A stretch of 64,000 bases of DNA, taken from the NCBI GenBank assembly GCA_019456255.1, contig VRUG01000017.1, forward strand, positions 1 to 64,000. The letters run 5' to 3'. A model generated the notes under the pieces. The model saw only the letters and a list, made by a program, of their open reading frames with translations. It had not been told where the DNA came from and did not search any database. The stretch comes from Planctomycetota bacterium (GTDB lineage Bacteria; Planctomycetota; Phycisphaerae; Sedimentisphaerales; Anaerobacaceae). The position numbers and the translations under genes are program-made. Shown here piece after piece: positions 1 through 64,000 of this stretch. How positions within the stretch are numbered: the first letter of the stretch is position 1; every line of letters begins with the position of its first letter.

Positions 1-339
1 GTGGAAAAATGATACTTTATCACCTTTGGAGAATGCGAAATGAACATGCTAAATTCGCTTAGATGCAAAATGTTGAGAGGACGGGGCTCCCTATGGGACA
101 AGTAAACCTAAAATCCTAAAGAAATTTAAAATAGAGTTGTTCGGCACTTTATAAACCCCCGTTTTGTTTTGAGCATTATACCAGATTTTGGCTTAAAATC
201 AAGATAAAAGTTAGCTAAAAAGCGTTTGCGCGGTTGGTAGATTTTTGAGAATAAAAAAGCGGTAAAAACTTTATTTTCTTGGTTTTTTTTTATTTTGTGT
301 TATAGTTTACCGGTAAATTGCGGTTTTGGAGGTTTTATT
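1..339. other. Gene-free leader of the window
   Basis: I see no credible coding region here on either strand. The stretch is AT-rich. It holds one copy of a 29-base palindrome-containing repeat at 83-111 (core CCCTATGGG) that recurs on the minus strand at 53133-53161 with one mismatch, and the promoter of the NYN gene at its right end. Confidence 0.6.
279..306 (+). promoter_or_regulatory. Probable sigma-70 promoter of the NYN gene
   Basis: A TTGGTT -35 box (279-284) is separated by 16 bases from a TATAGT -10 box (301-306), followed by the GGAGG ribosome site at 328-332 and the ATG at 340. The boxes are imperfect and the surroundings are T-rich, so chance resemblance is possible. Confidence 0.35.
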
Positions 340-981
340 ATGAAACTTAGTGCTTTTTTAAAAGCAAAACATGACGATAGAGAGCGGGTCCAAATCTTTA
401 TTGATGCTTCTAACTTGTTTAAATCTGTTGCCGAAGACTGTGGTGGCCAAAGATTAGACATAGGAAAATTTGCCGATCTTTTGTCTAATAAACGAAAGAT
501 GGTTCGTATTTATTATTACGTATCAACTCTTGATGCAACGCTACCCGGCAATAAAGAAAAGGCAGCGGGCCAGCAGCGGTTTATAAATGCAATAAGAGAA
601 ATTCCCTATCTAACAGTTACTACCTCAAAGTTAAGATATAAAAAAATAGAAGTTGACGATACTTCTAAGTTAGTTCCTTTTGAAAAGGGAGTTGATATTC
701 GAATTGCAAGCGACATACTTACGGGCGCTCTGCGTAATTGTTATGATACTGCCATATTGGTTTCTGGTGATGGAGATTTTGCCCCTGTTTTGGAAGAGAT
801 AAAGCGGTCTGGAAAACAGGTTGAAAATGCCGCTTTCCCATCAAGCCGCTCAGACGCTCTTATTAATGCATCTGATTTATATATTGAACTAAGTGCTCAC
901 GATTTAAAAGATAGCCTTTTTACCCCAAAAAAACATATAATAAAGTCTAGAACGGCCTCTACAAGCTCGAAGTCATCATAG
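340..981 (+). CDS. NYN domain (LabA/DUF88-like) protein
   Basis: This 213-residue protein matches the NYN/LabA (DUF88) branch of the PIN-like nuclease fold, whose members are thought to cleave RNA with a metal-binding acidic cluster. The visible motifs are FIDASNLF near residues 20-27 (first acidic residue Asp22), VDIRIASD in the middle and VSGDGDFAPVLEEI further on, which together supply the expected aspartates. The start is ATG 340 because a clean GGAGG lies 7 bases upstream; the in-frame ATG at 295 lies within the probable promoter and has no ribosome site. The C-terminal 25 residues are basic and serine-rich and probably disordered. The gene stands alone and is followed by a strong hairpin. 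Its RNA target is unknown. Confidence 0.85.
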   Translation: MKLSAFLKAKHDDRERVQIFIDASNLFKSVAEDCGGQRLDIGKFADLLSNKRKMVRIYYYVSTLDATLPGNKEKAAGQQRFINAIREIPYLTVTTSKLRYKKIEVDDTSKLVPFEKGVDIRIASDILTGALRNCYDTAILVSGDGDFAPVLEEIKRSGKQVENAAFPSSRSDALINASDLYIELSAHDLKDSLFTPKKHIIKSRTASTSSKSS

Positions 982-990
982 AAAAACTAT

Positions 991-1022
991 AAAAAAAGCC
1001 AGCCCTGACAAGCAGGGCTGGC
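991..1022. terminator. Bidirectional intrinsic terminator
   Basis: GCCAGCCCTG at 998-1007 pairs perfectly with CAGGGCTGGC at 1013-1022 around a five-base loop. Read on the minus strand the stem is followed by seven Ts (991-997), so it should stop the operon that ends at 1210. Read on the plus strand the tail is only moderately T-rich, but it sits right after the NYN gene. Confidence 0.75.
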
Positions 1023-1209
1023 GATTTATTTAGCCCTTTATCACTTTTCAGCGATAAAGGTGATTTAATTCTATTTAAACCATAACATACTTTTCGGCAC
1101 ATTTCAAGCAAAAATTGACTGTTTTTTTAGTTTTTTTCCTATTTATTCTACTTCTCAATCACCCCTTTTGTTCATATTTTAGCTTATTTTTCGTATTTTA
1201 GCCTTTTTC

Positions 1210-1878
1210 TTAGTGTTTGAATGTTTTTTCATTTAGGTTTGCTTCCCTTGTCCGGCGTAGAAAGTTTAGTCCTGCATTTGTAATGGTGTAATTAGTATTA
1301 TCCGGGTCGAGCTGTATTAGGAGGTTACTGGTTAGATATTCCAACCAATTTTCAAATGGATAGTCGGTTGATTCTGGAGCACTTGCGACAAATTGGTTGT
1401 AATATTTTATTGCCTGAGATGATGTTAGTGGGGTGTTTTCCAGTGCTTCCAACAATCTATACTGGCTTCCATATATTGTCGAGCCTACATACTTGAGAAA
1501 AAAATGACTTGCTAGGTTTGTTGCATCTTCATTCTGTTGGGATAGCTCTTGTATATGTTGTCTTATTAGTTGCGATTGTTCTTCTGTTAAATTGGCTCCC
1601 CCAATTCCCTGAGGGTTTAATTCTATTGCCGCACCAGCAGCAGACACACTTTTTAGCCTACTCAATGTTTCAACAATTTTAGAGAATAGAGATTTGATTC
1701 CATCGTTAAATATTGCAGCTAATAATAGTACGACACCCCAAGGTACCATAGTTTCTGCAAAACGAGTGAAATGCTCAGCTGATGAAGGAAATAACACAAT
1801 GAGCACAAGCGGAGCACCTAATAATGTTAAGAGTAACGCATACAGCAAGAATTCTAATATTGCGATTAGTGCTTTCAT
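1210..1878 (-). CDS. Membrane protein of unknown function
   Basis: I do not recognise this 222-residue protein. Two hydrophobic segments near residues 4-32 and 42-60 should anchor it in the inner membrane, with a soluble C-terminal part of about 150 residues. The last 40 residues, ending in ITNAGLNFLRR, read like the wing of a winged-helix fold, which is only a suggestion. The ATG at 1878 is preceded by a GAGGAA ribosome site. It is the last gene of an AT-rich minus-strand run, 55 bases after the DUF5677-like gene, and has a copy of a recurring intergenic element just upstream (1921-1940). Confidence 0.6.
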   Translation of the reverse strand: MKALIAILEFLLYALLLTLLGAPLVLIVLFPSSAEHFTRFAETMVPWGVVLLLAAIFNDGIKSLFSKIVETLSRLKSVSAAGAAIELNPQGIGGANLTEEQSQLIRQHIQELSQQNEDATNLASHFFLKYVGSTIYGSQYRLLEALENTPLTSSQAIKYYNQFVASAPESTDYPFENWLEYLTSNLLIQLDPDNTNYTITNAGLNFLRRTREANLNEKTFKH

Positions 1879-1920
1879 CTTTTATTTCCTCAACCTAACA
1901 TAATAATATACAACATTTTC

Positions 1921-1940
1921 CTTCTGCACAAAATTAGTGG
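1921..1940 (-). repeat. Intergenic element copy 1 (TTGTGC core)
   Basis: The most divergent of five copies of a short element whose minus-strand core reads TAATnTTGTGCGGAA. The stop codon of the DUF5677-like gene (TAA at 1934-1936) lies inside it, and the next gene starts 42 bases downstream. See the other copies at 2751, 3394, 29113 and 53111. Confidence 0.4.
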
Positions 1941-2743
1941 TCTTTTTTTGGCTCATCTTCGTCAGCCGGTGTGTCTTCGGCTAACGAAGGAGTAGCTTTC
2001 TTCATTTCGCTAACAAACTTTTCCAACTGTGCGTCAATCACAGAAGCGTTGCAGTTAGGTAAGGTGTGATGTATACATTCCGTTGAACCTACGAGTATGT
2101 TTGATAACAGCACAAGCCTTTCAATAGCAGTTTCTTCATTAAGTTGAGGGGCAGGATCATATTTAATCATTTTACCAGAGGGGTCGGCCTCAAAGTATCT
2201 GTTTTCATAATTAATGAGACTGGGATGCGCAACAGGAGACAGGCAACGATAAACCGTGTTATACATCCAGTTAAGTCCAAGCTCATTACAAATATCCAAC
2301 AATCGTTTTTCAGAATAGCCATTCAAGTCATTACTGAGTTCGTCCTTCTTTGGTTCAAACCTACTGTCAGTTTTAAGTTTAGCAAGACATGGTTCGGGAG
2401 ATGTTTCTATGGTGTTGAGTATCTTTTGCTGCCCACGTTTTGCATCCAATCCCCGTTGCTTATAATTCTCAGGGTGTTTAGCCAGAAATAACAGTTCTAT
2501 ATAGTATTCAAAGAGGCTACGAAGCAATGTAGCCGAGCTAACATAACGTTTTTTCTCAATCATAAGCAAAGAGTCAGGGGCTAGTTCAAGTATTATATTA
2601 TAAACCACTTTGATATAAACCTGTTGACCTAATTTATCGGAACATCGTTGCCCTGATAAGATTTCAAGATCAGGTTCTTCTCTAAGGCAATAATCAAATA
2701 GGTCTTTAGTGATTCGCAATAGTTCAGAGACTGTAGATGTCAT
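1934..2743 (-). CDS. DUF5677-like protein of unknown function
   Basis: This 269-residue soluble, largely helical protein resembles the DUF5677 family. The recognisable part is the helix around LLRSLFEYYIELLFLA with the downstream acidic/basic segment and a later histidine motif (SPVAHPSL). The function of the family is not established. The ATG at 2743 is chosen over an upstream in-frame GTG (2758) because GGAAGGA lies at the right distance only for the ATG. It shares the RSLFE signature with the gene at 28382-29071, so the window holds two relatives. The C-terminus is acidic and low-complexity. Confidence 0.6.
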   Translation of the reverse strand: MTSTVSELLRITKDLFDYCLREEPDLEILSGQRCSDKLGQQVYIKVVYNIILELAPDSLLMIEKKRYVSSATLLRSLFEYYIELLFLAKHPENYKQRGLDAKRGQQKILNTIETSPEPCLAKLKTDSRFEPKKDELSNDLNGYSEKRLLDICNELGLNWMYNTVYRCLSPVAHPSLINYENRYFEADPSGKMIKYDPAPQLNEETAIERLVLLSNILVGSTECIHHTLPNCNASVIDAQLEKFVSEMKKATPSLAEDTPADEDEPKKDH

Positions 2744-2750
2744 TTTTTCC

Positions 2751-2775
2751 TTCCGCACAAGATTAGTATTATTTG
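2751..2775 (-). repeat. Intergenic element copy 2
   Basis: A 25-base copy, GCACAAGATTAGTATTATTT being the plus-strand core. It overlaps the stop codon of the upstream gene (2769-2771), and its GGAAGGA end serves as the ribosome site of the DUF5677-like gene. It matches the copy at 29113-29136 at about 21 of 25 positions by eye. Confidence 0.55.
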
Positions 2776-3356
2776 CCTTTACTTGTCACTTCCAACAGGG
2801 CTGATATCATAAAAATAACAAGGAAATTGCCAATTGGATAAATCGCTAAATTACCTATTGGCCACCAAAACTCTGGAAAAACAATTGCTAATATTCCGGA
2901 AAAAAGAATAAAAATAAGTAGTTTCCTAGTGATATACATATGCTTAGGATTAACCAGTACAATTGCCAAAATAATGAGCCATGGAGATGATCCAAAAATA
3001 AATTTCCAAAAACCAGAATGTAAGGATGAAATATTTGGTTTTAGTAATGCGACCAACTCAACTGGAGGTGCTAAAGGTTCTGGTTGGGTAGTTTTTTGAA
3101 GTTCTAATATCAGGTTGGAATGAATTGCCAACAGCATTTCATTATTTTGTAGAGAATCGGCTTCATTAATTTTATGTAACATGGAGAGGATAGCTGTGGC
3201 CTTCTCAAGTTTTTTTAGTCGGAAATGAGAGGTGTATATCTCAAATATAAACAATGCTGTCAGAAAGAGTAGAAATGGAAAAATAACAGCAAAAAACCGG
3301 CGCAGAGTAAATTGCAAAAAAAGCCTTTCAATCTTTTCAAAAAAAAACTCCAACAT
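2769..3356 (-). CDS. Multi-spanning membrane protein of unknown function
   Basis: I cannot assign this 195-residue protein. It has a basic N-terminus, a first membrane helix near residues 20-42, a soluble loop of about 75 residues that is probably helical, and then three closely spaced membrane segments (about 118-137, 144-161 and 168-188). That topology places a loop domain on one face of the inner membrane. The start is ATG 3356 with only a weak GAGAC ribosome site. It lies between two copies of the intergenic element, in the same orientation as its neighbours. Confidence 0.5.
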   Translation of the reverse strand: MLEFFFEKIERLFLQFTLRRFFAVIFPFLLFLTALFIFEIYTSHFRLKKLEKATAILSMLHKINEADSLQNNEMLLAIHSNLILELQKTTQPEPLAPPVELVALLKPNISSLHSGFWKFIFGSSPWLIILAIVLVNPKHMYITRKLLIFILFSGILAIVFPEFWWPIGNLAIYPIGNFLVIFMISALLEVTSKGK

Positions 3357-3393
3357 CTTTGTCTCACTTATAAAAAGTTCTAGTTATTTTTTC

Positions 3394-3425
3394 ATTCCGC
3401 ACAAGATTATTGGTTTTTAGGCTTA
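3394..3425 (-). repeat. Intergenic element copy 3, with a hairpin partner
   Basis: The copy spans 3394-3425 and closely matches the one at 53111-53142 (shared ATTCCGCA, ATTATTG and TTAGG blocks). Unlike the others it can fold: GCACAAGATTATTGG at 3399-3413 pairs imperfectly with CCAGTAATGTTGTGAGC ending near 3460, leaving one internal mismatch and extra-helical bases. The stop codon of the upstream gene lies within it. Confidence 0.5.
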
Positions 3426-3869
3426 GCCCCCGCTTGCCCCAGTAATGTTGTGAGCAGTTAGGAACATTGCTTTTTCAAATGCGGAAAAAAACTGTTGATA
3501 TGGTTCAGGGTCTTCGATTGCTTGCAAATTGTATTGAGCGTTTGCACGAACAAGCATTTGAGTTTCACCGTGCGGCCGAATATTTATTGTAATTCGTACT
3601 GAATAACGCTCCAGCTTTGTGGCACTGACACTACCTAGAACATCATCAGCTTTATCAATGACGAATCCTAAATCTTGAAGAGTTGCCATCGCTGTCCGCA
3701 AGGTCTTAATCTTATCAGTTGTATCAAATATTCGGGATTGCATACTGCGTAATTTAACCTGACTTTCGCTGACAGCTAATACCTGACTTTGCGAATTTTC
3801 ACATCCGCAAAAGCAAAAACAGCTTGAAATCAAATATAATACAGCCAAAAAGCGGACTGGCTTATTCAT
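3423..3869 (-). CDS. Small lipoprotein, paralogue of its upstream neighbour
   Basis: A 148-residue secreted protein with a signal peptide (residues 1-23) that ends in a lipobox-like CFCGC, so it is probably lipid-anchored. The mature part shares a clear pattern with the gene at 3866-4402: an RIFDT/RVFDT segment, then a helix ending LQDLGFVID or LQDLGFNLD, then a beta-rich region and a final QFF..F..A.F helix. The two genes overlap by four bases (ATGA), so they are probably co-translated. I know no function. The lysine in LQDLGF..D does not suggest an enzyme; a structural or binding role is my guess. Confidence 0.65.
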   Translation of the reverse strand: MNKPVRFLAVLYLISSCFCFCGCENSQSQVLAVSESQVKLRSMQSRIFDTTDKIKTLRTAMATLQDLGFVIDKADDVLGSVSATKLERYSVRITINIRPHGETQMLVRANAQYNLQAIEDPEPYQQFFSAFEKAMFLTAHNITGASGG

Positions 3870-4402
3870 ATGCTATGTGCCTCCAGAAATACAGCCTTAG
3901 AGAGTTTTTCAAAAAACTCTTGATACATTGTTGGTTCATTTAGTTTTTCACGTCGCGAGACACCACCACTAGTGTCCCAAACAATCCGCTGAAAGGTTAC
4001 ACGAACAGCGGTTCTATTCTCGTTTTCTCCAACCGGGGAAGTAACAACGGAGGCTCTTATTTTTTGTGTAGAATCAATTGGCATACTGCCTCCGCCTCCC
4101 AAAGCCACTAAAAGCGATAAGACCACTTGTCCAGCATTCGTTGCATCTCGTTCTTTAGATGATACAATAAGGCCTAAGTTTGTTTCGCTTTCGTCCAGAT
4201 TGAAGCCAAGGTCTTGAAGAAGTGACGCCAAAGCAGATAATATACTTTTCTCATCAGAAGTGTCAAACACTCGAGTTTGAAGTTGTCTGTCTTCAAGTGT
4301 AGCCTTATTCATGCTTAACGCATCTTTAGGGATACCACCGCAACCTTGAAATGTCAATGTAAATAGCATTGACAGGAAAAGATACAAATAAAATTTTCTC
4401 AT
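3866..4402 (-). CDS. Small lipoprotein, first of a tandem pair
   Basis: This 178-residue protein starts with a signal peptide and lipobox (LTFQGC, Cys about 21). It is the longer paralogue of the gene at 3423-3869 and adds a glycine-rich insert around residues 95-105 (LLVALGGGGSM) that may be a hydrophobic loop. It follows the BamE-like gene by 12 bases. The set of one SmpA/OmlA-fold lipoprotein plus two related beta-rich lipoproteins suggests a small periplasmic complex at the outer membrane; this is inference from context only. Confidence 0.65.
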   Translation of the reverse strand: MRKFYLYLFLSMLFTLTFQGCGGIPKDALSMNKATLEDRQLQTRVFDTSDEKSILSALASLLQDLGFNLDESETNLGLIVSSKERDATNAGQVVLSLLVALGGGGSMPIDSTQKIRASVVTSPVGENENRTAVRVTFQRIVWDTSGGVSRREKLNEPTMYQEFFEKLSKAVFLEAHSI

Positions 4403-4414
4403 TTCATATACTCC

Positions 4415-4822
4415 TTAAAAACGAGAACTGTGATAGGCAAAGTCCCGCACCATTTTTTCCTTATCGAATTTTATGATAATAGTCAGAGTTCGTTGACTTT
4501 TTGAAGTGGCACCTGCATTCTGGCCAAGTAAAAGCAAAGTCCAACCTCCTCCTGAATGAGCGACATCCGTTGCTATCTTATCATAGACCCAAACTTCTCT
4601 ACGTTGCTCATCAGTCGTAATAACATTGGGTGAACCAAGAGCCTCCGCTACAGCGGCACTACTCATACCCGGTTTTATTTCTTGCTGAACGGTTCCAACT
4701 GTCACCCTATCTCCCTGAAGGCCTTTCTGAACTTCTCCAGCATGGTGAGCAGGTGAACATCCTATTACCCCAATTATTATGCCACTGGCAAGCAGAATCA
4801 GTAAAATACAAGCAAGTCTCAT
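4415..4822 (-). CDS. SmpA/OmlA (BamE)-like lipoprotein
   Basis: A 135-residue lipoprotein with signal peptide and lipobox (IGVIGC, Cys22). The segment from about residue 45, VQQEIKPGMSSAAVAEALGSPNVI, then VWVYDK and a terminal beta strand, matches the SmpA/OmlA fold of BamE, where the pattern PGMS...V...LG.P is typical. BamE itself helps assemble outer-membrane proteins, but this fold occurs in many unrelated small lipoproteins, so I do not call it bamE. It heads a three-gene lipoprotein operon and has an AGGAGAG ribosome site. Confidence 0.65.
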   Translation of the reverse strand: MRLACILLILLASGIIIGVIGCSPAHHAGEVQKGLQGDRVTVGTVQQEIKPGMSSAAVAEALGSPNVITTDEQRREVWVYDKIATDVAHSGGGWTLLLLGQNAGATSKSQRTLTIIIKFDKEKMVRDFAYHSSRF

Positions 4823-5187
4823 TTTCGCTCTCCTTTCAAATAATGGTTAAATCGAGTTATTTTGATTATATGCATGTCTCTGAGAAAATCAAGTAAAAAT
4901 AGAGCATATATTCTGAGAAGGCGTCAGGCTCTGCGCTTCGTGTTACTACTCTTTTGTCCCGGATTAATTAGAGCAGAAAAGGAGATTTGTGTCAAGGAGA
5001 TGATTTAAGCATAAAGAGGTGGTATTAATGGTTCCCCTATGGGGCAGGCAGTCGTAGATTAGGGAAGAGATTCTTCACTTCGTTCAGAATGACAAAGGGG
5101 CGTTAGCAATGACCCTACTTCGCCCTTTGGGCTACGAAGGGCTAACGGATATTGAAACCCCCTGCCGCGAGCGGCAGGGGTAAGTGT
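4823..5187. other. Gene-free spacer with dispersed repeats
   Basis: No gene is visible. The stretch holds a palindrome CCCCTATGGGG near 5034-5044 related to the repeat at 83-111, a dispersed repeat GAGATTCTTCACTTCGTTC (5063-5094, minus-strand version of those at 37277 and 51294), and a long hairpin at 5101-5147 whose outer arms are CGTTAGC and GCTAACG. The operon promoter for the lipoprotein genes should lie at its left end, but I cannot point to clear boxes. Confidence 0.55.
5159..5180 (-). terminator. Hairpin terminator of the GH3 gene
   Basis: CCCCTGCCGC (5159-5168) pairs with GCGGCAGGGG (5171-5180), a perfect ten-base stem eight bases beyond the stop codon of the GH3 gene. The minus-strand tail is only modestly T-rich (GGTTTC), so it may be an inefficient or RNA-stabilising hairpin. 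Confidence 0.6.
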
Positions 5188-7872
5188 TTATTTTAACCAT
5201 TCCCCTGCGCAGAACGAGAAGTCATCGAGGTTTACGTTTCCGTTGGTATCGATGTCACCTATTGGTCCCGGGCTTAGCCAGTTTTGTCCTATCAAAGCAA
5301 TGTCGGGGAAATCAACCAGTCCGCTGGCATCAAGGTCGCAATCAGAAATCAGAGCGTCCAATGTAATATCGAAGTAATTAATATTATAACCATTTGTACC
5401 GGATACAAATTTCATGATCTGAGAACCTGCAGGTAGTGTAGCTGTCGCAGAAACGGTGACCCAGTTCTGCCATCCACCGGTGACCGGTACGTTGACATCT
5501 CCGGTTTTGTCGACGTCGTCAAATTCGATATGGAAAGTGCCGCCTAAAGCGTCCGATGCGACACGAATGTCGATATTGTATGTACCGGGCGTAGCGACAT
5601 TGACGGCATATTCGAGCCATTCAGCCGGCCGCGTCCATCCGACGTTGTATCCGCCTCCTGTGTCAGAGCAGCCCTCAATATCGACGTCTTCGGCGGTGCG
5701 ATATCCACTGCCGCTATTGCCGGCGTCATCATCATGGTAAGCGATTCCTTCACCGCCTGTATCAAAGTCTTCAGTTTCGATCTTTCCCGGTATAGCAGCT
5801 GGGGAGCCGTAGAAAGGTGCCTGTCCACCGCTGCCGCAACTGGCGCCGCCAACATCAATACTGATGGCATCGCTACTTGAGAGTCCGTCATTATCGATAG
5901 CCTTTGCCATTATGGTATAGCATCCATCGGGGACCGATAGCCATGTATAGCTGTACGGCGCGGTCGTATCTTCGCCTAAATAATTTGAACCTTCATAAAA
6001 CTCAACTGTCACGATAGAGCCATCGCTATCGGAAGCGGTGGCGTTTATAGTAATATTGCCTGCGGGTGGGGTAGCTCCGTCTGAGGGACTTGTTATCGCC
6101 ACCGTCGGAGGAACCGAGCTGAAATCGAGGCCGTAGCCGTATGCAAATAACGGGTCATAAGAAGCATCGCCATTATTGATAGGAACCTGCCCGACATTTA
6201 CAGGCCAGCTATGAGGTAACAGGCCGGTAAAATCATAATCGCCAAAAAGAACATCTGCCACGCCGTCACCTTCTGTGCCGGGCAGCCATGCAGCAACAAA
6301 GCCGTCCCAGTTTCCTATGTAGTCGCTTACCATCAATGGCCTACCCGAAACAAGAACGACAATAGTAGGGACGCTTGCAGAAATATTGCCAAGGCATGTG
6401 ATATCAGACGAATCGAGAGCTAAAGTTCCGCTATAACCGCTGCCTTCTGCGTATGGGGTTTCGCCTATTACTACGATAGCGATATCATGTCCTGCGGAAC
6501 CGGTTCCGTTTTCGCTAAATGTCACTGAGCCTCCGCCTGCGTTTACGACATCCTGGATTCCTTCGAGTATCGTTGTTCCTGTGGTTATAGCACCGCTTCC
6601 GCCTTGCCATGTTATGGTCCATCCGCCGCACTGATTACCAATATCATTTGCATTCTTACCTGCAACAAAAACATTACTGTTCTTAGCAATCGGTAAAACG
6701 CCATCGTTCTTTAATAGAACAAGTGACTTTCGTACCGCTTCGCGAGCGACAGCTCTATGGGCGGCACTTCCCAATTCGCCGCTGTTAACAAGTGTTCTAT
6801 CTGCGAGAGGATTATCGAATACGCCAGAGCGGTCCTTGATTCGCAATATGCGCCTGACCGCGTCATCAATTCTTGTCATACTGATGTCACCGTTACCGAC
6901 TGCGGCTTTGATAGCATTTATCCAGTCGAGCCAGCTATACGGCTCCATACCCATATCGATACCGGCATTAACTGCTAAGACAACATCATCGTAATATGAC
7001 GCTCCGGAGAGTTGCCCGACTGCAAGCCAATCAGAAATTAAAAAACCATCGAAGCCAAGCTCAGTTTTAAGAACATCGGTCAGAAGATATGTGTGCTCCG
7101 TCATCTTGACGCCGTTCCAACTGCTGAAAGAAGGCATGATGCTTCCAACATTTTGGTCAATCGCTTCAAGATAACCGGGCATGTGGATACTTCGCAGTAT
7201 GGTTTCGTTGCAATCGGTGTTGCCCTGGTCGACACCGTTGGTCGTACCGCCGTCACCTGCAAAGTGCTTGGCACAGGCGATAATACTTTCACCACCCATC
7301 GTTGTACCCTGCAAGCCCCTGACAAAACCGCCGGCAAGTAACGTTTGCAACGCCGGGTCCTCACCAAAACCTTCGTATGTCCTGCCCCATCTTTCATCCC
7401 GCGGGACTGTCACGCAGGGAGAAAATGTCCATTCTAATCCGGTGATGGAAACTTCCTTAGCGGTAATTCGCCCAATCTCTTCGACAAGAACCGGGTCGCG
7501 AGTCGCGCCCAGGCCAATGTTATGAGGAAAAATCGTTGCGCCTATCACATTGCTATGGCCGTGAACCGCATCGATTCCGTAGATAATTGGAATACCCAAT
7601 CGCGTAGCCAACGCTTTGTTCTGATAACTGTCGTGCATATCCGCCCAGCCGGTGGGAGTATTTGAAGCAGGATGAGAACCGCCCCCGCTTAATATCGAAC
7701 CAAGAAAATAGTCTCGAACATCATCAGGACTGGCTCCACCTCGCTCGGCCTGGGTCATCTGCCCGACCTTCTCGTCAAGGGTCATACTCGAAATCAACGC
7801 CTCAATATCAACTGCCGAGACTGAACCCGCGGCTATTAATACAAAAAACAACATTATTAGAACATTTTTCAT
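5188..7872 (-). CDS. Secreted GH3 beta-glucosidase with Ig-like, CBM6 and dockerin-like modules
   Basis: This 894-residue enzyme should remove terminal beta-linked glucose from oligosaccharides. A signal peptide (about 1-20) is followed by the GH3 TIM barrel with KHF near 202, and GFLISDW whose Asp (about 281) is the family nucleophile, then the alpha/beta sandwich domain (to about 580). After it come an Ig-like domain starting PTVAITSPSDGA, a CBM6 carbohydrate-binding domain starting IETEDFDTGGEG, and a C-terminal tail with two calcium-loop-like repeats (DLDASGLVDFPD and DIDTNGNVNLDD), a dockerin-like ending frequent in planctomycetes. ATG 7872 is preferred to TTG 7878 because GGTGG lies six bases upstream of it. 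It is a single gene with its own hairpin. Confidence 0.93.
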   Translation of the reverse strand: MKNVLIMLFFVLIAAGSVSAVDIEALISSMTLDEKVGQMTQAERGGASPDDVRDYFLGSILSGGGSHPASNTPTGWADMHDSYQNKALATRLGIPIIYGIDAVHGHSNVIGATIFPHNIGLGATRDPVLVEEIGRITAKEVSITGLEWTFSPCVTVPRDERWGRTYEGFGEDPALQTLLAGGFVRGLQGTTMGGESIIACAKHFAGDGGTTNGVDQGNTDCNETILRSIHMPGYLEAIDQNVGSIMPSFSSWNGVKMTEHTYLLTDVLKTELGFDGFLISDWLAVGQLSGASYYDDVVLAVNAGIDMGMEPYSWLDWINAIKAAVGNGDISMTRIDDAVRRILRIKDRSGVFDNPLADRTLVNSGELGSAAHRAVAREAVRKSLVLLKNDGVLPIAKNSNVFVAGKNANDIGNQCGGWTITWQGGSGAITTGTTILEGIQDVVNAGGGSVTFSENGTGSAGHDIAIVVIGETPYAEGSGYSGTLALDSSDITCLGNISASVPTIVVLVSGRPLMVSDYIGNWDGFVAAWLPGTEGDGVADVLFGDYDFTGLLPHSWPVNVGQVPINNGDASYDPLFAYGYGLDFSSVPPTVAITSPSDGATPPAGNITINATASDSDGSIVTVEFYEGSNYLGEDTTAPYSYTWLSVPDGCYTIMAKAIDNDGLSSSDAISIDVGGASCGSGGQAPFYGSPAAIPGKIETEDFDTGGEGIAYHDDDAGNSGSGYRTAEDVDIEGCSDTGGGYNVGWTRPAEWLEYAVNVATPGTYNIDIRVASDALGGTFHIEFDDVDKTGDVNVPVTGGWQNWVTVSATATLPAGSQIMKFVSGTNGYNINYFDITLDALISDCDLDASGLVDFPDIALIGQNWLSPGPIGDIDTNGNVNLDDFSFCAGEWLK

Positions 7873-8059
7873 TTTCAACCACCCTGACTTAAGTATTGTT
7901 TTTGGGGAGCAACCAGTCTAATTCTACCACAAAATTGCTTATTTTGTCAAGAAAAAAGGGGATGGGGGTTGCCTATTTTAACAAAGCGGTAAGGTGGATT
8001 TATATTTGGTCCTTAGCTCTTTAGCCTTTGCCAGCGATGACAGGGTGTCTGAAAAGACA

Positions 8060-8659
8060 TCAGGCTCCCAAGGACAGGGTGTCCATATCTTTTTGTATGA
8101 ACACTCCTGTCAGTTGAGCTAATTTCTTATAAAAATCTGTCTTGGCATGTTTCTGCACATTTTCAACAAATGCCGGCAGCCATCTGGCCAAATGGGTTTG
8201 CAAAAAACTTTTTTGTTTATCGATACAAGACTGGATTGTTTCGGAGTCTGCATCTTTAGTTGCTTCAAGCTGCTTAACGATAAGACAATAGATAAACTCC
8301 AGTTCCATTGCGATATGGTCCGGAGCGTCACTTATTACGATGTCGAGTCCTTCTTTTTCATACCAGTCATTAACATCAATAGTAGATTCGCCCATAAGCT
8401 GACCATCTTCGAGATAGACAGAACCATATGGAGGTGCAAGAAGTTTGAAAGGCCCGACAAATAATTGAGTAAAGTCGACTTTCAAGGTTTCCAGTTCAAG
8501 CTCGGCTCCGATGCAAGCCTCCAGCTCAGAAAAAAACTGGTTGCTATTAGCAACTTCGGCGACCTTCTGCTTGAAATCTTCTTCAGGCAGATAGTAGCAC
8601 TCAGAGAGAAACTTATAACTATCCGCTCTTTGGCAAATGCTGGCTAAAACGTCTTCCAT
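8060..8659 (-). CDS. TorD/DmsD-family molybdoenzyme chaperone
   Basis: A 199-residue cytoplasmic helical protein of the TorD family. These chaperones bind the Tat signal and apo-form of one particular molybdoenzyme until the cofactor is inserted. The conserved core is visible: FTQLFVGPFKLLAPPYGSVYLE around residues 63-85 and DAPDHIAMELEFIYCL around 111-126. It starts four bases after the stop of the catalytic subunit gene, so it is almost certainly that enzyme's dedicated partner (an ArrD-, PsrD- or TtrD-like role). Length is normal for the family. Confidence 0.88.
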   Translation of the reverse strand: MEDVLASICQRADSYKFLSECYYLPEEDFKQKVAEVANSNQFFSELEACIGAELELETLKVDFTQLFVGPFKLLAPPYGSVYLEDGQLMGESTIDVNDWYEKEGLDIVISDAPDHIAMELEFIYCLIVKQLEATKDADSETIQSCIDKQKSFLQTHLARWLPAFVENVQKHAKTDFYKKLAQLTGVFIQKDMDTLSLGA

Positions 8660-8663
8660 TTGG

Positions 8664-11207
8664 TTAGACCTTCACGACTTTCACTCGGGTAACTGCATAA
8701 AATGCTGTAGAGCCGCTCAATCGGTCATAATCAGCAGGAATTATTTCATTGTTGCTTCCGCCTCTGGCTACTTTGCCGTATTCTTTAGCTGCAACTCTGC
8801 CATATGCCCAGTGTCCCTGACCATAGCATTTCGCGACTGTCCCGGGTCTAACGCCTTCCCAAAGTTTTGCGTGACATTCAAGCTGGCCTGTCTTGGAGAT
8901 TAATTTAATATTGTCGCCATCTTTGATACCAAGTTTTTTGGCATCAATTGGATTAAGTTTTGCTACATCGTCCCATGCTACATCGCCTGGGTCGAGGTCC
9001 TTAAATTCCTGATACCACGGGCAGTTTGCCGAACGTCCTTCACGGTTAAGTCTGGACTTGTAGTCAACGTGTATGAATGGGAATTCCTTTTCGCTGCCCC
9101 ACAGATATGGTTCTTCATAATGTGGTACGAAGGCCTGTTCGCCTCTTGCCTGATAGTTACATGTTTCAAGAATATCGTCGACAGTCGTCTTATACTTTTC
9201 GGCATGCGCGGCAAGAGCGGCTTTTAGTGTTTCACTATAGAATTCGAATTTGTGTGTCTTGGTTTTCATCTTGCCCCATCGTTTTCTGTATGGGTATGAA
9301 CTGGAATTCCAGACACCGACTTTTTTGAATTCTTCCCAACCGCTAAATTTGTCTCCGCCCTTATGAGCAGCTGGGTCCCAAAGATTATGAGTAGCATATT
9401 TCAGCGAGTAAAGAGCAAACTCTTTCTCGGTCGTTGCCGATTTACCGGTCTCCGGATCCTTATATTCGCGGTAGTGTCTTTGAAGATTATCAAAACCCTT
9501 CTCTGCGAGCTTTTCAGCAAGGAGCCACGGTATTTCAGTCTCGTCGATGTGGACATCCCAAACCGGCTTGATAACAGGTTCTAATAGTGTGACATGGCGA
9601 TGGCCATTACCCATAGACTTGACATAGCCCCACTTCTCAAACATATGGTGCACCGATGGCAGTACGATGTCTGCGAAATGCGTGAACTCCGATGCATTCG
9701 TAGTGATATGTACGAGGAAAGGTATTTTGGTCAATGCTCTTTCCCATCTTTCGGTCTGCGGGCATGAGAAAGTAAAGTTGTTCATGTAAGCGATAGCAAC
9801 CTTGATCTCATTGGGGTCCTCATTCAAAATACCCTCGGCGGCGTTGTTCGTAATGACAGCACTTCCGGGTTTACCTTTTTTCAAAGCAGGGAACTCTTTT
9901 CTCCCGCGATGGTCAATCTTTTTATGCTTCTTTCCCTTCTTTGCAATGTCATCCATAAAATCATCAGGTTTAGGGAAACTTACAGTGTATTCTTTATTAC
10001 CTGCCAGCGTTCCGCCGACATTATCCACCGAACCGACCAGTCCATTGAGAGCATGTGCAGCCATCGAACTATATCCACCTCTGACCTGCATAGCCGGTCC
10101 GCCTCCAACCCAGCAGATAGCACGAGGCGCTGCTTTGCCAAAATCCGTAGCAACTTGCACGATTTGTTTTACCGGCAGTCCTGCTTTTTCTGCAGCCCAT
10201 TCAGGGGTCTTGTCTTTGAGTTCAATATTCCACCATTTTACTAAGCCGCTCGTGTACTTTTCCGTAAAGTCTTCTTCATTTACCGTTTGCCCCGGGATGA
10301 ATTTGTTGACACCGTCATTGAAGTCACCAACGAACTCTTTGTGCCACAATCCTTCAGTAAGAAGAATATGTGCCATACCGACGGCAAGTGCGCCATCCTG
10401 GCCCGGTTTAATGGGCATCCACTCTCCTGCTTTGGCTGCAGAAGCGGAGAACCTCGGGTCTACAACGGCCACTTGGGTATGATCGAGGACATCGCCCCAG
10501 GCACTGAGATAGTATGATACTTGTCTGTTGGCTGAAAGCGGGTCGGCACCCCAGAGAATAATATATCGAGTATTAAGCACATCGTATTGTCTGTAACTCC
10601 ACAGCCCTTCAGTATAGTATGGGCCAAACTTTTCGGCTTCGGCACAAATGGCACTATGCGAAATATTGTTAGGTGAGCCGATTATCTTGGTCATGCGGTC
10701 ATAAAGAACATCACGCATATAAGAATAACGTCCTCTCATAAGCATATATTTGTGGGTCTCTTTATTCTTGCGCAACTCCAGAATCTTGTCAGCTATTGTA
10801 TCGAGCGCCTCATCCCAGGTAATCGGAACAAACTTCGGGTCCTCATTTCTACCCTTTTTAGGATTCGTACGCTTCATGGGTGTCTTAGTTCTATCGGGGT
10901 CATAAACCTGCTGTAAACTCATATGGCAGCGAGAACAGCAGTTTCCACGATTGACCTTTGAATTAGGATTGCCCCTAACTTTAATTGCCCGTCCGTCAAC
11001 AACGTAGACCTGTACCGAACACCATGAAGTACATCCCTGACAGGTTGTAGATTTCCATTGGCCTGGTTCTTTAGGCTTGGATCCGGTAGTCTGGGCAAAG
11101 GCCTTCAACGTCGGTTGGAAGACTGTGCTAAGTGCAGCAACAGCTGCCGTTGCCGTCGCGGCTTTTAAAAAGCTTTTACGAGTAATTTTGTTATCGTGTT
11201 CTTTCAT
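8664..11207 (-). CDS. Arr/Psr-clade molybdopterin oxidoreductase, catalytic subunit
   Basis: This 847-residue periplasmic enzyme belongs to the DMSO-reductase family, in the group with arsenate (ArrA), selenite and polysulfide/thiosulfate reductases. A Tat signal (ITRKSFLKAA) comes first. A [4Fe-4S] site follows (Cys56, Cys59, Cys63 and Cys90 or 91), then RGRY at 158-161 and SHSAICAEAEKFGP, whose Cys188 should ligate molybdenum. Bis-MGD-binding motifs (WGADPLSANRQ, DPRFSA, KPGQDGA) and a C-terminal molybdopterin dinucleotide domain complete it. RGRY and the surrounding sequence look to me most like ArrA, but no arsenic-resistance genes are near, so the acceptor could equally be a sulfur or selenium oxyanion. 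It is expressed after the ferredoxin and anchor genes. Confidence 0.87.
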   Translation of the reverse strand: MKEHDNKITRKSFLKAATATAAVAALSTVFQPTLKAFAQTTGSKPKEPGQWKSTTCQGCTSWCSVQVYVVDGRAIKVRGNPNSKVNRGNCCSRCHMSLQQVYDPDRTKTPMKRTNPKKGRNEDPKFVPITWDEALDTIADKILELRKNKETHKYMLMRGRYSYMRDVLYDRMTKIIGSPNNISHSAICAEAEKFGPYYTEGLWSYRQYDVLNTRYIILWGADPLSANRQVSYYLSAWGDVLDHTQVAVVDPRFSASAAKAGEWMPIKPGQDGALAVGMAHILLTEGLWHKEFVGDFNDGVNKFIPGQTVNEEDFTEKYTSGLVKWWNIELKDKTPEWAAEKAGLPVKQIVQVATDFGKAAPRAICWVGGGPAMQVRGGYSSMAAHALNGLVGSVDNVGGTLAGNKEYTVSFPKPDDFMDDIAKKGKKHKKIDHRGRKEFPALKKGKPGSAVITNNAAEGILNEDPNEIKVAIAYMNNFTFSCPQTERWERALTKIPFLVHITTNASEFTHFADIVLPSVHHMFEKWGYVKSMGNGHRHVTLLEPVIKPVWDVHIDETEIPWLLAEKLAEKGFDNLQRHYREYKDPETGKSATTEKEFALYSLKYATHNLWDPAAHKGGDKFSGWEEFKKVGVWNSSSYPYRKRWGKMKTKTHKFEFYSETLKAALAAHAEKYKTTVDDILETCNYQARGEQAFVPHYEEPYLWGSEKEFPFIHVDYKSRLNREGRSANCPWYQEFKDLDPGDVAWDDVAKLNPIDAKKLGIKDGDNIKLISKTGQLECHAKLWEGVRPGTVAKCYGQGHWAYGRVAAKEYGKVARGGSNNEIIPADYDRLSGSTAFYAVTRVKVVKV

Positions 11208-11264
11208 TCTGAAAACCCTTCTTTCTGCGCTGAATTAGATTTCATCGCGGTTATCATAAAAGTT

Positions 11265-12134
11265 TTATACCGTCCCCTTAGTGCTTTTGGTGGCACTGGG
11301 ATTGAATTCTCTCACGTAAAAGACTTTGGGTTCTGTTCCGAGATGTTCTTTCAGTCTCCTTGGGCTGTATTTTACCAATAACTTGCTGATATGGCTGTCA
11401 GGGTCGTTCAGGTCGCCCATTATTCTGGCGTTGCAGGGACAAGAGATGACACAGTGAGGAAGCAGGCCCTTGGTGACACGGTGGTCACATAATGTGCATT
11501 TCTCGACAATACCTTTATAATGCAATCCTGAACCCTCTCTAAATTCCTCTCGTGCGGGATTGTAGTTAGGAATCACATTGCCCTTGACTTTCTCGGTCAT
11601 TTCTTTTGGCGAAGATGTACAGCCTTTAATTAAGGCATCATCGCTTCTCCAATGAGGATGCGTTTCTTGAATATGAATAGAGATAACACCATAGGGACAC
11701 ATAGCTATGCAGGTTCTGCAACCGATGCACTTTTCAGGGGAATGCATAGTAATATCGCCATATCCTTTGTGCATAGCTTTAGTTGGGCAACCCTTTACGC
11801 ATGGAGCGTTCTCGCAGTGATTACACAGCGTTGGGAGGGATTTGAACCCAACGTTTGGGAACTTACCCACGGTAGTGGTTTCAACTTTTGCCCATCTATT
11901 TCCCCGCTGGACATTGTTTTCACTCTTACAGGAAATGGCACATCCCCCGCATCCGGTACAATGCTGTAAATCTATTACCATTGCCAATCTTTTACCTTTC
12001 GATTTGTTCTTTGCCGAAACAGTCGTAGCTCCTGCCAGAACCGCTACTCCTGCCCCTCCTGCTTTGAGCAAGTTCCTTCTTGATATCTTTTTTTCTGATA
12101 ATTGTGTTTTATTTTTATGTTCCAAAGATTCCAT
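11265..12134 (-). CDS. Four-cluster ferredoxin subunit of the molybdoenzyme (PsrB/ArrB-like)
   Basis: A 289-residue electron-transfer subunit carrying four [4Fe-4S] clusters. Cysteine groups are seen at CTGCGGCAISC, CNHCENAPCVKGC, CIGCRTCIAMC and CTLC...CVISC, the classic DmsB/PsrB arrangement. Unusually for several relatives it has its own Tat signal (SRRNLLKAGGAGVAVLAG), which shows that it is exported, either alone or with the catalytic subunit. It passes electrons from the NrfD anchor to the molybdenum subunit. The AAGGAG ribosome site stands upstream of the ATG, and the gene starts 20 bases after the anchor gene. Confidence 0.9.
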   Translation of the reverse strand: MESLEHKNKTQLSEKKISRRNLLKAGGAGVAVLAGATTVSAKNKSKGKRLAMVIDLQHCTGCGGCAISCKSENNVQRGNRWAKVETTTVGKFPNVGFKSLPTLCNHCENAPCVKGCPTKAMHKGYGDITMHSPEKCIGCRTCIAMCPYGVISIHIQETHPHWRSDDALIKGCTSSPKEMTEKVKGNVIPNYNPAREEFREGSGLHYKGIVEKCTLCDHRVTKGLLPHCVISCPCNARIMGDLNDPDSHISKLLVKYSPRRLKEHLGTEPKVFYVREFNPSATKSTKGTV

Positions 12135-12154
12135 TGGCTATCTCCTTTTAGTAG

Positions 12155-13003
12155 CTAGATTAGCTGGCCACCAACTACCACCATATAACGCATAGTGTAT
12201 ATTCCGATTAATATTAATATCGAAGCAAGAGCGTGCAAAAAGACGCTTCGTTTTGATCCCAGCAGTATTATCGCCGGCACAATTGCCCCGAGGATGACCT
12301 CTACTCCCAGGAAAAGAACGCCTATCTCGCCTGAGAAGAGGGACTTAGCAACAGCGATGGATTCGGTACCTCCGTTAAAGAGCATCAGCACTTCCGTAAG
12401 GACCAGGCCTATTTCAATTATTACCAACCATGCGACAAGTCTGCCAAGTCTTACGAGAAGACCCATATTTTTGGCAGTTGCCGAAAACAACATCACAACT
12501 GCAATGCCGGAAATGATCGATCCATTGACAAACAATACTGGCAATAACGTAGAGTGCCAGAGCAGTTTGTCAGGAGCCCGAGCTATATGAACAGCCGTAT
12601 ACAGTGCGGTAAACAGAGCAAAGAATAATCCCACACAGCCAAATAGCTTTGCAGTTTTCTCCTTGCCCATGAACAAAAGAGCGGTGTAGATAAAATTCAG
12701 CAAACCGAAGATGTTTAGAAGCCACACTCCCCATGAAAGCATGCTTTGTGGATTAAAAGCGGTAAAAACCCGCCATGCTCTTAATGGGTTGCCAAGATGA
12801 ATGAGCAGCATGAACATTCCTATCCCTAACGCAAGCAGTGATAAAATCGCGCCCGTTTTGGCCAGTGGTTTAAATTCCTGTTTCCAGCGGTAGTTTGCCA
12901 TTACAGAAAACATAAATGCTCCTGCACTAACGCCGCCAAAAAAGAAATACATTACGATCATCCAATCATAGGCTAAATGCACAGCCGTTCCTTGTTCGGA
13001 CAT
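12155..13003 (-). CDS. NrfD/PsrC-family membrane anchor, quinol oxidase subunit
   Basis: A 282-residue membrane protein with about eight hydrophobic helices. It matches NrfD/PsrC proteins, which take electrons from menaquinol in the inner membrane and hand them to the periplasmic ferredoxin subunit. The N-terminal YDWMIVMYFFFGGVSAGAFM and LLIHLGNPLRAWRVF segments are typical. As first gene of the four-gene operon (anchor, ferredoxin, catalytic, chaperone) it shows that the complex is quinol-linked rather than soluble. An AAAGGAGC ribosome site precedes the ATG. Confidence 0.9.
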   Translation of the reverse strand: MSEQGTAVHLAYDWMIVMYFFFGGVSAGAFMFSVMANYRWKQEFKPLAKTGAILSLLALGIGMFMLLIHLGNPLRAWRVFTAFNPQSMLSWGVWLLNIFGLLNFIYTALLFMGKEKTAKLFGCVGLFFALFTALYTAVHIARAPDKLLWHSTLLPVLFVNGSIISGIAVVMLFSATAKNMGLLVRLGRLVAWLVIIEIGLVLTEVLMLFNGGTESIAVAKSLFSGEIGVLFLGVEVILGAIVPAIILLGSKRSVFLHALASILILIGIYTMRYMVVVGGQLI

Positions 13004-13523
13004 TTAGAGCTCCTTTCGAATTGATATTACAATAAATTGATATTTTTTAATTACAGACACTAACCAACATCTCCTACCTAAATAGTAGAATTAAGTATAT
13101 TTACTTATTTATAAGAATTAAGCTACTTATCGACAAAGTGCAAGGGAAAAAAACACTAAAAAACCAAAAAAAACAAGATTTACCTACTTTCATAGTCCCA
13201 AGCTGCACTCTTTTATCGGACATCACAATTATCTCATAGACATGCTACCTATTTTACCAACCCGAAAGGGTCAATAGTTACCCAAATTAACATCCCCGCC
13301 AAGTCGGAATCCCGCTTAACTTCATAGCATATTTCAAATAAGGATTGCCCCCCCCCCCAGACAAAACAAAAAGTCTTGCCGACAGACACCGAACACCTGC
13401 TCATTAAAGAACCGAATATCGCAAGCGTACTCTTTGGCTCGCCGAGACTATCAATTCATGATACTCACTAAGCCTTGACAAAATCTATAACAACTTGTTA
13501 TATTATAGAAATTAGATTTTGAA
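13004..13523. other. Gene-free spacer upstream of tRNA-Arg and the molybdoenzyme operon
   Basis: No coding region is visible. The left third is very AT-rich and should contain the minus-strand promoter of the molybdoenzyme operon, though I cannot single out boxes with confidence. A run of ten or so Cs lies near 13350. The right end carries the tRNA promoter listed separately. Confidence 0.5.
13475..13504 (+). promoter_or_regulatory. Sigma-70 promoter of tRNA-Arg(TCG)
   Basis: A perfect TTGACA (13475-13480) is followed after 18 bases by TATATT (13499-13504). The tRNA begins 20 bases downstream, a normal distance for a stable RNA promoter. Confidence 0.7.
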
Positions 13524-13597
13524 GCGCCCGTAGCTCAATTGGATAGAGTCGCGGACTTCGAATCCGAAGGTTGGAGGTTCGAGTCCTCCCGGGCGCG
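13524..13597 (+). tRNA. tRNA-Arg (anticodon TCG)
   Basis: A 74-base cloverleaf: acceptor arms GCGCCCG and CGGGCGC with discriminator G, D arm with loop AATTGGATA, anticodon loop CTTCGAA (anticodon TCG, reading CGA arginine codons), and T arm GGAGG-TTCGAGT-CCTCC. The top pair of the anticodon stem is a G-A mismatch; everything else pairs normally. CCA is not encoded. The 3' end lies five bases from the end of the converging histidine kinase gene. Confidence 0.93.
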
Positions 13598-13602
13598 TTC
13601 AA

Positions 13603-14970
13603 TTATTCTTCCGAAAGTCTCTGCACCCTGCTGTCAAAACTAACCCCCTTGGCAAAGGTAAACCAAAGCCTCGTACCCTCACCCTCCTGGCTCTCGACAC
13701 CTATCTCGCCACCGTGATGGTCAACTATCTGCTTTGCTATCGACAAGCCCAGCCCGGTACCGTCTTTTTCAATCTTGCGAGCGTTGCTGCATCGATAAAA
13801 TTCATCAAACACCTTATCAATCTCATCTTTGGGAATCCCGATACCAGTATCTATAATCTCCACCAGCACTGAATGGTCGGTACTCTTGGCATTTATCCTG
13901 ACTTCTCCATTCTCAGGGGTATACTTAATACCGTTAAGCAGCAAATTCATAATCATCTCCTCTATGGAAAACTGGCTGCCGTATACCTTGCCTATTGAAG
14001 CCTCAATGTTAACGTCCAGTCGTATCTGCTTCTCTTCCGCACGATTACTAACCGAAGCTAACGCACTTTCAATTGTTTTATCAAGAAAGAAAAAATCCAT
14101 CTCCAACTTGTCACTTAGCCGCATCCGAGTGAGTTTCAACAGCGTCCGTACAAACTCGGTCAGCTTCCTCGTACGATTATGCGCACGATTAACAAAGTCC
14201 GACTGCTTCTCGTTAAGCGGCCCTACCAGCTTGTTTACCACTACATCAAGACAACTCTGGATCGCTGCCAAATGCCCCTTAATGTCATGAGTCACACGCA
14301 AAACGTACTCATCTTTTATACGGTCCTTCTCAAGAAGCTGCTTATTAGCCTCTATGTGCGCCTGCTCGGCGCGTTTAAGCCTGGTCGCAATATAACTCGC
14401 CATATATATCACAAGGTACATAGCCGTTGAAAATGCTAAAAACGTACCAAGAACAAAGAAACCCTCCTTATAAAGACAATGAGGTACAAAGCCGAGAAGA
14501 CAATAATGCGGGATTAAATCTGTATATTCAAGCAATAGCAGGGAACCAAAAAGAAATATTGCCAGACTCCCTTGAAAATAACTCGCGCGAACCGATAACA
14601 GAATACTTGAGATTATCATGTGAAATATGAAATAAAATATAAATGGATTTTCTATCCCGCCGGAAAAATGTAACACAAAGGTCAATATCAATAAATCTAT
14701 GGATATTTGAAAATTGATTATCTTTTTGACTGTATTATAAGGAACTTCACGATTGACGCGGCTCACGTTATTTAACAGCATCAACGTTATTGCATTATAC
14801 AACGCAAGCAAAAACGCGATGCAGTACAATGCGGAATCCTGAATATCCATCCCCCAAATGGTGCTGCTGAAATAGGTACCAACAGCTACTGATACCGTAG
14901 CTATCCAACGAAGTCTGATTAACCAGTATGCCCGTTGTACGAGACGGGTGTTTATCGACACTGGCTTCAT
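13603..14970 (-). CDS. Membrane sensor histidine kinase
   Basis: A 455-residue sensor kinase. About six hydrophobic helices in residues 15-195 form a membrane input domain without a large periplasmic part, so it may sense something inside or at the membrane. The HisKA segment contains the phospho-accepting His228 in RVTHDIKGHLAAI. The HATPase domain shows the N box (NLLLNGIKYTPENG), the G1 box (IDTGIGIP), F box and G2 box (DGTGLGLSIAKQI). Its start is one base from the stop of the response regulator gene, which makes them a cognate pair. It closes the operon that contains the prenyl and radical SAM genes. Confidence 0.92.
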   Translation of the reverse strand: MKPVSINTRLVQRAYWLIRLRWIATVSVAVGTYFSSTIWGMDIQDSALYCIAFLLALYNAITLMLLNNVSRVNREVPYNTVKKIINFQISIDLLILTFVLHFSGGIENPFIFYFIFHMIISSILLSVRASYFQGSLAIFLFGSLLLLEYTDLIPHYCLLGFVPHCLYKEGFFVLGTFLAFSTAMYLVIYMASYIATRLKRAEQAHIEANKQLLEKDRIKDEYVLRVTHDIKGHLAAIQSCLDVVVNKLVGPLNEKQSDFVNRAHNRTRKLTEFVRTLLKLTRMRLSDKLEMDFFFLDKTIESALASVSNRAEEKQIRLDVNIEASIGKVYGSQFSIEEMIMNLLLNGIKYTPENGEVRINAKSTDHSVLVEIIDTGIGIPKDEIDKVFDEFYRCSNARKIEKDGTGLGLSIAKQIVDHHGGEIGVESQEGEGTRLWFTFAKGVSFDSRVQRLSEE

Positions 14971-14971
14971 G

Positions 14972-15370
14972 TCAAGTCTTCTTAGGCAAAAGCTTATCTA
15001 CTTCAGCTAACAACAATTCCATATCTACTGGTTTGTCAAGAAAACCATCAACCGGAAGCCACGTCGGGTCGCCTGCCGTCGACTTAAAGTTGATTCCAGT
15101 CTTGTCCTTAACCCCTGTCAACATTAATATTGGGATGTCCTTATAAGCCGCATCTTTCTTCAACTCGCGGGCCATTTCAAATCCATCCTGCCACGTCGAC
15201 ATCATCACGTCCAATATTATCAAATCAGGATTCTCGGATTTGATTTTGGACATCCCCTCTTCTTTTTCGCTGGCCGTCACTACCGTATAATCTTGACTTT
15301 CCAACATTGTCTGCAACGCACAGGTAATGTCTGCATCATCATCTACTATCAATATCTTGCCATTTCCCAT
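14972..15370 (-). CDS. Single-domain response regulator (CheY-like)
   Basis: A 132-residue receiver domain with no output domain. The acidic pocket (VDDDAD, residues 9-14), the phospho-acceptor Asp54 in LIILDVMM, the switch Thr in MLTGVKD and the Lys in LDKPVD are all present. It starts three bases after the prenyl synthase gene and is directly followed by the membrane kinase. With no DNA-binding domain it must act through protein contacts or pass phosphate on, so the pair need not control transcription of this operon. Confidence 0.9.
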   Translation of the reverse strand: MGNGKILIVDDDADITCALQTMLESQDYTVVTASEKEEGMSKIKSENPDLIILDVMMSTWQDGFEMARELKKDAAYKDIPILMLTGVKDKTGINFKSTAGDPTWLPVDGFLDKPVDMELLLAEVDKLLPKKT

Positions 15371-15373
15371 TTC

Positions 15374-16381
15374 TCACCTCACCAAATCAAAAAAAGTTCT
15401 CTTCGTGATAAACTCCGCTAATTCATTCAAGCTCCTCTTATAAGCCGAATCCGTGAGACCTACAAGCCTATTTTTCGCCTCCCCGATATAAAATGACACC
15501 GTCTCATAGGTCAAATCCGCCGCTTTGGAATTAAGAAACAACTCCCTTATCTTACCAAGCCCCGCCCCGTCAACCGTCCCGCCAAGAATACGCTTCAATT
15601 CAGCGCACTGCGATTCGCTGGCAACTTCCATTAACGTTAATAGAGGCAGTGTTATGTCGCCTGCCATTACGTCCTGGCCAGGCTGCTTACCAAGTGACTT
15701 CTCCTTGCTTATTATATCTTCGCAGTCATCTATTAGCTGAAACGCTATTCCAAAATTAAGACCATACTCTTTCAATGCCTCACCATTCTCACTACCAGGA
15801 TTAGCTATGATCGTACCTGCGTGACATGATGCCGCAAAAAGTGACGCTGTTTTCTTCTTGATCACAACGATATAATCTTCTTTAGATAAATTGAAATTAT
15901 GACGCTCAAAAACATGTGTCAACTCACCATCGCACATCGCGTGAACAGCCTCACTCATACACGAAAATAAATCCGAATTCCGACATTCCGCGATTAACTC
16001 AAACGCTTTTGAATAAATATAATCGCCAACTGCGATAGATATGTTGTTGCCCCAACGGGCATTGATACTAGGCTTACTGTGACGCATCGTTGCTTCGTCA
16101 AGTACATCATCGTGAATTAAAGATGCCATGTGGACCAATTCAACTGCCGTCGCTATCTTGATAAGAACGTCACTATCACAAACGTCACCATTGCCCGCAG
16201 ACACCGCCTTGCCGCAAAGAATTACAAGAGCAGGACGAGCACGCTTGCCGGGTGATTGCAACAGAAAATCACCTATCTCAAGAATCGACCGATTACTCGA
16301 CTCTTTGATAGAAGAGGTCAATGCCGATTCCATCTCTTCCATCTCTGCTGCTATAGGCTGATAAATCTCGCGTAACTCCAT
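15374..16381 (-). CDS. Trans-polyprenyl diphosphate synthase
   Basis: This 335-residue enzyme builds the long isoprenoid tail of respiratory quinones by adding isopentenyl units. The two metal-binding aspartate motifs are DDVLD (91-95) in LIHDDVLDEATMRH and DDCED in FQLIDDCEDII near residue 215. GKRARP near 45-50 binds the substrate diphosphate. It lies five bases after the UbiA gene, and this pairing is what would be expected for quinone tail synthesis and attachment. Chain length cannot be read from the sequence. Confidence 0.92.
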   Translation of the reverse strand: MELREIYQPIAAEMEEMESALTSSIKESSNRSILEIGDFLLQSPGKRARPALVILCGKAVSAGNGDVCDSDVLIKIATAVELVHMASLIHDDVLDEATMRHSKPSINARWGNNISIAVGDYIYSKAFELIAECRNSDLFSCMSEAVHAMCDGELTHVFERHNFNLSKEDYIVVIKKKTASLFAASCHAGTIIANPGSENGEALKEYGLNFGIAFQLIDDCEDIISKEKSLGKQPGQDVMAGDITLPLLTLMEVASESQCAELKRILGGTVDGAGLGKIRELFLNSKAADLTYETVSFYIGEAKNRLVGLTDSAYKRSLNELAEFITKRTFFDLVR

Positions 16382-16386
16382 TTAGT

Positions 16387-17268
16387 CTAATCCCACAAAA
16401 AACCGCTGCCTAATGAAAATGCTATCACTACATGACTCAATACCATCGTGTTAACCGCCAGACGAAACGCCTTCGGGTCATCATAGTCCTTTTCGATAAT
16501 TCGTAAACTCTTTAATATCCACGGAACAAGAATCATAGCAAATATTGATGAAAATGGAATAGCTTGAACTATTACCCCAATCACCAAAAGTAAAAATACC
16601 ACACCCAAGCTCAACTTAAACAATACAATCGCCTTTACTTTCCCAAGACGAACAACAAGATTACGTTTGCCGACCAGGCGGTCCTGATAGTAATCCGGTA
16701 TCTCATTGAGAATCGCAAGGCTAAATATCGACAACCCGCTTATCAATGAAACAAATACAGGCACTATCGATATGCTTTTAGTCTGAATATAATAGCTGCC
16801 CAATAACATAAACGGGCCGTAACAAAGAGCTATCACCGTCTCTCCAAATCCGCGATACGCCCATCGAATCGGAGGACCTACATAAAAATATGCACCCATA
16901 AAACCGACAAATGAAAATGCCATGACCAGCCACCCCGTCGTATACGTTAGATAAAGTCCTATCAAAAACGCTGCGAATACCGCAGATATCCCAAACGCAA
17001 AGAAACTCTTAGGAATGTTTACCTCTTCCAATGAAAAAATACGGTCCCCGCCTTCCTTGGCATCGAAATACTCATTAAAAAACTCGACCGCAATGAGAAT
17101 GAAAAGTATCCCCGTAAAACCTACCCAAAACTGAATCCAATTCAGGGCCCCATGCAATCCAAATGCGATAGCCTGACCTAAAAAAAAAGGCAGAAGACCA
17201 GCGAAAAGAAAGAACCGATATCGTATCAGCCTTATTAAATTAAAGGGTTTTGCAAAACTATACCACAT
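16387..17268 (-). CDS. UbiA-family prenyltransferase
   Basis: A 293-residue membrane protein with about eight helices. UbiA enzymes join a polyprenyl chain to an aromatic ring; MenA- and MqnP-type members act in menaquinone synthesis. The first aspartate motif reads NEYFDAKEGGD (about 66-76) and the second NEIPDYYQDRLVGKRNLVVRLG (near 190). No other menaquinone genes are adjacent. It sits 31 bases after the radical SAM gene and five bases before the polyprenyl synthase, so its aromatic substrate could be a menaquinone precursor or, less conventionally, something made by the radical SAM system. Confidence 0.88.
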   Translation of the reverse strand: MWYSFAKPFNLIRLIRYRFFLFAGLLPFFLGQAIAFGLHGALNWIQFWVGFTGILFILIAVEFFNEYFDAKEGGDRIFSLEEVNIPKSFFAFGISAVFAAFLIGLYLTYTTGWLVMAFSFVGFMGAYFYVGPPIRWAYRGFGETVIALCYGPFMLLGSYYIQTKSISIVPVFVSLISGLSIFSLAILNEIPDYYQDRLVGKRNLVVRLGKVKAIVLFKLSLGVVFLLLVIGVIVQAIPFSSIFAMILVPWILKSLRIIEKDYDDPKAFRLAVNTMVLSHVVIAFSLGSGFLWD

Positions 17269-17299
17269 ATTTAAAGGATATTCTCAAAACCAGTACAGG

Positions 17300-18316
17300 T
17301 TAAATCTCTATCCAATTATTGGATTCACATAAAAGCTTCGGGTCAGCAACAACCTTGTTAGTAAAATCAATCACGTCAGGATGCCTCCACGCCTTTTGGT
17401 AATCTTCCCAAACCTCCTGAAGACTCGACTTGGTCAAGTCACCACAAAGGAACGGCAGCGGGCCTATAAGCTTTACCTTACCATTCGGTATCACCAACAA
17501 ACTCGCCGAGGGACATTCGAGACGATATTTCAATTCCTCAACCACATCGTAAGGATAATGATAAATCTTCATCTTGCCTTCATACTCTTTCGTCTTTGCC
17601 TGAAGCGTCTCAAAGAACTTGGCGTACTCTTCTTCAGTTGAACATAAAATATCCCAGTTCTTCGCCGCTCGCCCAATTCGCATCATCTTACCGGTATAGA
17701 AACCGTAAACACCCAGCGAGTATGCAAGGTCTATGATGTCACCGATTTCATGAATGTTAAACTTCGTCGGTACAAATACTATTTCGGTATTAACGCCGTA
17801 CCCTATCAAACGCTTACAGGCCTCGACCGCTTTTTCCCAGTCGCCGGCCAATCGCAATTGCTCGTGCGCACCTGATGTCGCGCCATCAAGACTTATCTGA
17901 ACTGAACGCATCTTCAAATCCGCGAATCTGCGAGCAACTTCGTCGTCAATAAACTCACCGTTAGTCTCTATCTTCAAACTTATATCGTTACTCCTGATAT
18001 ATTCGCACACATCAAAAATATGCGGACATAGCATAGGCTCACCGCCCGAAATTGCTACGTACGGTATATCAAGTTCAACTATCTGCCTGCAAAAATCAAG
18101 TGCCTGCTCCTTGCTCATCTCGTCGGGCATGCTGTGACCGGCTTCTTCACAACAGTGAAGACAACCCAAATTGCACTCAGCGTTCAACTGCCATGCGATA
18201 AAAAGAGGCGACTTGTAATCTTCAAATGCCTTACCTTCAAGAACCGAACGCAGTTCCTCATCGGGACCCGGATTCGTCAAACGACTCAAATTCTTTCCTT
18301 CTGATATAACACCCAT
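17300..18316 (-). CDS. Radical SAM peptide-modifying enzyme (PqqE-like)
   Basis: A 338-residue radical SAM enzyme. The [4Fe-4S]-SAM motif is CNLGCLHC (Cys48, Cys52, Cys55) and the SAM-binding ISGGEP follows near residue 94. The C-terminal region has LECPSASLLVIPNGKV, FLCGDL and a last LLCESN, which is the layout of a SPASM/twitch domain but with fewer cysteines than the seven of full SPASM. Relatives such as PqqE cross-link or otherwise modify a ribosomal peptide presented by PqqD. Here PqqD is encoded eight bases upstream and a candidate peptide further up. AGGAG precedes the ATG. Confidence 0.87.
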   Translation of the reverse strand: MGVISEGKNLSRLTNPGPDEELRSVLEGKAFEDYKSPLFIAWQLNAECNLGCLHCCEEAGHSMPDEMSKEQALDFCRQIVELDIPYVAISGGEPMLCPHIFDVCEYIRSNDISLKIETNGEFIDDEVARRFADLKMRSVQISLDGATSGAHEQLRLAGDWEKAVEACKRLIGYGVNTEIVFVPTKFNIHEIGDIIDLAYSLGVYGFYTGKMMRIGRAAKNWDILCSTEEEYAKFFETLQAKTKEYEGKMKIYHYPYDVVEELKYRLECPSASLLVIPNGKVKLIGPLPFLCGDLTKSSLQEVWEDYQKAWRHPDVIDFTNKVVADPKLLCESNNWIEI

Positions 18317-18324
18317 ATTGACTC

Positions 18325-18576
18325 CTATTCGATGATTAAGTTACTTGCTTTCAATGCATCGGTAAACTCGACAACATCTTTTTCTATCGCTTCGCGCTCG
18401 CCGTCATAGTTACTGCTAAGCTCATCAACTATCTCTGACAACTCTTTGCCATCTTTTACTAATTCCAATATGTCGCCGCCGTGCTCGCTGACGACAAATA
18501 TCTTTTCTGTCAACGTCTCAAAGACGACCGTTCCAAATTTCTCTTTCCGAATTTTTGTGTGCTCTGTAAGGCGCAT
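18325..18576 (-). CDS. PqqD-family RiPP recognition protein
   Basis: An 83-residue PqqD-like protein. Members fold as a small winged helix that binds the leader of a precursor peptide and offers it to a radical SAM enzyme. The pattern GTVVFETLTEKIFVVSEHGGDILELVKDGKELSEIVDELSS is the typical beta hairpin, turn and helix order. It has an AGAGAGG ribosome site and is followed directly by the radical SAM gene. It is a free-standing protein, not fused to the enzyme. Confidence 0.88.
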   Translation of the reverse strand: MRLTEHTKIRKEKFGTVVFETLTEKIFVVSEHGGDILELVKDGKELSEIVDELSSNYDGEREAIEKDVVEFTDALKASNLIIE

Positions 18577-18640
18577 TTAAACCTCTCTTTCTGATGCGGA
18601 GTTTGACTATTACCCTTCAACCTTAAAATAGCTATATTAG

Positions 18641-18671
18641 ATGGCTTGTGCTCTTTACCCACACAAGCCAT
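18641..18671 (-). promoter_or_regulatory. Ten-base-pair hairpin between the peptide gene and pqqD
   Basis: ATGGCTTGTG (18641-18650) pairs perfectly with CACAAGCCAT (18662-18671) around an 11-base loop. On the minus-strand RNA it lies between the short peptide gene and pqqD and is not followed by a T run. It is therefore more likely a stabilising or partial-termination structure, of the kind that lets a precursor peptide be made in excess over its enzymes. Confidence 0.55.
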
Positions 18672-18787
18672 ATGGTCTCACAAATTCTATTTTCAATTTT
18701 CTATTACATAAACAGAAACTACAACGGTCATGCAGTGAAAAACAAATCTACGAAGTTACTTAAATGCCATTCAACCACACTTATCGA

Positions 18788-18931
18788 TTAAGTAAACCGA
18801 ATGTAAGGCTGAGCCATTACTTTACCGGATACGTCCTCAAACTTAGGCTTTTGCCACAAACCTTTTGACTTAGTATCTTTAACCTGGGTACCTGCCGATC
18901 CTTTTGCATCAACTGCCTGTTTCTTTTCCAT
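18788..18931 (-). CDS. Putative PqqA-like RiPP precursor peptide (47 residues)
   Basis: A short gene that is easy to miss. ATG at 18931 has AAGGA eight bases upstream. The product is lysine-rich at first (MEKKQAVDAK) and ends LWQKPKFEDVSGKVM then AQPYIRFT. The W-x-K-P-x-F-x-D/E block (Trp26, Lys28, Pro29, Phe31) is the signature with which PqqA-like precursors begin, so the likely recognition and modified parts lie between Trp26 and Thr47. It has no signal peptide and no cysteine. The PqqD gene is 211 bases downstream in the same direction. Glu32, Asp33, Tyr43, Arg45 and Phe46 are candidate modified residues. It lacks the Glu-x3-Tyr of true PqqA, so PQQ itself is unlikely. Confidence 0.75.
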   Translation of the reverse strand: MEKKQAVDAKGSAGTQVKDTKSKGLWQKPKFEDVSGKVMAQPYIRFT

Positions 18932-19087
18932 ATTCAAATCCTTTCAATGCTTTTTATCAAATCTGCCGATTTCAAACGGATAATTATAACGCTAACTCAT
19001 TAGCTACCGTCTTTTACTCTAATATTCTCGTTTTGTAAAGAATTTTAAGTAATTTTACGCATTTTTTCAGTGCCAGTACCAAAAAAT
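18932..19087. other. Spacer upstream of the peptide gene
   Basis: This AT-rich 156-base gap should carry the minus-strand promoter of the peptide cluster, since the gene upstream of it (ferritin-like) is disrupted. I see no convincing boxes or hairpin. Confidence 0.4.
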
Positions 19088-19550
19088 TTAAAAATAATCC
19101 ATCGCTTTGATTTTTTTAAGTTCAATTTCGTCATGTTCCTCCCACTGGATTAGACTTTCAAAGAGCCCTTTAACTTCCTGGTCTATCGGCTGTTCAACAA
19201 CCTGACGGTAAAATTTCACCAAACATTCATCGAATTTGATTGCTGCATCAAGGATTTCGCCAGCAGTCGCATCTGCCGATATATCAACGCCCTCAAGACA
19301 ATGACAATCGGCACCCTGAGGGTCGTATTGAAGCGGTGTATGGCATATCCGGCTAATACGCTCAGCACTTTCAACAGGAAGCTTAAATATTGCGATGTGT
19401 GTTCTGCGACGGTGACGGCTCATATAATCTGCCGGCAATCGAACACCCTCGCGGCTACTCTCATGCGATACCTTCGCATAAAAATCCGGCCAGAATTCCC
19501 TCAAATTCTTCCGCTCTCTCAAGCACTTGCGCTACATTGGTCATTCCCAT
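19088..19550 (-). pseudogene. Ferritin/rubrerythrin-like protein, interrupted by a frameshift
   Basis: From ATG 19550 (GGGAGG seven bases upstream) the frame reads MGMTNVAQVLERAEEFEGILAGF and then hits a stop. Removing one base from the A5 run at 19480-19484 (T5 on the coding strand) joins it smoothly to FYAKVSHESSREGVRL and about 120 more residues, ending FESLIQWEEHDEIELKKIKAMDYF. The helical pattern with E..E at the start and EEHDE at the end resembles ferritin-like di-iron proteins. The gene lies 27 bases after nqrF in the same direction. It may be a true pseudogene, a sequencing error in the homopolymer, or a slippage site. The second frame alone (to 19522) has no proper start. Confidence 0.7.
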
Positions 19551-19577
19551 AGCACAGCCTCCCAAATTTTATTGTAC

Positions 19578-20699
19578 TTAGAACTTATCGTAGAATATAT
19601 CGTCCGGCTTGATGCCTTTTTCCTCCAATATTCGCGTTACTGCTTCAATCATAGGAGGCGGGCCGCACAAAAACGCCTGTCGAGCCAAATCTGCCTCAAG
19701 GAACTTATCGGCTGAAAGATGGATAAAGCCGGTTTCTCCGTCCCACTGCTCACCTTCTCCAAGCTCATCACTCAACGCGTAAACTACATGAAAATTCGGA
19801 TGTTTTTTAGCTAATTCTTCAAATTCCTGAAGATAAAACACATCTGCCGTCGTCCTGCAGCCAAAGAATAGCCAGCACGAACGGTCAGGCCACTTATCAT
19901 AAAGCGTGTGAATAATATTCTTCATCGGAGCCATTCCGCAACCGCCGCCAACGCAGATAATTTCTACATCAGGGTCATCACTAAGTTCAAACTCTCCGTA
20001 AGGGCCGGTAAATATCACAGGGTCGCCCTCTTGCAAATTATGAAGATAAGTCGAACCGATTCCGCCTGGAACAATGCGAACATTCAATTCAACTACATTC
20101 TCATCATAGGATGGTGAACTTATAGAGTAAGCCCTGAATATTGGCCCTTCATCGGACGGCGCCTGGATCTGAACATACTGGCCTGGCCTTTGAGAAATTT
20201 CCGCAGGCTCATTCAAACGCATACGAATCTCTTTGATATCATGAGTCAATACTATAGAACTCTCAACCGTCGCAGAGAACATCTTTACACTCAGCAGCTC
20301 TTCAGGTATCTGAACAAAAATATCTTCGCGAATCTTAACCTGACATGCCAAGCGAACATCAGCACGAATCTCCTTGCGGTCAAGATAAGGAGTCTCCGTC
20401 GGAAGCAATGGGCCGCCGCCTGCCGTCACGGTAATCTTACAATGACCGCAAGAGCCCTTACCGCCACACGCTGACGGGATAAATATCTCATTGGAATATA
20501 ATGCCGAAAGTAATGTCTGGCCCCCGTCAACCTCTATAGGCTTCTCACCTTTATTGATATCAATCTTGCAGATGCCATAGTTTACAAGAAACTGCTCAGC
20601 TACTATCAACAACGCTGACAATGCTACCGCCAAGCCGGCAAAAGATAACACCGACCAAAGATAAAATTTAATTCCTGTTACTGCTAAAAGACAAACCAC
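19578..20699 (-). CDS. nqrF: Na+-translocating NADH:quinone reductase subunit F
   Basis: The NADH-oxidising subunit, 373 residues, slightly shorter than the usual 405-410. One N-terminal membrane helix (about 12-38) is followed by a [2Fe-2S] ferredoxin domain (CGGKGSCGHC and a later LACQV) and a ferredoxin-reductase-type FAD/NADH domain (FRAYSISSP, GGCGMAPMK, FLCGPPPMI). The frame opens just after an in-frame TGA, so the first possible start is GTG 20699 with GGAG ten bases upstream. It is the last intact gene of the operon and follows nqrE by 16 bases. Confidence 0.93.
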   Translation of the reverse strand: MVCLLAVTGIKFYLWSVLSFAGLAVALSALLIVAEQFLVNYGICKIDINKGEKPIEVDGGQTLLSALYSNEIFIPSACGGKGSCGHCKITVTAGGGPLLPTETPYLDRKEIRADVRLACQVKIREDIFVQIPEELLSVKMFSATVESSIVLTHDIKEIRMRLNEPAEISQRPGQYVQIQAPSDEGPIFRAYSISSPSYDENVVELNVRIVPGGIGSTYLHNLQEGDPVIFTGPYGEFELSDDPDVEIICVGGGCGMAPMKNIIHTLYDKWPDRSCWLFFGCRTTADVFYLQEFEELAKKHPNFHVVYALSDELGEGEQWDGETGFIHLSADKFLEADLARQAFLCGPPPMIEAVTRILEEKGIKPDDIFYDKF

Positions 20700-20715
20700 T
20701 TTTCATTTTCTCCAT

Positions 20716-21303
20716 TTATTGAATTGAAACCATTCCTGCAAAACCCATGAACGCCATCGCCAAAACACACGTCACTATCATCGCTATCGGCACGCCCCTG
20801 AAGGGCTCCGGTATATTACTGTAACGCATCTTTTGCCGCAGACCCGCCATCATTATTATCGCAAGCATCCAGCCTAAACCCGAACCAAATCCATATCCTA
20901 CCGATTGAATGAAATTGTAATCACGGATTATCATAAACAGCGATGCGCCTAAAATCGCACAGTTCACCGTTATCAAAGGCAAAAAGATTCCCAACGCAAA
21001 ATAAAGCTTCGGGCTGAACCTCTCAATGAACATCTCTACGAACTGAACGAACGCTGCTATGACCGCGATAAAAACAATAAATGTCAAATGGTCCAGACCA
21101 AGAGGCTCTAGTACGAAATAATATATCGCGTAATTAATAATCGACGTCATCGTCATAACAAATGTCACTGCGGTACCAAGCCCTATCGCTGTACTTATCT
21201 GCCCGGAACATGCTATGAAGGAACACATCCCCAGAAAGTTCGTCAGCAGAATATTATTCGTCAGTACCGCCGCAACTAAGATTATTATGGCTGAAGTTTC
21301 CAT
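20716..21303 (-). CDS. nqrE: Na+-translocating NADH:quinone reductase subunit E
   Basis: A 195-residue membrane subunit with six helices, homologous to RnfA and NqrD. The cysteine in GMCSFIACS is one of the ligands for the iron-sulfur cluster shared with NqrD inside the membrane. VNCAILGASLF is the matching half-site. Its ATG overlaps the stop codon of nqrD by one base (TAATG), showing translational coupling. Length is normal. Confidence 0.94.
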   Translation of the reverse strand: METSAIIILVAAVLTNNILLTNFLGMCSFIACSGQISTAIGLGTAVTFVMTMTSIINYAIYYFVLEPLGLDHLTFIVFIAVIAAFVQFVEMFIERFSPKLYFALGIFLPLITVNCAILGASLFMIIRDYNFIQSVGYGFGSGLGWMLAIIMMAGLRQKMRYSNIPEPFRGVPIAMIVTCVLAMAFMGFAGMVSIQ

Positions 21304-21968
21304 TATTTCTTCTCCTCTTCAGGCTCGGGGCCCTTGATGGCATTAAATATCGCTATCACTATCCCCAATGCGAAAAACGCTCCGGGAGCTAAAATCATCA
21401 ACTGGTTAGGCGTATACCACGATTCCGACAAAAGCTTAATACCAAGAACTTCACCGCTGCCCAAAAGCTCACGGAAAAATCCAATTATCGCAAGAACCAC
21501 CGCATAACCAAAACCATTCGCGAATCCGTCAACCATAGAAAGTATAGGCGGGTTCTGAAGTGCGAACGCCTCCGCCCTGCCCATGATAATACAGTTGGTA
21601 ATTATCAATCCAACATAAGGGCCAAGCTGTTTGGACATGTCCCAGTAAAATGCCTTCAAAAACTGGTCGAACAAAATTACAAACGTCGCGATAATTGCAA
21701 CCTCCGCTATCATTCGAATCCTATGGGGCGTGACATTTCGCAATAAGGAAACAAACAAATTCGAAAATACACCTACAAAGATCAACGCGATTCCCATCAC
21801 GATTGAGTTCTCTAATTTATTAGTCACCGCAAGAGCAGAACATATTCCCAACACCTGAATCGCAAGTGGGTTACTCGTCCACGCGCCCTCTTTCAGGGTC
21901 AACATTCCCTTACCGCCGCATAAACCTTTGCTGACGCATGGGCCGCATACTGGTTGGTTATCTGCCAT
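21303..21968 (-). CDS. nqrD: Na+-translocating NADH:quinone reductase subunit D
   Basis: A 221-residue six-helix membrane subunit. LGICSALAVTNK and TNCIIMGRAEAFA carry the conserved cysteines of the intramembrane cluster shared with NqrE. The N-terminus has an extra segment CGPCVSKGLCGGKG with three cysteines, which I do not expect in NqrD and which could bind metal or be fortuitous. The ATG overlaps the nqrC stop by one base. Confidence 0.93.
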   Translation of the reverse strand: MADNQPVCGPCVSKGLCGGKGMLTLKEGAWTSNPLAIQVLGICSALAVTNKLENSIVMGIALIFVGVFSNLFVSLLRNVTPHRIRMIAEVAIIATFVILFDQFLKAFYWDMSKQLGPYVGLIITNCIIMGRAEAFALQNPPILSMVDGFANGFGYAVVLAIIGFFRELLGSGEVLGIKLLSESWYTPNQLMILAPGAFFALGIVIAIFNAIKGPEPEEEKK

Positions 21969-22591
21969 TATTTACCGCTCTCCTGTACTATCTTTTCCGA
22001 TATCTCATCGAGCATCGCTTCGACCTTGTCACAAGTCATCGTCGCGCCGGTTATAGCGTCAACTTCATTGATCCCGCCCTTGGCACCGCCGCTGCGAATA
22101 GTAATCCCGACGTTACCTTTTTCATCAACAATTTTCTTACCCTTAAACTGGTCACGGAACCAATCCGCCGCAATCTCACCGCCGAGTCCGGGCGTCTCTT
22201 CCTGCTCATAGAACGTAACACCGCGAATCGTCCTCATATCAGGCGCCAATGCGAGAAATCCCTTAATAGTTCCCCACAATCCAGGCCCCTCAAATGCGAC
22301 ACCAATCGTCTCTTGCCCCTCAGCTCCGGCCTTAGGAACAAAACGGTAAAGCTCTAACTCACCCTTTGTCTCCTGAACGACATTCGCCTTAAATACCTCA
22401 ACCAATTCCTGAGCTGTCGCTCCTTCGGGATAAGGCACCTGCAGAACATTCAAAATATTAAGCTTTATCTCTGCTTCACGGTTGGCTTCCTTATACGGCG
22501 CGGTAAAACTCGACGCCGCTGTCAATAGCAATGAGCATACCGTACCAAGAGCCGCTGCGTAAAATAATGTATATGCGTTGTTACCCTTCAC
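21968..22591 (-). CDS. nqrC: Na+-translocating NADH:quinone reductase subunit C
   Basis: A 207-residue subunit with one N-terminal membrane helix and a periplasmic FMN-binding domain. The flavin-attachment motif DAITGATMT (near residues 180-188) contains the threonine that carries covalent FMN. No apbE gene for the flavin transfer is in the window. The gene overlaps nqrB by 11 bases. It is somewhat shorter than the typical 250-residue NqrC. Confidence 0.92.
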   Translation of the reverse strand: MKGNNAYTLFYAAALGTVCSLLLTAASSFTAPYKEANREAEIKLNILNVLQVPYPEGATAQELVEVFKANVVQETKGELELYRFVPKAGAEGQETIGVAFEGPGLWGTIKGFLALAPDMRTIRGVTFYEQEETPGLGGEIAADWFRDQFKGKKIVDEKGNVGITIRSGGAKGGINEVDAITGATMTCDKVEAMLDEISEKIVQESGK

Positions 22592-23669
22592 CGCGAAGCC
22601 TCCTCAAACGAAATCCTACTACTATCTCATCAAGAATCGGGGCGATTATATTACCAAGCAATATCGCGAACATAACACCTTCGACATAACCTGTAAAATT
22701 ACGTATCGATATCGTCACTACTCCGATTATTATTCCGTAAAACCATTTGCCTGTGTTTGTCACCGGACTTGTCACTGGGTCGGTCGCCATAAAGAACGCC
22801 CCGAAAAGCATCCCGCCCGCAAACAAATGCCATAACGCTGGTGCAAAACGACCCGGGTCCGAATGATGAAGAACTCCTGCCATCACCCCTGCCGAAAGCA
22901 AAATACTAACAACCGTCCGCCAGTTCGCGACACGAGTAAACAGCAAAAACACTCCGCCAATAATTATCAGTGCCCCTGATGTCTCACCGACACTGCCTGA
23001 TGTCGTCCCTAAAATCATATGAGAAACTTCTACTACACTGCCCTGCTTGGCCAACACCAAAGGCGTCGCCGAACTAATCGCGTCAACACTCGAAGCTGTC
23101 ACGTACTGCATCAATCTGCCGACGCCCGCTTCGCCTGCCGCTACCCAGTTACTCGACATCGCCGCAGGATAAGCCAATGCCAAAAAGCAGCGGCCTATCA
23201 ACGCAGGATTAAATAAGTTCCGGCCTGTACCCCCGAACAGCTCCTTACCGACAAATACACCGAAAGCTACACCAACACCTACCATCCATAATGGCAGCGT
23301 AGGAGGCAATATCAACGGAAACAGCATACCAGTCACCAAAAAGCCCTCGTTGATTTCCTCCTTGCGAACCATCGCGAAGATTACTTCAACCACCCCGCCA
23401 ACTGCATAAGATACTATTATCATCGCGATAATCTGAAGACCGTAAAAATACAACGATGCCAAAACACACGGTATCACACCGATAATTACCATACTCATAA
23501 AACGCTTAACATCGATCGGGTCGCGAACATGAGGTGCCATCACCGTCCGTGCCGCTGGTGCGAAAAAGAAATTCTCCATCGCCTCGTACACAGGCTTAAA
23601 AGCCTTAAACTTTCCGCCTTCATGAAATGACGGGCTTACTTTCTCGAATATATCTCGTAATATTTTCAC
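22581..23669 (-). CDS. nqrB: Na+-translocating NADH:quinone reductase subunit B
   Basis: A 362-residue membrane subunit with about ten helices that conducts sodium and carries covalent FMN. The attachment region reads ISSATPL, equivalent to the SGATPL of studied NqrB, with the threonine conserved. GRNLFNPALIGRCFL and FFMATDPVTSPV are characteristic RnfD/NqrB segments. Its start overlaps the nqrA stop by four bases. Confidence 0.94.
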   Translation of the reverse strand: MKILRDIFEKVSPSFHEGGKFKAFKPVYEAMENFFFAPAARTVMAPHVRDPIDVKRFMSMVIIGVIPCVLASLYFYGLQIIAMIIVSYAVGGVVEVIFAMVRKEEINEGFLVTGMLFPLILPPTLPLWMVGVGVAFGVFVGKELFGGTGRNLFNPALIGRCFLALAYPAAMSSNWVAAGEAGVGRLMQYVTASSVDAISSATPLVLAKQGSVVEVSHMILGTTSGSVGETSGALIIIGGVFLLFTRVANWRTVVSILLSAGVMAGVLHHSDPGRFAPALWHLFAGGMLFGAFFMATDPVTSPVTNTGKWFYGIIIGVVTISIRNFTGYVEGVMFAILLGNIIAPILDEIVVGFRLRRLRGEG

Positions 23670-25078
23670 TCGGCACTCTCCTGAGCTTCCTGTTCACGCT
23701 TCAATGCCTCTAAGCGAGCCTCTTCTTTTTCCTGTTCAATCTCGATCTTAGCATCGAAAAATTGCTGCTTAAGCTCGATCTTTGACGGACACACAAACGA
23801 ACACAATCCGCACTGAACACACAAATCAACTCGCGACGCATCCGCTTCTTCAATCAAATCGCTATACAAATATTTATGAATACGATGAGGCAATATCTCT
23901 GCAGGACATACCTCCGCGCAGTAATTACATGACACGCAGGGACGCCCCTCACCGCGAAATGCCGTCGTAAACCTTTCACGGAAATTCTTACGCAATGAAC
24001 TCAAAAAACATTCGCTGTAAGACTGACGGTCCCAGCCGGGACGAACGAACCCTAAAAACTCCCGCTCCTTCAATTCCGAAATTATCGTCAAACCCCGGCA
24101 TTCACTATCAACACCCAGAGCATCTATAGCCATCATCTCACCGCTTAGCATACCATTTATAATAACACGGTAATCGTAACCGGATGCATATGTATCAAGA
24201 ATCTTCTTCAATGGATAACCAGGCATCACGCAGATATGAATCGGTGAATGAACTCTCGGACCGCCAACTGACAAAATCCGCAACAAACAAGGCTTACTCA
24301 TTGTCAATGCTCGGTCTACTGCAAGAACGCCCTCGGTCTTAATACTCCAAACAGGCCCCGCTTCTTTTTTAAGCCCAAACTTTCGAGCCAATATATTAAA
24401 GTTATCGTAAGGATACCTCATCGGCACCTCTATCAACTTAACCCACGCGTAGCCGCGAATATGTTCACGAACGCGAGTCGCAAACGCTGACGTTATATCA
24501 GGCATTATCAAATATATAGGCTGATATTCCAATAGCGACTGAAGATGTTCAAGACCACGAGTAAACTGCAGCAAACGATTGTGCAACTGAGCGTCACCGC
24601 GAGCAACAAATGGCTCAAGACTTACAGTCGATACTATTACTGCCTGGGGTGTACCAAGCGGGTCAGGAACATTGCCTGAATAAGCTTCACTGAAAAATTC
24701 CCACGCACCAAGATTCAATAACTTATATCGCTTAATGCCCCCGGCACCCATCTCCTGAACTATATGAGACATCTCATCTTCGTCGGTATGAGGATGCTCT
24801 TCGTGACGAGCTATTTCATCAAGAACTATATAACCAGCTGCGACATCAAGACGAACCTTACCAGCACGAGGCGCCAGCAGTGGTATTGAATAATTATCAG
24901 GGTCAGTCGCAAGAAATTCTCCGGGCTCAACATTGTCGCCTTCAGTTACGCGAACATCACTGAAATTAAAACGCTTCGTTTGCAAAGGCAAATAAAGAAC
25001 CTTAGGCTCTGGCATAACCTTAACCAGCCCCTCAGGCCGACCTTCAAGCAATACGTTAAAACCACCTTGGAATTTCAT
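23666..25078 (-). CDS. nqrA: Na+-translocating NADH:quinone reductase subunit A with two [4Fe-4S] motifs
   Basis: The first gene of the pump, 470 residues, binding quinone on the cytoplasmic side. The N-terminal biotinyl-like and middle regions follow NqrA (FQGGFNVLLEGRPEG; APRAGKV). The C-terminus has CVSCNYCAEVCP and CVQCGLCSFVCP, two complete [4Fe-4S] motifs like those of RnfC; well-studied NqrA proteins have lost most of these cysteines. A charged helix of about 30 residues ends the protein. ATG 25078 is preferred to TTG 25081. The other five subunits are clearly NQR rather than RNF (no rnfB, nqrF present). Confidence 0.85.
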   Translation of the reverse strand: MKFQGGFNVLLEGRPEGLVKVMPEPKVLYLPLQTKRFNFSDVRVTEGDNVEPGEFLATDPDNYSIPLLAPRAGKVRLDVAAGYIVLDEIARHEEHPHTDEDEMSHIVQEMGAGGIKRYKLLNLGAWEFFSEAYSGNVPDPLGTPQAVIVSTVSLEPFVARGDAQLHNRLLQFTRGLEHLQSLLEYQPIYLIMPDITSAFATRVREHIRGYAWVKLIEVPMRYPYDNFNILARKFGLKKEAGPVWSIKTEGVLAVDRALTMSKPCLLRILSVGGPRVHSPIHICVMPGYPLKKILDTYASGYDYRVIINGMLSGEMMAIDALGVDSECRGLTIISELKEREFLGFVRPGWDRQSYSECFLSSLRKNFRERFTTAFRGEGRPCVSCNYCAEVCPAEILPHRIHKYLYSDLIEEADASRVDLCVQCGLCSFVCPSKIELKQQFFDAKIEIEQEKEEARLEALKREQEAQESAE

Positions 25079-25222
25079 CAATTCGTTTCTCGAAAAATAT
25101 ACGCTTTAAAACACCAAAAAACGGGAAATAGTCCAATACAAACTAACTATCTTAACATTAGCCCAGCATTCTATACAAACTCACAGTGGGATTCAACTAA
25201 ATATCCCATCTTTTTTACGCAT

Positions 25223-25250
25223 TTTATAGCAAAAAAGAAACTTTTCTCAA
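25223..25250 (-). promoter_or_regulatory. Probable promoter of the nqr operon
   Basis: On the minus strand TTGAGA (25245-25250) and TATAAA (25223-25228) are separated by 16 bases. The RNA would carry a leader of about 135 bases before nqrA, in which I see no riboswitch-like structure. Confidence 0.45.
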
Positions 25251-25373
25251 TTCTGATAAAAAAAATATCCTCTCAGCCACCCCCCCGCTTCAATTTCTTA
25301 GTCGGCATATTTCTCAATTAACAAAACTTTTTTTACACACCCTGCCTGCAAGCAAACATTCAAATCTTTTCAC

Positions 25374-25401
25374 TTGACACAACGTAGCAAGCAATTAAGC
25401 T
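25374..25401 (+). promoter_or_regulatory. Possible promoter of the cobA-hemD/hemL operon
   Basis: A perfect TTGACA (25374-25379) precedes a weak TAAGCT (25396-25401) by 16 bases. The start codon at 25522 would follow a leader of about 115 bases. It forms a divergent pair with the nqr promoter. Confidence 0.4.
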
Positions 25402-25521
25402 AATGAAATCTGTTTGCTCACTTTGAATATTGGGATGTTTGGTCGAGTGACACGACTCCGTATTCTCACAAGTGAGAATCTTAAAAAATTTTTGCTTTTT
25501 CAAATAATGACAGGAATTTTA

Positions 25522-26913
25522 ATGGCAAAAGGAAAAGTTTACCTCGTTGGTACAGGCCCCGGAGACCCGGAACTCATTACGATGAAAGGTTACCAACTCA
25601 TCAAAGATGCAGACGTCCTTTTATATGACCACCTCATCCCGCCGGAACTGCTTGGATTACCAAAGCCGCAGGCAGAACTTATCGCAGTCGGAAAGTTCGC
25701 AAGCAAACATACTCTTCCGCAGGAAGAAATAAATAAACTCATCATAAAAAAAGCAAAAGAAAATAAGCTCGTCGTTAGACTCAAAGGCGGCGACCCTTAC
25801 ATGTTCGGGCGAGGCGGAGAAGAAGCCGAGGACTGCTTCGATGCCGGCGTCGAATTCGAAGTCGTCCCCGGTGTCACCAGCGCATTAGCTGCGCCAGGCT
25901 ATGCAGGCATCCCCCCTACACATCGCGACTGCACGCCGAATGTCGCTATCGTAACAGGACACAGAAAAGAAGGATACGAACTCGACATACCAAAAGCAGG
26001 AACAGTTATTTTCCTTATGGGTGTCAAGAACATCGGAAAAATTATTGACACTCTCCTTAAAGACGGCTGGGACAAAAGCACCAAAATCGCCGCCATTGAA
26101 CACGGAACTTTCTACGACCAAAGAGTTATAAAAGGAACCCTCGAAAATTTCCTCGACATCGTAGAAAAAGCTAAGCTAAGAACACCCGCGATTTTTATCG
26201 CTGGTAAAGTTGTCGAGATGCAGGAAAAACTCGACTGGTTCTCGAAAAAACAAAAGGTACTTGTCCTCGGAACGCATCCCGAAAAATACAAATACCTTGG
26301 AACCGTCGTACATAGACAAATAATTAAATGCGTCGGTCTCGACGACTATTCAAAAACAGATGACGCAATCAAAAAACTTAACGACTTCGACTGGATGGTA
26401 TTTACAAGCGTAAATGGCGCAAAGTATTTTCTGCAAAGATTAAACGCCGCCGGACTTGACGCGAGAGCTCTGGCGAATCTCAAAATCGCCGCCATTGGAA
26501 AAACTACCGCCGCAAGACTCGCCGATTTTGGACTCTTACCTAACCTGGTGCCCGAAGATGAATCAAGTGCAGGACTGCTCGAAGAATTCAAAAAACTCGA
26601 CATAAATGGCAAAAACTTCATCCTCCCGCAAGCCGAAGTCTCTTCTAAGGTCCTGCCGCAAGGCCTCACCGAAGCAGGCGCAACTGTAGATGCCGTCAGC
26701 GTTTACAAAACCGTTGAAATAGAACCAGCCAGCGTCGAAATGGATTTCATCGACATTATAGTCTTTACCAGCGGCTCAACCGTAAAAGCTTTCATCAAAA
26801 AATTCGGTGCCGTCCCCGACCATATTAAAGCATATTGCCTCGGCCCGCCGACTTTGAACACAGCTAAAGAAAATAATATCAACGCAGAACTAATCCCGAA
26901 GAATGATTCTTAA
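25522..26913 (+). CDS. cobA-hemD: Uroporphyrinogen-III C-methyltransferase / uroporphyrinogen-III synthase fusion
   Basis: A 463-residue bifunctional enzyme. Residues 1-245 are the SAM-dependent methyltransferase (VGTGPGDPELITMKG, RLKGGDPYMFGRGGEE, VPGVTSALAAPGYAGIPPTHR) that makes precorrin-2 for siroheme and corrinoids. Residues 250-463 are the HemD uroporphyrinogen-III synthase (DWMVFTSVNGAKYFLQRL; IIVFTSGSTVKAFIKKF). ATG 25522 has AGGA six bases upstream; the frame is open back to 25414 but those extra residues do not match the family. It starts a two-gene operon with hemL. Confidence 0.93.
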   Translation: MAKGKVYLVGTGPGDPELITMKGYQLIKDADVLLYDHLIPPELLGLPKPQAELIAVGKFASKHTLPQEEINKLIIKKAKENKLVVRLKGGDPYMFGRGGEEAEDCFDAGVEFEVVPGVTSALAAPGYAGIPPTHRDCTPNVAIVTGHRKEGYELDIPKAGTVIFLMGVKNIGKIIDTLLKDGWDKSTKIAAIEHGTFYDQRVIKGTLENFLDIVEKAKLRTPAIFIAGKVVEMQEKLDWFSKKQKVLVLGTHPEKYKYLGTVVHRQIIKCVGLDDYSKTDDAIKKLNDFDWMVFTSVNGAKYFLQRLNAAGLDARALANLKIAAIGKTTAARLADFGLLPNLVPEDESSAGLLEEFKKLDINGKNFILPQAEVSSKVLPQGLTEAGATVDAVSVYKTVEIEPASVEMDFIDIIVFTSGSTVKAFIKKFGAVPDHIKAYCLGPPTLNTAKENNINAELIPKNDS

Positions 26914-26924
26914 AAGGTGAAAAA

Positions 26925-28202
26925 ATGGCAGCAGGCAAAAACGCGAAACTTTTCAGCGATGCAAAAAAAGTTATTCCAGGCGGAGTAAACTCTCCCGTTA
27001 GAGCTTTTAAATCCGTAAACGCAAAACCTATCTTCATCGAAAAAGCTAAGGGCCCATACCTCTATGACGCCGATGCAAAAAAATACATTGACTATTGCCT
27101 CTCATGGGGACCGATGATTCTCGGCCATGCAAACACCAAGATACTCACCGAAGTAAAAAAAGTTATGAACAAAGGGACCAGCTACGGCATCCCAACTGAA
27201 CTCGAAACAAAACTCGCACAAATGATTACACAAGCTATCGACTCGGTAGAAAAAGTTCGGCTGGTAAGCTCCGGCACAGAAGCAGTCATGACCGCAATTC
27301 GTCTTGCGCGCGGTACTACCGGACGGGACAAAATTATTAAGTTCATCGGTTGCTATCATGGACACGTTGACCACATGCTCGTACAGGCAGGTTCCGGCGC
27401 ACTAACCTTAGGCGCACCAAGCAGCCCGGGCGTACCGAAAGATTTTACAAAGCACACCATACTATTACCATACAACGATAAAAAAGCTGTCCAAAACGCT
27501 TTCAAAAAATATTCAAAACAAATCGCAGCTGTCATCGTCGAACCAGTTGCCGGGAACATGGGCGTCATCGTCCCCGACATGACATTCCTAAAGACGCTCC
27601 GCTCGCTATGCACCAAAAACAAAAGCATCCTCATCTTCGACGAAGTCATTACCGGATTCCGCGTCGCTTATGGCGGCATCCAGAAAATGTTTGGTGTAAA
27701 AGCTGACCTAACCTGCCTCGGTAAAATCATCGGCGGAGGCTTCCCGATAGGCGCTTGCGGCGGCAGGGCAAAAATCATGAACAACCTCTCTCCACAGGGC
27801 ACCGTCTATCAAGCTGGTACACTTTCAGGCAACCCCGTTTGCGTCGCTGCGGGAATCGCAACTTTAAAAATACTAAAGTCAAAAAATCCGTACCCCAGCC
27901 TAAACAAACTAACCGTAAAACTTTGCAAACAAATCTCGCAAACTCTCGAAGACAAAAATATCGAACACACCATTAACCAGATAGGCTCAATGTTCACGCT
28001 GTTCTTCACCGACGGCCCGGTTACAGGTTACGAGTCAGCGATAAAATCAGATACGAAAAGATACGCGAAATATTTCACGCAGATGCTAAACGCTGGAATC
28101 TATCTACCCCCTTCACAATTTGAAGCTAACTTCCTATCGACTAAGCACACACAAACCCAAATCGACCAGACCATATCAGCTATTAAAAACCTAAAGCTCT
28201 AA
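26925..28202 (+). CDS. hemL: Glutamate-1-semialdehyde 2,1-aminomutase
   Basis: A 425-residue PLP enzyme of the C5 pathway that turns glutamate semialdehyde into 5-aminolevulinate, the first tetrapyrrole precursor. The start (VIPGGVNSPVRAF), SSGTEAVMTAIRLARG, YHGHVDHMLVQAGSG, FDEVITGFR and the PLP-binding lysine in CLGKIIGGGFPIGA (about 267) are all as expected. AAAGGTG precedes the ATG, 11 bases after the fusion gene. Full family length. Confidence 0.96.
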   Translation: MAAGKNAKLFSDAKKVIPGGVNSPVRAFKSVNAKPIFIEKAKGPYLYDADAKKYIDYCLSWGPMILGHANTKILTEVKKVMNKGTSYGIPTELETKLAQMITQAIDSVEKVRLVSSGTEAVMTAIRLARGTTGRDKIIKFIGCYHGHVDHMLVQAGSGALTLGAPSSPGVPKDFTKHTILLPYNDKKAVQNAFKKYSKQIAAVIVEPVAGNMGVIVPDMTFLKTLRSLCTKNKSILIFDEVITGFRVAYGGIQKMFGVKADLTCLGKIIGGGFPIGACGGRAKIMNNLSPQGTVYQAGTLSGNPVCVAAGIATLKILKSKNPYPSLNKLTVKLCKQISQTLEDKNIEHTINQIGSMFTLFFTDGPVTGYESAIKSDTKRYAKYFTQMLNAGIYLPPSQFEANFLSTKHTQTQIDQTISAIKNLKL

Positions 28203-28241
28203 CCCTGATTACTGCAAAGGCGAATAAACTATTGCATGGGT

Positions 28242-28373
28242 TGTCATTGCGAGGCCGCAGGCCGTGGCAATCAAGGTTAGCCCTGCCATTACTATGGCAG
28301 GGTCGGTCATTCCTGCGACACGTAGTGAAGCGAAGAGCCCGGAACGGAAAGCAGGAATCCAGACTCTGGTGAA
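28242..28373. repeat. Cluster of three dispersed intergenic repeats
   Basis: Between two converging genes lie, in order, TGTCATTGCGAGG...GGCAATC (28242-28272, also at 45712 and 54613), the palindrome CCCTGCCAT-TACT-ATGGCAGGG (28281-28302, also at 45831), and GGTCATTCCTGCG...GCAGGAATCC (28305-28373, also at 31112 and 45754). The last copy carries about 35 extra bases in its loop (ACACGTAGTGAAGCGAAGAG). The central palindrome may end transcription from both sides. Confidence 0.75.
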
Positions 28374-28381
28374 GCACATTG

Positions 28382-29071
28382 TTAGGAATTTTGAATACGT
28401 TTGTTAAACATAGATAATTCTGGCAAGGCATACGCTGCAAGGCAATCTTTATATTCTTCAGATGATAAGTGTAAGACTTCCACAGTGACCGTAAGCATGA
28501 AATCCAGCAGATTATCAGAGTACTCTAAGCACTGTTTAAACATACGTGGTTGATAGGAACGGTCTGCACCGTATGCTATGGGGCAAACTTCTTTTAACCA
28601 TTTGCCATAAGGATGTGACCATTTACATAAATTATCCCAGTACTTCTTTAAAAATTTCTTTTCCTCAAAACTTAGAAAATCTATTGAATCTAAACGTTTT
28701 TTCATCCCCCCATTAACCTCAGTCGAAATTCCAATTAATAACTCGAAGAGAGAACGCATAAGTATAATTGAGCTTAGATAATCTGTTGCTCCCAATAAGC
28801 ACAATGAACTTTTGTAGATTTTGCCAAAGTAACCAGAAAATAAGATTATTTCTTTCATATTCTGAGGCATCTGTGATTTTTTGGCTGGATCGCTTAGTGA
28901 CTTATCGACGAGCATCTCTGTATACTTTGTTAGATAAATAGCATATGTCAATTTTGTAGATATCATTATATCAGTGCAAATCGATTTAATAAATGGATCT
29001 ACAACTTCGTGATTAAGGAATTCCCTTATTAGCTTTGTCACTTGTTTTTTATTTTTATCGATTTTATTCAT
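28382..29071 (-). CDS. DUF5677-like protein, second copy
   Basis: A 229-residue soluble helical protein of unknown function. The segment SIILMRSLFELLIGISTEV and the downstream KKYWDNLCKWSHPYGKW correspond to LLRSLFEYYIELLFLA and the histidine motif of the gene at 1934-2743, though overall identity looks low. It is AT-rich compared with the heme genes around it and carries an intergenic element copy 42 bases upstream, so it looks like an inserted accessory gene. Confidence 0.6.
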   Translation of the reverse strand: MNKIDKNKKQVTKLIREFLNHEVVDPFIKSICTDIMISTKLTYAIYLTKYTEMLVDKSLSDPAKKSQMPQNMKEIILFSGYFGKIYKSSLCLLGATDYLSSIILMRSLFELLIGISTEVNGGMKKRLDSIDFLSFEEKKFLKKYWDNLCKWSHPYGKWLKEVCPIAYGADRSYQPRMFKQCLEYSDNLLDFMLTVTVEVLHLSSEEYKDCLAAYALPELSMFNKRIQNS

Positions 29072-29112
29072 TATATTTTGACTCGTTGATTACTTACTTC
29101 TGTTTATACGGT

Positions 29113-29136
29113 TTTCGCACAACATTGGTATTATTT
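29113..29136 (-). repeat. Intergenic element copy 4
   Basis: TCGCACAACATTGGTATTAT and flanks, very similar to the copy at 2751-2775. It overlaps the stop codon of the methyltransferase gene (29131-29133) and lies upstream of the DUF5677-like gene, the same arrangement as at 2751. Confidence 0.55.
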
Positions 29137-30075
29137 AACCCCTGTTATCCAGGTTGAACCATGCTCCTGCGCTTCGGCTGCAAGTTTAACTTCTTTAAAA
29201 CCCGCCCCCTCAACAAAACCAAAAAGCTCAGCCTTACTATAAGCACCAACCATCAGATTAAACACCGCAGGTATCAACGGCCCGCTCTTATCATCATTTA
29301 ACAAAAATTCCTGTACCACCACCAAACCGCCCTCTACAAGCGATTCATAGGCCTTTGCCAGTTTCATCTCGGCGTTACCAACCGCCCCGTGCATCACCTC
29401 CGACAACAATACCACATCATTACCCTCACCGAAATCATCCTTGTCCCAGCTACCCTCGCGAACACTTATCCGCTCGCCCATCCCCTCTTTCGCTATCATC
29501 TCTTTTGTAATCACGATTGTTTCCGGCAAATCAAAAATTATTGCTTGTAATTCCGGATAGCGTTTGCACGCTGCTATTGTATAACTCCCAGGCCCGCCGC
29601 CAACATCGAACAACTTTTTCCTGCCGGATAAATCAATATTATCTAAAAATAATTCCGTTCGCCCGCAAACCGCAATGTTATGCATCCCCATTATAAAGTC
29701 CCGATTCCCGTCCCTCTCCTTTTTCACTGCCCCTTCGGCTAACATCCTATCACCTAAGTCGGCCCATACACTATCAAGTGAATTAAAATGTCCGACAATG
29801 TCACCCTGATAAAGTTCCGACCCCTTGACAAGATACTTCTGCGAAAATTCACTGTTACGGTAAGCCTCCCCATCTTTTTCTAAAAGCCCCAACGCTGCGC
29901 ACACTATCAGCAACTTATCAAGCATCTCTGGTTTGGTTTCGGTTTGCTCAGCTAACTGCTCAACAGACATTGCCCCTTGCGACAGATGCGCAAAAACATC
30001 GAGACTATTTGCAACCTGCAGCGCCTTCGCCGCTCGGCTACGCCAGTGCAGGTCATACAAAAAACTAATATCCAT
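29131..30075 (-). CDS. SAM-dependent O-methyltransferase-like protein
   Basis: A 314-residue methyltransferase of the two-domain type used on small aromatic molecules (acetylserotonin/hydroxyneurosporene O-methyltransferase group). The N-terminal winged-helix dimerisation part (about 1-110) precedes the SAM-binding motif DVGGGPGSYTIA near 165. ATG 30075 is chosen; GTG 30081 is possible. It starts nine bases after hemB and probably shares its transcript, which hints at a tetrapyrrole- or quinone-related substrate, but nothing in the sequence proves this. Confidence 0.78.
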   Translation of the reverse strand: MDISFLYDLHWRSRAAKALQVANSLDVFAHLSQGAMSVEQLAEQTETKPEMLDKLLIVCAALGLLEKDGEAYRNSEFSQKYLVKGSELYQGDIVGHFNSLDSVWADLGDRMLAEGAVKKERDGNRDFIMGMHNIAVCGRTELFLDNIDLSGRKKLFDVGGGPGSYTIAACKRYPELQAIIFDLPETIVITKEMIAKEGMGERISVREGSWDKDDFGEGNDVVLLSEVMHGAVGNAEMKLAKAYESLVEGGLVVVQEFLLNDDKSGPLIPAVFNLMVGAYSKAELFGFVEGAGFKEVKLAAEAQEHGSTWITGVK

Positions 30076-30084
30076 TTCCACAGC

Positions 30085-31056
30085 TTACCCCAAAAACTTA
30101 GCCAGTTCCTTGGCATAATAAGTGATTATTATTCCCGCACCTGCCCGTTTCATCGCGTAATGAACCTCAAGCATAGCACGCTCAAGTTCCAAAAGCCCCG
30201 CATCCGCCGCCGCATGGAGCATCATATACTCACCGCTTACAAAATACGCTGCTACCGGACAATCAAATTCCGCTCGCACCTGACAGATCACATCAAGATA
30301 GCAAAGTGCAGGCTTAACCATCACAATATCCGCCCCCTCTTCAATATCCTGCGCAACCTCTTCAATCGCCTGGTCGATATTCGCCGCATCCATCTGATAA
30401 CTTCGCCTGTCACCAAACGCAGGCGTCGAATCCGCCACATCACGGAAAGGCCCGTAAAACGCAGACGCGTACTTCGCCGAATAAGACATTATCGCGACTT
30501 CATCAAACCCGTTCTCTTCCAATGTCTGACGAATATAACCAACCCGCCCGTCCATCATATCCGACGGCCCGACAATATCGGCGCCAGCCTGCGCATGTGA
30601 CAATGCCATCTTTGCCAGCAACTTACACGTCGCGTCATTATCAATTTTCTCATCCTTCGTCACGCCGCAGTGACCGCTCTCGGTATAAGCGCAAAGACAA
30701 ACATCAGTCGCCACCAATAACCCCGGCACCGCCTGCTTAATATTCTTGATCGCTAACTGAACCGCGCCGTCTTCTGCCCACGCCTCAGAACCATTCTCAT
30801 CTTTCGCACCTGCCACACCAAACAAGATCACCGCAGGTATTCCCAAAGACGCAACCTCTTTCGCCTCTGTCACTATCGTATCAGGCGAAAAATGAAAACT
30901 GCCTTTGAGAGAAGCTATCGGTTCCTTGACCCCTTCGCCTAGCTTAACAAACAGCGGATATATCAAATCATCGGCGCTCAAACTCGTCTCACGAACCAAG
31001 CGACGCATCGTCTCACTACTGCGAAGACGACGCATACGTATATCTGGATATCCCAT
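30085..31056 (-). CDS. hemB: Delta-aminolevulinic acid dehydratase (porphobilinogen synthase)
   Basis: A 323-residue enzyme that joins two 5-aminolevulinates into porphobilinogen. The Schiff-base lysine region VMVKPALCYLDVI (about 247-259), YSAKYASAFYGPFRD (about 195-209) and the early RRLRSSETMRRLVRET are conserved. The metal site reads VCLCAYTESGHCG, with the cysteines of a zinc-type enzyme. GGGAG precedes ATG 31056. It opens a two-gene operon that converges on hemL. Confidence 0.95.
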   Translation of the reverse strand: MGYPDIRMRRLRSSETMRRLVRETSLSADDLIYPLFVKLGEGVKEPIASLKGSFHFSPDTIVTEAKEVASLGIPAVILFGVAGAKDENGSEAWAEDGAVQLAIKNIKQAVPGLLVATDVCLCAYTESGHCGVTKDEKIDNDATCKLLAKMALSHAQAGADIVGPSDMMDGRVGYIRQTLEENGFDEVAIMSYSAKYASAFYGPFRDVADSTPAFGDRRSYQMDAANIDQAIEEVAQDIEEGADIVMVKPALCYLDVICQVRAEFDCPVAAYFVSGEYMMLHAAADAGLLELERAMLEVHYAMKRAGAGIIITYYAKELAKFLG

Positions 31057-31111
31057 TACAAATCTCCCTAATTCACTTCGTTAATTAGTTCCTGTTGCGG
31101 AAACAATATTT

Positions 31112-31139
31112 TGTCATTCCTGCGGAAGCAGGAATCCAG
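31112..31139. repeat. Dispersed palindromic repeat (ATTCCTGC family)
   Basis: ATTCCTGC-GGAA-GCAGGAAT forms a perfect eight-base stem. Relatives lie at 28305-28373 and 45754-45780. Elements of this type are scattered in many bacterial genomes between genes. Confidence 0.75.
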
Positions 31140-31267
31140 TTAATTAGACCATAGACCCCTGTTTTTCGCAACACATACTAATAAGCCATCCGCCACAGTC
31201 TACCCCTTATGGGGGCGGATTCCTCAATTTTACTTTTTAAATTTTCATATTTAATTTCCAAAATAAA

Positions 31268-31341
31268 CATCCCCGGGAGGATTCGAACCTCCAACCTTTG
31301 GCTTCGGAGGCCAATGCGCTATCCAATTGTGCCACGGGGAC
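31268..31341 (-). tRNA. tRNA-Arg (anticodon CCG)
   Basis: On the minus strand: acceptor arms GTCCCCG and CGGGGAT with discriminator G, anticodon arm TTGGC-CTCCGAA-GCCAA (anticodon CCG, reading CGG), T arm GGAGG-TTCGAAT-CCTCC. The D stem has one A-C mismatch and the first acceptor pair is G-T. CCA is not encoded. It shares the D loop AATTGGATA and the GGAGG T stem with the tRNA-Arg at 13524. Confidence 0.93.
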
Positions 31342-31481
31342 ACTACAACATAAACCTGATAAGCAATACTACTTAAAACCCGAAACAACTGCAATAATTA
31401 TTTAAAAACCCCCAATTATTTGACATAGCAACGATTTCCAAATATCATCTACCACTCGTTTGGGACGTTTTTTAGGACACT

Positions 31482-32801
31482 ATGTTTTTTGGAGCCCGAT
31501 GTCGTTTCGGATATACCATGAGATTTGTTTTGGACTTTATATACTTACTGCTCGGGACCGCTTTGATGCCGGTAGTCCTCTACCGCAGACTCACGCAAAA
31601 CCGGTACAAAAAAGGATGGCAAAACAGATTCGGAAAATTCTCTAAAAAAAACCCCAATAAAAAATCTATCTGGATTCACGCTGTCAGTGTAGGTGAAGTC
31701 AATGCAGCTAAAACCATCATCTCTCAGCTAAAACAAAATCTACCCGATTACGACATCGTCATAACAACCACAACCGATACCGGATTCGCACAAGCAAACT
31801 CCCTCTACCAAAACGAATGCGACATCTTCTATTTCCCGCTGGATTTCTCCTTCGTAATACGACGCGCCTACAAATATCTCAACCCAGCTATCTGCCTGCT
31901 TATGGAACTCGAAGTTTGGCCCAACTTCATACACACCGCAAAAAAACTAAACATCCCAGTCGTAGTCGTCAACGGAAGAATCAGCCAACACAGTTTTAGC
32001 CGCTACAAAAAAATAAAACCTCTCGCGAAAATAATGTTCAACAAACTAACCCTCATACTCGCCCAGACAGAAGAATATAAAAAACGTTTTATCAAAATCG
32101 GATGCCCAGCTGAAAAAACCTTCGCCACCGGCTCACTAAAATACGACACCGCACAAATACTCGACAAAATAAAAGGCGCTTACCACCTCGCTGAACAACT
32201 TGGCATTGATGACGAAAAACTTCTCGTTGCAGGCGGAACAGGAAACGATGAAGAAAAAATCATCCTCGAAGTTTTCAAACAAATAAAACCACAATTCGAC
32301 GACCTGCGATTGGTCATCGTCCCGCGCAAACCGGAAAGATTCGACCATGTCGCACAACTAATAACCGATTTCGGCTTCGATATCGTACGTTATAGCCTGA
32401 TTAAAGATGGCACACCACTGCCAGCTGATAACTCACAGGCAGTAATACTCGGCGACACAATGGGCGACCTGCGAAAATTCTATTCTCTCGCCACGATCAT
32501 CTTCGTCGGACGCTCACTCGTGCCAATGGGAGGCTCGGATATGATAGAAGCCGCAGCTCTGGGGAAATGCACTACTTTCGGACCGCACACTTTCAATTTC
32601 AACCAATCTGTCGACGCACTACTAAAAGGTAATGGCGCAATACTCGTCGAAGACAAAAATCAACTCGTGAAAACCATACAGAAATGTTTAACCGATACAC
32701 AATTCACCGAAACCATCGCACATAACGGCAGAGAGGTCATAAGAAAAAATCAGGGAGCTACAAAAAAAACCGTAGAACACATCACAAAATTACTATCGTA
32801 A
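31482..32801 (+). CDS. waaA: 3-deoxy-D-manno-octulosonic acid (Kdo) transferase
   Basis: A 439-residue inner-membrane glycosyltransferase that adds Kdo to lipid A, so the organism should make lipopolysaccharide. After an N-terminal hydrophobic anchor come IWIHAVSVGEVNAAKTII, ITTTTDTGFAQA, FPLDF, PAICLLMELEVWPNF and the nucleotide-sugar region GRSLVPMGGSDMIEAAALGK. ATG 31482 has AGGA close upstream; the family match begins at the next ATG (31518), which lacks a ribosome site, so the first 12 residues are uncertain. The 3' end overlaps the converging methyltransferase gene by nine bases. Confidence 0.92.
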   Translation: MFFGARCRFGYTMRFVLDFIYLLLGTALMPVVLYRRLTQNRYKKGWQNRFGKFSKKNPNKKSIWIHAVSVGEVNAAKTIISQLKQNLPDYDIVITTTTDTGFAQANSLYQNECDIFYFPLDFSFVIRRAYKYLNPAICLLMELEVWPNFIHTAKKLNIPVVVVNGRISQHSFSRYKKIKPLAKIMFNKLTLILAQTEEYKKRFIKIGCPAEKTFATGSLKYDTAQILDKIKGAYHLAEQLGIDDEKLLVAGGTGNDEEKIILEVFKQIKPQFDDLRLVIVPRKPERFDHVAQLITDFGFDIVRYSLIKDGTPLPADNSQAVILGDTMGDLRKFYSLATIIFVGRSLVPMGGSDMIEAAALGKCTTFGPHTFNFNQSVDALLKGNGAILVEDKNQLVKTIQKCLTDTQFTETIAHNGREVIRKNQGATKKTVEHITKLLS

Positions 32802-33689
32802 CTTCTCGCTAACCGCCTTAATAAGTTCCGGACTCGTCCCGCAGCAACCACCCAAAATATTAAAGCCCAATGAATGTATCTGCGCCGCGGTAGCTGCAAA
32901 GTCTTCGCTGCTAACTTTATAAACCGCCTGCTCGTCAACTAATTCCGGCAATCCCGCATTAGGCTCTGCCAATAAACCAACATCAAAGCCGCCGGCCTTA
33001 ACCGCAGACGAAAATTTCTCCGCCAGTTTCACATAACCTTCCAGCGAAACTGTCCCGCAGTTAAATCCTATCACATCTATTCCTAATGGTACTAATTTCT
33101 CTACTGCCGCCTCAACACTCACGCCCATCATCGTCCTGAAATCATCGCCAGCTGCGTCAAAGGCAAGTGATACAAATATCGGCAAATCACAAACGCTCTT
33201 CACCGCCTTTATCGCAACCTCAATCTCATCCAATGCGCTCATCGTCTCAATAATAAACCCGTCAACTCCCCCCTCTAAGAGACCTTTCGCCTGCTCGGCA
33301 AACGCAGATTGCAATTCATCCGCTTTTAATGTCCCCAACGGCTCAAGAAAATCGCCCGTCGAACTAATATCACCCAATACATACCCATCAATGCCTACCG
33401 CCTTGCGAGCAATCTCAGCACCAGCCTTATTTATCGCAACCACCTGCTCGCCAAGACCATGCCTGACAAGACTATACCTGTTACTACTGAAGGTATTACT
33501 GGTCAAACAGTCACTACCCGCATCAACATAGGACCGTTGAATCTCAAAAATAATATCAGGCGATTCAATATTCAAATAATCATTGCACTTGCCCGGCTTA
33601 ACGCCACGCAAAAACAATTGCGTACCCATCGCGCCATCAAGCAAAAACACGCCTTCCTTTATCCTATCTTTTAATTTCGCCTTGCTCAT
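32793..33689 (-). CDS. Homocysteine S-methyltransferase family protein
   Basis: A 298-residue TIM-barrel enzyme of the Pfam S-methyl_trans family (MmuM, BHMT and the N-terminal domain of MetH). LLDGAMGTQLFLRG opens the barrel. The three zinc-binding cysteines are in GFNCG (about residue 208) and GGCCGT near the end. It would move a methyl group to homocysteine; the donor cannot be told from sequence. A free-standing domain of this size often works with a separate corrinoid or SMM donor. The next gene downstream on this strand is none; the upstream lipoprotein gene is 16 bases away. Confidence 0.9.
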   Translation of the reverse strand: MSKAKLKDRIKEGVFLLDGAMGTQLFLRGVKPGKCNDYLNIESPDIIFEIQRSYVDAGSDCLTSNTFSSNRYSLVRHGLGEQVVAINKAGAEIARKAVGIDGYVLGDISSTGDFLEPLGTLKADELQSAFAEQAKGLLEGGVDGFIIETMSALDEIEVAIKAVKSVCDLPIFVSLAFDAAGDDFRTMMGVSVEAAVEKLVPLGIDVIGFNCGTVSLEGYVKLAEKFSSAVKAGGFDVGLLAEPNAGLPELVDEQAVYKVSSEDFAATAAQIHSLGFNILGGCCGTSPELIKAVSEKLR

Positions 33690-33705
33690 AATCGTTCCAT
33701 CCTTT

Positions 33706-34560
33706 TCAATCAGGACTCTTCACCAAAACACCATTCTCAACTACCCTGCTAAAACCTTCCAGCTTAGGCTTTGCAAACAACCGACCACGCTGAACATCGC
33801 TAAACTCCGACTCCCGCACAGACGATAGAGTAATCAAAAAACTATTCTCACCTTCATCGCCAATATCCGATACAAGCTTGACAATTCCGGGCACATAAAA
33901 ATCATCCGTCACCTTTATATAATTTCCAAGTTCAACGGCAACTATTCTTTCACCGCTGTCATTGAAATATTCAATCCTCGCCACACGCCTCTCACAACTA
34001 TAAACATAAACTTTCTTCACCGCCACGCCGCCGCTTACCTTCGTCAACACATCAAAAGGCCCCTCATTCGCCAGCGACCAACCCTGGCCAAAATCAGCCT
34101 CAACAACACCCATCGCTTCGAGCAGCACCTTAGGACTTATCGCAAGACCGCCAAAACTCTCGGCATTGGCCCATTGCCCCCACCAGTAACTGCTTATCCC
34201 GCCAGGCTTTATCGCAAGCCAATACTCATCCGAATTCGAACCTAAAACTATACCCTGAGGGTCAAACGCAATATCACCTTGAAGCCGAATCTCTCCGGGA
34301 GGCGACACCCATATCTTAACATTAAAAACTTCCTGACGTTTTAATACGCCGTCTTTTCGTTGCCGCCACACACAATTACCATTTGCCTTGAACGAAACCG
34401 AATTCTCTCCCTGCGATTCCAACAAACCAGCTATCTGAGAAATCGATTCGACTCCCGAACATATCCGAAATTCCTTAACCACCGGAACTGCGCAGCCGCT
34501 CACAAACATCAGCAAAAGCAGCAAACAAAAAAAATTAGTTTTCTGTAACTTTTTATTCAT
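33706..34560 (-). CDS. Lipoprotein of unknown function, LolA/LolB-like fold suspected
   Basis: A 284-residue lipoprotein: signal peptide and lipobox LMFVSGC (Cys about 23). The mature part is beta-rich, with VSFKANGNCVWRQRK, a run of strands around 75-130 and KVYVYSCERRVARIEYF. The alternating pattern with antiparallel strands brings LolA/LolB-type lipid carriers (DUF4292-like) to mind, but I do not find a decisive motif. ATG 34560 is preferred to the upstream TTG. It lies between a hypothetical gene and the homocysteine methyltransferase gene on the same strand. Confidence 0.6.
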   Translation of the reverse strand: MNKKLQKTNFFCLLLLLMFVSGCAVPVVKEFRICSGVESISQIAGLLESQGENSVSFKANGNCVWRQRKDGVLKRQEVFNVKIWVSPPGEIRLQGDIAFDPQGIVLGSNSDEYWLAIKPGGISSYWWGQWANAESFGGLAISPKVLLEAMGVVEADFGQGWSLANEGPFDVLTKVSGGVAVKKVYVYSCERRVARIEYFNDSGERIVAVELGNYIKVTDDFYVPGIVKLVSDIGDEGENSFLITLSSVRESEFSDVQRGRLFAKPKLEGFSRVVENGVLVKSPD

Positions 34561-34639
34561 AACACACAAAAAAAAGATGCTTAATTTGAAAATTTTAATA
34601 TGTAACTTTTATTTTTAATATCTGATATTTAATATTTCT

Positions 34640-35128
34640 TTACAGGTTCACCTGCAAAATCTGACCTACCTGAGATGACAACTGCTCAATTTGCTGCTCA
34701 TCTAAATTCGGATTCACAACTTCATCGAATTCCTTATCACTCATTCGCTTCAATCGCCAAACCTCTTTGCCATCTTCAATTTTTGTCGAATCATATTTCA
34801 ATCGCCTCTTACGCATCAGGATTAGCGTCAACACAAATCGAAAGTTCACTTTTTCCGCCTCCGTCTCCTCTTTAAGGCGGTCAAAAAATGCCATCAGCAT
34901 CTCATCGTCAACAAAAATATGCTTCTTCTCATCAGACTTCGGCAAACGAGTCTTCCAGAAACAATAAACTTCAGGCTTCTCAGATTCCCAGTACTCTACG
35001 CTGTAATCCTTCCGAGCAAGACCGCCCTCAATCTCCACCAGCGCAGCAAAATAGTCCTCGCCGCACTCGATATTATTGCCCGTACCTGCGCATTGCTCCT
35101 GTGGTTTCTCTATTTCCCATTCTGCCAT
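34640..35128 (-). CDS. Conserved-looking hypothetical protein
   Basis: A 162-residue soluble, acidic protein that I do not recognise. It begins MAEWEIEKPQEQC and has C-x-G-T-G-N-N-I-E-C-G-E-D-Y-F-A-A-L near residue 13, then an alpha/beta region (YSVEYWE, VYCFWKTRLP) and a charged C-terminal helix. The pair of cysteines and the CFWKTR segment could bind a metal, which is speculative. ATG 35128 is preferred (GGGA upstream). It precedes the lipoprotein gene in the same direction. Confidence 0.55.
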   Translation of the reverse strand: MAEWEIEKPQEQCAGTGNNIECGEDYFAALVEIEGGLARKDYSVEYWESEKPEVYCFWKTRLPKSDEKKHIFVDDEMLMAFFDRLKEETEAEKVNFRFVLTLILMRKRRLKYDSTKIEDGKEVWRLKRMSDKEFDEVVNPNLDEQQIEQLSSQVGQILQVNL

Positions 35129-35241
35129 AATTATTCCCGAATATGCCTGCACAAAAATTTTCTATCAACAAACTAAAGCGTGATAATACCCTAATTTGCC
35201 CCCAAAGTCTACCCCCATTTCATCCGTGGCAAAAATGTCAA

Positions 35242-35601
35242 TCATTCAAACACAAGTCGCTCACACATCTGCTCTGCTGTCTTGGGCCCTATCCCCTTAA
35301 CACGCCGCAAGTCATCACAACTCTCAAATGCACGCCCCCCATTTTCCGCCGCCCACTGCTCACGATAAGAAACTATCGCCGACGCCTTACCAAACCCCAC
35401 TCCACCGAGCCGCATCATACTAAACACCGTCGCGACATTAGGATTTATATGGCCATCAAGAGATGATGTAGAAATTCCCCCCTTGCTGAAACTTGAAATG
35501 AAAAACGCGACACAAAAACATACTGATATGAATATCGCCGCAATAAATGAAAATAACTCAGACCTGGTCGTCCCGCCGTGATTCAAACTTTCCTTGTCCA
35601 T
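35242..35601 (-). CDS. ComEA-like helix-hairpin-helix protein
   Basis: A 119-residue protein with one membrane helix (about 15-38) and a C-terminal pair of helix-hairpin-helix motifs, NPNVATVFSMMRLGGVGFGKASAIVSYRE and DDLRRVKGIGPKTAEQM. This is the layout of ComEA, the periplasmic DNA receptor of natural transformation, although in ComEA the start of the domain is usually INxA. It could also be a small DNA-binding membrane protein of another role. The start is ATG 35601. No other competence gene is adjacent, but pilus ATPases lie at the end of the window. Confidence 0.75.
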   Translation of the reverse strand: MDKESLNHGGTTRSELFSFIAAIFISVCFCVAFFISSFSKGGISTSSLDGHINPNVATVFSMMRLGGVGFGKASAIVSYREQWAAENGGRAFESCDDLRRVKGIGPKTAEQMCERLVFE

Positions 35602-35627
35602 GGACCCGCTCTAAAATCACAAAATTA

Positions 35628-37100
35628 CTAATGGCTCGAAATCCCCTTATGAAGCTTACGCAACTTATTAAACGATTCCTTCGTCTCCATATCGCCTCGC
35701 AGCAAACCGCTATTGCTTATTACGCTGTTTTTTACATCCGTCAAATGAGAATAAGTCACCGTATCAACAAAGGACTTACTAAACGCTATCTTATAAAACT
35801 GTTCAACCCACTCGCCCTGACGCTTCTCGTCCCAAGACTTGTGCCAAACTCCTGACACCTCCGGCGACTCTAAGGCACCACTCGCCTCACTCGATACCTC
35901 AACTTCGGTTATGTACAATGGCTTGGCTATCAGGCCAAAATTATCCAACACCGCGGATATCTGCATCATGTCACGAACATGCATACCTGCCTGGTTCTTA
36001 CCAATGTGAACCTGCAATCCAAATGCGTCAAAACTTATTCCGCTCTGAAGAACCATATCCATATAAACGATAGGAGGAAGTGTATTGATGGACGTACCGT
36101 AATACTCACCCCACGGATTACTAACCTCAACTATCTTCAACGAACGCTCACTGCACGCCTTAACCGCCATCGTCGACGCACGAGTCATCTCCAATATCTG
36201 CTCAAAGCTAAAACCCAAACAGTTAAACACATTCAACCCACTAATCACTCGCCAAACACGTATCTGCCCCGTATAGCGGTTCACCAACTCAGACACAAAC
36301 TCATAAGCCGCCTCGCCAACTTTTTCAAAACTCAGCTTCTTACCCAAAAGCCACTTCGGCAAATACGCCTTGGAAAAACGAAGCAGCGGACCGCCGCATA
36401 TCGCAAGACGATGCCCGCCTAAAACTTTCATGCACGCATCCAACGCCTCGAAATCATAGATGCCGCGCTCGACCTCTATCTGACCCCAGTTAATTGGCAC
36501 CGTCACATAATTAAAAGAACCCAAAAGCTTCTCCATATATTTTGCGTTCTTTACCTGAAGCGGGTCTATCCTGCACCCAAGACAACCGCGACCAAAACCA
36601 TGATTCTTGCGACGCAACGCAAAAAGACTTTCGGCCTGCTCATTCGCAAGACGCTCAGAAAACACCAATGCTTTTTCTATCGATGAATCGGCTAACATAG
36701 ACGACTTAGACGGATTAGATATCTCTTGAATCGATTGAATAAATAAATTCTGAGCTTCCTGAAATATATCCGACCCGTTCATACCGTCAAAAAATGACCA
36801 GTCCTCACGCTTCGTTATTATCTGCATTAGCTTCGCACGAGCTAACTCAACATTCAAAATATAAGGCTTGTCACGCTCAGGCAAACATGCCGTCGGAAGA
36901 AGAACCTTACCAAATCCACCCACACGCCAAAGCAACGCCAACCCACATGTCTCAAGATTAGGCTTCTCACATTCGACTACACCTTTCTTGAAAGATATCT
37001 TGGAACGACGAATCGCGATACCGTCACTGCCAAACAAATACGCTCCGAAAAGCTCGAATTTGCCCGACAACTTACCTTTTTCAAATACCTGAAACTTCAC
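35628..37100 (-). CDS. GH10-like protein with altered acid/base site
   Basis: A 490-residue protein whose C-terminal 330 residues follow the GH10 xylanase barrel: NWGQIEVERGIYDFEALDACM, the LAICGGPLL strand, WRVISGLN and the nucleophile strand PLYITEVEVSS (Glu). In active GH10 enzymes the acid/base glutamate sits in a W.VVNE segment; here the matching place reads WRVISGLNVF, without it. The N-terminal 170 residues are beta-rich. There is no signal peptide. GTG 37100 with GAGGGG upstream is the likely start (TTG 37112 is an alternative). It may bind, rather than cut, sugar chains. Confidence 0.65.
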   Translation of the reverse strand: MKFQVFEKGKLSGKFELFGAYLFGSDGIAIRRSKISFKKGVVECEKPNLETCGLALLWRVGGFGKVLLPTACLPERDKPYILNVELARAKLMQIITKREDWSFFDGMNGSDIFQEAQNLFIQSIQEISNPSKSSMLADSSIEKALVFSERLANEQAESLFALRRKNHGFGRGCLGCRIDPLQVKNAKYMEKLLGSFNYVTVPINWGQIEVERGIYDFEALDACMKVLGGHRLAICGGPLLRFSKAYLPKWLLGKKLSFEKVGEAAYEFVSELVNRYTGQIRVWRVISGLNVFNCLGFSFEQILEMTRASTMAVKACSERSLKIVEVSNPWGEYYGTSINTLPPIVYMDMVLQSGISFDAFGLQVHIGKNQAGMHVRDMMQISAVLDNFGLIAKPLYITEVEVSSEASGALESPEVSGVWHKSWDEKRQGEWVEQFYKIAFSKSFVDTVTYSHLTDVKNSVISNSGLLRGDMETKESFNKLRKLHKGISSH

Positions 37101-37549
37101 AAGACCCCTCAAATTTACTTACAACAAATCTAACTTGTCCCCGTCACCATACCAACATATAACTCATGCTATTATAACGACTAAAAACATAAACGCAATT
37201 GAAACTTTACTTTGATTAAAATTAAATATTCGCTTAATCAGACCCCAATACCAACTGGGTTTAATTTCCGCTCTCCAATGTCATTCTGAGTGCAACGAAG
37301 AATCTCTTCCTTAATCCATACCGAACCTTAATCTTGCCGTGTGTCAACCGAAACATAGGTTACAGATCATGCTAAGCACATGGGTAACACATAATCAATG
37401 GTATAATCTACCTCGAAAGGAGGCAAGGGGTTGTTTTTTGCGCCGTTTATTCAACCTCACGTTTCACGTAGGATTTTCTCTCTCACCCCCACGCAGTTTT
37501 TTTCAATCCACCCCAATTCAACTCGTCACACTCTCGCAATGCCGAACAT
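37101..37549. other. Gene-free spacer with repeat and IS-end relic
   Basis: No gene is visible. It contains a dispersed repeat (37277-37310, AATGTCATTCTGAGTGCAAC and following GAAGAATCTC) and a 50-base segment at 37341-37390 that looks like the end of an IS481-type element, listed separately. Confidence 0.5.
37341..37390. mobile_element. Possible IS481-family terminal relic
   Basis: The segment starts GTGTCAACC and ends GGTAACAC, and it contains two related direct blocks, CCGAAACATAGGTTACA and TAAGCACATGGGTAACA. Paired ACATAGGTnACA blocks are what I remember from the termini of IS481-like elements. No transposase reading frame follows on either side, so only the end would remain. Confidence 0.35.
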
Positions 37550-38020
37550 CTAATTAAGCGTCACCTCGCCCGGTGCATAAGATGTGCTATTCTTCATTTG
37601 AAGCTCATAAAGCAGATTGTTCTTTTCGATTAGCTTCGCAGTTAAACTTACCTGACCAAACACCATCTCTATCAAATCCACGTTCTTCATCGTACTCTCT
37701 GGACTCTGGTCGCAAAGCACCATCAGCACATAGCCGCAATTCGTACGCTCAGTACAAAGCTGTACCGCCACCACACTATGCTCTCCTAACTGAGTAACGA
37801 TTGGCTCATCCCCGTCATCGATCTTAGAACGCAAATCATTCAGAAATGTTTCGTCTATATGCAATGACGTAAACCGCTCCGAATCGCTGGGCCAGCAGTT
37901 ACCTTCCCTATCGATTATCGCAAGAACCGGACCGCCCTCCGGAATTATCTCAAAAACATGACGTGCTATCTGCTCATTCAAATGACCGCTCTGAGAAAAC
38001 ATCGTATCAAACATATCCAT
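37550..38020 (-). CDS. Conserved-looking hypothetical protein, possible sensor domain
   Basis: A 156-residue soluble protein. I cannot name it. The order of strands and helices (GGPVLAIIDREGNCWPSDSERF, a helix, SVVAVQLCTERTNCGYVLMVL, then a long C-terminal helix FGQVSLTAKLIEKNNLLYELQ) resembles a GAF- or PAS-like small-molecule domain with a coiled-coil output helix. AGGAG precedes ATG 38020. It stands alone between two gene-free regions, with no obvious partner. Confidence 0.55.
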   Translation of the reverse strand: MDMFDTMFSQSGHLNEQIARHVFEIIPEGGPVLAIIDREGNCWPSDSERFTSLHIDETFLNDLRSKIDDGDEPIVTQLGEHSVVAVQLCTERTNCGYVLMVLCDQSPESTMKNVDLIEMVFGQVSLTAKLIEKNNLLYELQMKNSTSYAPGEVTLN

Positions 38021-38206
38021 AACAAGGCTCCTTTGTTTACTATAAACATACCTCTACAATAGGAATCTCGGCCAATTCAAATCACGACTTGCAAACCTTC
38101 TTAAATCAAAACACACACGCCCCCTTACGACATCAAAAACAACATCCCCACTACAAAAGCAAACCTTTATAGGACCAATTTCAACCCCCGCCATCTCCTT
38201 TTTTCA

Positions 38207-38235
38207 TTGACAAAAACAGACAATTATAGTAGAAT
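38207..38235 (+). promoter_or_regulatory. Consensus sigma-70 promoter
   Basis: A perfect TTGACA (38207-38212), a 17-base spacer and TAGAAT (38230-38235), followed by the AAGGAG ribosome site and ATG 38284. One of the best promoter matches in the window. Confidence 0.7.
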
Positions 38236-38283
38236 TTATATCTCATCTAAACAGCAAAAATAAACCTCTAAGGAGAAGGGTAT

Positions 38284-39948
38284 ATGCAAATTTCGTTGTT
38301 AGATTTCCTGCTGTCGTTGCAGACACGAAGCAAAGCGAAGAGCCTGCTGTCGTTGCAGAAAATGTCAATTCTTCTCTTGGCAATGGCTTTCATGATATTG
38401 GCACCATTGTCCGTACGTGCAGATAATGACGATAACAAGGAAGCAGATGCCCAGCCTCGATATGAAGGGCCGGGGTTTCGATATGGCACCGACGAGAGTC
38501 CGCCTATAGTTTTTGACTCCGAAGGAGTTGATTTACTGGCGTGGCTTCCATTGCCGGAATTTGATTCACATATTGGTAAACTTGTCAACAAGGCAAACGA
38601 TATATGGGGATATGTTTCAAATTCAGGAAGAGAGTACGCTATCATCGGATTAGGAGAAGGAGTGGCATTTGTCGAAGTGACGACACCAAACAATCCACAG
38701 ATTATAGCTGCTTTTCCGGGGCCTTCCACAACATGGAGAGACATCAAAACATACAAACACTACGCTTATCTTGTGGGTGATGGCAGACATAGGAATATGC
38801 AGGTCTACGATATGTCACGCATTGATGACGGTATTGTCACCCACGTCAACACTGTTACTGCTTCTCGAACACACAATGTTGCCATTGACACCGACAGCGG
38901 AATGCTCTTTCGAACTGGTGCCGCACATCCTGATGCAAAGGGCCTGATGATATACGACATCAAAACGGACCCCGCAAATCCTGTCCTGGTGGGCCAGTGG
39001 AACGGTCGGTACGTACACGATGCACAGGCTGTCACATATAAAGAGGGGCCATATGCCGGTAAAGAGATAGTTTTTGCTTTTACTGGATTCCATAAGGGAC
39101 TTCATATACTCGATGTCACCGACAAATCAAACATCAAGGTTTTAGGAAGCCTTGACTACGAGTACGGAAGTTATTCACATCAGGGATGGCTCTCGCCTGA
39201 CAAAACCATTCTCTACCTTGGTGATGAAATGGATGAACTCTATGCGCCTGATATAACCACAACAACAACATGGATTATCGATGTATCCGATCTGAGCAAC
39301 CCGACTGAGATTGGTAGTTTCACAAATGGTTCACCTGCCATCGACCACAATCTATTCACAATTTTTCACCTTATCATCGAAGCAAACTATCGCAGCGGAC
39401 TACGAATCTTCGATGCCACTATACCTACTGCACCTGTTGAAGTCGGATACTTCGACACCTACCCACCGGATGATGATACTCACTATAACAGCTTGTGGGG
39501 CGTTTACCCATTCTTGCCGAGCAGGATTATCATCGGCAGCGATATTGAAAAGGGACTTTTCATATGGAAGGTGCACGCAATACCGGAAGTATACATTAAA
39601 ACTGATATTGACATCCACCCTGAAACCCTAAACACAAAAAGTCAAGGCAGATGGATTACTTGTGAAATCAAAGCACCCGATGGTTACACCGCCGACGACA
39701 TTGTCAAAGACTCCATCAGACTTGCAGGCGTAGTTACTGCCCAACATGTACAAACCAATCCGGGCCAACAACAGCTAACAGTTAAGTTCGACCGTTTAAT
39801 TGTTATCGACACCCTCATCCTCCAGGAAGGCCTCGACCGTAACGGCGGATTCTCAATATTTGCAGATGTAAAAGTTACAGGCCAATTAAACGATGGAAAA
39901 ACTTTCGAGGCTACAGACAAAATCAGACTTATGCATAATACAAAGTAA
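38284..39948 (+). CDS. Choice-of-anchor B family protein with LVIVD-like repeats
   Basis: A 554-residue exported protein. After the signal region the repeats (YVSNSGREYAIIGLGEGVAFVEVT, AYLVGDGRHRNMQVYDM, VFAFTGFHKGLHILDVT, TTTWIIDVSDLSNPTEIG, and so on) form a beta propeller of the LVIVD / choice-of-anchor B type. The C-terminal 125 residues, from VYIKTDIDIHPETLN, are an extra beta domain. The ATG at 38284 has AAGGAGAAGG. The N-terminus carries an in-frame direct repeat at 38307-38358 that pushes the real signal helix (MSILLLAMAFMILAP) 26 residues inward. No function beyond surface or periplasmic binding is suggested. Confidence 0.8.
   Translation: MQISLLDFLLSLQTRSKAKSLLSLQKMSILLLAMAFMILAPLSVRADNDDNKEADAQPRYEGPGFRYGTDESPPIVFDSEGVDLLAWLPLPEFDSHIGKLVNKANDIWGYVSNSGREYAIIGLGEGVAFVEVTTPNNPQIIAAFPGPSTTWRDIKTYKHYAYLVGDGRHRNMQVYDMSRIDDGIVTHVNTVTASRTHNVAIDTDSGMLFRTGAAHPDAKGLMIYDIKTDPANPVLVGQWNGRYVHDAQAVTYKEGPYAGKEIVFAFTGFHKGLHILDVTDKSNIKVLGSLDYEYGSYSHQGWLSPDKTILYLGDEMDELYAPDITTTTTWIIDVSDLSNPTEIGSFTNGSPAIDHNLFTIFHLIIEANYRSGLRIFDATIPTAPVEVGYFDTYPPDDDTHYNSLWGVYPFLPSRIIIGSDIEKGLFIWKVHAIPEVYIKTDIDIHPETLNTKSQGRWITCEIKAPDGYTADDIVKDSIRLAGVVTAQHVQTNPGQQQLTVKFDRLIVIDTLILQEGLDRNGGFSIFADVKVTGQLNDGKTFEATDKIRLMHNTK
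38307..38358 (+). repeat. In-frame direct repeat inside a signal-peptide region
   Basis: CCTGCTGTCGTTGCAG occurs at 38307-38322 and again at 38343-38358, 36 bases (12 codons) apart. The bases between resemble the ACACGTAGTGAAGCGAAGAG segment of the intergenic repeat at 28317, so an intergenic-type repeat seems to have entered the coding region. Confidence 0.6.
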
Positions 39949-39960
39949 AAGTAATCTCTA

Positions 39961-40584
39961 CTATCTAAGCTGAGACATCGAAAAACGCCTGCCTGGACAC
40001 TCCGTCACACGCGCACCAGGCGTACCCTTATGACTATACACCATCTCATCGTGTATCCCGTAACGCTTCTGAAGAAAATGCGTCAGCTTCTTAAGCGACG
40101 CCATCTGCTTGGCCGTCGGTGAACGCTTATTAAAATTACCAACAAGACAAATCCCAACCGCCTCCTTATTCGCCCAGTTGTCCTTTGTGCGGCAATGAGC
40201 ACCAACCTCCTGCTGACGCCACCGATAAGTAACCTCAACCTCACCATCACCGCTTCTCGTCCCGTTACCTATCACAAAATCATAACCGACACCCTTCCAC
40301 TTATTGCCCTCACGATGCCACTTATCAATTATCGCCGCATTGCCGTAACTCGTCGCAGAATGATGAACTATCACCGCACTCCAACTCTTCTCAACATTTC
40401 CAGGCGGAAGCCACTCGCGAGGCACATAACCATTGACCTTCACTTGCGGCTTAGGAGTCGCAAATATTTTAGGCAGGTTAAATATCGGAGTTGGTTCATT
40501 AGATATCTCAGGAACAGGCTCGGCCTGATACACACAGCCGCTAAAAACCAACAATATTAAACAATAAACAAAAAACCTGGACAT
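39961..40584 (-). CDS. N-acetylmuramoyl-L-alanine amidase (PGRP/amidase_2) lipoprotein
   Basis: A 207-residue lipoprotein with a lipobox at LVFSGC. The domain from about residue 65 reads WSAVIVHHSATSYGNAAIIDKWHRE, then GVGYDFVIG, EVGAHC, AVGICLVGNFN and YSHKGTPGARVTECPGRRF. The first His, the later His in YSHK and the CPG cysteine match the zinc ligands of amidase_2/PGRP enzymes, which cut the bond between muramic acid and the peptide of peptidoglycan. ATG 40584 is chosen because the upstream extension has no signal peptide. It would work in the periplasm on cell-wall turnover. Confidence 0.87.
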   Translation of the reverse strand: MSRFFVYCLILLVFSGCVYQAEPVPEISNEPTPIFNLPKIFATPKPQVKVNGYVPREWLPPGNVEKSWSAVIVHHSATSYGNAAIIDKWHREGNKWKGVGYDFVIGNGTRSGDGEVEVTYRWRQQEVGAHCRTKDNWANKEAVGICLVGNFNKRSPTAKQMASLKKLTHFLQKRYGIHDEMVYSHKGTPGARVTECPGRRFSMSQLR

Positions 40585-40677
40585 ATAATTAGGTTCACTC
40601 CTTTGTTTTAAAACTCGATGTTGATAGTGTCGGCTATCACTCACCTTCCTGTGCAAAAAACCCGCCAAAAAAACGCA

Positions 40678-41124
40678 TTAACTACTTGCGCTCTTCGTTT
40701 TAGCCTTCTTACTGCGATGTTTCACCATGCGAACGCGGTTGCCAGACTCATTAAACTCCACCACATCCATATATGCACGCATCAAAAACAACCCCCGCCC
40801 GCCTGTCTTATAAAGATTCTCTTCGTCACGCGGGTCAGGAACATCGTCAGGGGCAAAACCAACCCCCTCATCGGTCAGACATATTTCTATTTTCTCCGCC
40901 TCCACAGAATAATCTATTTTGATCACCTTCGAACCGTCCATGTTATTACCGTGTTTCACCGCATTGATAAAGGCCTCTTCCAATGCAAGATGAACCGCGA
41001 ATATATCAGCTGCACTAAAATCGTTCGCCTCAAGCTGAGTCAGTATCCACCGACACTCAACTTCTATCACGGATACATTACTCGCAACTGTCATGCTTCG
41101 GCTTATAGGGGTCTTCATCTCCAT
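40678..41124 (-). CDS. Anti-sigma factor kinase (RsbW-like HATPase)
   Basis: A 148-residue protein kinase of the GHKL type. The ATP pocket is plain: HLALEEAFINAVKHGN (N box), TDEGVGFAPDDVPDP (G1) and GGRGLFLMRAYMD (G2). Such proteins bind a sigma factor or phosphorylate a partner STAS protein. The STAS gene is next door (40 bases upstream in the same direction), so the two are a natural pair. No phosphatase or sigma factor is encoded here. The start is one of ATG 41124 or ATG 41118. Confidence 0.88.
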   Translation of the reverse strand: MEMKTPISRSMTVASNVSVIEVECRWILTQLEANDFSAADIFAVHLALEEAFINAVKHGNNMDGSKVIKIDYSVEAEKIEICLTDEGVGFAPDDVPDPRDEENLYKTGGRGLFLMRAYMDVVEFNESGNRVRMVKHRSKKAKTKSASS

Positions 41125-41164
41125 CAACTTCTCAGACTTAATATCGCTAACTTATTTTCAAAAT

Positions 41165-41536
41165 TCAATCCGAATGCAAAAAACTCGCTTCGGCACTCGC
41201 CAAATCGTCATAAATATCAAATATCTTAGTCAACCGCGTTATCTTAAATATCTCATAAATCTTAGGATTGATATTGCAAAAGCGAAGCTGACCGTCATGC
41301 TCATAGATCTGCTTACTTATACGTATCAAAAGCCCCAACACCGCCGAAGACAGAAACTGAACCTTACCAAAATCAAGGATTAGATTCAGATGCTTAGACT
41401 GCTCTATCACTGACATTATGGACTCCTGGACCGCCTGAATCTCCTGCTCTTCAAGAATCTTCTCGTCTACAAAACGGATTACAGTCGCGTTTTCTGTATA
41501 ATCAACGCTTATTCGTGGTTTTATAGGTACCATCAT
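41165..41536 (-). CDS. STAS-domain anti-anti-sigma factor (RsbV-like)
   Basis: A 123-residue STAS protein. The phospho-accepting serine lies in VQFLSSAVLGLLIRI, where DFGKV..LSS.VLG is the family signature. It would be phosphorylated by the RsbW-like kinase encoded just downstream and, when dephosphorylated, would free the kinase's target. GGAG precedes two neighbouring ATGs (41536 and 41533); either may be used. It starts the two-gene unit. Confidence 0.88.
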   Translation of the reverse strand: MMVPIKPRISVDYTENATVIRFVDEKILEEQEIQAVQESIMSVIEQSKHLNLILDFGKVQFLSSAVLGLLIRISKQIYEHDGQLRFCNINPKIYEIFKITRLTKIFDIYDDLASAEASFLHSD

Positions 41537-42034
41537 TGTCTCCAAAATTCGCTATATTAACACAAAAGCTTATATTACATTCACTTATCTGTCAAGGTTT
41601 TTGCAAAACACACATAGAAATTACCATTCTTGGTAATTCGCTAATACGGAATAGCAATATTTTTTTAATTTTAACCATTTTATTATGGAAAAAGCCTTGT
41701 AATTTGATAGGATTTCGCTTTATTACATTAACTGTCATTTTTTCGCAATAAAACGATAATTGATTGCGTCTATACTTTGGAATTTATAGTTTTTTTATTA
41801 GGATTTTAAGGATATATAGAACAGCAACTTAGAACTATGCGTACTAATCCATGGAAGAAACTAATAAGTAGAGACGGAGTTTGGAAAAATGTATTTGAGC
41901 GGATATGTAAAGGGAGAGAAAAATGTTTTGTTCCGGGGGTATGTGTAAAATATAGTTTGGGATAACTCACCCAATTTGAGTATTACTGGAAAAAGGAAAA
42001 AAGAAAATGTTAATGGTATTTAGGAGGCCGAACA
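41537..42034. other. Divergent regulatory spacer
   Basis: About 490 AT-rich bases between the STAS gene and the Rrf2 gene, with no credible gene. It contains a small palindrome AATTACCA-TTCT-TGGTAATT (41619-41638, spacing four) that could be a terminator or operator, and a pseudo-palindrome closer to the Rrf2 start. A promoter for the Rrf2 gene is expected near 41940 but I see no clean boxes. Confidence 0.5.
41962..41984 (+). promoter_or_regulatory. Possible Rrf2-type operator
   Basis: A 23-base pseudo-palindrome, ATAACTCA at one end and TGAGTATT at the other, lies about 50 bases upstream of the Rrf2 gene. Rrf2 regulators bind imperfect palindromes of this size, often in front of their own gene. 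No experimental match is known to me. Confidence 0.35.
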
Positions 42035-42427
42035 ATGAGAATTAGTAGATCTACTGGGTATGCACTATTGGCTGCTGGCTATATTGCAAAACACACTGAA
42101 AAAGGGATTATACTTTCGCAAAGTATATCGAAGGAATACGATATTCCTTTAGAGTACTTGCTGAAAATCCTCCAGCAATTGGTCAGAGCAAATGTGCTGC
42201 GTAGCAAAAGAGGGCCAAGAGGTGGCTTCTCGCTCGCAAGACCAACAAAGAAAATCTCCATGCTGAACATCATCGAAGCTGTTGAAGGACCAATCATCAA
42301 TCAGCTAAACCTTATCGAACAGGCACCAAAGGAAAAATTCAGCACTAAAGCCGAGATAGCATATGAAAAAGCGCTCGCCCAGGCAAAGGCTGTTTTTGAA
42401 AAAACCAAACTTGCTGACCTGCTCTAA
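42035..42427 (+). CDS. Rrf2 family transcriptional regulator
   Basis: A 130-residue DNA-binding protein. RISRSTGYALLAAGYIAK, SISKEYDIPLEYLLKILQQLVRANVLRSKRGPRGGFSLAR is the Rrf2 winged-helix region. Unlike IscR, NsrR or RsrR it has no cysteine at all, so it cannot hold an iron-sulfur cluster; it more likely answers to a different ligand, as CymR does. AGGAGG precedes ATG 42035. The following gene (MazG) is 15 bases downstream, probably in the same transcript. Confidence 0.9.
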   Translation: MRISRSTGYALLAAGYIAKHTEKGIILSQSISKEYDIPLEYLLKILQQLVRANVLRSKRGPRGGFSLARPTKKISMLNIIEAVEGPIINQLNLIEQAPKEKFSTKAEIAYEKALAQAKAVFEKTKLADLL

Positions 42428-42442
42428 AGTTCTTAGCTGAAT

Positions 42443-42706
42443 ATGAAGATTAGTCAATTTCAACAGATTATCGCTGATCGATACAATGAGCGGGATACTG
42501 AGCGGGGAACTCCTGCGACTTTCTTGTGGTTCATAGAGGAAGTCGGTGAACTTGCTACTGCGTTAGCTAAAAACGATCAGCCTAACAAAGAAGAAGAATT
42601 TGCTGATGTGCTTGCGTGGCTTGCCACTCTGGCGAACATTAACGGTGTTGACCTCGAAAAAGTATGCGAAAAGTATACTAAAGGTGACATCATTGGATTC
42701 AAATAA
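42443..42706 (+). CDS. MazG-like nucleotide pyrophosphohydrolase domain protein
   Basis: An 87-residue protein of the MazG/HisE fold. FIEEVGELATALAKND and EEFADVLAWLATLANINGV carry the E..E and E..D metal ligands of these enzymes, which split nucleoside triphosphates (NTP to NMP and pyrophosphate). It is close to the minimal MazG domain, so it should act as a dimer or tetramer. It follows the Rrf2 gene and ends in a strong terminator, but the connection between the two functions is not obvious. Confidence 0.85.
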   Translation: MKISQFQQIIADRYNERDTERGTPATFLWFIEEVGELATALAKNDQPNKEEEFADVLAWLATLANINGVDLEKVCEKYTKGDIIGFK

Positions 42707-42747
42707 GATAGGGGCAGCCTAAAAACTGTCTCTATCTTTTCTTTTTC
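42706..42747. terminator. Intrinsic terminator after the MazG gene
   Basis: AGATAGGGGCAG (42706-42717) pairs with CTGTCTCTATCT (42726-42737), allowing G-T pairs, and is followed by TTTCTTTTTC. It stops the Rrf2-MazG transcript and overlaps the end of the converging symporter gene. Confidence 0.8.
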
Positions 42748-44812
42748 AGTCTCCAACCTCATCTACATGCTGTATACCGCTGTCCTTGCCAGCCGCCGCC
42801 AACGCGCGATAGAAACACCAGCCAAGACCACCTATCAGTATCAAAAACACTACCGCTAATATTATATAAGACACCCCGCCAAGTTTATCACTGATTACCT
42901 TGGGACTCTCGTCAATTTCAAGACCAGCTGTAAATCCTACCAATACCAACGCGACAAAAACACTTATATCCATTATACCTAACAACCCCGCCCATCGCGC
43001 CAACCAACTGCTCTGACTACTCGGAGTCGTCGTCTTCTCAAGAACATAGTTACCTAAAACAACCGCCACAACCCCGCCAACTACCATCAACCAATACAAC
43101 GGATTACTCACTACCTCACCAGCTGCCACAGACACCGACCGCGACAACGCAGCCAGCAACAACACCGCCGACACTAACGCAAAACCAAACGCCCACAGAC
43201 CCCCGCGCCTGCCTTTAATTTCCAACTCCAGCTCAGGACGAGATGGCTCTGCTATATCACGCCGACCGCGAACCAAACTAAGCACCACCGCAAGAACCGG
43301 AACCAATACCCAAACACCAACACCTACACAATTCGTCACTATCCACTCGCCATCAGGCTTACGCAAAAATCCGCTCTCATTACCTATATCATCAAATAGC
43401 TGCCAGAAAAATAACACGCCAAGAACTATCGGAATGAAAATCCGTATCAGATATTCCCACCATTTACCCAACTTCCAGTCACTGTTGCTGTTCGCGTGAC
43501 GACGCAATGTCTCTATGCGCCAAAGCCAACCAACAACCACACATTCAAGCAATCCCAAAAACACTATCCCACGCGTACCATTCACAAAGCCGTCTATCGT
43601 ATCGAGCCAACCCAGCCCCCCCTCAGTAATAAACACCAAACCAATCAAAAAACCAACAAGACTAAGCAGCGGCAAAACGATACTACGCCGCCAACCGCTC
43701 TTATCAACTATACTCGCCAAAACCGATTCCGTTATCGAAAACGCCGAGTCAATTCCCAATGTCACTAACGCGAAGAAAAATATAAAACTAAAATACGCCG
43801 AATAAGGAAGCTGTGCCAACGCGTATGGAAACGCAACAAACGCCAATGAAGGACCCTTCGTAGCAACATCTGCAACACTCACCGGATTGCCGCTCTGCTG
43901 GGTCACATACGCCATCCCGCCCAAAGTCGCAAACACCGCAAGACCCGCGATAAAACTCGTCCCAAAATCAGCCAGACCTATTATCATAGCGTTATTATTG
44001 ATGTCACTTTTGCGATGCAGAAAACTCGCGTACGTCAGCATCACACCAAATGCCAAACTCAAAGAGAAAAATACCTGACCAAATGCATAACGCCACGTGC
44101 TCGGCTTGGCCAACTCCGACCACACAGGGTCGAGATAATAAACCAAACCCTGCATGCTTCCCTCCAACGTCAATCCCCGAACCGTCAACACCAACAGCAT
44201 CAGCCACGGCAGCGGTACCGTCAACCAAACTATCTTACCTACCTGCTTAACTCCCCTAAAAATACAAAAGTACATCGCAACCCACGTTATTATCAGGGGC
44301 CAAACAAGATTCATACGAACAGAACCTAACGCAGGCCCCTCCTGGTATCCGAGATAATCGTCAAAAAAGAATTTCTTCGCGTTCGCAACCCCCTCAATAC
44401 CCTCACCGGCCCACGGAAGCTCGCCCCCGTTAAATATTCCCAAAATGCTGTACCACAAAAAGCTAAAACAGTAAGCAAGAATTACCGGATAATATGTTAT
44501 TATCGCAAATCCAAGAATAATACCCCACCACCCAACAAACTCAAAACGCTTATGACCACGCTTAAACGCATTCGGTGCCGCACGCTGAGTATAATGACCG
44601 ATACTAAACTCAAGTATCAACAGCGGAATCCCAATAACTATCAATGCCGCTATATAAGGTATCAAAAACGCGCCGCCCCCGTGACTGTAAAGCTTATAGG
44701 GAAAACTCCATAGATTACCAAGCCCAACCGCCGACCCCACTGCCGCAAGAATAAAACCGCCGCGAGAACCCCAACTCTCACGCTGTTCCTCTAATAAAAA
44801 CTCCGAACCCAA
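42746..44812 (-). CDS. Sodium-dependent transporter, SNF (neurotransmitter symporter) family
   Basis: A 688-residue membrane protein with about 12-14 helices of the LeuT/SNF family, which imports amino acids or related amines with sodium. The N-terminal RGGFILAAVGSAVGLGNLWSFPYKLYSHGGGAFLIPY is the sodium/substrate-binding signature. It is much longer than bacterial LeuT (about 515), with extra hydrophobic segments at the C-terminus. The start is TTG 44812: GGAGG lies seven bases upstream and no nearby in-frame ATG fits. The substrate cannot be told. Confidence 0.9.
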   Translation of the reverse strand: MGSEFLLEEQRESWGSRGGFILAAVGSAVGLGNLWSFPYKLYSHGGGAFLIPYIAALIVIGIPLLILEFSIGHYTQRAAPNAFKRGHKRFEFVGWWGIILGFAIITYYPVILAYCFSFLWYSILGIFNGGELPWAGEGIEGVANAKKFFFDDYLGYQEGPALGSVRMNLVWPLIITWVAMYFCIFRGVKQVGKIVWLTVPLPWLMLLVLTVRGLTLEGSMQGLVYYLDPVWSELAKPSTWRYAFGQVFFSLSLAFGVMLTYASFLHRKSDINNNAMIIGLADFGTSFIAGLAVFATLGGMAYVTQQSGNPVSVADVATKGPSLAFVAFPYALAQLPYSAYFSFIFFFALVTLGIDSAFSITESVLASIVDKSGWRRSIVLPLLSLVGFLIGLVFITEGGLGWLDTIDGFVNGTRGIVFLGLLECVVVGWLWRIETLRRHANSNSDWKLGKWWEYLIRIFIPIVLGVLFFWQLFDDIGNESGFLRKPDGEWIVTNCVGVGVWVLVPVLAVVLSLVRGRRDIAEPSRPELELEIKGRRGGLWAFGFALVSAVLLLAALSRSVSVAAGEVVSNPLYWLMVVGGVVAVVLGNYVLEKTTTPSSQSSWLARWAGLLGIMDISVFVALVLVGFTAGLEIDESPKVISDKLGGVSYIILAVVFLILIGGLGWCFYRALAAAGKDSGIQHVDEVGD

Positions 44813-44841
44813 AGCCTAACCTCCATGCGATAAATCCGGGC

Positions 44842-45615
44842 TCACTTCTCTATACCAAGAAGCTCCAGACTGTTACGCTCTATAACACTGCGGATCGTAC
44901 TAAGAGGAACACTCGGCAAATTCGTGTCACTCAATAGCTTATTAAATCCAAGCAAAGTCTCGATACACTCACTCGCTTTGCCAAACGGAAAGCCACTCCC
45001 AAACAACAGCTTATCCATCACGCCGCGCTCATGAGCACCAAGAACAATATTATATATCTCCCACACACGAGCCGCCTTCACCGTCAAGTCAGCATAAACA
45101 TTCTCATGCTTCGAAACCATCGCAAGACTCTGCTCAGCGAACGGCAGACCCATACTCCCGATGATTATCTTCATCGAACCGAACGCCCTGGCAACCTCAT
45201 CAAGAAGGTAAGGCTGTGCGTAATCCAATATCGCATCGGTCCCAAGCACCCCGCCATTATGAAAAAACAACGGCAATCCCAATTCCGCAACCGAACCGTA
45301 AAGCATCATCGCCCTGCTGTGACACGGATGAAAGTCACTACCGCTGCAATACAACACAACACCTTTCAACCCCAACCCCTCAGTGACCGCCGCAACTCCA
45401 TCAACACTAACGTTATCTTCGCGAGGGTCCATCACAGCAAACCCGACCATCTTATCGGTATGATTGCTCACATATTCAGCCACCAGCTTATTCGCTTCCT
45501 CATTAGATTCACCTGCCGTCGCGAGAACTATACAGGCATCTACAGGCTCGGCACCCTCCAAATGCTCCGACGGGTCCGTCTCATTCGTCAAATGCGTATG
45601 ACAATCAACTATCAT
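44842..45615 (-). CDS. Amidohydrolase (TIM-barrel metal-dependent hydrolase)
   Basis: A 257-residue member of the amidohydrolase_2 family. MIVDCHTHL carries the metal-binding H-x-H, LPLFFHNGG supplies the third-strand histidine, and LLFGSGFPFGKASECI replaces the usual GSD...P motif with GSGFP, so the catalytic Asp after the last strand may be missing. Relatives hydrolyse or decarboxylate cyclic and aromatic acids. The gene is 29 bases upstream of the symporter gene and in the same direction, so it may process what that symporter brings in; this is inference. Confidence 0.83.
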   Translation of the reverse strand: MIVDCHTHLTNETDPSEHLEGAEPVDACIVLATAGESNEEANKLVAEYVSNHTDKMVGFAVMDPREDNVSVDGVAAVTEGLGLKGVVLYCSGSDFHPCHSRAMMLYGSVAELGLPLFFHNGGVLGTDAILDYAQPYLLDEVARAFGSMKIIIGSMGLPFAEQSLAMVSKHENVYADLTVKAARVWEIYNIVLGAHERGVMDKLLFGSGFPFGKASECIETLLGFNKLLSDTNLPSVPLSTIRSVIERNSLELLGIEK

Positions 45616-46126
45616 TTCCTACACCTCTAATAAAAACATCAATACTTCCCTGTAATCGGTATCTTAGTTCCCCACTTTCCCACCGTCAAGCACATTTTTA
45701 ACCACATTTCTTGTCATTGCGAGGAGCAAAGCGACGCGGCAATCTCATGAAAATGTCATTCCTGCGAAAGCAGGAATCCATTTACGAGCAACCTGTCTCC
45801 AAGGGAAGCGCGGCAATCCGTTATGTTTAGCCCTGCCATCACTATGGCAGGGTTTTTGCCTGCCCTCCGTAGCCCTCGTCCTCCATAGCTTTATGCGACG
45901 GAGGATTGGCGAAGTAGGGTTATCCTGTAGATTCAATTCCTCATCCGGTCAACGGACTACTATTCCCTGTCTTTTATCCTTTTTTGTCCTGTAATCCTGT
46001 CTAAACATTTTTCGTGCTTCGTCATTGATTCCTCATTCGGGCTTCTTAATTCGAAATTCGCTTTGATGCTTCGCATCAAACGCGTTTTTCCTTGACTCTG
46101 CGCCCTCCCAACGCTAACATTCACTC
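45616..46126. other. Gene-free spacer made of dispersed repeats
   Basis: No gene is seen. It packs TGTCATTGCGAGG... (45712-45746), TGTCATTCCTGCG... (45754-45780), a GCGGCAATCC fragment, the palindrome CCCTGCCATCACTATGGCAG (45831-45852) followed by TTTTT that can act as a terminator, and the TAGCTTTATGCGA segment also seen at 53175. Confidence 0.6.
45831..45857. repeat. Terminator-like palindrome repeat
   Basis: CCCTGCCAT and ATGGCAGGG form a nine-base stem with the loop CACT, followed on the plus strand by TTTTTG. The same palindrome is at 28281-28302 without the T run. Confidence 0.65.
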
Positions 46127-46516
46127 ATGGATTGTCCAGTTTGCAAAAATGCTGCTATGATTACTTTCGAGCTTGAAGGTGTAGAGGTCGACCACTGCAC
46201 CGAATGTACCGGCATCTGGCTCGACGCCGGCGAACTCGAACTGCTCCTCGGCAACCCCGAAGATGCAAAAAAACTCCTCGATTCTTTCAACATCGATAAA
46301 ACCTGCAAAGAAAAACCCCGAAAGTGCCCCATCTGCAACAAAAAAATGCAAAAGGTACTCGTCGCGATGGCACAATCCCCCTTACTCATCGACAGATGCC
46401 CAAAGAATCATGGCCTATGGTTCGACAAAGGCGAGTTAAAAGAAATACTAAGCGTAACATCTTTCACCGACGAAAACAAAGTCGCAAAACTTCTATCACA
46501 AATCTTCACCGACTAA
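46127..46516 (+). CDS. Zinc-ribbon (zf-TFIIB) protein
   Basis: A 129-residue protein with two similar zinc-ribbon units. The first reads MDCPVCKNAAMITFELEGVEVDHCTECTGIWLDAGELE and the second CPICNKKMQKVLV...IDRCPKNHGLWFDKGELKEIL. CxxC pairs with the following GIWLDAGEL pattern define the bacterial zf-TFIIB family, of unknown exact role. The first ATG is 46127. The gene's 3' end overlaps the converging kinase gene by four bases. Confidence 0.83.
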   Translation: MDCPVCKNAAMITFELEGVEVDHCTECTGIWLDAGELELLLGNPEDAKKLLDSFNIDKTCKEKPRKCPICNKKMQKVLVAMAQSPLLIDRCPKNHGLWFDKGELKEILSVTSFTDENKVAKLLSQIFTD

Positions 46517-47748
46517 AACAACCCCTCGAAGACCTTAATACCATCAACAACCCTGCAAACATGGACCGCGTATTTCTCCGCAAAGTCCGGACACTTCTTT
46601 GGATACTCTTTATCAACCGCTTCCTTCAAAGCATCCACACTCCCGACTTTAACCAGCGCACCCGATGCTCCCTTATCGCCCCCGCCAAGCATCCGCTCTC
46701 CTAAAACTCCCTCAACTCCCCTCGCTATATCACACATCGCCTCAAGTTCATCCCCCGATATCTTATACTCATCACGAAGCCCCAACCCGTCAGCCCGAAA
46801 TATCGAACCAACCGTCTCAATGTCACCGCCCTTCCACGCATCAAGCATCTCATAAAACCGACGCTGCGCCTTAAATATATAACGCAACCTCTCAACCAAA
46901 TCCGGATACGCAACCGAAAGCTCACTTTCTATTTTCTCAAAAACCCCCTCTTCCTTAATATCCGCAAGACATTCAATCTCATAGCCGTTATCTTGCAATA
47001 TCCCCACCAACTGTTCACACTCTGCCCGCCGAACCTTATAAGTCGACTTCTCCAGCCCGGGCCTTTCGGTCCCCGTATCAAGACAAACTATCCGAAAATC
47101 CGCCGCACCCTCGCCAAGCGGCACATACTCTATCGTACGCGCCTTCGGATTGTAATGCGTCCCGAAACCCTCCTTAGCAAACAATATCATTATCTGGTCA
47201 AGCTGACCGCAAGGCGAACCTACATAATCATTCTCAACCGCCTGAGCCATATCAACTATCTTAAAATCATCATCCACCGCAATCCCATTAACTTCCAGCA
47301 TCGTCAATATCAAATTCAAACTAAGCGACGCCGACCTGCTCATCCCGCCGCCCGGTATGTCACCATATATCACCGCGTCGATTCCCTTACTTATCGCATA
47401 CCCTTCCCGCCGCAATACATAATCAACCCCATACGCAAACCTCGCCCAGCTGTCCTTCACGCTCCCAGCCTCCGGAACATCCCCAACCCCGAACTCAACA
47501 ACCCCGTCACCGACAAAGTTCCCGCTATACAATCGCATCTTCCCCTCATCGTTCCCCTTATACGCCATCCATATAAAGCGGTCGGTGCCCACACCAAAAA
47601 GTTCCGTCCCGTTATAGTCACCATGTTCCACCCCAAGACAAAATCTCGACGAGCTCCGCCGAACCTTTGCACCGCTCAAATCAATACCCGCATCCTTCGC
47701 CAACCCCTTTATCTTCTCAATAGCTGCTCTATCCTGTTCACTCAACAT
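46513..47748 (-). CDS. GHMP-family sugar kinase, galactokinase-like
   Basis: A 411-residue kinase of the GHMP fold. The galactokinase signature is still traceable: LGVEHGDYNGTELFGVG for the sugar site (GEHTDYN in GalK), IPGGGMSRSASLSLN for the phosphate loop (PxGxGLSSSA) and MLGGGDKGASGALVKV for motif 3. Several usually fixed residues differ, so the sugar may not be galactose. DNDYVGSPCGQLDQ is the expected catalytic segment. The start ATG 47748 has AAAGG upstream. The neighbouring HAD gene is 18 bases upstream in the same direction. Confidence 0.82.
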   Translation of the reverse strand: MLSEQDRAAIEKIKGLAKDAGIDLSGAKVRRSSSRFCLGVEHGDYNGTELFGVGTDRFIWMAYKGNDEGKMRLYSGNFVGDGVVEFGVGDVPEAGSVKDSWARFAYGVDYVLRREGYAISKGIDAVIYGDIPGGGMSRSASLSLNLILTMLEVNGIAVDDDFKIVDMAQAVENDYVGSPCGQLDQIMILFAKEGFGTHYNPKARTIEYVPLGEGAADFRIVCLDTGTERPGLEKSTYKVRRAECEQLVGILQDNGYEIECLADIKEEGVFEKIESELSVAYPDLVERLRYIFKAQRRFYEMLDAWKGGDIETVGSIFRADGLGLRDEYKISGDELEAMCDIARGVEGVLGERMLGGGDKGASGALVKVGSVDALKEAVDKEYPKKCPDFAEKYAVHVCRVVDGIKVFEGLF

Positions 47749-47766
47749 CAAAAAAACCTTTCAATA

Positions 47767-48423
47767 TCACGAACCGTTCTCTAAAAAACTTTTAACCTCA
47801 TGCAATGAACTAAAAACCCCACACGTCAAACCCCGCACCTCTTCGTCCGGCACTATCAAATCCTTCACCATAACCACATCCATACCCGCTGCGTGCCCGG
47901 CCCGTATCCCGTTCTCCGAATCCTCCACTACCACACACTCCCCCGCCGGCGCCCCAAGCTTCTCCGCCGCTAACAAAAATATATCCGGTGCAGGCTTACC
48001 ATTCTCGACCTCGTCCCCGCACACCATCGTCTCAAATCTTTCCCGCAACTTAGTCAAAACAAGTTTATGCTCCGCCGCCTTTCTGCTCGTCGATGTCGCT
48101 ATCGCCCGCCGTATCCCCCGCTCATCCAAAAAGTCCAGCAACTCAAAAACCCCGGGCTTTATCCGTATCCCATTCTCCTTCACATACCCCTTTATATATT
48201 CATGCCTTAGCCGCTCAGCCTCAGCGTAACAAAACCCCGAACCATACTCCTGACGAAAAATATCGGCTATCTTGTCACTCGACAGACCAACCAGCCGAAA
48301 AAACATCTCATCGCCAAACGCAAACCCCATCTCCTCAAACGCATACCGCCAACCGTCACGAGATAAAGGCTCAGTATCCACTATCACGCCGTCCAAATCG
48401 AATATCACCGCCGAATATGACAT
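47767..48423 (-). CDS. HAD-superfamily phosphatase/phosphomutase
   Basis: A 218-residue HAD hydrolase of the beta-phosphoglucomutase-like subfamily. FDLDGVIVDTEPL has the nucleophile Asp10 and the DxD acid/base, AIATSTSRKAAEH carries motif 2, LGAPAGECVVVEDSENGIRAGHAAGMDVV the lysine region and acidic motif 4, and GKPAPDIFLLAAEKLG the substrate-loop lysine. It may dephosphorylate or isomerise a sugar phosphate formed by the adjacent kinase. Confidence 0.88.
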   Translation of the reverse strand: MSYSAVIFDLDGVIVDTEPLSRDGWRYAFEEMGFAFGDEMFFRLVGLSSDKIADIFRQEYGSGFCYAEAERLRHEYIKGYVKENGIRIKPGVFELLDFLDERGIRRAIATSTSRKAAEHKLVLTKLRERFETMVCGDEVENGKPAPDIFLLAAEKLGAPAGECVVVEDSENGIRAGHAAGMDVVMVKDLIVPDEEVRGLTCGVFSSLHEVKSFLENGS

Positions 48424-48527
48424 AAACTAACCCCTAAAGTCACCATTTCCAAAACCAATCCCCCATTTTAGCCAAAATCGGCCTCATTTACCACCCCATA
48501 ATCGACCAACATTTATAATCTTTGTTG

Positions 48528-48555
48528 TTGCCACCCGCCATTTTAAAGATATAAT
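48528..48555 (+). promoter_or_regulatory. Sigma-70 promoter of the SSS transporter gene
   Basis: TTGCCA (48528-48533), 16 bases and a perfect TATAAT (48550-48555). The start codon lies 72 bases further on. Confidence 0.55.
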
Positions 48556-48626
48556 ATCACCCAAGTCTAATTTAAAAGGAATGAAACCGTTTTGGGGGAA
48601 ACTCAAGGGAAAGGAAGGTAGCATAT

Positions 48627-50696
48627 ATGGAATTTGGATTTTGGGACATTCTTGTATTTCTGGCATTCGTCATCGGCGTCATAACTCTCGGCCTCGTAAA
48701 AAGCAGACACGAAAAAACATCAGAAGATTATTTCCTCGCTGGTCGTGGCCTAAAGTGGTGGCTCGTTGGTTTCTCACTCATCGCAGCAAACATCTCAACA
48801 GAACAATTCGTCGGCATGAGCGGTAACGCCGCAAGTCATGTCGGACTCGCTATAGCAAGTTACGAATGGATGGCTGCCATCACACTCGTCATCGTCGGAT
48901 TCTTCTTCCTGCCATACTTCCTTCGCGCCGGCATCTTCACAGTTCCCGAATTCCTCGAATACCGTTACAACGGCACCGCAAGAACTATCATGGCACTCGC
49001 CACTATCGGAATATACATGCTCCTGCTCGGAGCCGTAACTTACTCCGGTGCACTGACAATAAAAACGCTCGCAGGAAAAATGGGCCACGATGTCAGCTTA
49101 ATGACAGGCTCGCTCGTTATCGGAATCATCGCTATGGTATACGTCACCGCAGGCGGACTAAAAGCCTGCGCATGGGCGGACCTCGTACAGGGCAGCGCAC
49201 TCATTCTCGGCGGTGCCGCCATCATGATTTTCGCATTCCTCAAACTCGGAGCAGCAACAGAAGCTGTTAAAGTCGTCGACCTTCAAACCGGTGCTGTTGT
49301 CCTACAGTCACTCGCCGAATCCGCCGGACCAATTGAGCGATTCATCGACCTAAACGCAGAACGACTAAACATGTTCCTACCAAGCAATGACAGCGTCCTG
49401 CCATGGACCGCTCTGATGCTCGGACTATGGATCCCGAACTTCTACTACTGGGGACTAAACCAGTACATCACACAAAGAACATTAGGCTCGAAGTCACTCG
49501 CCCAGGGACAAAAAGGCATCGTATTCGCCGCAGCGCTGAAACTTGTCATTCCCTTCGCTATCGTTATCCCGGGCATTATCGCCTTTAACCTATACCATAA
49601 GGACATGAAGCTCGAGGCAGTCGCTGACAACGCCACTGTCATTGCTAAATACCTAAAGGCGAATCCAAACACTAATCTCGTACAAACTCTTGATTCTCCA
49701 ACACAGGCACAAATCGACTCCTGGCCGCAGGAAGGGTTCGCCATTGCGATATTCGCAGACAGAGAATCAATGAAAGCCGTACAGATAAACAACTACCATG
49801 TACTGCCGATACTAAAATCAAAATTCGACGAAACTACTGTTGAAGACTACACCATATTCGAATCCGGCGATAAGGCGTGGCAAAGCACCTTCCCTGTCGT
49901 CGCCGCTGAACTAACCGGATACAACGAAATTACCAAAATGGCAGCAAAAATGGCCGGTGAATCCGTCGAAATCGAAAAAGTCATCGCGCATAAATACGAT
50001 ACCGCTATGGCGCAACTACTCGGGAACGTACTGCCACAAAAAGTCGGAATCGTAGGTTTCGTTCTCGCAGCTCTGCTCGGCGCCGTCGTCAGTTCACTCG
50101 CCGCCATGCTAAACGCAGCCTCGACTATCTTCTCGATGGACATCTACAAAAAATACATCTCACCAGATGCATCGCAAAAATCGCTCGTCACTCTGGGCCG
50201 ACTTTGCGTCATCGTATTTACTTTCATAGCTATCTTCCTCGCTCCGCAACTCGGTAACCCAAAAATCAGCAACAGCATCTTCACCATCATACAGGAAAGT
50301 CAAGGCTATCTATCGCCTGGTATATTGGCGGTATTTGTCTTTGGCCTCTTAGTAAGAAGAGGACCGGCAATTTGTGGCGCAGTCGGATTAGTCACAAACT
50401 TTGCCGTCTATGGCGGACTGAAATATGTCTCGACTTTCGATAAGCTGATGGAAAACGAGATGATGGCAACATGTATTGGAAACTTCTTAAACCGTATGGC
50501 TATCAGTTTTGTTGTGTGTATACTCGTCATGACTGTCATCACAATTGTCAAACCACTCGCTCAGCCGATAGTCTTCCAAAAGAATACTGATATCGACCTC
50601 CAATCGTCAAAGGGCGCAAAAATCGTCGGTGTTGTCGTCATAATCGTGACACTGCTGATGTATCTAATTTTCAGCCCGCTCGGTATCGCTAAATAA
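48627..50696 (+). CDS. Sodium:solute symporter (SSS) family transporter
   Basis: A 689-residue membrane protein of the SSS family with about 14 helices, similar to sugar transporters of the SglT type (GLKWWLVGFSLIAANISTEQFVGMSG; GNAASHVGLAI). It would use the sodium gradient to import a sugar or related solute. A non-membrane insert near residues 330-450 is rich in charged and polar residues; this is longer than in most SglT-like proteins. The ATG at 48627 follows GGAAGGTAGC. The kinase and HAD genes lie upstream on the other strand, so all might concern one sugar. Confidence 0.88.
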   Translation: MEFGFWDILVFLAFVIGVITLGLVKSRHEKTSEDYFLAGRGLKWWLVGFSLIAANISTEQFVGMSGNAASHVGLAIASYEWMAAITLVIVGFFFLPYFLRAGIFTVPEFLEYRYNGTARTIMALATIGIYMLLLGAVTYSGALTIKTLAGKMGHDVSLMTGSLVIGIIAMVYVTAGGLKACAWADLVQGSALILGGAAIMIFAFLKLGAATEAVKVVDLQTGAVVLQSLAESAGPIERFIDLNAERLNMFLPSNDSVLPWTALMLGLWIPNFYYWGLNQYITQRTLGSKSLAQGQKGIVFAAALKLVIPFAIVIPGIIAFNLYHKDMKLEAVADNATVIAKYLKANPNTNLVQTLDSPTQAQIDSWPQEGFAIAIFADRESMKAVQINNYHVLPILKSKFDETTVEDYTIFESGDKAWQSTFPVVAAELTGYNEITKMAAKMAGESVEIEKVIAHKYDTAMAQLLGNVLPQKVGIVGFVLAALLGAVVSSLAAMLNAASTIFSMDIYKKYISPDASQKSLVTLGRLCVIVFTFIAIFLAPQLGNPKISNSIFTIIQESQGYLSPGILAVFVFGLLVRRGPAICGAVGLVTNFAVYGGLKYVSTFDKLMENEMMATCIGNFLNRMAISFVVCILVMTVITIVKPLAQPIVFQKNTDIDLQSSKGAKIVGVVVIIVTLLMYLIFSPLGIAK

Positions 50697-50723
50697 AAAC
50701 CTGTATATATAAGGAATAGAAAA

Positions 50724-51284
50724 ATGAGTCCAACTGTTATTGCGATTATTGTATTTGTCGTCATTGTCGCCGCAGGCATCATCAGCGTCTACAATGCCCT
50801 TGTCCGCCTGCGTAACCAGGTCGACAATTCATGGTCACAGATCGACGTTCAGCTAAAACGACGTCACGACCTCATCCCCAACCTGATAGAAACAGCCAAG
50901 GGATACATGAAGCACGAACGCGAAACCTTCGAAGCCATCACAAAAGCCAGAAGCCAGGCCATGGGTGCAGGTTCCGTCGCTGATTCTTCAAAAGCTGAAG
51001 GCGCTCTCGGACAGGCTCTTAGCAATTTCATGCTCGTCGTCGAAAACTATCCCGAACTAAAAGCTAATCAAAACTTCCTCTCTCTGCAGGAAGAACTGAC
51101 CAGCACTGAAAACAAGATCGCTTTTTCGAGACAGAACTATAACGATCAGGTTTTGTTCTTTAACAATAAAACGCAGATGTTCCCCTCGAACATCATCGCT
51201 AACATGTTCAGCTTTACTAAGCGTGACTTCTTCGAAATTGAAAACGAAGCTGAAAGAAATGTACCAAAAGTAGATTTCTCTTAA
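50724..51284 (+). CDS. lemA: LemA family protein
   Basis: A 186-residue protein with one N-terminal membrane helix (about 4-24) and a long helical bundle. YNALVRLRNQVDNSWSQIDVQLKRRHDLIPNLIETAKGYMKHE is the LemA signature. Its role is not well understood; it is often linked to membrane peptidases of the HtpX type, and an M48 peptidase gene is 2 kb downstream. AAGGAATAG precedes ATG 50724, 27 bases after the symporter gene, and a terminator follows. Confidence 0.9.
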   Translation: MSPTVIAIIVFVVIVAAGIISVYNALVRLRNQVDNSWSQIDVQLKRRHDLIPNLIETAKGYMKHERETFEAITKARSQAMGAGSVADSSKAEGALGQALSNFMLVVENYPELKANQNFLSLQEELTSTENKIAFSRQNYNDQVLFFNNKTQMFPSNIIANMFSFTKRDFFEIENEAERNVPKVDFS

Positions 51285-51293
51285 AATGACACC

Positions 51294-51328
51294 GTTGTCA
51301 TCCTGAGCGTAGCGAAGGATCTCAACCC
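51294..51328 (+). repeat. Dispersed repeat of the CATCCTGAGCGnAGCGAAGG type
   Basis: A short repeat between the lemA gene and its terminator. Relatives at 5063-5094 (opposite strand) and 37277-37310 share the CAnnGTnnAnCGAAGnATCTC layout. They have weak inverted symmetry. Confidence 0.6.
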
Positions 51329-51348
51329 TAATCTATGCATGAACGCTT

Positions 51349-51378
51349 AACCCCCGAACTCACCCGGGGGTTAGTTTT
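51349..51378 (+). terminator. Intrinsic terminator of the lemA gene
   Basis: AACCCCCG (51349-51356) pairs with CGGGGGTT (51365-51372) around eight bases, followed by AGTTTTAA. Stop to stem distance is about 65 bases. Confidence 0.75.
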
Positions 51379-51426
51379 AAATGGCCGGAAAATGTGGCAT
51401 ATTGAACAAACACAAGGGAATAATAC

Positions 51427-51687
51427 ATGAAATTTCAAGGCGCTGTCATTAAGGAACAAGGTGTCACATTTGCAATTGTTATCGTTAAAAAAACAGTCGT
51501 CGATAATGCAACAAGTGCAAGAAAAGCAATTATGAGTTTTCAGCCTATTTTTTCAAATATTCCCATTGTTCTTATGGCACAAGACTCTCGAGGAACACCA
51601 ACCTATTATGGACGAAAAGATATTGTCGGATTTTTAGCGAATATACCATTGAGCGTTATTCCTTGGAAAGAGTATGCGTCACACTAA
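51427..51687 (+). CDS. Small conserved protein of unknown function
   Basis: An 86-residue protein. The sequence FQGAVIKEQGVTFAIVIVKKTVV...IPIVLMAQDSRGTPTYYGRKDIVGFLANIP looks like one compact alpha/beta domain. I recall very similar small proteins in unrelated environmental bacteria, always without an assigned role. The closest idea is a regulatory or toxin-antitoxin-associated protein, but no partner is here. ATG 51427 follows AAGGGAATAAT; it begins an AT-rich accessory segment. Confidence 0.7.
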   Translation: MKFQGAVIKEQGVTFAIVIVKKTVVDNATSARKAIMSFQPIFSNIPIVLMAQDSRGTPTYYGRKDIVGFLANIPLSVIPWKEYASH

Positions 51688-51738
51688 ATAACGAGATATT
51701 TTTCTTTATGTTTATGAATTTCAGTTGGGAGAAACATT

Positions 51739-52725
51739 ATGGACATAGTGTCAGATATTGCTAAATGGTTTAGTTCATCTCCATCAATCAGACTTACTCT
51801 CATGTTTATAGTTCTGGGTCTATTCGCAATCTTTTTAAGTCGCATACTAATAAAACTGTTTATTGAAGTAGGATATTTGCGAGGATCCTATAGGGGAAGG
51901 ACACCTGTTGGCTGGGGTGAACCCGCCAAATTAATTAAAACTCCTAGCTCCGAAGATGGTATTGAGAAAATACGTGAACGATTGCTTAACATACCAAATA
52001 TTTCATTTCATTACGCAGATAAAGATAACATCACAAATTATTATAACGATTATTTCCGTGAACCAACTGTAGAAAACTTTGTAAAAGAAGCCACTAGTGA
52101 AATATCCGGAGATTTAAAAGGAAACATACCCAAATTTTTAGAGGCCAAGGCTGGTGGAAAAAATCTGACAAAGTGGATAAGTACCATTAAACTTCCTGAT
52201 ACATCACTAAATGGAATGTTTCTTCGATATCAACGAGAAATAATTAATAATAATCAGGTGATCCTGGGACTTGAAATAGCAGATGTTGAGTTGTCTGATA
52301 TGACAGAATTCGAAAAGTTAGTTGACATACTTGAAAAGGATTTCGATTTCAAGATTGACACAAAAGCCTTAGACAAAGGCCGAACAAAGCTCAAAGGAAA
52401 AACTGCTGAACAAACAATTAGCAAATTAGAAGATGCTTCTGGTTGGGTTCTTGTTGAGGGAAATTTCCAAATCTCAGTAGCAAAAGAGGGATTCTATAAA
52501 TGTACCTACTCGCACCCAATAAATTCATATCTGCCTGATTCTAATAAAGATATAACAATCTCATTTCTTATACCTAAAAATGGCATTGAGCCACATGTTG
52601 CTGGCAATTATCTTGAATCGATAGATAGAGAAATCCCACTAACAGTTTATGGAAAGGTATGGCAACCTTTGAACAAGAAGCAGGATATTTGGGAATTGCA
52701 AATAACCCCCTTAGCTGTCTATTAG
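51739..52725 (+). CDS. Membrane-anchored protein of unknown function
   Basis: A 328-residue protein that I do not recognise. One membrane helix (about 18-42) is followed by a soluble region of about 285 residues with alternating helices and strands. Features are the KPSSEDGIEKIRERL helix, SLNGMFLRYQREIINNNQVILGLEIADV, and a C-terminal beta part (ISVAKEGFYKCTYSHPINSYLP). The region around 190-260 contains a lysine-rich segment. The gene is AT-rich and lies among other accessory genes, with GGGAGAAAC before the ATG. Confidence 0.5.
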   Translation: MDIVSDIAKWFSSSPSIRLTLMFIVLGLFAIFLSRILIKLFIEVGYLRGSYRGRTPVGWGEPAKLIKTPSSEDGIEKIRERLLNIPNISFHYADKDNITNYYNDYFREPTVENFVKEATSEISGDLKGNIPKFLEAKAGGKNLTKWISTIKLPDTSLNGMFLRYQREIINNNQVILGLEIADVELSDMTEFEKLVDILEKDFDFKIDTKALDKGRTKLKGKTAEQTISKLEDASGWVLVEGNFQISVAKEGFYKCTYSHPINSYLPDSNKDITISFLIPKNGIEPHVAGNYLESIDREIPLTVYGKVWQPLNKKQDIWELQITPLAVY

Positions 52726-52847
52726 TATTCTCTGTATCTTATCTTCTGGTTTCTTTTCCGCAAAAAATTCGTCGTTAATTACCCGTCGTCGTTTCAACCA
52801 CCTCACTTCGACATTGGGTGTTGGATATTCGATATTGCGTCTTTAGC

Positions 52848-53093
52848 CTACCCAATAATCAACAGTGCTACATAGGGCACGATATTGAACACTATCACAA
52901 AGATCTTATACAGCCCGATGAAGCAGATCATCGCTATATCGAATGCCTCTCGCGATATCGGGAAAAATCTATTGGTCATCCGGTAAGAAAAATCGTCGAA
53001 GAACATGTACACAATCGAAGTTAAAAGCAACAACCCCACATTTATAACCGTGCACCACATAAAAAAGCATGTCAATACCTGTATATCCACCAT
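52848..53093 (-). CDS. DUF6868-like small membrane protein
   Basis: An 81-residue integral membrane protein with two hydrophobic helices (about 7-30 and 53-78). MVDIQVLTCFFMWCTVINVGLLLLTSIVYMFF and the later LYKIFVIVFNIVPYVALLI match what I recall of DUF6868. No function is known to me. AAGGAG precedes the ATG. A copy of the intergenic element lies 17 bases upstream, as with the accessory genes near 2-4 kb. Confidence 0.7.
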   Translation of the reverse strand: MVDIQVLTCFFMWCTVINVGLLLLTSIVYMFFDDFSYRMTNRFFPISREAFDIAMICFIGLYKIFVIVFNIVPYVALLIIG

Positions 53094-53110
53094 AACATTT
53101 CTCCTTAATC

Positions 53111-53161
53111 ATTCCGCATAACATTATTGTCGTTAGGTTTACCTGTCCCATAGGGAGCCCC
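53111..53161 (-). repeat. Intergenic element copy 5 joined to a CTATGGGAC repeat
   Basis: 53111-53142 matches the element copy at 3394-3425. 53133-53161 matches the window-start repeat at 83-111 in 28 of 29 positions. So two repeat families meet here; the join suggests that they can travel together or that both are parts of one larger element. Confidence 0.6.
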
Positions 53162-53265
53162 GCCTGCCGCGGCGTAGCTTTATGCGAAGCCGGGTTCCCG
53201 TCACCTCATTATACGTCGATAACTTTCACTTTCAAAGCTAAAAAGTAGACAATTTAATTTCAATC

Positions 53266-53294
53266 TTGAACTTTTATAAAAAACCCGTTATCCT
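53266..53294 (+). promoter_or_regulatory. Sigma-70 promoter of the M48 peptidase gene
   Basis: TTGAAC (53266-53271), a 17-base spacer and TATCCT (53289-53294). The ATG follows 57 bases later. Confidence 0.5.
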
Positions 53295-53350
53295 AATAAC
53301 AGCTAAATTCCACTAACTAAATACTATTCACTAAGGACTAAATACTAATT

Positions 53351-54583
53351 ATGTGGGAACAGATAAGAGCAAATAAGAGAAACTCTATAATACTGATGGC
53401 CTTAATGGGTGCGGTACTGCTCCTCCTGGGCCTGGCCATCGGCGCAGGCTTTTTCGGCCAAGACGGAGCATGGATTGGAGTCATCATCGCATCGGGCCTC
53501 TGGTTCATACTAACGCTCGCTAGCTTTTCAATCGGCGACCAGATACTGCTCTCAGCAAGCAAGGCAAAACCCGTCACAAAACAGGTCCACGCTCAACTGT
53601 TCAACGTCGTAGAAGAAATGACCATCGCCGCCGGCCTGCCGAACATGCCAAACGTCTACATCATAAACGACACCGCCCCCAACGCTTTCGCTACCGGCAG
53701 AAACCCGAAAAACGCCTCCGTCGCAGTCACCGCTGGCCTGCTCGCTAGACTAAACCGTGACGAACTACAAGGCGTCGTCGCTCACGAAATCGCACACATC
53801 ATAAACCGTGACATCCTTTTCGTCACAATGGCAGGAATCATGCTCGGCTCGATCGTACTGCTCTCACAGGTCTTCCTGAGAGGCATGTTCTACAGCTCAA
53901 TGATGGGCGGTTCGAGTCGAAGATATTCTTCAGGACGTGGAAGTGGAGGCGGACAGGCACAACTCATTATGCTCGTCGTCGCTATACTCGCTGCCATCCT
54001 CGCCCCAATCATGGCTCAGCTGTTATACTTCGCACTTTCGAGAAGACGTGAATACCTCGCCGACGCCGGCGCCGCCAGACTAACACGCTACCCCGAAGGA
54101 CTCGCCTGCGCACTCGAAAAAATCGCAAACGACCCCGCACCCCAACTCGCAGGCGCTAACAAAGTCACTGCACCGATGTACATCTGCAACCCGTTCAAAA
54201 AGAAAAAACAGGCGAAACTCTCCGACCTCACAAGCACACACCCCCCAATCTCCGAACGCGTAAAGATTCTCAGAAAAATGACATACGGTGCCTCATTCAG
54301 GGACTACTCGAACGCATATTCGCAACTGACCAACTCGAAAAACACCCCCGTCCCTGCTTCTGGCCTAACCTCAGAAGAAGTCACTCTAAGACAAGCCGGC
54401 AAAAAACAAAAAGCGGAAAAACAACTTCACCAGATCGGTGACATCATGCGACACGTAAACGGATTCCTTTTCCTCACCTGCGTTTGCGGCCTGAAACTAA
54501 AAATACCCCCGAACTACAAAGGAAAACAGGTCAGATGCCCTAAATGCAAAAACACCCTCGACATAAAACAAAAAAAACACTAA
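53351..54583 (+). CDS. M48 family membrane metallopeptidase with C-terminal zinc ribbon
   Basis: A 410-residue inner-membrane protease like HtpX. Two N-terminal helices (about 14-34 and 40-62) precede the zinc site HEIAHIINRD (HExxH, about residue 142) and a second helix pair (LGSIVLLSQVFLRG and AQLIMLVVAILAAILAP). The third ligand region SRRREYLADAGAARLT follows, and the last 40 residues carry CVCGLKLKIPPNYKGKQVRCPKCKNTL, a zinc ribbon that is not usual in HtpX. It would remove damaged membrane proteins. It is a single transcription unit. Confidence 0.92.
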   Translation: MWEQIRANKRNSIILMALMGAVLLLLGLAIGAGFFGQDGAWIGVIIASGLWFILTLASFSIGDQILLSASKAKPVTKQVHAQLFNVVEEMTIAAGLPNMPNVYIINDTAPNAFATGRNPKNASVAVTAGLLARLNRDELQGVVAHEIAHIINRDILFVTMAGIMLGSIVLLSQVFLRGMFYSSMMGGSSRRYSSGRGSGGGQAQLIMLVVAILAAILAPIMAQLLYFALSRRREYLADAGAARLTRYPEGLACALEKIANDPAPQLAGANKVTAPMYICNPFKKKKQAKLSDLTSTHPPISERVKILRKMTYGASFRDYSNAYSQLTNSKNTPVPASGLTSEEVTLRQAGKKQKAEKQLHQIGDIMRHVNGFLFLTCVCGLKLKIPPNYKGKQVRCPKCKNTLDIKQKKH

Positions 54584-54612
54584 CAAATCCCCAACCGTCT
54601 CGGATACAAAGA

Positions 54613-54752
54613 GTGTCATTGCGAGCGACCTGTCCCCAACCGCAGCGCGGCAATCTCTTGTTACACCGCTTGGCATCCCCCCATCAGAGCCCAAGCGACA
54701 GCGCAGGGTGGGCAATAGTAAATAGGCAATAGTAAATAGGCAATAGTAAATT
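54613..54752. repeat. Dispersed repeat plus 14-base tandem repeat
   Basis: A TGTCATTGCGAGC...GCGGCAATCTC repeat (54613-54658) is followed at 54711-54752 by three copies of GGCAATAGTAAATA (the last with one change). No gene overlaps. The tandem array is a possible copy-number-variable tract. Confidence 0.7.
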
Positions 54753-54777
54753 TATGCCATAGGTATTGTAAATCCTT

Positions 54778-55164
54778 TTACAGCTCTCTCTTCATCTGCT
54801 CATAGATCAATCGCGACTTCGTCTCATTACCGAAAATACCTATACGAATCGATATCTTCGTCATCCCCTCCGCCGTCGACGTCAATTTTATCGTTATCTT
54901 TTTGTCCTCTGCGTCACGAACAACAACCACCCCGCTCAACGCATCCTTACTTTTCTTCGTCACGGTAAGCTCTAATTTCCGCACCGCCGCCTCGGTCGCC
55001 GCGTAAACCTTATCAAGACTCGCAGCCTCAACAGCCTCCAAATCACCACGGACATAAGCAACAGTACCCGCCGCACCTGCACCTACCGCCGCTATCATAC
55101 AACCACCGATAAAACACACCACCCCAAGCGATAACACCATCACAAAAATCTTACCTTTATCCAT
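54778..55164 (-). CDS. DUF3568-type lipoprotein
   Basis: A 128-residue lipoprotein. The signal peptide ends at the lipobox CFIGGC (Cys22), followed by MIAAVGAGAAGTVAYVRGDLEA. The rest, LDKVYAATEAAVRKLELTVTKKSKDALSG and a beta stretch with ISIRIGIFG, fits the DUF3568 family, of unknown role. ATG 55164 has AGGAAAG at the right distance; the frame stays open further upstream, but that part overlaps repeats and has no start with a ribosome site. Confidence 0.75.
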   Translation of the reverse strand: MDKGKIFVMVLSLGVVCFIGGCMIAAVGAGAAGTVAYVRGDLEAVEAASLDKVYAATEAAVRKLELTVTKKSKDALSGVVVVRDAEDKKITIKLTSTAEGMTKISIRIGIFGNETKSRLIYEQMKREL

Positions 55165-55213
55165 TTGCTTTCCTTTCTGCTTTGCAGGCCCCGAGACGAC
55201 ATCCCCCATAGAT

Positions 55214-55411
55214 TCATAAATGAATCTGGCGATGGGGACAAGTCGGGCATTTAACGACGAAATGTCTCCGCTTCGCTTCGTGTCCGTTAAAATTCCCATT
55301 TAGTAACGTCCCAATAAAATATCCCCTCAAAAAGATTTTGTCAATCACCTTCTCGGCGATTTTACGACCGAAAAAATCCCCCAAAGCACTCCAACAAGTT
55401 AATATCGCCAT
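55214..55411 (-). CDS. Doubtful small protein
   Basis: A reading frame of 65 residues, MAILTCWSALGDFFGRKIAEKVIDKIFLRGYF and following. GGTGA stands just before ATG 55411. The last 25 residues run through repeat-like DNA, so the original end may be lost. No family is recognised. It lies between the DUF3568 gene and the CBS gene. I keep it at low confidence since the N-terminal half looks protein-like. Confidence 0.3.
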   Translation of the reverse strand: MAILTCWSALGDFFGRKIAEKVIDKIFLRGYFIGTLLNGNFNGHEAKRRHFVVKCPTCPHRQIHL

Positions 55412-55550
55412 GTCACCGCCCACGCTTAACCTCCTATAATATAATTTTACCAAAATTTAGTCGACCAATTTGCTCTCTTTAATTTCATTACTTATACTTT
55501 GACTGTCGTCAATAGACCGAAAAAACGAGGATAAGACGAGGAGGAAAAAC

Positions 55551-55997
55551 ATGTTCAAGCTTAAGAATATAATGACATTACCGGTTGTGACCGTAAACGA
55601 AGATAAGTCCGTCTACGATGCCATGACAACACTGAGAAGACACAACATTACCGGAACTCCCGTCATAGACAATAACGAAATGCTCGTCGGAATCATTACC
55701 GAAAAGGATCTGCTGAGGTTCCTATATGCCGCCGAAACAAAAGAACCAAAAGTAAGGGACTTCATGACAAAAGACGTTATCAGCTTCGACATCGAAGACA
55801 GCATGATTGATGTCACTGACTGCTTCATCGAAAACCAAATAAGAAGAGTACCGATAATCGAAAAAAATAAAGTCGTCGGTATAATTAGCAAAAAAGATAT
55901 TATTGACTACATCTTAAAAATGAGAGAGGTCGGAGAGATAGAACTCGCACTGCAGTCAATCCACTCAACAGAAAACGGGCATCTGTCGGGACAATAA
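55551..55997 (+). CDS. CBS-domain pair protein
   Basis: A 148-residue protein made of two CBS domains and a short C-terminal helix. MTLPVVTVNEDKSVYDAMTTLRRHNITGTPVIDNNEMLVGIITEKDLL and MTKDVISFDIEDSMIDVTDCFIENQIRRVPIIEKNKVVGIISKKDII are the two repeats. Such pairs bind adenosine nucleotides and can tune a partner protein. No partner is fused; the nearby MgtE has its own CBS pair. GAGGAGG precedes ATG 55551. Confidence 0.92.
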   Translation: MFKLKNIMTLPVVTVNEDKSVYDAMTTLRRHNITGTPVIDNNEMLVGIITEKDLLRFLYAAETKEPKVRDFMTKDVISFDIEDSMIDVTDCFIENQIRRVPIIEKNKVVGIISKKDIIDYILKMREVGEIELALQSIHSTENGHLSGQ

Positions 55998-56004
55998 TCA
56001 AAAC

Positions 56005-56643
56005 TCAACGCATTACCCAGCGTTGACCCTCGAACATTAACTTCGCATCGTAACGAAACGCCGCGTCCCCACTCACCTTGTAACTTAACTCAAGAGTCTT
56101 ACGAAGAAAAACCTTCAACGCGTTACCATCCGCGTCCTTCTTAACCGGATGCTCGATCACCGCCGTCTCATTACTAAGGCCCGTCACATAAAGACGAATA
56201 CCTTTCGCCTTCGCGTCAAAGTCAGGCCAAATTATCACTATATCCTTAGTGTGGTCGGCGCCCTGAAGCAACCTATGACCGCTCTCTTCAAGCAGCTCCA
56301 AAAACGGATACTTACTCTGATGACGAAGCTTGATCCGCTTAAAAACTATCGATGGTGTCATGCGACCCGAGCCAAGCACCTCAAAAGTATCTGTCACCAA
56401 TTCACTTTTCGCATAAAAATCCACATCCCTGTCCGTATTATTCGTTAGCGTCACTATCAAATACCAAAATCGCTGAACCTCGCGCGAACCCTCAACCCGA
56501 AACTCTATCTGCTGCGGGTCCTCATACTTAATATCCACCGTCCAGGTACCCCCGCGCTGAACTACCGCAGGCTTCGGTGCACCAAAACTACACACACCAC
56601 ACATCAGCAAAATTACAAACATCAAATAATAACTACTTTTCAT
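56005..56643 (-). CDS. Secreted protein of unknown function
   Basis: A 212-residue exported protein with a signal peptide (1-21, ending CSFGAPKP). The mature protein is beta-rich (WTVDIKYEDPQQIEFRVEGSREVQRFWYLIVTLTNNTDRDVDFYAKSELVTDTF, then IVFKRIKLRHQSKYPF), probably an immunoglobulin-like sandwich, and the C-terminal 60 residues are another beta segment. I do not know any relative with an assigned role. It converges on the CBS gene with only seven bases between their ends. Confidence 0.6.
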   Translation of the reverse strand: MKSSYYLMFVILLMCGVCSFGAPKPAVVQRGGTWTVDIKYEDPQQIEFRVEGSREVQRFWYLIVTLTNNTDRDVDFYAKSELVTDTFEVLGSGRMTPSIVFKRIKLRHQSKYPFLELLEESGHRLLQGADHTKDIVIIWPDFDAKAKGIRLYVTGLSNETAVIEHPVKKDADGNALKVFLRKTLELSYKVSGDAAFRYDAKLMFEGQRWVMR

Positions 56644-56868
56644 TGCATTACCTTACTATAAAAATAACCTAATTTACCAATTATAATCTCTAATCGGCAA
56701 TTTAAACAATATGATACACTAATTCCAGCCCCCAACCAAGAACTTTTTGCCGCTTATCCAACACTTTAAACAACTATTAATCACAAAAAACCTTTGCCTA
56801 ATCAAAAAAAATCAGTTATTTTATCACAAACAGGGTGAATTGGATTTCTAAGTTAGGACACGGACGAT

Positions 56869-58239
56869 ATGTCAGAAGAAAGAAAACAACTTTTACTCAA
56901 GATTGAGCCTTTATTCGACTCAAAGGACATCGACCAGCTAAAAGCTCTCCTAAAGAACCAGAGAGAAAGCCACATCGCTGAACTCGTCGAATTCGTAGAC
57001 AACGACAGAAGAAGACTCATTTTCGACGCACTCGACAAAGAAGTCTCAGCCGAAGTACTCGAAAAAGTGGACGAAGCTACAAGAGGCGAACTCTTCGAAG
57101 TACTCGGTGACGATGAACTCGCTAAGCTCGTTTTCCATCTCGACCCCGATGACGCCGCAGACGTTCTAATGGAACTGCCGAAAGATGAAGTCACCGAGGT
57201 ACTCGATACCTTCCCAGCAGATGAAGCAGACCAGATCATCGACCTCATGAGCTACTCAGAAGACACCGCAGGCGGTATCATGGATCCCATCGTCATCAGC
57301 GTCCAGGAAGACGCCACCATCGCGCAAGCCATCAGCAAAATCAGAGCCGCCGAAATCGACGAAGACTTCTTCTCCGTATACGTTGTCGACACAAAAAAGA
57401 AATTCCTCGGCGATGTCAGAATCAGACTACTCCTCACCTCAAAAGAAGACACAAAGATAAGTTCTCTTATAGACTCCGACACTATCTACGTCTTCGCACA
57501 AGCTGACCAGGAAGAAGTCAGAAACATCTTCTCCAAAAACGACCTCATCGTCGCACCGGTACTAAACAAAAACCATCAACTCATCGGACGTATCACCGCC
57601 GACCGTATCATCGAAGTCGCAGAAGAAGAAGCCGCCGAGGACCTATACGCAATGGCTGGTACTAACCCAAACGAACTTGACGACGTCTCTGTCGTACATG
57701 CCGCAAGGGTCAGAATGACATGGCTCCTCCCATGCCTCATCGGAACATGTATCACCGCACTGGTTATGGTCTTCTTCAAAAACCACAACCCCATCATATA
57801 CCTCGCTGCCGTCGCATTCGTCCCCATGATCGCAGCCATCAGCGGAAACGCAGGACTACAAACCTCTGCCATCGTCGTCTCAGGACTCGCAACAGGCCAC
57901 TTCGCAGCACAAAGACTTAGCCAGGTCTTCAACAGAGAAGTAAGAATCGCCGTACTCGTCGCTATTAGTTGCGGAGTCATCGGAGGAATTCTATGCACAA
58001 TACTAATGTACACCAAAGCTGCTTCTCAATCTATCGACCCGATAAAAATCGTTTTCGCTTTCGCTTTCGCAATGTTCTCAGCTATCATGGTCGCTACCAC
58101 TTTAGGCTTATTTCTACCATTCCTTTTCCGCAAAATCGGTATCGACCCCGCTATAAGTGCAGGCCCCTTGGTTACTACTGCAAATGACTCAATCAGCGTA
58201 GCAATATACATGACACTAACCCTCCTCCTCGCAGGCTAA
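56869..58239 (+). CDS. mgtE: MgtE-type magnesium transporter
   Basis: A 456-residue channel. The N-terminal helical domain (1-130, IEPLFDSKDIDQLKALLKN) and two CBS domains (about 130-255, IMDPIVISVQEDATIAQA and IYVFAQADQEEVRNIF) make the cytoplasmic magnesium sensor. The membrane part has five helices with IAAISGNAGLQTSAIVVSGLATGH and FLPFLFRKIGIDPAISAGPLVTTANDSIS, the conserved pore residues. A GG-rich segment upstream of the ATG is a poor ribosome site. It is a single gene; no magnesium riboswitch is evident upstream. Confidence 0.94.
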   Translation: MSEERKQLLLKIEPLFDSKDIDQLKALLKNQRESHIAELVEFVDNDRRRLIFDALDKEVSAEVLEKVDEATRGELFEVLGDDELAKLVFHLDPDDAADVLMELPKDEVTEVLDTFPADEADQIIDLMSYSEDTAGGIMDPIVISVQEDATIAQAISKIRAAEIDEDFFSVYVVDTKKKFLGDVRIRLLLTSKEDTKISSLIDSDTIYVFAQADQEEVRNIFSKNDLIVAPVLNKNHQLIGRITADRIIEVAEEEAAEDLYAMAGTNPNELDDVSVVHAARVRMTWLLPCLIGTCITALVMVFFKNHNPIIYLAAVAFVPMIAAISGNAGLQTSAIVVSGLATGHFAAQRLSQVFNREVRIAVLVAISCGVIGGILCTILMYTKAASQSIDPIKIVFAFAFAMFSAIMVATTLGLFLPFLFRKIGIDPAISAGPLVTTANDSISVAIYMTLTLLLAG

Positions 58240-58431
58240 CCCCCTCACCCACCGCCTTCTATTTCACTCACACTCTTTTTCTGATTCATTTCCTGTATAT
58301 TTATCAGAGGGAGGTTTAAGTCTCTTGAGCCTATTAAAATTCCATGTACCCATAAAGTATGCTATAGGTGCTGTGATTAACCCCGTCAACCAAGTTGACA
58401 AACATGACTCTGGTGACGTATAATCTAATAT

Positions 58432-59133
58432 ATGCTCGAAGACCTAAACCAATTACAAAAAACAATAGACAAAATCGTAGCAGATATGCTCGCCGCAAAC
58501 ATAGCACAGAAAAAAACCTACACCGACAACCGCGTAGAAAAAGAATATTGGAACCTGATTACCCCCGACGCCTTCGACAAAAAACTTATCGTCATCGCTG
58601 TTATAGGCTACCCCGAACGCGCAGGCATCTGGTCCAACACTCTCTTGCGACAATCACGTATCGCCGAAACCAGCATGGAACCATACTTCCGACAATTTTC
58701 AGAAAGTGATATCGGCCTCGTCGCCATCGACCCAAATTGCTTCGAGCCCGACATCGAAGGTGACACTTTCATTTATCAACTCGAGCGCGTCATAGCTGAC
58801 ATTCCCGCTAATACCAAAATAGGCCTACTCGGTTTCTCCATGGGAGGAAAAATCCTGGTCGAGTTTTTACAGCAGCGACCCGAACTCCTAACCCGCATCG
58901 CCGGACTCGCACTGATTGACCCCACCCTGCCAAATCGCCTAAGGGTTGGTAACATTCGCCCCTTACTCGACAATGACACTTTGCTTATCGCTTCGGAAGG
59001 TGAAGTTAGCCCGGGCGAGATTTCCTCTATGCTCCTGCGCATACCCAAAATTAGTTTCCCCGGAATACATGGCGAAATGCCAAACAAGGCACTCAAAGAA
59101 GTCATAAAGTTTTACGAGCAACGCTCGCTATAA
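58432..59133 (+). CDS. Alpha/beta hydrolase-like protein
   Basis: A 233-residue protein. The nucleophile elbow GFSMGGK (about residue 140) and the later IHGEMPNKA with the C-terminal histidine fit an alpha/beta hydrolase. LIASEGEVSPGEI supplies the acid strand region. It lacks a signal peptide and a clear lid domain. No substrate is suggested. Its start has no good ribosome site; MLAANIAQK, 19 codons later, is an alternative start. The stop codon is close to that of the converging carbonic-anhydrase-like gene, and they overlap by 22 bases. Confidence 0.72.
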   Translation: MLEDLNQLQKTIDKIVADMLAANIAQKKTYTDNRVEKEYWNLITPDAFDKKLIVIAVIGYPERAGIWSNTLLRQSRIAETSMEPYFRQFSESDIGLVAIDPNCFEPDIEGDTFIYQLERVIADIPANTKIGLLGFSMGGKILVEFLQQRPELLTRIAGLALIDPTLPNRLRVGNIRPLLDNDTLLIASEGEVSPGEISSMLLRIPKISFPGIHGEMPNKALKEVIKFYEQRSL

Positions 59134-59699
59134 CCTTTTGCCAAGGCCAGATTCGCTTTTACAACTCTCTCCATAAACTCCTTGTCAGCCGAACTAACCT
59201 TACCAGCCAAACTTAACACATCCTCCTGCGACAAAACCACCGACCCCGCCGGTATAAAAACACCCCGATCCAAATCAACGCCCTCCACCACCGCACCAGC
59301 ACTAACAAAAACTCCATCGCCCAACGTCGCTTTGTACACCACCGCACGAAAACCAATAAAGCAACCATCCCCAATACTGCAAGGCCCATGAATCACACAA
59401 CCGTGAGCCAAAGATGTCCCCTCACCAACGCTAACCTTCGCGCCGCCAACTGCGTGAATGATCACGCCATCCTGAACATTGCTCCGGGCCCCTATCTCGA
59501 TAGCCTCCACCTGCCCGGTATCATTAACCTCATCAGCCCGGACAACTGCACCAGGACCAACAAAAACTCCCGCCCCGATTCGCACATTACCAATTATCTG
59601 GGCACTCGCGTCGATATACGCACTCGAATCAACTTGCGGCCTATCGCCATTGCAATTAGCTCGAACATTTTTTCCTGTTCCTTTTCCCATGCACTCCAT
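59112..59699 (-). CDS. Gamma-carbonic anhydrase-like left-handed beta-helix protein
   Basis: A 195-residue protein of hexapeptide repeats. The three metal-binding histidines of the gamma-class anhydrases are present in the pattern NVQDGVIIHAVGGAK and SLAHGCVIHGPCSIGDGCFIGFRAVVY. The catalytic glutamate positions cannot be assigned by eye, so the enzyme may be an active carbonic anhydrase or a YrdA/CaiE-like relative. Length is normal. The start ATG 59699 has GGGG close upstream. It converges on and overlaps the hydrolase gene. Confidence 0.82.
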   Translation of the reverse strand: MECMGKGTGKNVRANCNGDRPQVDSSAYIDASAQIIGNVRIGAGVFVGPGAVVRADEVNDTGQVEAIEIGARSNVQDGVIIHAVGGAKVSVGEGTSLAHGCVIHGPCSIGDGCFIGFRAVVYKATLGDGVFVSAGAVVEGVDLDRGVFIPAGSVVLSQEDVLSLAGKVSSADKEFMERVVKANLALAKGYSERCS

Positions 59700-59889
59700 T
59701 CTACCCCCGACCTGCCCCCATATCCAGATTTATTTAGACAATTCGTTTTTAATTGCCCGGCCGTCTCGGCAATCTATGGGGGAATTCAACATTTTGGCAA
59801 TTATCCATATATATTATTAATTCTTGTAAAAATCCGCCGCAAAAGATAAGCTACCAGCACCATTTGTTTTTTTACAAGGAGTAATATTG

Positions 59890-61011
59890 ATGAACAGACT
59901 ATCAGCTTTTGGCATTTACGTTTTAGCAGTATTATTTTTAGTATCACCGCTGTCAGCAGGCGAACAAAAGATTGTCACGCTTAAACTCGGAGCATCAGCC
60001 CCTAATTTTAATCTGCCCGGCGTCGACGGAAAAAACCATAAGCTATCCGACTATTCCAAAAGCGATGTTCTTGTCGTTATCTTCACATGCAACCATTGCC
60101 CCACCGCTCAGGCTTATGAACAGCGACTCATAAAGCTCGCCGAAGATTACAAAAAAAAGTCCGTCGCGATAGTAGCAATTTCTCCTAACGACCCGCGATC
60201 CGTCAGTCTCGCAGAACTCGGATATAGTGACATCAGTGATTCCCTTGAGGAAATGAAATTGCGAGCCAAGCATCTAAACTTTAATTTCCCTTATCTATAT
60301 GATGGTGACAAGCAACAGGTCTCACGCGCCTATGGCCCCGCGACCACACCTCACGTTTTCATCTTCGACAAGCAGCGCAAACTTAGATATGTCGGACGCA
60401 TCGACGACTCCGAACGAATAGGAACCGCTAAAAAACACGATACCAGAAATGCGATAGACGCTTTACTAAGCGGCAAAGAGGTCCCTGTAAAAAAGACAAA
60501 GACTTTCGGCTGCTCTATTAAGTGGGCAGGAAAATACGATTATATTAAGTACATGAAAGAGCAATGGGCGAAGGAACCTGTGACATTAAAACCGATTAAC
60601 CCGAAAGCACTTAAGGAATTACTATCAAAGAAAACCGACAAGGTGCGTTTGATTAATTTTTGGGCAACATGGTGCGGACCTTGCACCGTCGAGTTTCCTG
60701 AACTGATTAATATTCATCGCATGTACAAGAACCGTAAATTCGAGATGATAACCGTTAGCCTTGATTATTCCAGCAAACACGCCGACGCTCTTGAGTTCCT
60801 AAAGAAACTCCAGGCCTCGACAACCAATTATATCAGCGACTCCGAGGACCCATACAAGCTTATCGATGTCGTCGACAACTGGCAAGGCGGCATGCCGCAT
60901 ACCATCATCCTCGATACCGACGGAAAAGTCATATACCAGGGAAGCGGAATGTTCAAACCATTAAATATAAAACGCCTGCTTGTCGAAAAGCTCGGAAGAC
61001 ATTACGAATAA
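59890..61011 (+). CDS. Exported double thioredoxin-fold protein
   Basis: A 373-residue periplasmic protein with a signal peptide (1-25) and two thioredoxin folds. The first (about 30-190, LKLGASAPNFNLPGVDG, TCNHCPTAQAYEQRL) is a redoxin/AhpC-TSA domain with CNHC as its active site. The second (about 235-370) is TlpA-like with WATWCGPCTVEFPEL, the usual CGPC. Such fusions may reduce cytochrome apoproteins or other periplasmic disulfides. AAGGAG precedes ATG 59890. It is a single gene. Confidence 0.9.
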   Translation: MNRLSAFGIYVLAVLFLVSPLSAGEQKIVTLKLGASAPNFNLPGVDGKNHKLSDYSKSDVLVVIFTCNHCPTAQAYEQRLIKLAEDYKKKSVAIVAISPNDPRSVSLAELGYSDISDSLEEMKLRAKHLNFNFPYLYDGDKQQVSRAYGPATTPHVFIFDKQRKLRYVGRIDDSERIGTAKKHDTRNAIDALLSGKEVPVKKTKTFGCSIKWAGKYDYIKYMKEQWAKEPVTLKPINPKALKELLSKKTDKVRLINFWATWCGPCTVEFPELINIHRMYKNRKFEMITVSLDYSSKHADALEFLKKLQASTTNYISDSEDPYKLIDVVDNWQGGMPHTIILDTDGKVIYQGSGMFKPLNIKRLLVEKLGRHYE

Positions 61012-61308
61012 TACATAATCTCTTTGGCAAACCTTCCCACCTGCCCCGCACACCACGCCATAGCTTTATCCCAAGGCAAACTACCCATACCAGCCTCTAC
61101 CCCAAGGCCTATACCTATTTAGCGTTTCGTTAGCCCTTTTTAATCGAATAATTGCCTTTTTCCACTCCCACATCCTTGACAAGGCCCCTTTTTTAAAGTA
61201 GAATGCAATATTATCGGCTGGGCTGATTATTGAGCAAAATATACTTCTTGTTTCATTCTCCGCCCCAGAGTATAAATACCGGAATAAACAATGTACAGGA
61301 GCGTCTAA
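61012..61308. other. Spacer before the pilT gene
   Basis: No gene is supported. A TAGCTTTAT segment at 61062 resembles pieces of other repeats. The promoter for pilT should lie here. A minus-strand frame that runs into pilT is ignored as a shadow. Confidence 0.4.
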
Positions 61309-62442
61309 ATGCCAAAAGGACAACCTATTGACAGCCATATTCATATGGACCATGACCCGGAAATAAACAAGTATTTCCGAGCCGCTGTCAAAGTTGAAGC
61401 AAGCGACCTCCACATAAAAGTCGGAATGCCCCCAAAACTAAGAATACAAGGCGCTCTAAAAAACACTAACGGGGAAATTATCACCGAAGAAAACGCCGAA
61501 AAACTTATCTTCGAAATACTTAGTAATCAGCAAAAAGAATTTTTCCTCGAAAACGGTGCTCTCGACTTCGCTTGGCAAATCTCCGAAGCCGACAGATTCA
61601 GGGTAAACATCTTTAGACAAAGAGGACATATCAGCCTCGCTGCAAGACACATCACAAGCAAAATACCACCATTTGAATCGCTGCACGTTCCACCTATTGT
61701 AGAAAGAATCTCAGAATCACATGATGGACTAATTCTCGTCACAGGACCAACAGGTTGCGGGAAAAGCACTACCATCGCATCCATGATTGACCACATTAAT
61801 AGAACCAGAGCTTGCCACATCGTAACTATTGAGGACCCTATCGAATTCATGTACGTCGAGAAAAAAGCCATCGTCTCACAAAGAGAAATCGGTATCGACG
61901 TACCAAACTATGATGACGCTCTAAGGTCACTCATGAGACAGGACCCGGACGTCGTACTCGTCGGTGAAATCAGGGACAAAGAAACACTAACCGCCGCTAT
62001 GAGAGCCGCTGAAACCGGTCACCTCGTATTCGGAACACTGCACTCGGTCAGCGCTTCACAAACTGTACAAAGAATTCTCGACCTATACCCACAGGACGAA
62101 AGGGACCTGGCAAGACAAACTTTCGCACTCACTATCAGGGCAGTTATCAGCCAAACTCTTCTACCGGGTATCAGAGAAGACGCAAAAAGAATGCCTGCTA
62201 TTGAAATTCTTGTCGCTAACCCTATTGTAAAAAAACTTATCTCAGAGGGAAGAGACGGCGACCTGCCTTCGGTCATCAAAGCTTGCCAAAAAGAAGGCAT
62301 GCAGGACTTCACCGAATCGCTGAGACTTCTCGTCGTAGATGAATGGGTCGATTTAAAGGTCGCGCTCGATTGTGCGCCTAACGTCGAAGAACTAAAAATG
62401 GCACTAAAAGGTATCAGGACTTCTACAAGTGGAATCTTATAA
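61309..62442 (+). CDS. pilT: Type IV pilus retraction ATPase PilT
   Basis: A 377-residue hexameric ATPase that pulls pili back. The N-terminal domain (KVEASDLHIKVGMPPKLRIQGAL) leads to the P loop GPTGCGKSTT, the Asp box region, the Walker B DPDVVLVGEIRD and the His box GHLVFGTLHSVSASQTVQRILDLYP. VNPIVKKLISEG is the C-terminal part. All catalytic residues are intact. It starts a pilus unit; the next gene follows 36 bases later. Confidence 0.93.
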   Translation: MPKGQPIDSHIHMDHDPEINKYFRAAVKVEASDLHIKVGMPPKLRIQGALKNTNGEIITEENAEKLIFEILSNQQKEFFLENGALDFAWQISEADRFRVNIFRQRGHISLAARHITSKIPPFESLHVPPIVERISESHDGLILVTGPTGCGKSTTIASMIDHINRTRACHIVTIEDPIEFMYVEKKAIVSQREIGIDVPNYDDALRSLMRQDPDVVLVGEIRDKETLTAAMRAAETGHLVFGTLHSVSASQTVQRILDLYPQDERDLARQTFALTIRAVISQTLLPGIREDAKRMPAIEILVANPIVKKLISEGRDGDLPSVIKACQKEGMQDFTESLRLLVVDEWVDLKVALDCAPNVEELKMALKGIRTSTSGIL

Positions 62443-62478
62443 ATTCTATATCTCGCCGACAATGGAGCGTAATCCTTA

Positions 62479-64000
62479 ATGAATTTAATATTAGCTTCAA
62501 TTCAATACGGCGGATACATCTCTATCATAAAACTTGTCATCTTTCTGATTATGTTTATGCCATCACTAATGCTTATCACATGGGTATATACTGACGCCAG
62601 TACCGTTGGAACAAAAGAAAAATTCTGGACCGCCATCGTTTTCGCCGCTATTGCCGCTGCTTCACTCCTCTGGCTTATACTACCACTCTTCATCGTCGGA
62701 TTAGCCATTTATCTTATCGCTGTCGCCGTCACTACGCTCGCATACGTTAAACACAGAAACTCTATGGTACTCGAATACGACAGAATCCTTACACCTGAAC
62801 ACATCAAAGGACTTTTCTCTTCGGACCGGGCAGAAAAACTCGACGCACTGAAAAGCTTCCTCTTTATCACCGCTAACAAAAATGATGTACCAATGCCTGA
62901 ACCAAAAACACCTGAGTTCTACGGCTACAAAGCCGCTTACGATATCTTCCACGATGCCATCTGGAGAAGAGCAAGCAATATACTATACACACCAACACAT
63001 CAAAACTACAATGTCATTTATGTCATTGACGGCGTACCTATAAAACAACCGTCCGTCGAAAAAGAACACCTGAAAAACTTTATCAATTTCGTAAGACAGC
63101 TCGCCGACCTCGACGTCAAAGAAAGAAGAAAACCACAAAAAGGTCGGTTCTCATTAATACACCAGGAAAATCAAATCGATTGGGAAATCATCACAGCAGG
63201 CTCGACCATGGGGGAACAACTAAAACTTACAAGAAAAACTTACGAAGGGCTTTCAAAACTTTCCGACCTCGAATTAATGCCGGAACAATTAAAACAACTC
63301 GCCGAACTGCAGAACCAAAAACAAGGTATCTTCATTATCAGCGGACCAAAAAAATCCGGCGTCACTACTACTTTCTACGCACTGATGAAAGAACATGATG
63401 CATTCCTAAACAGTATCGAAACTCTCGAACTCGATATCACCGCTGACGTACCGAACGTCGACCAGAAAGCTTTCTCCCTAACCGACACAGGGACCACTAC
63501 TTTCGCCAAAAAATTATTCGGTATCGTCAGAATGGGGCCGGACATCGTAGGAGTCGCAGGGTGTAATGATTCAGAATCCGCTAAAATCGCCGCTAAAGCC
63601 GCCAATGACGGAAAACTCATCTACATAACTCTCGAAGCTGACAACGTCATACAGGCGCTCGACAAATGGAGAAAACTTGTCGCCGACGAAAACCTCGCTA
63701 TAGACACTCTTGTAGGCATCACTAACCAAAGACTACTCAGAAAACTCTGCGACGAATGCAAACAGGGATATACTCCTAACTCCGAAATCCTCAGAAAATT
63801 CAACCTGCCTGCGGAAAAAGCAAAGGTACTATACCGCGAGGGAAAAGTCATCTACGACAAACATAACAAACCTATCACTTGCGAAAACTGCCAGGGAACC
63901 GGATTCATCGAAAGAACCGCTGTCTTCGAAATCATTACTCTCGACGACGAACTGAGAGAACAAATAAAATCAAAACCCGCCGCCGATGTCAACTCGGCTT
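62479..64000 (+). CDS. GspE/PilB-like protein with degenerate ATPase motifs (truncated by window end)
   Basis: At least 507 residues, cut at the right edge. Two or more hydrophobic helices (about 16-36 and 50-88) open it, which is unusual for a PilB/GspE ATPase. The later part has the family's order: N2 domain, GPKKSGVTTTFY where the P loop (GPTGSGKTTT) is expected, RMGPDIVGVAGCND where Walker B (DPDIIMVGEIRD) is expected, and the zinc cysteines LCDEC and CENC. The P-loop lysine is Val295 and the Walker B glutamate is Gly361, so it should not hydrolyse ATP like its relatives. ATG 62479 follows TGGAGC. Confidence 0.82.
   Translation, partial: MNLILASIQYGGYISIIKLVIFLIMFMPSLMLITWVYTDASTVGTKEKFWTAIVFAAIAAASLLWLILPLFIVGLAIYLIAVAVTTLAYVKHRNSMVLEYDRILTPEHIKGLFSSDRAEKLDALKSFLFITANKNDVPMPEPKTPEFYGYKAAYDIFHDAIWRRASNILYTPTHQNYNVIYVIDGVPIKQPSVEKEHLKNFINFVRQLADLDVKERRKPQKGRFSLIHQENQIDWEIITAGSTMGEQLKLTRKTYEGLSKLSDLELMPEQLKQLAELQNQKQGIFIISGPKKSGVTTTFYALMKEHDAFLNSIETLELDITADVPNVDQKAFSLTDTGTTTFAKKLFGIVRMGPDIVGVAGCNDSESAKIAAKAANDGKLIYITLEADNVIQALDKWRKLVADENLAIDTLVGITNQRLLRKLCDECKQGYTPNSEILRKFNLPAEKAKVLYREGKVIYDKHNKPITCENCQGTGFIERTAVFEIITLDDELREQIKSKPAADVNSA

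Follow-up and report, generated by a model that had tools for sequence, protein, structure and literature searches.

The question raised by this locus is whether a set of peptide-modification genes and the prenyltransferase gene that follows them in a planctomycete genome serve one pathway, and what the product of such a pathway would be. In the window, the 64,000-nucleotide stretch of DNA that was analysed, all the genes concerned lie on the minus strand. The series begins with an open reading frame for a PqqA-like precursor peptide (18788..18931; 47 amino acids, ending in WQKPKFEDVSGKVMAQPYIRFT, with AAAGGA 5' of the ATG), followed by a PqqD-type peptide chaperone (18325..18576; 83 amino acids; PF05402, E=3.5e-12), a radical SAM enzyme (17300..18316; 338 amino acids; PF04055, E=1.8e-23), a UbiA intramembrane prenyltransferase (16387..17268; 293 amino acids; PF01040, E=4.5e-26, 92 bits with a cut-off of 34) and a trans-polyprenyl diphosphate synthase (15374..16381; 335 amino acids; PF00348, E=4.9e-63). 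The gaps given in the original prediction, 31 bases from the radical SAM gene to UbiA and 5 bases from UbiA to the synthase, are both exact by the ORF coordinates of the window, and the genes of a Na+-translocating NADH:quinone oxidoreductase type complex (NQR; NqrA-F, 25081..19578) do lie upstream on the strand of the peptide genes, as it had noted. NqrF and the peptide are separated by a gene for a ferritin-like protein (19088..19565; no Pfam match above cut-off), which is broken into two frames by a frameshift near 19490 in the window assembly and whose homologue is intact in G004 and G137. Also, NqrA of the window carries an additional ferredoxin domain at its C-terminus. Past the synthase come a response regulator receiver (14972..15370; 132 amino acids; profile match) and a membrane histidine kinase (13603..14970) with a RegB-type GGIENPF motif at 14661..14641, the heptapeptide GGXXNPF being the quinone-binding site of RegB (PMC10525716). 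Further on, a quinol-linked reductase operon of four genes (8060..13003) encodes NrfD (12155..13003; E=8.8e-33), a ferredoxin subunit (11265..12134), an ArrA-like molybdopterin subunit (8664..11207; 1299.7 bits on the ArrA model, cut-off 1600) and a TorD-like chaperone (8060..8659).

The genomes compared are drafts, some at least being metagenome-assembled; G000 is that of the window, and the remaining G-numbers are the others. The order peptide, PqqD, radical SAM enzyme, UbiA is common to seven Planctomycetota genomes from four families (G000, G004, G034, G054, G137, G317 and G621), and an adjacent, conserved RiPP-type set of precursor ORF, PqqD and radical SAM enzyme is present in the seven. 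The flanking genes differ, being the NQR block in G000, G004 and G317, a multihaem cytochrome and Mo-reductase region in G034, enolase in G054, and Rrf2 and ferredoxin genes in G137. In the contig collection searched, one close relative of the radical SAM enzyme with a cassette was found, which is the same record as G621. Across 397 genomes of the class, the exact peptide ending occurs in six, with no matches for a reversed-pattern control, and the cassette UbiA clade occurs in the same six and in none besides, the UbiA scores being bimodal (above 450 bits or at most 136 bits). Moreover, in the tree the UbiAs of the G054 and G034 cassettes (families f2 and f1, respectively) group together, which suggests that the cassette moved as if it were one unit. 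Because the co-occurrence is one to one and the order is kept amid different flanks, the predicted union of peptide modification and UbiA prenylation is strongly supported, and the four genes very likely belong to one pathway. Every genome with the cassette UbiA clade also has the peptide genes. Radical SAM and UbiA neighbours in G033, G037, G043, G057 and G059 were rejected as cassettes, their UbiAs being of other clades or PqqD and the peptide being missing. The cassette is accompanied by no conserved exporter or immunity gene and contains no peptidase, and the spacer between peptide and PqqD gives no consistent hairpin signal.

The polyprenyl synthase has a different standing. The original prediction placed it in one operon with UbiA, and the two are adjacent in the window, but the synthase lies outside the conserved unit and is accessory here only: it is 3' of UbiA solely in the window's genome, and was rejected as a cassette member because it is absent beside the other cassettes and belongs to some NQR neighbourhoods. 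For example, an NQR-synthase neighbourhood is also present in G009 and G032 (55% and 50% identity, respectively), both without the cassette. The window synthase would then supply the prenyl donor at this locus and not for the other cassettes. The response regulator is also found 3' of the cassette UbiA in G004 and G034, in G008 and G137 it belongs to the NQR block, and a kinase with the RegB-type motif occurs in the NQR block of relatives both with and without the cassette. NqrF is directly 5' of the peptide in G317 (16 bases), with one gene between them in G000 and G004. However, NQR does not serve as a strict cassette marker, many NQR genomes being without the cassette. Pairs of radical SAM genes near NQR in relatives were also discarded as cassette kin; they resemble the haem-branch enzymes AhbC, AhbD and NirJ, beside hemD and hemL.

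The precursor peptide has an invariant C-terminal core, the last ten residues (VMAQPYIRFT) being identical in eight copies from the seven genomes. In these copies, 8 of the 10 core codons vary synonymously and none non-synonymously; the core is thus fixed in protein while its codons vary, unlike that of variable defensive RiPPs. The peptide is recognised by no curated model, whether from Pfam (E<=1) or from NCBIfam (E<=1e-8). Nonetheless, a comparison with PqqA reveals a shared register: the stretch from Trp to the C-terminus measures exactly 22 residues in 8/8 cassette peptides, as it does in 8/8 annotated PqqA sequences, and, counted from this Trp, W1, K3, P4, D8 and Y18 coincide (permutation p=0.0015 when Trp is held constant, 0.034 when W, K and P are, and 0.15 when Y18 is fixed too). 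Position 18 is Tyr in all eight cassette peptides, whereas position 14, Glu in PqqA, is Met in all eight, so that the Glu-x3-Tyr cross-link pair of PqqA is incomplete, with the Tyr kept and the Glu replaced. A second, orphan peptide is present in G034 (L113, 7156-7302), with a transposase and a two-component pair of the sigma-54 type as its neighbours.

The two proteins expected to act on the peptide score below the cut-offs of the curated models. PqqD of the window scores 41.1 bits on TIGR03859 (cut-off 46) and is 41-64% identical to the PqqDs of the other cassettes. The radical SAM enzyme carries the CxxxCxxC motif (C47, C51 and C54), but its SPASM cysteines are mostly lost, C290 being the only conserved Cys in the C-terminal part, and no match to the SPASM domain (PF13186) was obtained in the window enzyme. 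Its best NCBIfam model is the mycofactocin maturase MftC (TIGR03962, 125.8 bits, cut-off 265), with 60.9 bits on the PqqE model (TIGR02109, cut-off 381), and its nearest solved sequences are SkfB and PqqE.

For the prenyltransferase, an alignment of six sequences shows that the cassette UbiA keeps both Asp-rich motifs (NEYFDxxxGGD and NExPDYYxD). In the tree, where the original prediction would have been weakened by a clustering with MenA or MqnP, the cassette UbiA forms its own clade (support 100/99) apart from both, inside the MenA super-clade (95/93). The MenA group that contains the MenD-linked MenA is a different branch (99/92), and the UbiAs from genomes with the futalosine pathway fall together with that of E. 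coli, well away from the cassette clade. Four cassette UbiAs score 80.2, 68.2, 61.6 and 47.2 bits on the MenA model TIGR00751 (cut-off 102.15), whereas the local MenA proteins used as positive controls reach 234.1 (L058), 125.8 (L070) and 123.6 bits (L071); the cassette UbiA is below all NCBIfam cut-offs, and no local MenA is as divergent as its clade. The proposed search for a second UbiA in the window's genome found no other of MenA type, the remaining ones in G000, and also in G034, being DPPR-like and EboC-like only. On the other hand, G004, G054 and G317 carry a second MenA-like UbiA, which passes the MenA cut-off or resembles one that does, and G137 carries a second MenA-type UbiA.

Regarding respiration, the window's genome has NQR and an NrfD/ArrA-type reductase near the cassette. 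NrfD is present in 5/7 cassette genomes and in 0/21 relatives, a set hand-picked by the author (Fisher p=2e-4), and leaving out G137 gives 4/6 against the same 21 (p=9e-4). The cassette genome G054 has neither NQR nor NrfD. A complete menaquinone pathway in the window's genome had been named as adverse to the original prediction; of its two markers searched for, neither MenD over cut-off nor MqnA/D (PF02621) was found in this genome, nor in G004, G034 and G054, and PF02621 was also not found in G317 and G621. However, G137 has an MqnA/D-family gene. Moreover, nine NQR-bearing relatives (G007, G008, G009, G012, G013, G017, G023, G032 and G035) are without the cassette and without both menaquinone markers, which indicates that NQR alone does not require the cassette. 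Some cassette-free NQR relatives carry a MenA-UbiE pair (for example, G008) without MenD and MqnA/D. There may thus be a route to a naphthoquinone that neither marker reveals, and menaquinone cannot be taken as absent simply because MenD and MqnA/D are.

A comparison with known systems places the cassette between several of them. Like the PQQ system, it combines PqqD and a radical SAM enzyme with a short peptide whose leader reads Trp-x-Lys-Pro and whose position 18 is Tyr; however, about 24-27 additional residues precede the Trp of the cassette peptide, a UbiA is present, and PqqB and PqqC are neither in the cassette nor adjoining it. Mycofactocin is a peptide-derived redox cofactor, and its system shares a conserved C-terminal core containing Tyr, with MftC as the best radical SAM model. 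In this case, the differences are the absence of MftD, MftE and MftF from the cassette, a prenyltransferase in place of the glycosyltransferase, and a peptide ending in YIRFT, with the Tyr fifth from the end, whereas MftA ends in Val-Tyr. MenA has in common with the cassette UbiA the family, both Asp-rich motifs and the super-clade, but the cassette clade is strictly tied to the peptide cassette. Finally, methyl-plastoquinone and caldariellaquinone, the pathway of the latter still being uncharacterised (PMC13386864), and a Streptomyces polyketide quinone (PMC9927152) are non-canonical lipoquinones. The proposed product would share with them the role of a membrane electron carrier outside the ubiquinone and menaquinone pathways, although they belong to other lineages and none is reported to derive from a ribosomal peptide or to be made via a radical SAM enzyme and PqqD. 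A UbiA together with a radical SAM RiPP system was not found in the open-access literature searched.

Based on these data, the reading that seems somewhat probable is that of a dedicated cassette in which a PqqA-like peptide, modified by the radical SAM enzyme with PqqD, would be prenylated by UbiA to give a membrane redox cofactor. With the peptide presented by PqqD, the radical SAM enzyme would modify the core, most likely at the Tyr in the position of the cross-linked Tyr of PqqA. The modified aromatic part would then be freed by a cellular peptidase, or perhaps stay on the peptide, and UbiA would prenylate it in the membrane. The resulting redox compound would be bound to the membrane, of fixed structure in the manner of a cofactor, and would work together with NQR and quinol-linked reductases. 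The modified residue, the cleavage of the peptide, the prenylation of a peptide-derived ring and the redox role are steps that we infer from gene content. Besides the kept gene order, the exclusive co-occurrence, the invariant core, the PqqA register and the Asp-rich motifs of a UbiA beside MenA, this reading is supported by the proximity of NqrF and the peptide, the association with NrfD, the missing menaquinone markers and the RegB-type quinone-sensing motif, while the NQR-bearing relatives without cassette and menaquinone markers, the MqnA/D gene of G137, the second MenA-like UbiAs, the lack of NQR and NrfD in G054 and a cassette without a peptidase stand against it. A bolder version, for Planctomycetota without known menaquinone pathways, is that of a new class of respiratory lipoquinone whose redox-active head group would be cut from the PqqA-like peptide and receive its tail from the dedicated UbiA, and which would replace menaquinone between NQR and ArrA/NrfD-type reductases; this is a tentative proposal, possible rather than probable.

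Other explanations of the same genes have to be considered. The plainest, already raised with the original prediction, is that of chance neighbours sharing a transcript. Short gaps would fit it were they at one locus only, but it fails against the same order in seven genomes with differing flanks, the coincidence in six of six genomes among 397 and the grouping of the G054 and G034 UbiAs, as if the cassette had moved whole, and it is extremely improbable. A fairly unlikely alternative is that the locus makes two separate but linked products, a soluble PQQ- or mycofactocin-like cofactor and, with UbiA as the MenA of the lineage, a naphthoquinone with divergent or unrecognised early steps. Such an unrecognised route is plausible in this taxonomic order given MenA-UbiE pairs of the G008 type, and UbiA sits in the MenA super-clade, being the sole MenA-like protein of G000 and G034. 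Nonetheless, this UbiA clade is never found without the peptide, nor the peptide without it, G004, G054 and G317 already have another MenA-like UbiA, and the cassette UbiA diverges more than any local MenA.

It is also unlikely that the product is a prenylated RiPP with no cofactor role, in which the radical SAM enzyme would cross-link or oxidise the core and UbiA would add an isoprenoid, giving a membrane-anchored peptide for signalling, membrane protection or competition. Peptide, PqqD and radical SAM enzyme are the standard RiPP set, the cassette has neither a peptidase nor a further enzyme for ring formation, and G054 without NQR or NrfD and the orphan peptide of G034 beside its transposase and two-component pair would agree with this. 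However, competitive peptides usually vary and this core is identical across families, a conserved exporter or immunity gene is lacking, and the linkage to NQR and NrfD is left unexplained. UbiA enzymes prenylate small aromatics or similar acceptors, and a peptide would be a new acceptor for them. Finally, the peptide-derived compound could be the precursor of a menaquinone-like ring, the cassette replacing the early Men or Mqn steps and general enzymes finishing a known quinone. This fits the MenA-like UbiA and the missing MenD and MqnA/D in G000, G004, G034 and G054, but the cassette has no conserved decarboxylase, methyltransferase or UbiE, G137 also has an MqnA/D-family gene, and drawing a bulk quinone entirely from a 47-residue peptide would be poor carbon economy, making this explanation very unlikely.

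Peptide-derived redox cofactors, such as PQQ and mycofactocin, and the membrane quinones made by UbiA enzymes have so far been separate worlds. A cassette that joins both would extend RiPP chemistry by a prenylation step and might provide respiration with a new electron carrier. The four genes are a concrete target for expression, and the invariant core is a short one for mass spectrometry. Moreover, the cassette bears on how Planctomycetota that carry NQR and ArrA without recognisable menaquinone genes respire.

In the window, the positions and order of five genes and the 31- and 5-base gaps given in the original prediction were borne out. The cassette, on the minus strand, opens with the precursor peptide, an ORF of 47 codons (18931..18788). 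Genes for a PqqD-type protein and then a radical SAM enzyme follow; the UbiA prenyltransferase gene starts after a gap of 31 bases, and the polyprenyl diphosphate synthase gene after a further gap of 5. NqrA-F lies upstream in the same direction, and after the synthase come a response regulator, a membrane histidine kinase, a tRNA-Arg on the opposite, plus strand (13524-13597), and a quinol-linked operon that encodes NrfD, ferredoxin, an ArrA-like molybdopterin subunit and a chaperone. NqrA (23666-25081, minus) carries an extra C-terminal two-cluster ferredoxin domain and scores 121 bits, far under its cut-off of 321, the NQR of relatives being alike in both respects. Between NqrF and the peptide, a ferritin-like gene (19088-19565, minus) is interrupted by a frameshift near 19490 and matches no Pfam family above cut-off; unbroken homologues occupy the same place in the cassette genomes G004 and G137 and in the cassette-free relative G008.

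The cassette is real. A radical SAM query found three orthologues among relatives (71-77% identity) and a fourth in a public contig collection, and at all four loci a PqqD gene and a peptide of 46-49 residues precede the radical SAM gene and a UbiA gene follows it. The DNA pattern for MAQPYIRFT is present in six of 397 genomes of the class and its reversed control in none of the 397; this search brought in two further cassette genomes, G317 and, more distant, G137 of family f16, and each has all four genes in the same order. G621 came from a profile search of 392 phylum genomes and is the same record as the public-collection contig. Its cassette (L004 / L116) is the most distant, and its UbiA gene (2317-3095) lacks about 45 codons and contains a stop, which may reflect assembly collapse on a short (3.7 kb) contig. 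The genomes compared are drafts. The seven cassette genomes spread over four families, and the surroundings vary: NQR lies immediately upstream, 16 bases away, in G317 and is separated by one gene in the window's genome (G000) and G004, while a Mo-reductase and cytochrome region (G034), enolase (G054), or Rrf2 and ferredoxin genes (G137) are found elsewhere.

The final ten residues of the peptide are identical in 8/8 copies, even though eight of their ten codons differ synonymously; unlike this frozen core, PqqD and UbiA of G137 retain only ~40% identity to those of the window. A core frozen in this way is typical of cofactor precursors. All eight copies measure 22 residues from the leader Trp to the C-terminal end, as do eight annotated PqqA sequences, with W1, K3, P4, D8 and Y18 in register (column-permutation p=0.0015 if Trp alone is fixed, 0.034 if W, K and P are, and 0.15 if Y18 is added). 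However, Met stands where PqqA has the Glu joined to its Tyr; the peptide is thus PqqA-like in layout and not a PqqA by model or cross-link pair. In the radical SAM enzyme, CxxxCxxC is retained together with a SPASM outline that has just one conserved Cys. A second, orphan peptide copy with identical core (G034, locus L113, 7156-7302) lies downstream of an IS630-like transposase and adjoins a sigma-54-type kinase/regulator pair.

The original prediction joined PqqE-like peptide modification and UbiA prenylation in one pathway, the alternative being that UbiA and the synthase make menaquinone and share only a transcript with their neighbours. In the same 397 genomes, a cassette-UbiA profile gave six scores >450 bits and all others <=136 bits, the six being precisely the peptide-bearing genomes. 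Among 60 UbiA proteins placed in a tree, those of the cassette form one clade (support 100/99) nested within a MenA-like super-clade, but separate from the branch that holds E. coli MenA and the MenD-linked MenAs, and distant from UbiAs of futalosine genomes; they also fall under every NCBIfam cut-off, whereas local MenA proteins score over. Since the UbiA of G054 clusters with that of G034, from the window's family and not its own, the tree suggests that the cassette moved as a unit. The nearest outside relative of the clade (94/73) is a UbiA in G033, with a SPASM radical SAM gene and two M16 peptidase genes behind it; this locus (L089, 5047-9725), with neither PqqD nor a recognised peptide, is possibly a related system.

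Regarding menaquinone, neither MenD over cut-off nor MqnA/D was found in G000, G004, G034 and G054, and no MqnA/D in G317 and G621; G137 has one MqnA/D-family gene. No MenA-type UbiA besides that of the cassette was found in G000 and G034, and a second MenA-like UbiA exists in G004, G054 and G317. Nonetheless, nine NQR-bearing relatives, G008 among them, have neither these markers nor the cassette, and in highly complete relatives such as G008 (L099) and G045 (L097) a MenA-like UbiA adjoins a UbiE/MenG-like methyltransferase with neither MenD nor MqnA/D seen. This points either to a divergent pathway that the markers overlook or to a naphthoquinone route of this order that has gone unrecognised. 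Such a route may therefore exist, and marker absence is no proof of menaquinone absence. In families f1 and f2, a MenA-like UbiA with an NDYFDHxSGND motif is present in most genomes (L061, L070, L078, L086, L087 and similar loci); it has no neighbouring quinone genes, and Men/Mqn markers are absent. L070, the one member tested, exceeds the MenA cut-off.

NrfD is a quinol-linked membrane subunit. It is over cut-off in 5/7 cassette genomes and in 0/21 relatives lacking the cassette, picked by us as genomes without recognised menaquinone genes (Fisher p=2e-4). Among six cassette genomes searched (G621 left out), NQR was found in G000, G004, G034, G317 and G137 and not in G054, where NrfD is also missing. 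The histidine kinase adjoining the cassette in the window contains GGIENPF, the heptapeptide by which RegB binds quinone (PMC10525716). Because cassette-free relatives such as G008 have the same NQR-ferritin-like-RR-HK block, this kinase marks the locus, rather than the cassette, as quinone-related. In G137 the block ends with an ordinary MenA-like UbiA, in the place held by the cassette in the window's genome.

That the four cassette genes act in a single pathway is close to certain, and UbiA likely prenylates a product of the modified peptide. A search of an open-access library found no paper describing such a system, and we know of no described peptide-derived redox cofactor with a prenylation step. 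From its context, the best single reading is that the prenylated product would be a membrane redox carrier, of the same kind as the peptide-derived redox cofactors with prenylation as an added step.

Follow-up and report, generated by a model that had tools for sequence, protein, structure and literature searches.

A Conserved Peptide Encoded with PqqD-like, Radical SAM, and UbiA Proteins, and Its Possible Conversion to a Membrane Quinone

The window analyzed here, a 64,000-nucleotide stretch of planctomycete DNA, contains a 144-nt open reading frame that translates to MEKKQAVDAKGSAGTQVKDTKSKGLWQKPKFEDVSGKVMAQPYIRFT and lies near genes for a PqqD-like protein and a radical SAM enzyme. Is so short a frame a gene, and what might be made from its product? 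An initial annotation described it as an unannotated PqqA-like precursor preceded by a ribosome site, and placed the PqqD-like and radical SAM genes beside it; frame, ribosome site, and both genes were confirmed in place (Table 1). That description overlooked a UbiA prenyltransferase, a polyprenyl synthase, the respiratory context, and the retention of PqqA-like spacing with Met in place of Glu. The prenyltransferase, often joined by the synthase, is the key partner that it left out beside the peptide/PqqD/radical SAM trio.

Table 1. Positions of the features discussed, numbered along the window
Feature	Positions	Strand	Basis or remark
ArrA-like molybdoenzyme, FeS subunit, NrfD membrane subunit, TorD chaperone	8060..13003	(-)	
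Sensor histidine kinase	13603..14970	(-)	kept in L021, L024, L034
Response regulator	14972..15370	(-)	kept in L020, L021, L024, L034
Long-chain polyprenyl diphosphate synthase, HepT-like	15374..16381	(-)	PF00348 213 bits
UbiA-family prenyltransferase, MenA/UBIAD1-like	16387..17268	(-)	PF01040 92.1 vs 34.2 bits
Radical SAM enzyme rSAM1	17300..18316	(-)	PF04055 1.8e-23; CxxxCxxC present
PqqD-like peptide chaperone (RiPP recognition element)	18325..18576	(-)	PF05402 46.9 bits vs cut-off 23.4
Perfect hairpin of 10 bp in the peptide-pqqD interval, a possible attenuator	18641..18671	(-)	
Precursor peptide gene, 47 aa, 144-nt frame	18788..18931	(-)	ORF and orthologue conservation
Shine-Dalgarno AAAGGA of peptide gene, upstream of ATG	18939..18944	(-)	sequence
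Hypothetical protein between nqrF and peptide	19088..19522	(-)	kept in L021, L024
Na+-NQR-type operon, nqrA-like, B, C, D, E, F (NADH:quinone oxidoreductase)	19578..25081	(-)	

A conserved precursor gene

The peptide consists of a leader containing W26 and P29 followed by an invariant C-terminus, MAQPYIRFT. In a comparison of orthologues, W26, P29, V34, S35, and M39 to T47 are invariant, and the leader varies freely outside the first four of these, which means that the W-x-K-P-x-F motif proposed initially held only in its W and P. We scanned about 85,000 species genomes with a radical SAM alignment and obtained 66 loci. At 65 of them a small ORF ending exactly in MAQPYIRFT sits beside the radical SAM orthologue; at the remaining locus (L039) the contig begins a short distance before pqqD. 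Retrieval ran through the radical SAM protein alone, so the identity of the C-terminus is not an artefact of the search. The same nine residues are encoded by 48 distinct 27-mers, with synonymous positions varying freely, and selection therefore acts on the peptide. The frame is a genuine gene and not a chance ORF. The role of its product as a RiPP-type precursor is nearly certain, with the action of the radical SAM and PqqD-like proteins on it inferred.

The peptide is confined to radical SAM carriers among 392 genomes of the phylum, where profiles of the two proteins select the same 2 genomes; a third match to the peptide profile is weak and contains internal stops. No library family model claims the peptide, as the initial annotation had held, the top match being TIGR02107 (PqqA) at 11.5 bits vs a cut-off of 20, and MAQPYIRFT was not found in the literature searched.

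The PqqA spacing W-x12-[E/M]-x3-Y is kept, with an invariant Met replacing Glu. The distance from W to the C-terminus equals that in Klebsiella PqqA, and in this register Tyr43 aligns with the Tyr of PqqA and Met39 with its Glu, though beyond WxKP the match is weak (P ~0.017). The Klebsiella sequence was confirmed as PqqA by TIGR02107, a model that gives two PqqA sequences 44.8 and 39.9 bits. All 64 of the 64 scored copies have Met-x3-Tyr (MAQPY) instead of Glu-x3-Tyr. We reject a true PqqA, since the TIGR02107 cut-off is unmet and the Glu is absent; the earlier inference that the product is not PQQ is supported. The accompanying claim that pqqB, pqqC, and pqqF are missing is backed only for the neighboring ORFs, among which none was recognized.

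Protein partners and genomic distribution

The PqqD-like protein passes the PF05402 gathering score and does not reach the equivalog TIGR03859 (41.1 vs 46); its nearest solved sequence is TbiB1 (5v1u). In rSAM1, the SPASM auxiliary-cluster cysteines are missing, and conserved Cys residues are limited to the CxxxCxxC motif and one near the C-terminus. The predicted structure of rSAM1, with a pLDDT of 88, comes closest to the RiPP maturases SkfB, SuiB, and PqqE, and its top NCBIfam match, the mycofactocin radical SAM TIGR03962, does not meet the cut-off (125.8 bits vs 265). Both catalytic Asp-rich motifs of the UbiA protein are invariant, and human UBIAD1 is its nearest relative among solved sequences, while it scores under the NCBIfam MenA equivalog cut-offs (TIGR00751, 80.2 vs 102; TIGR02235, 112 vs 225). 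Of the two other UbiA homologues in this genome, one resembles, by eye, a decaprenyl-phosphate ribose pathway enzyme and the other an Ebo-type protein.

A radical SAM search of 198 genomes of the class yielded two further orthologues and the 392 phylum genomes one more, each with a peptide ending in MAQPYIRFT ahead of PqqD-rSAM-UbiA. The 66 loci span Planctomycetota, Omnitrophota, Elusimicrobiota, Lentisphaerota, Pseudomonadota, and others. Conservation of the peptide, YIRFT included, and its co-occurrence with pqqD and the radical SAM gene had been proposed as checks on the initial reading; both were borne out, with peptide, PqqD, and rSAM1 together at nearly every locus, and the reading of a PqqA-like precursor acting with these two proteins is supported. 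UbiA is present at 61/66 loci, and four more are truncated by contig ends. We found no paper describing PqqD together with UbiA in the literature searched.

Two gene orders recur. Order A (Planctomycetota, Omnitrophota, Lentisphaerota, and others) runs peptide-PqqD-rSAM1-UbiA, often with a polyprenyl synthase or a response regulator/kinase downstream of UbiA. Order B (Elusimicrobiota and Pseudomonadota) runs PqqD-rSAM1-UbiA-rSAM2-peptide-rSAM3, with the polyprenyl synthase placed in front in most Elusimicrobiota. A tree separates rSAM1, rSAM2, and rSAM3 into paralogue groups; only this grouping is used, as rows L025, L050, L064, and L077 of the rSAM2/3 tree were mis-extracted. As side observations, L026 carries a tandem pair of rSAM1 copies ahead of UbiA (511-2600), and the PqqD proteins of order B Elusimicrobiota (L047, 7536-7976; L061, 7621-8061) have an N-terminal extension of about 60 residues without a Pfam match.

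In the window, the set lies between the Na+-NQR operon upstream and an Arr/NrfD-type respiratory reductase downstream. NqrB and NqrD exceed their equivalog cut-offs, and an Rnf complex was rejected in favor of NQR. Outside the window, NQR genes adjoin the set at L021, L024, L025, L028, and L045. The operon is found upstream of the set in Planctomycetota and Omnitrophota, and NqrF lies beside the set at one Lentisphaerota locus. The downstream group is inferred to provide a quinol-oxidizing respiratory reductase context.

Several features of the surroundings are recorded separately. The NqrA-like protein (23666-25081, minus strand) is an unusual chimera of NqrA and RnfC, its C-terminus being RnfC-like and of the 4Fe-4S type; the ArrA-like molybdoenzyme scores 1299.7 bits vs a cut-off of 1600, as a divergent arsenate-type respiratory reductase; and the hypothetical gene next to nqrF (19088-19565, minus strand) has an apparent frameshift near its start relative to the read-through L021 copy, possibly an assembly error. 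A group comprising cobA-hemD-like, hemL, methyltransferase, and hemB genes (25414-31056) adjoins the NQR operon. The heme (Ahb/NirJ) role that cobA-hemD, hemL, and hemB might suggest was rejected, as the radical SAM protein scores far under the AhbD/NirJ cut-offs and heme genes do not flank the set in most relatives. The hairpin was rejected as a conserved attenuator; it is seen in the window and missing from relatives.

Quinone genes in carrier genomes

A census of quinone genes covered 50 carrier genomes, most of them drafts. MenD was found in 0/50 and MqnA/D in two, one of these weak, and a ubiquinone-type UbiA exceeded its cut-off in six, every one proteobacterial, in which the cluster product is therefore not the sole quinone. 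By these markers, 42/50 carriers have no known quinone route. MqnA/D occurs in 143 of the 198 genomes of the class, and the comparison of planctomycete carriers with non-carriers of the class gives a Fisher P of 3e-5, kinship being ignored. In the order to which the window belongs, MqnA/D is mostly missing from genomes without the cluster as well as from carriers, so that part of the absence there is a matter of descent. Six non-proteobacterial carriers among the 42 have an orphan MenG/UbiE over cut-off, and two carriers without a known route (G583, G593) have a canonical cytochrome bd quinol oxidase.

The proposed product and its alternatives

On balance, we favor the inference that the cluster makes a membrane quinone from the peptide, prenylated by UbiA. 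No product has been detected and no chemistry shown. The evidence in hand consists of the gene set, its extreme conservation and co-occurrence, and the fact that most carriers lack known quinone genes. In the proposed route, the PqqD-like protein would bind the W..P region of the leader and would deliver the C-terminus to rSAM1, a radical SAM enzyme with a single cluster, for rewriting, most plausibly by a link from Met39 to Tyr43. PqqE joins Glu to Tyr in PqqA, and Met39 and Tyr43 fall on these two positions, which makes a Met-Tyr link the obvious guess. The modified aromatic piece would then be excised and released, the MenA-type UbiA would attach a polyprenyl chain from the neighboring synthase, and the resulting quinone would serve the Na+-NQR and the Arr/NrfD-type reductase encoded next to the set. 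Every step of this route is inferred, from leader binding and the Met-Tyr link to release and prenylation, as is the identity of the product as a quinone.

Against this reading stand the lack of a detected product, the share of descent in the missing MqnA/D, the draft state of most genomes, the six carriers with a ubiquinone-type UbiA, the weak register match to PqqA, and two further observations. No peptidase or ring-finishing enzyme was seen in the cluster, and one Burkholderiales locus (L085, 8001-9100) has an intact peptide gene beside broken radical SAM genes and no UbiA. A Wolinella-type fumarate reductase adjoins the peptide there, a context of little weight because the radical SAM genes are broken and UbiA is absent.

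Known systems resemble the set only in part. The PQQ pathway shares the short precursor, the W..P and equally spaced Tyr, the PqqD-like chaperone, and a radical SAM maturase, but here the peptide misses the PqqA model, rSAM1 lacks the auxiliary-cluster cysteines, and UbiA and a polyprenyl synthase are added. Mycofactocin (MftA, MftB, MftC) likewise has a small, strictly conserved C-terminal core, PqqD-like and radical SAM proteins, and an inferred redox cofactor as product, but the cluster is far under the mycofactocin cut-offs and includes a prenyltransferase in place of a glycosylated cofactor route; the MftA core is unlike MAQPYIRFT. The menaquinone pathways (Men and futalosine) share a MenA-like UbiA, a polyprenyl diphosphate synthase, and NQR and NrfD-type partners, whereas MenD and MqnA/D are missing from nearly all carriers, and peptide, PqqD, and radical SAM genes replace those that make the ring. 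Lasso peptides and sactipeptides with PqqD/RRE proteins share that chaperone family, and SkfB is the nearest solved radical SAM structure, but no lasso cyclase or protease was seen, and the core is invariant and without cysteines. A lasso peptide was rejected, its only support being a weak match (0.037) to paeninodin in one relative and the PqqD resemblance.

Among the alternatives, UbiA might prenylate the modified peptide directly and so give a prenylated lipopeptide or a lipid-anchored redox cofactor; such a non-quinone product seems unlikely. PqqD and a RiPP-type radical SAM enzyme are present, and nine invariant C-terminal residues exceed the need of a two-residue cofactor; against this, enzymes of the MenA/UBIAD1 kind, to which UbiA belongs, act on small aromatics, and the orphan MenG/UbiE and bd quinol oxidase of carriers suggest a quinone. 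We likewise consider it improbable that DHNA, either scavenged or supplied by a route that escaped detection, is turned by UbiA into ordinary menaquinone, with the peptide product separate and serving the same respiratory chain. UbiA does score as MenA-like, though under the equivalog cut-offs, but the peptide trio and UbiA are kept together across phyla in two gene orders, and scavenging of DHNA would be odd for so many unrelated lineages. An antimicrobial or signaling RiPP with a lipid tail, to which RiPP-type logic and the sensor kinase and response regulator downstream at some loci might point, is very unlikely, as such peptides normally diversify and this core is identical across phyla, and no exporter, immunity, or peptidase gene was recognized in the cluster.

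The membrane quinone reading can be extended, more speculatively and with doubt slightly outweighing support, to a ribosomal isoprenoid-quinone route, in which a ring cut from the encoded peptide (Met39, Tyr43) is prenylated by UbiA and which in some carriers might account for the MK-10 recorded in Rhodovibrio, as an alternative menaquinone or menaquinone-like pathway. For Rhodovibrio, MK-10 has been reported alongside Q-10, which is unusual for its order (PMC7179689, PMC10963914, PMC11316597). These measurements concern the genus or R. salinarum, not the carrier R. sodomensis (L059), whose locus has order B without a polyprenyl synthase and whose quinone genes the census did not cover. Rhodothalassium salexigens (L071, G586) carries the cluster and lacks MenD and MqnA/D; this species may also contain MK-10. 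A 2026 survey notes that undiscovered quinones may exist, that some lineages are devoid of quinone pathways, and that four species have measured MK yet no MK pathway (PMC13386864).

The system is thus real, widespread, unnamed, and of RiPP type, and its assignment to a quinone is a testable inference that we hold with slightly more belief than doubt. To our knowledge, all known respiratory quinones derive from small metabolites, and the known redox cofactors of peptide origin, PQQ and mycofactocin, are soluble. The hypothesis can be tested now, since two carriers, Rhodovibrio sodomensis and Rhodothalassium salexigens, are in culture. If it is true, making a membrane quinone by a ribosomal route would unite peptide-derived cofactors with respiratory quinones and would offer candidate genes for lineages surveyed as devoid of quinone pathways (PMC13386864).
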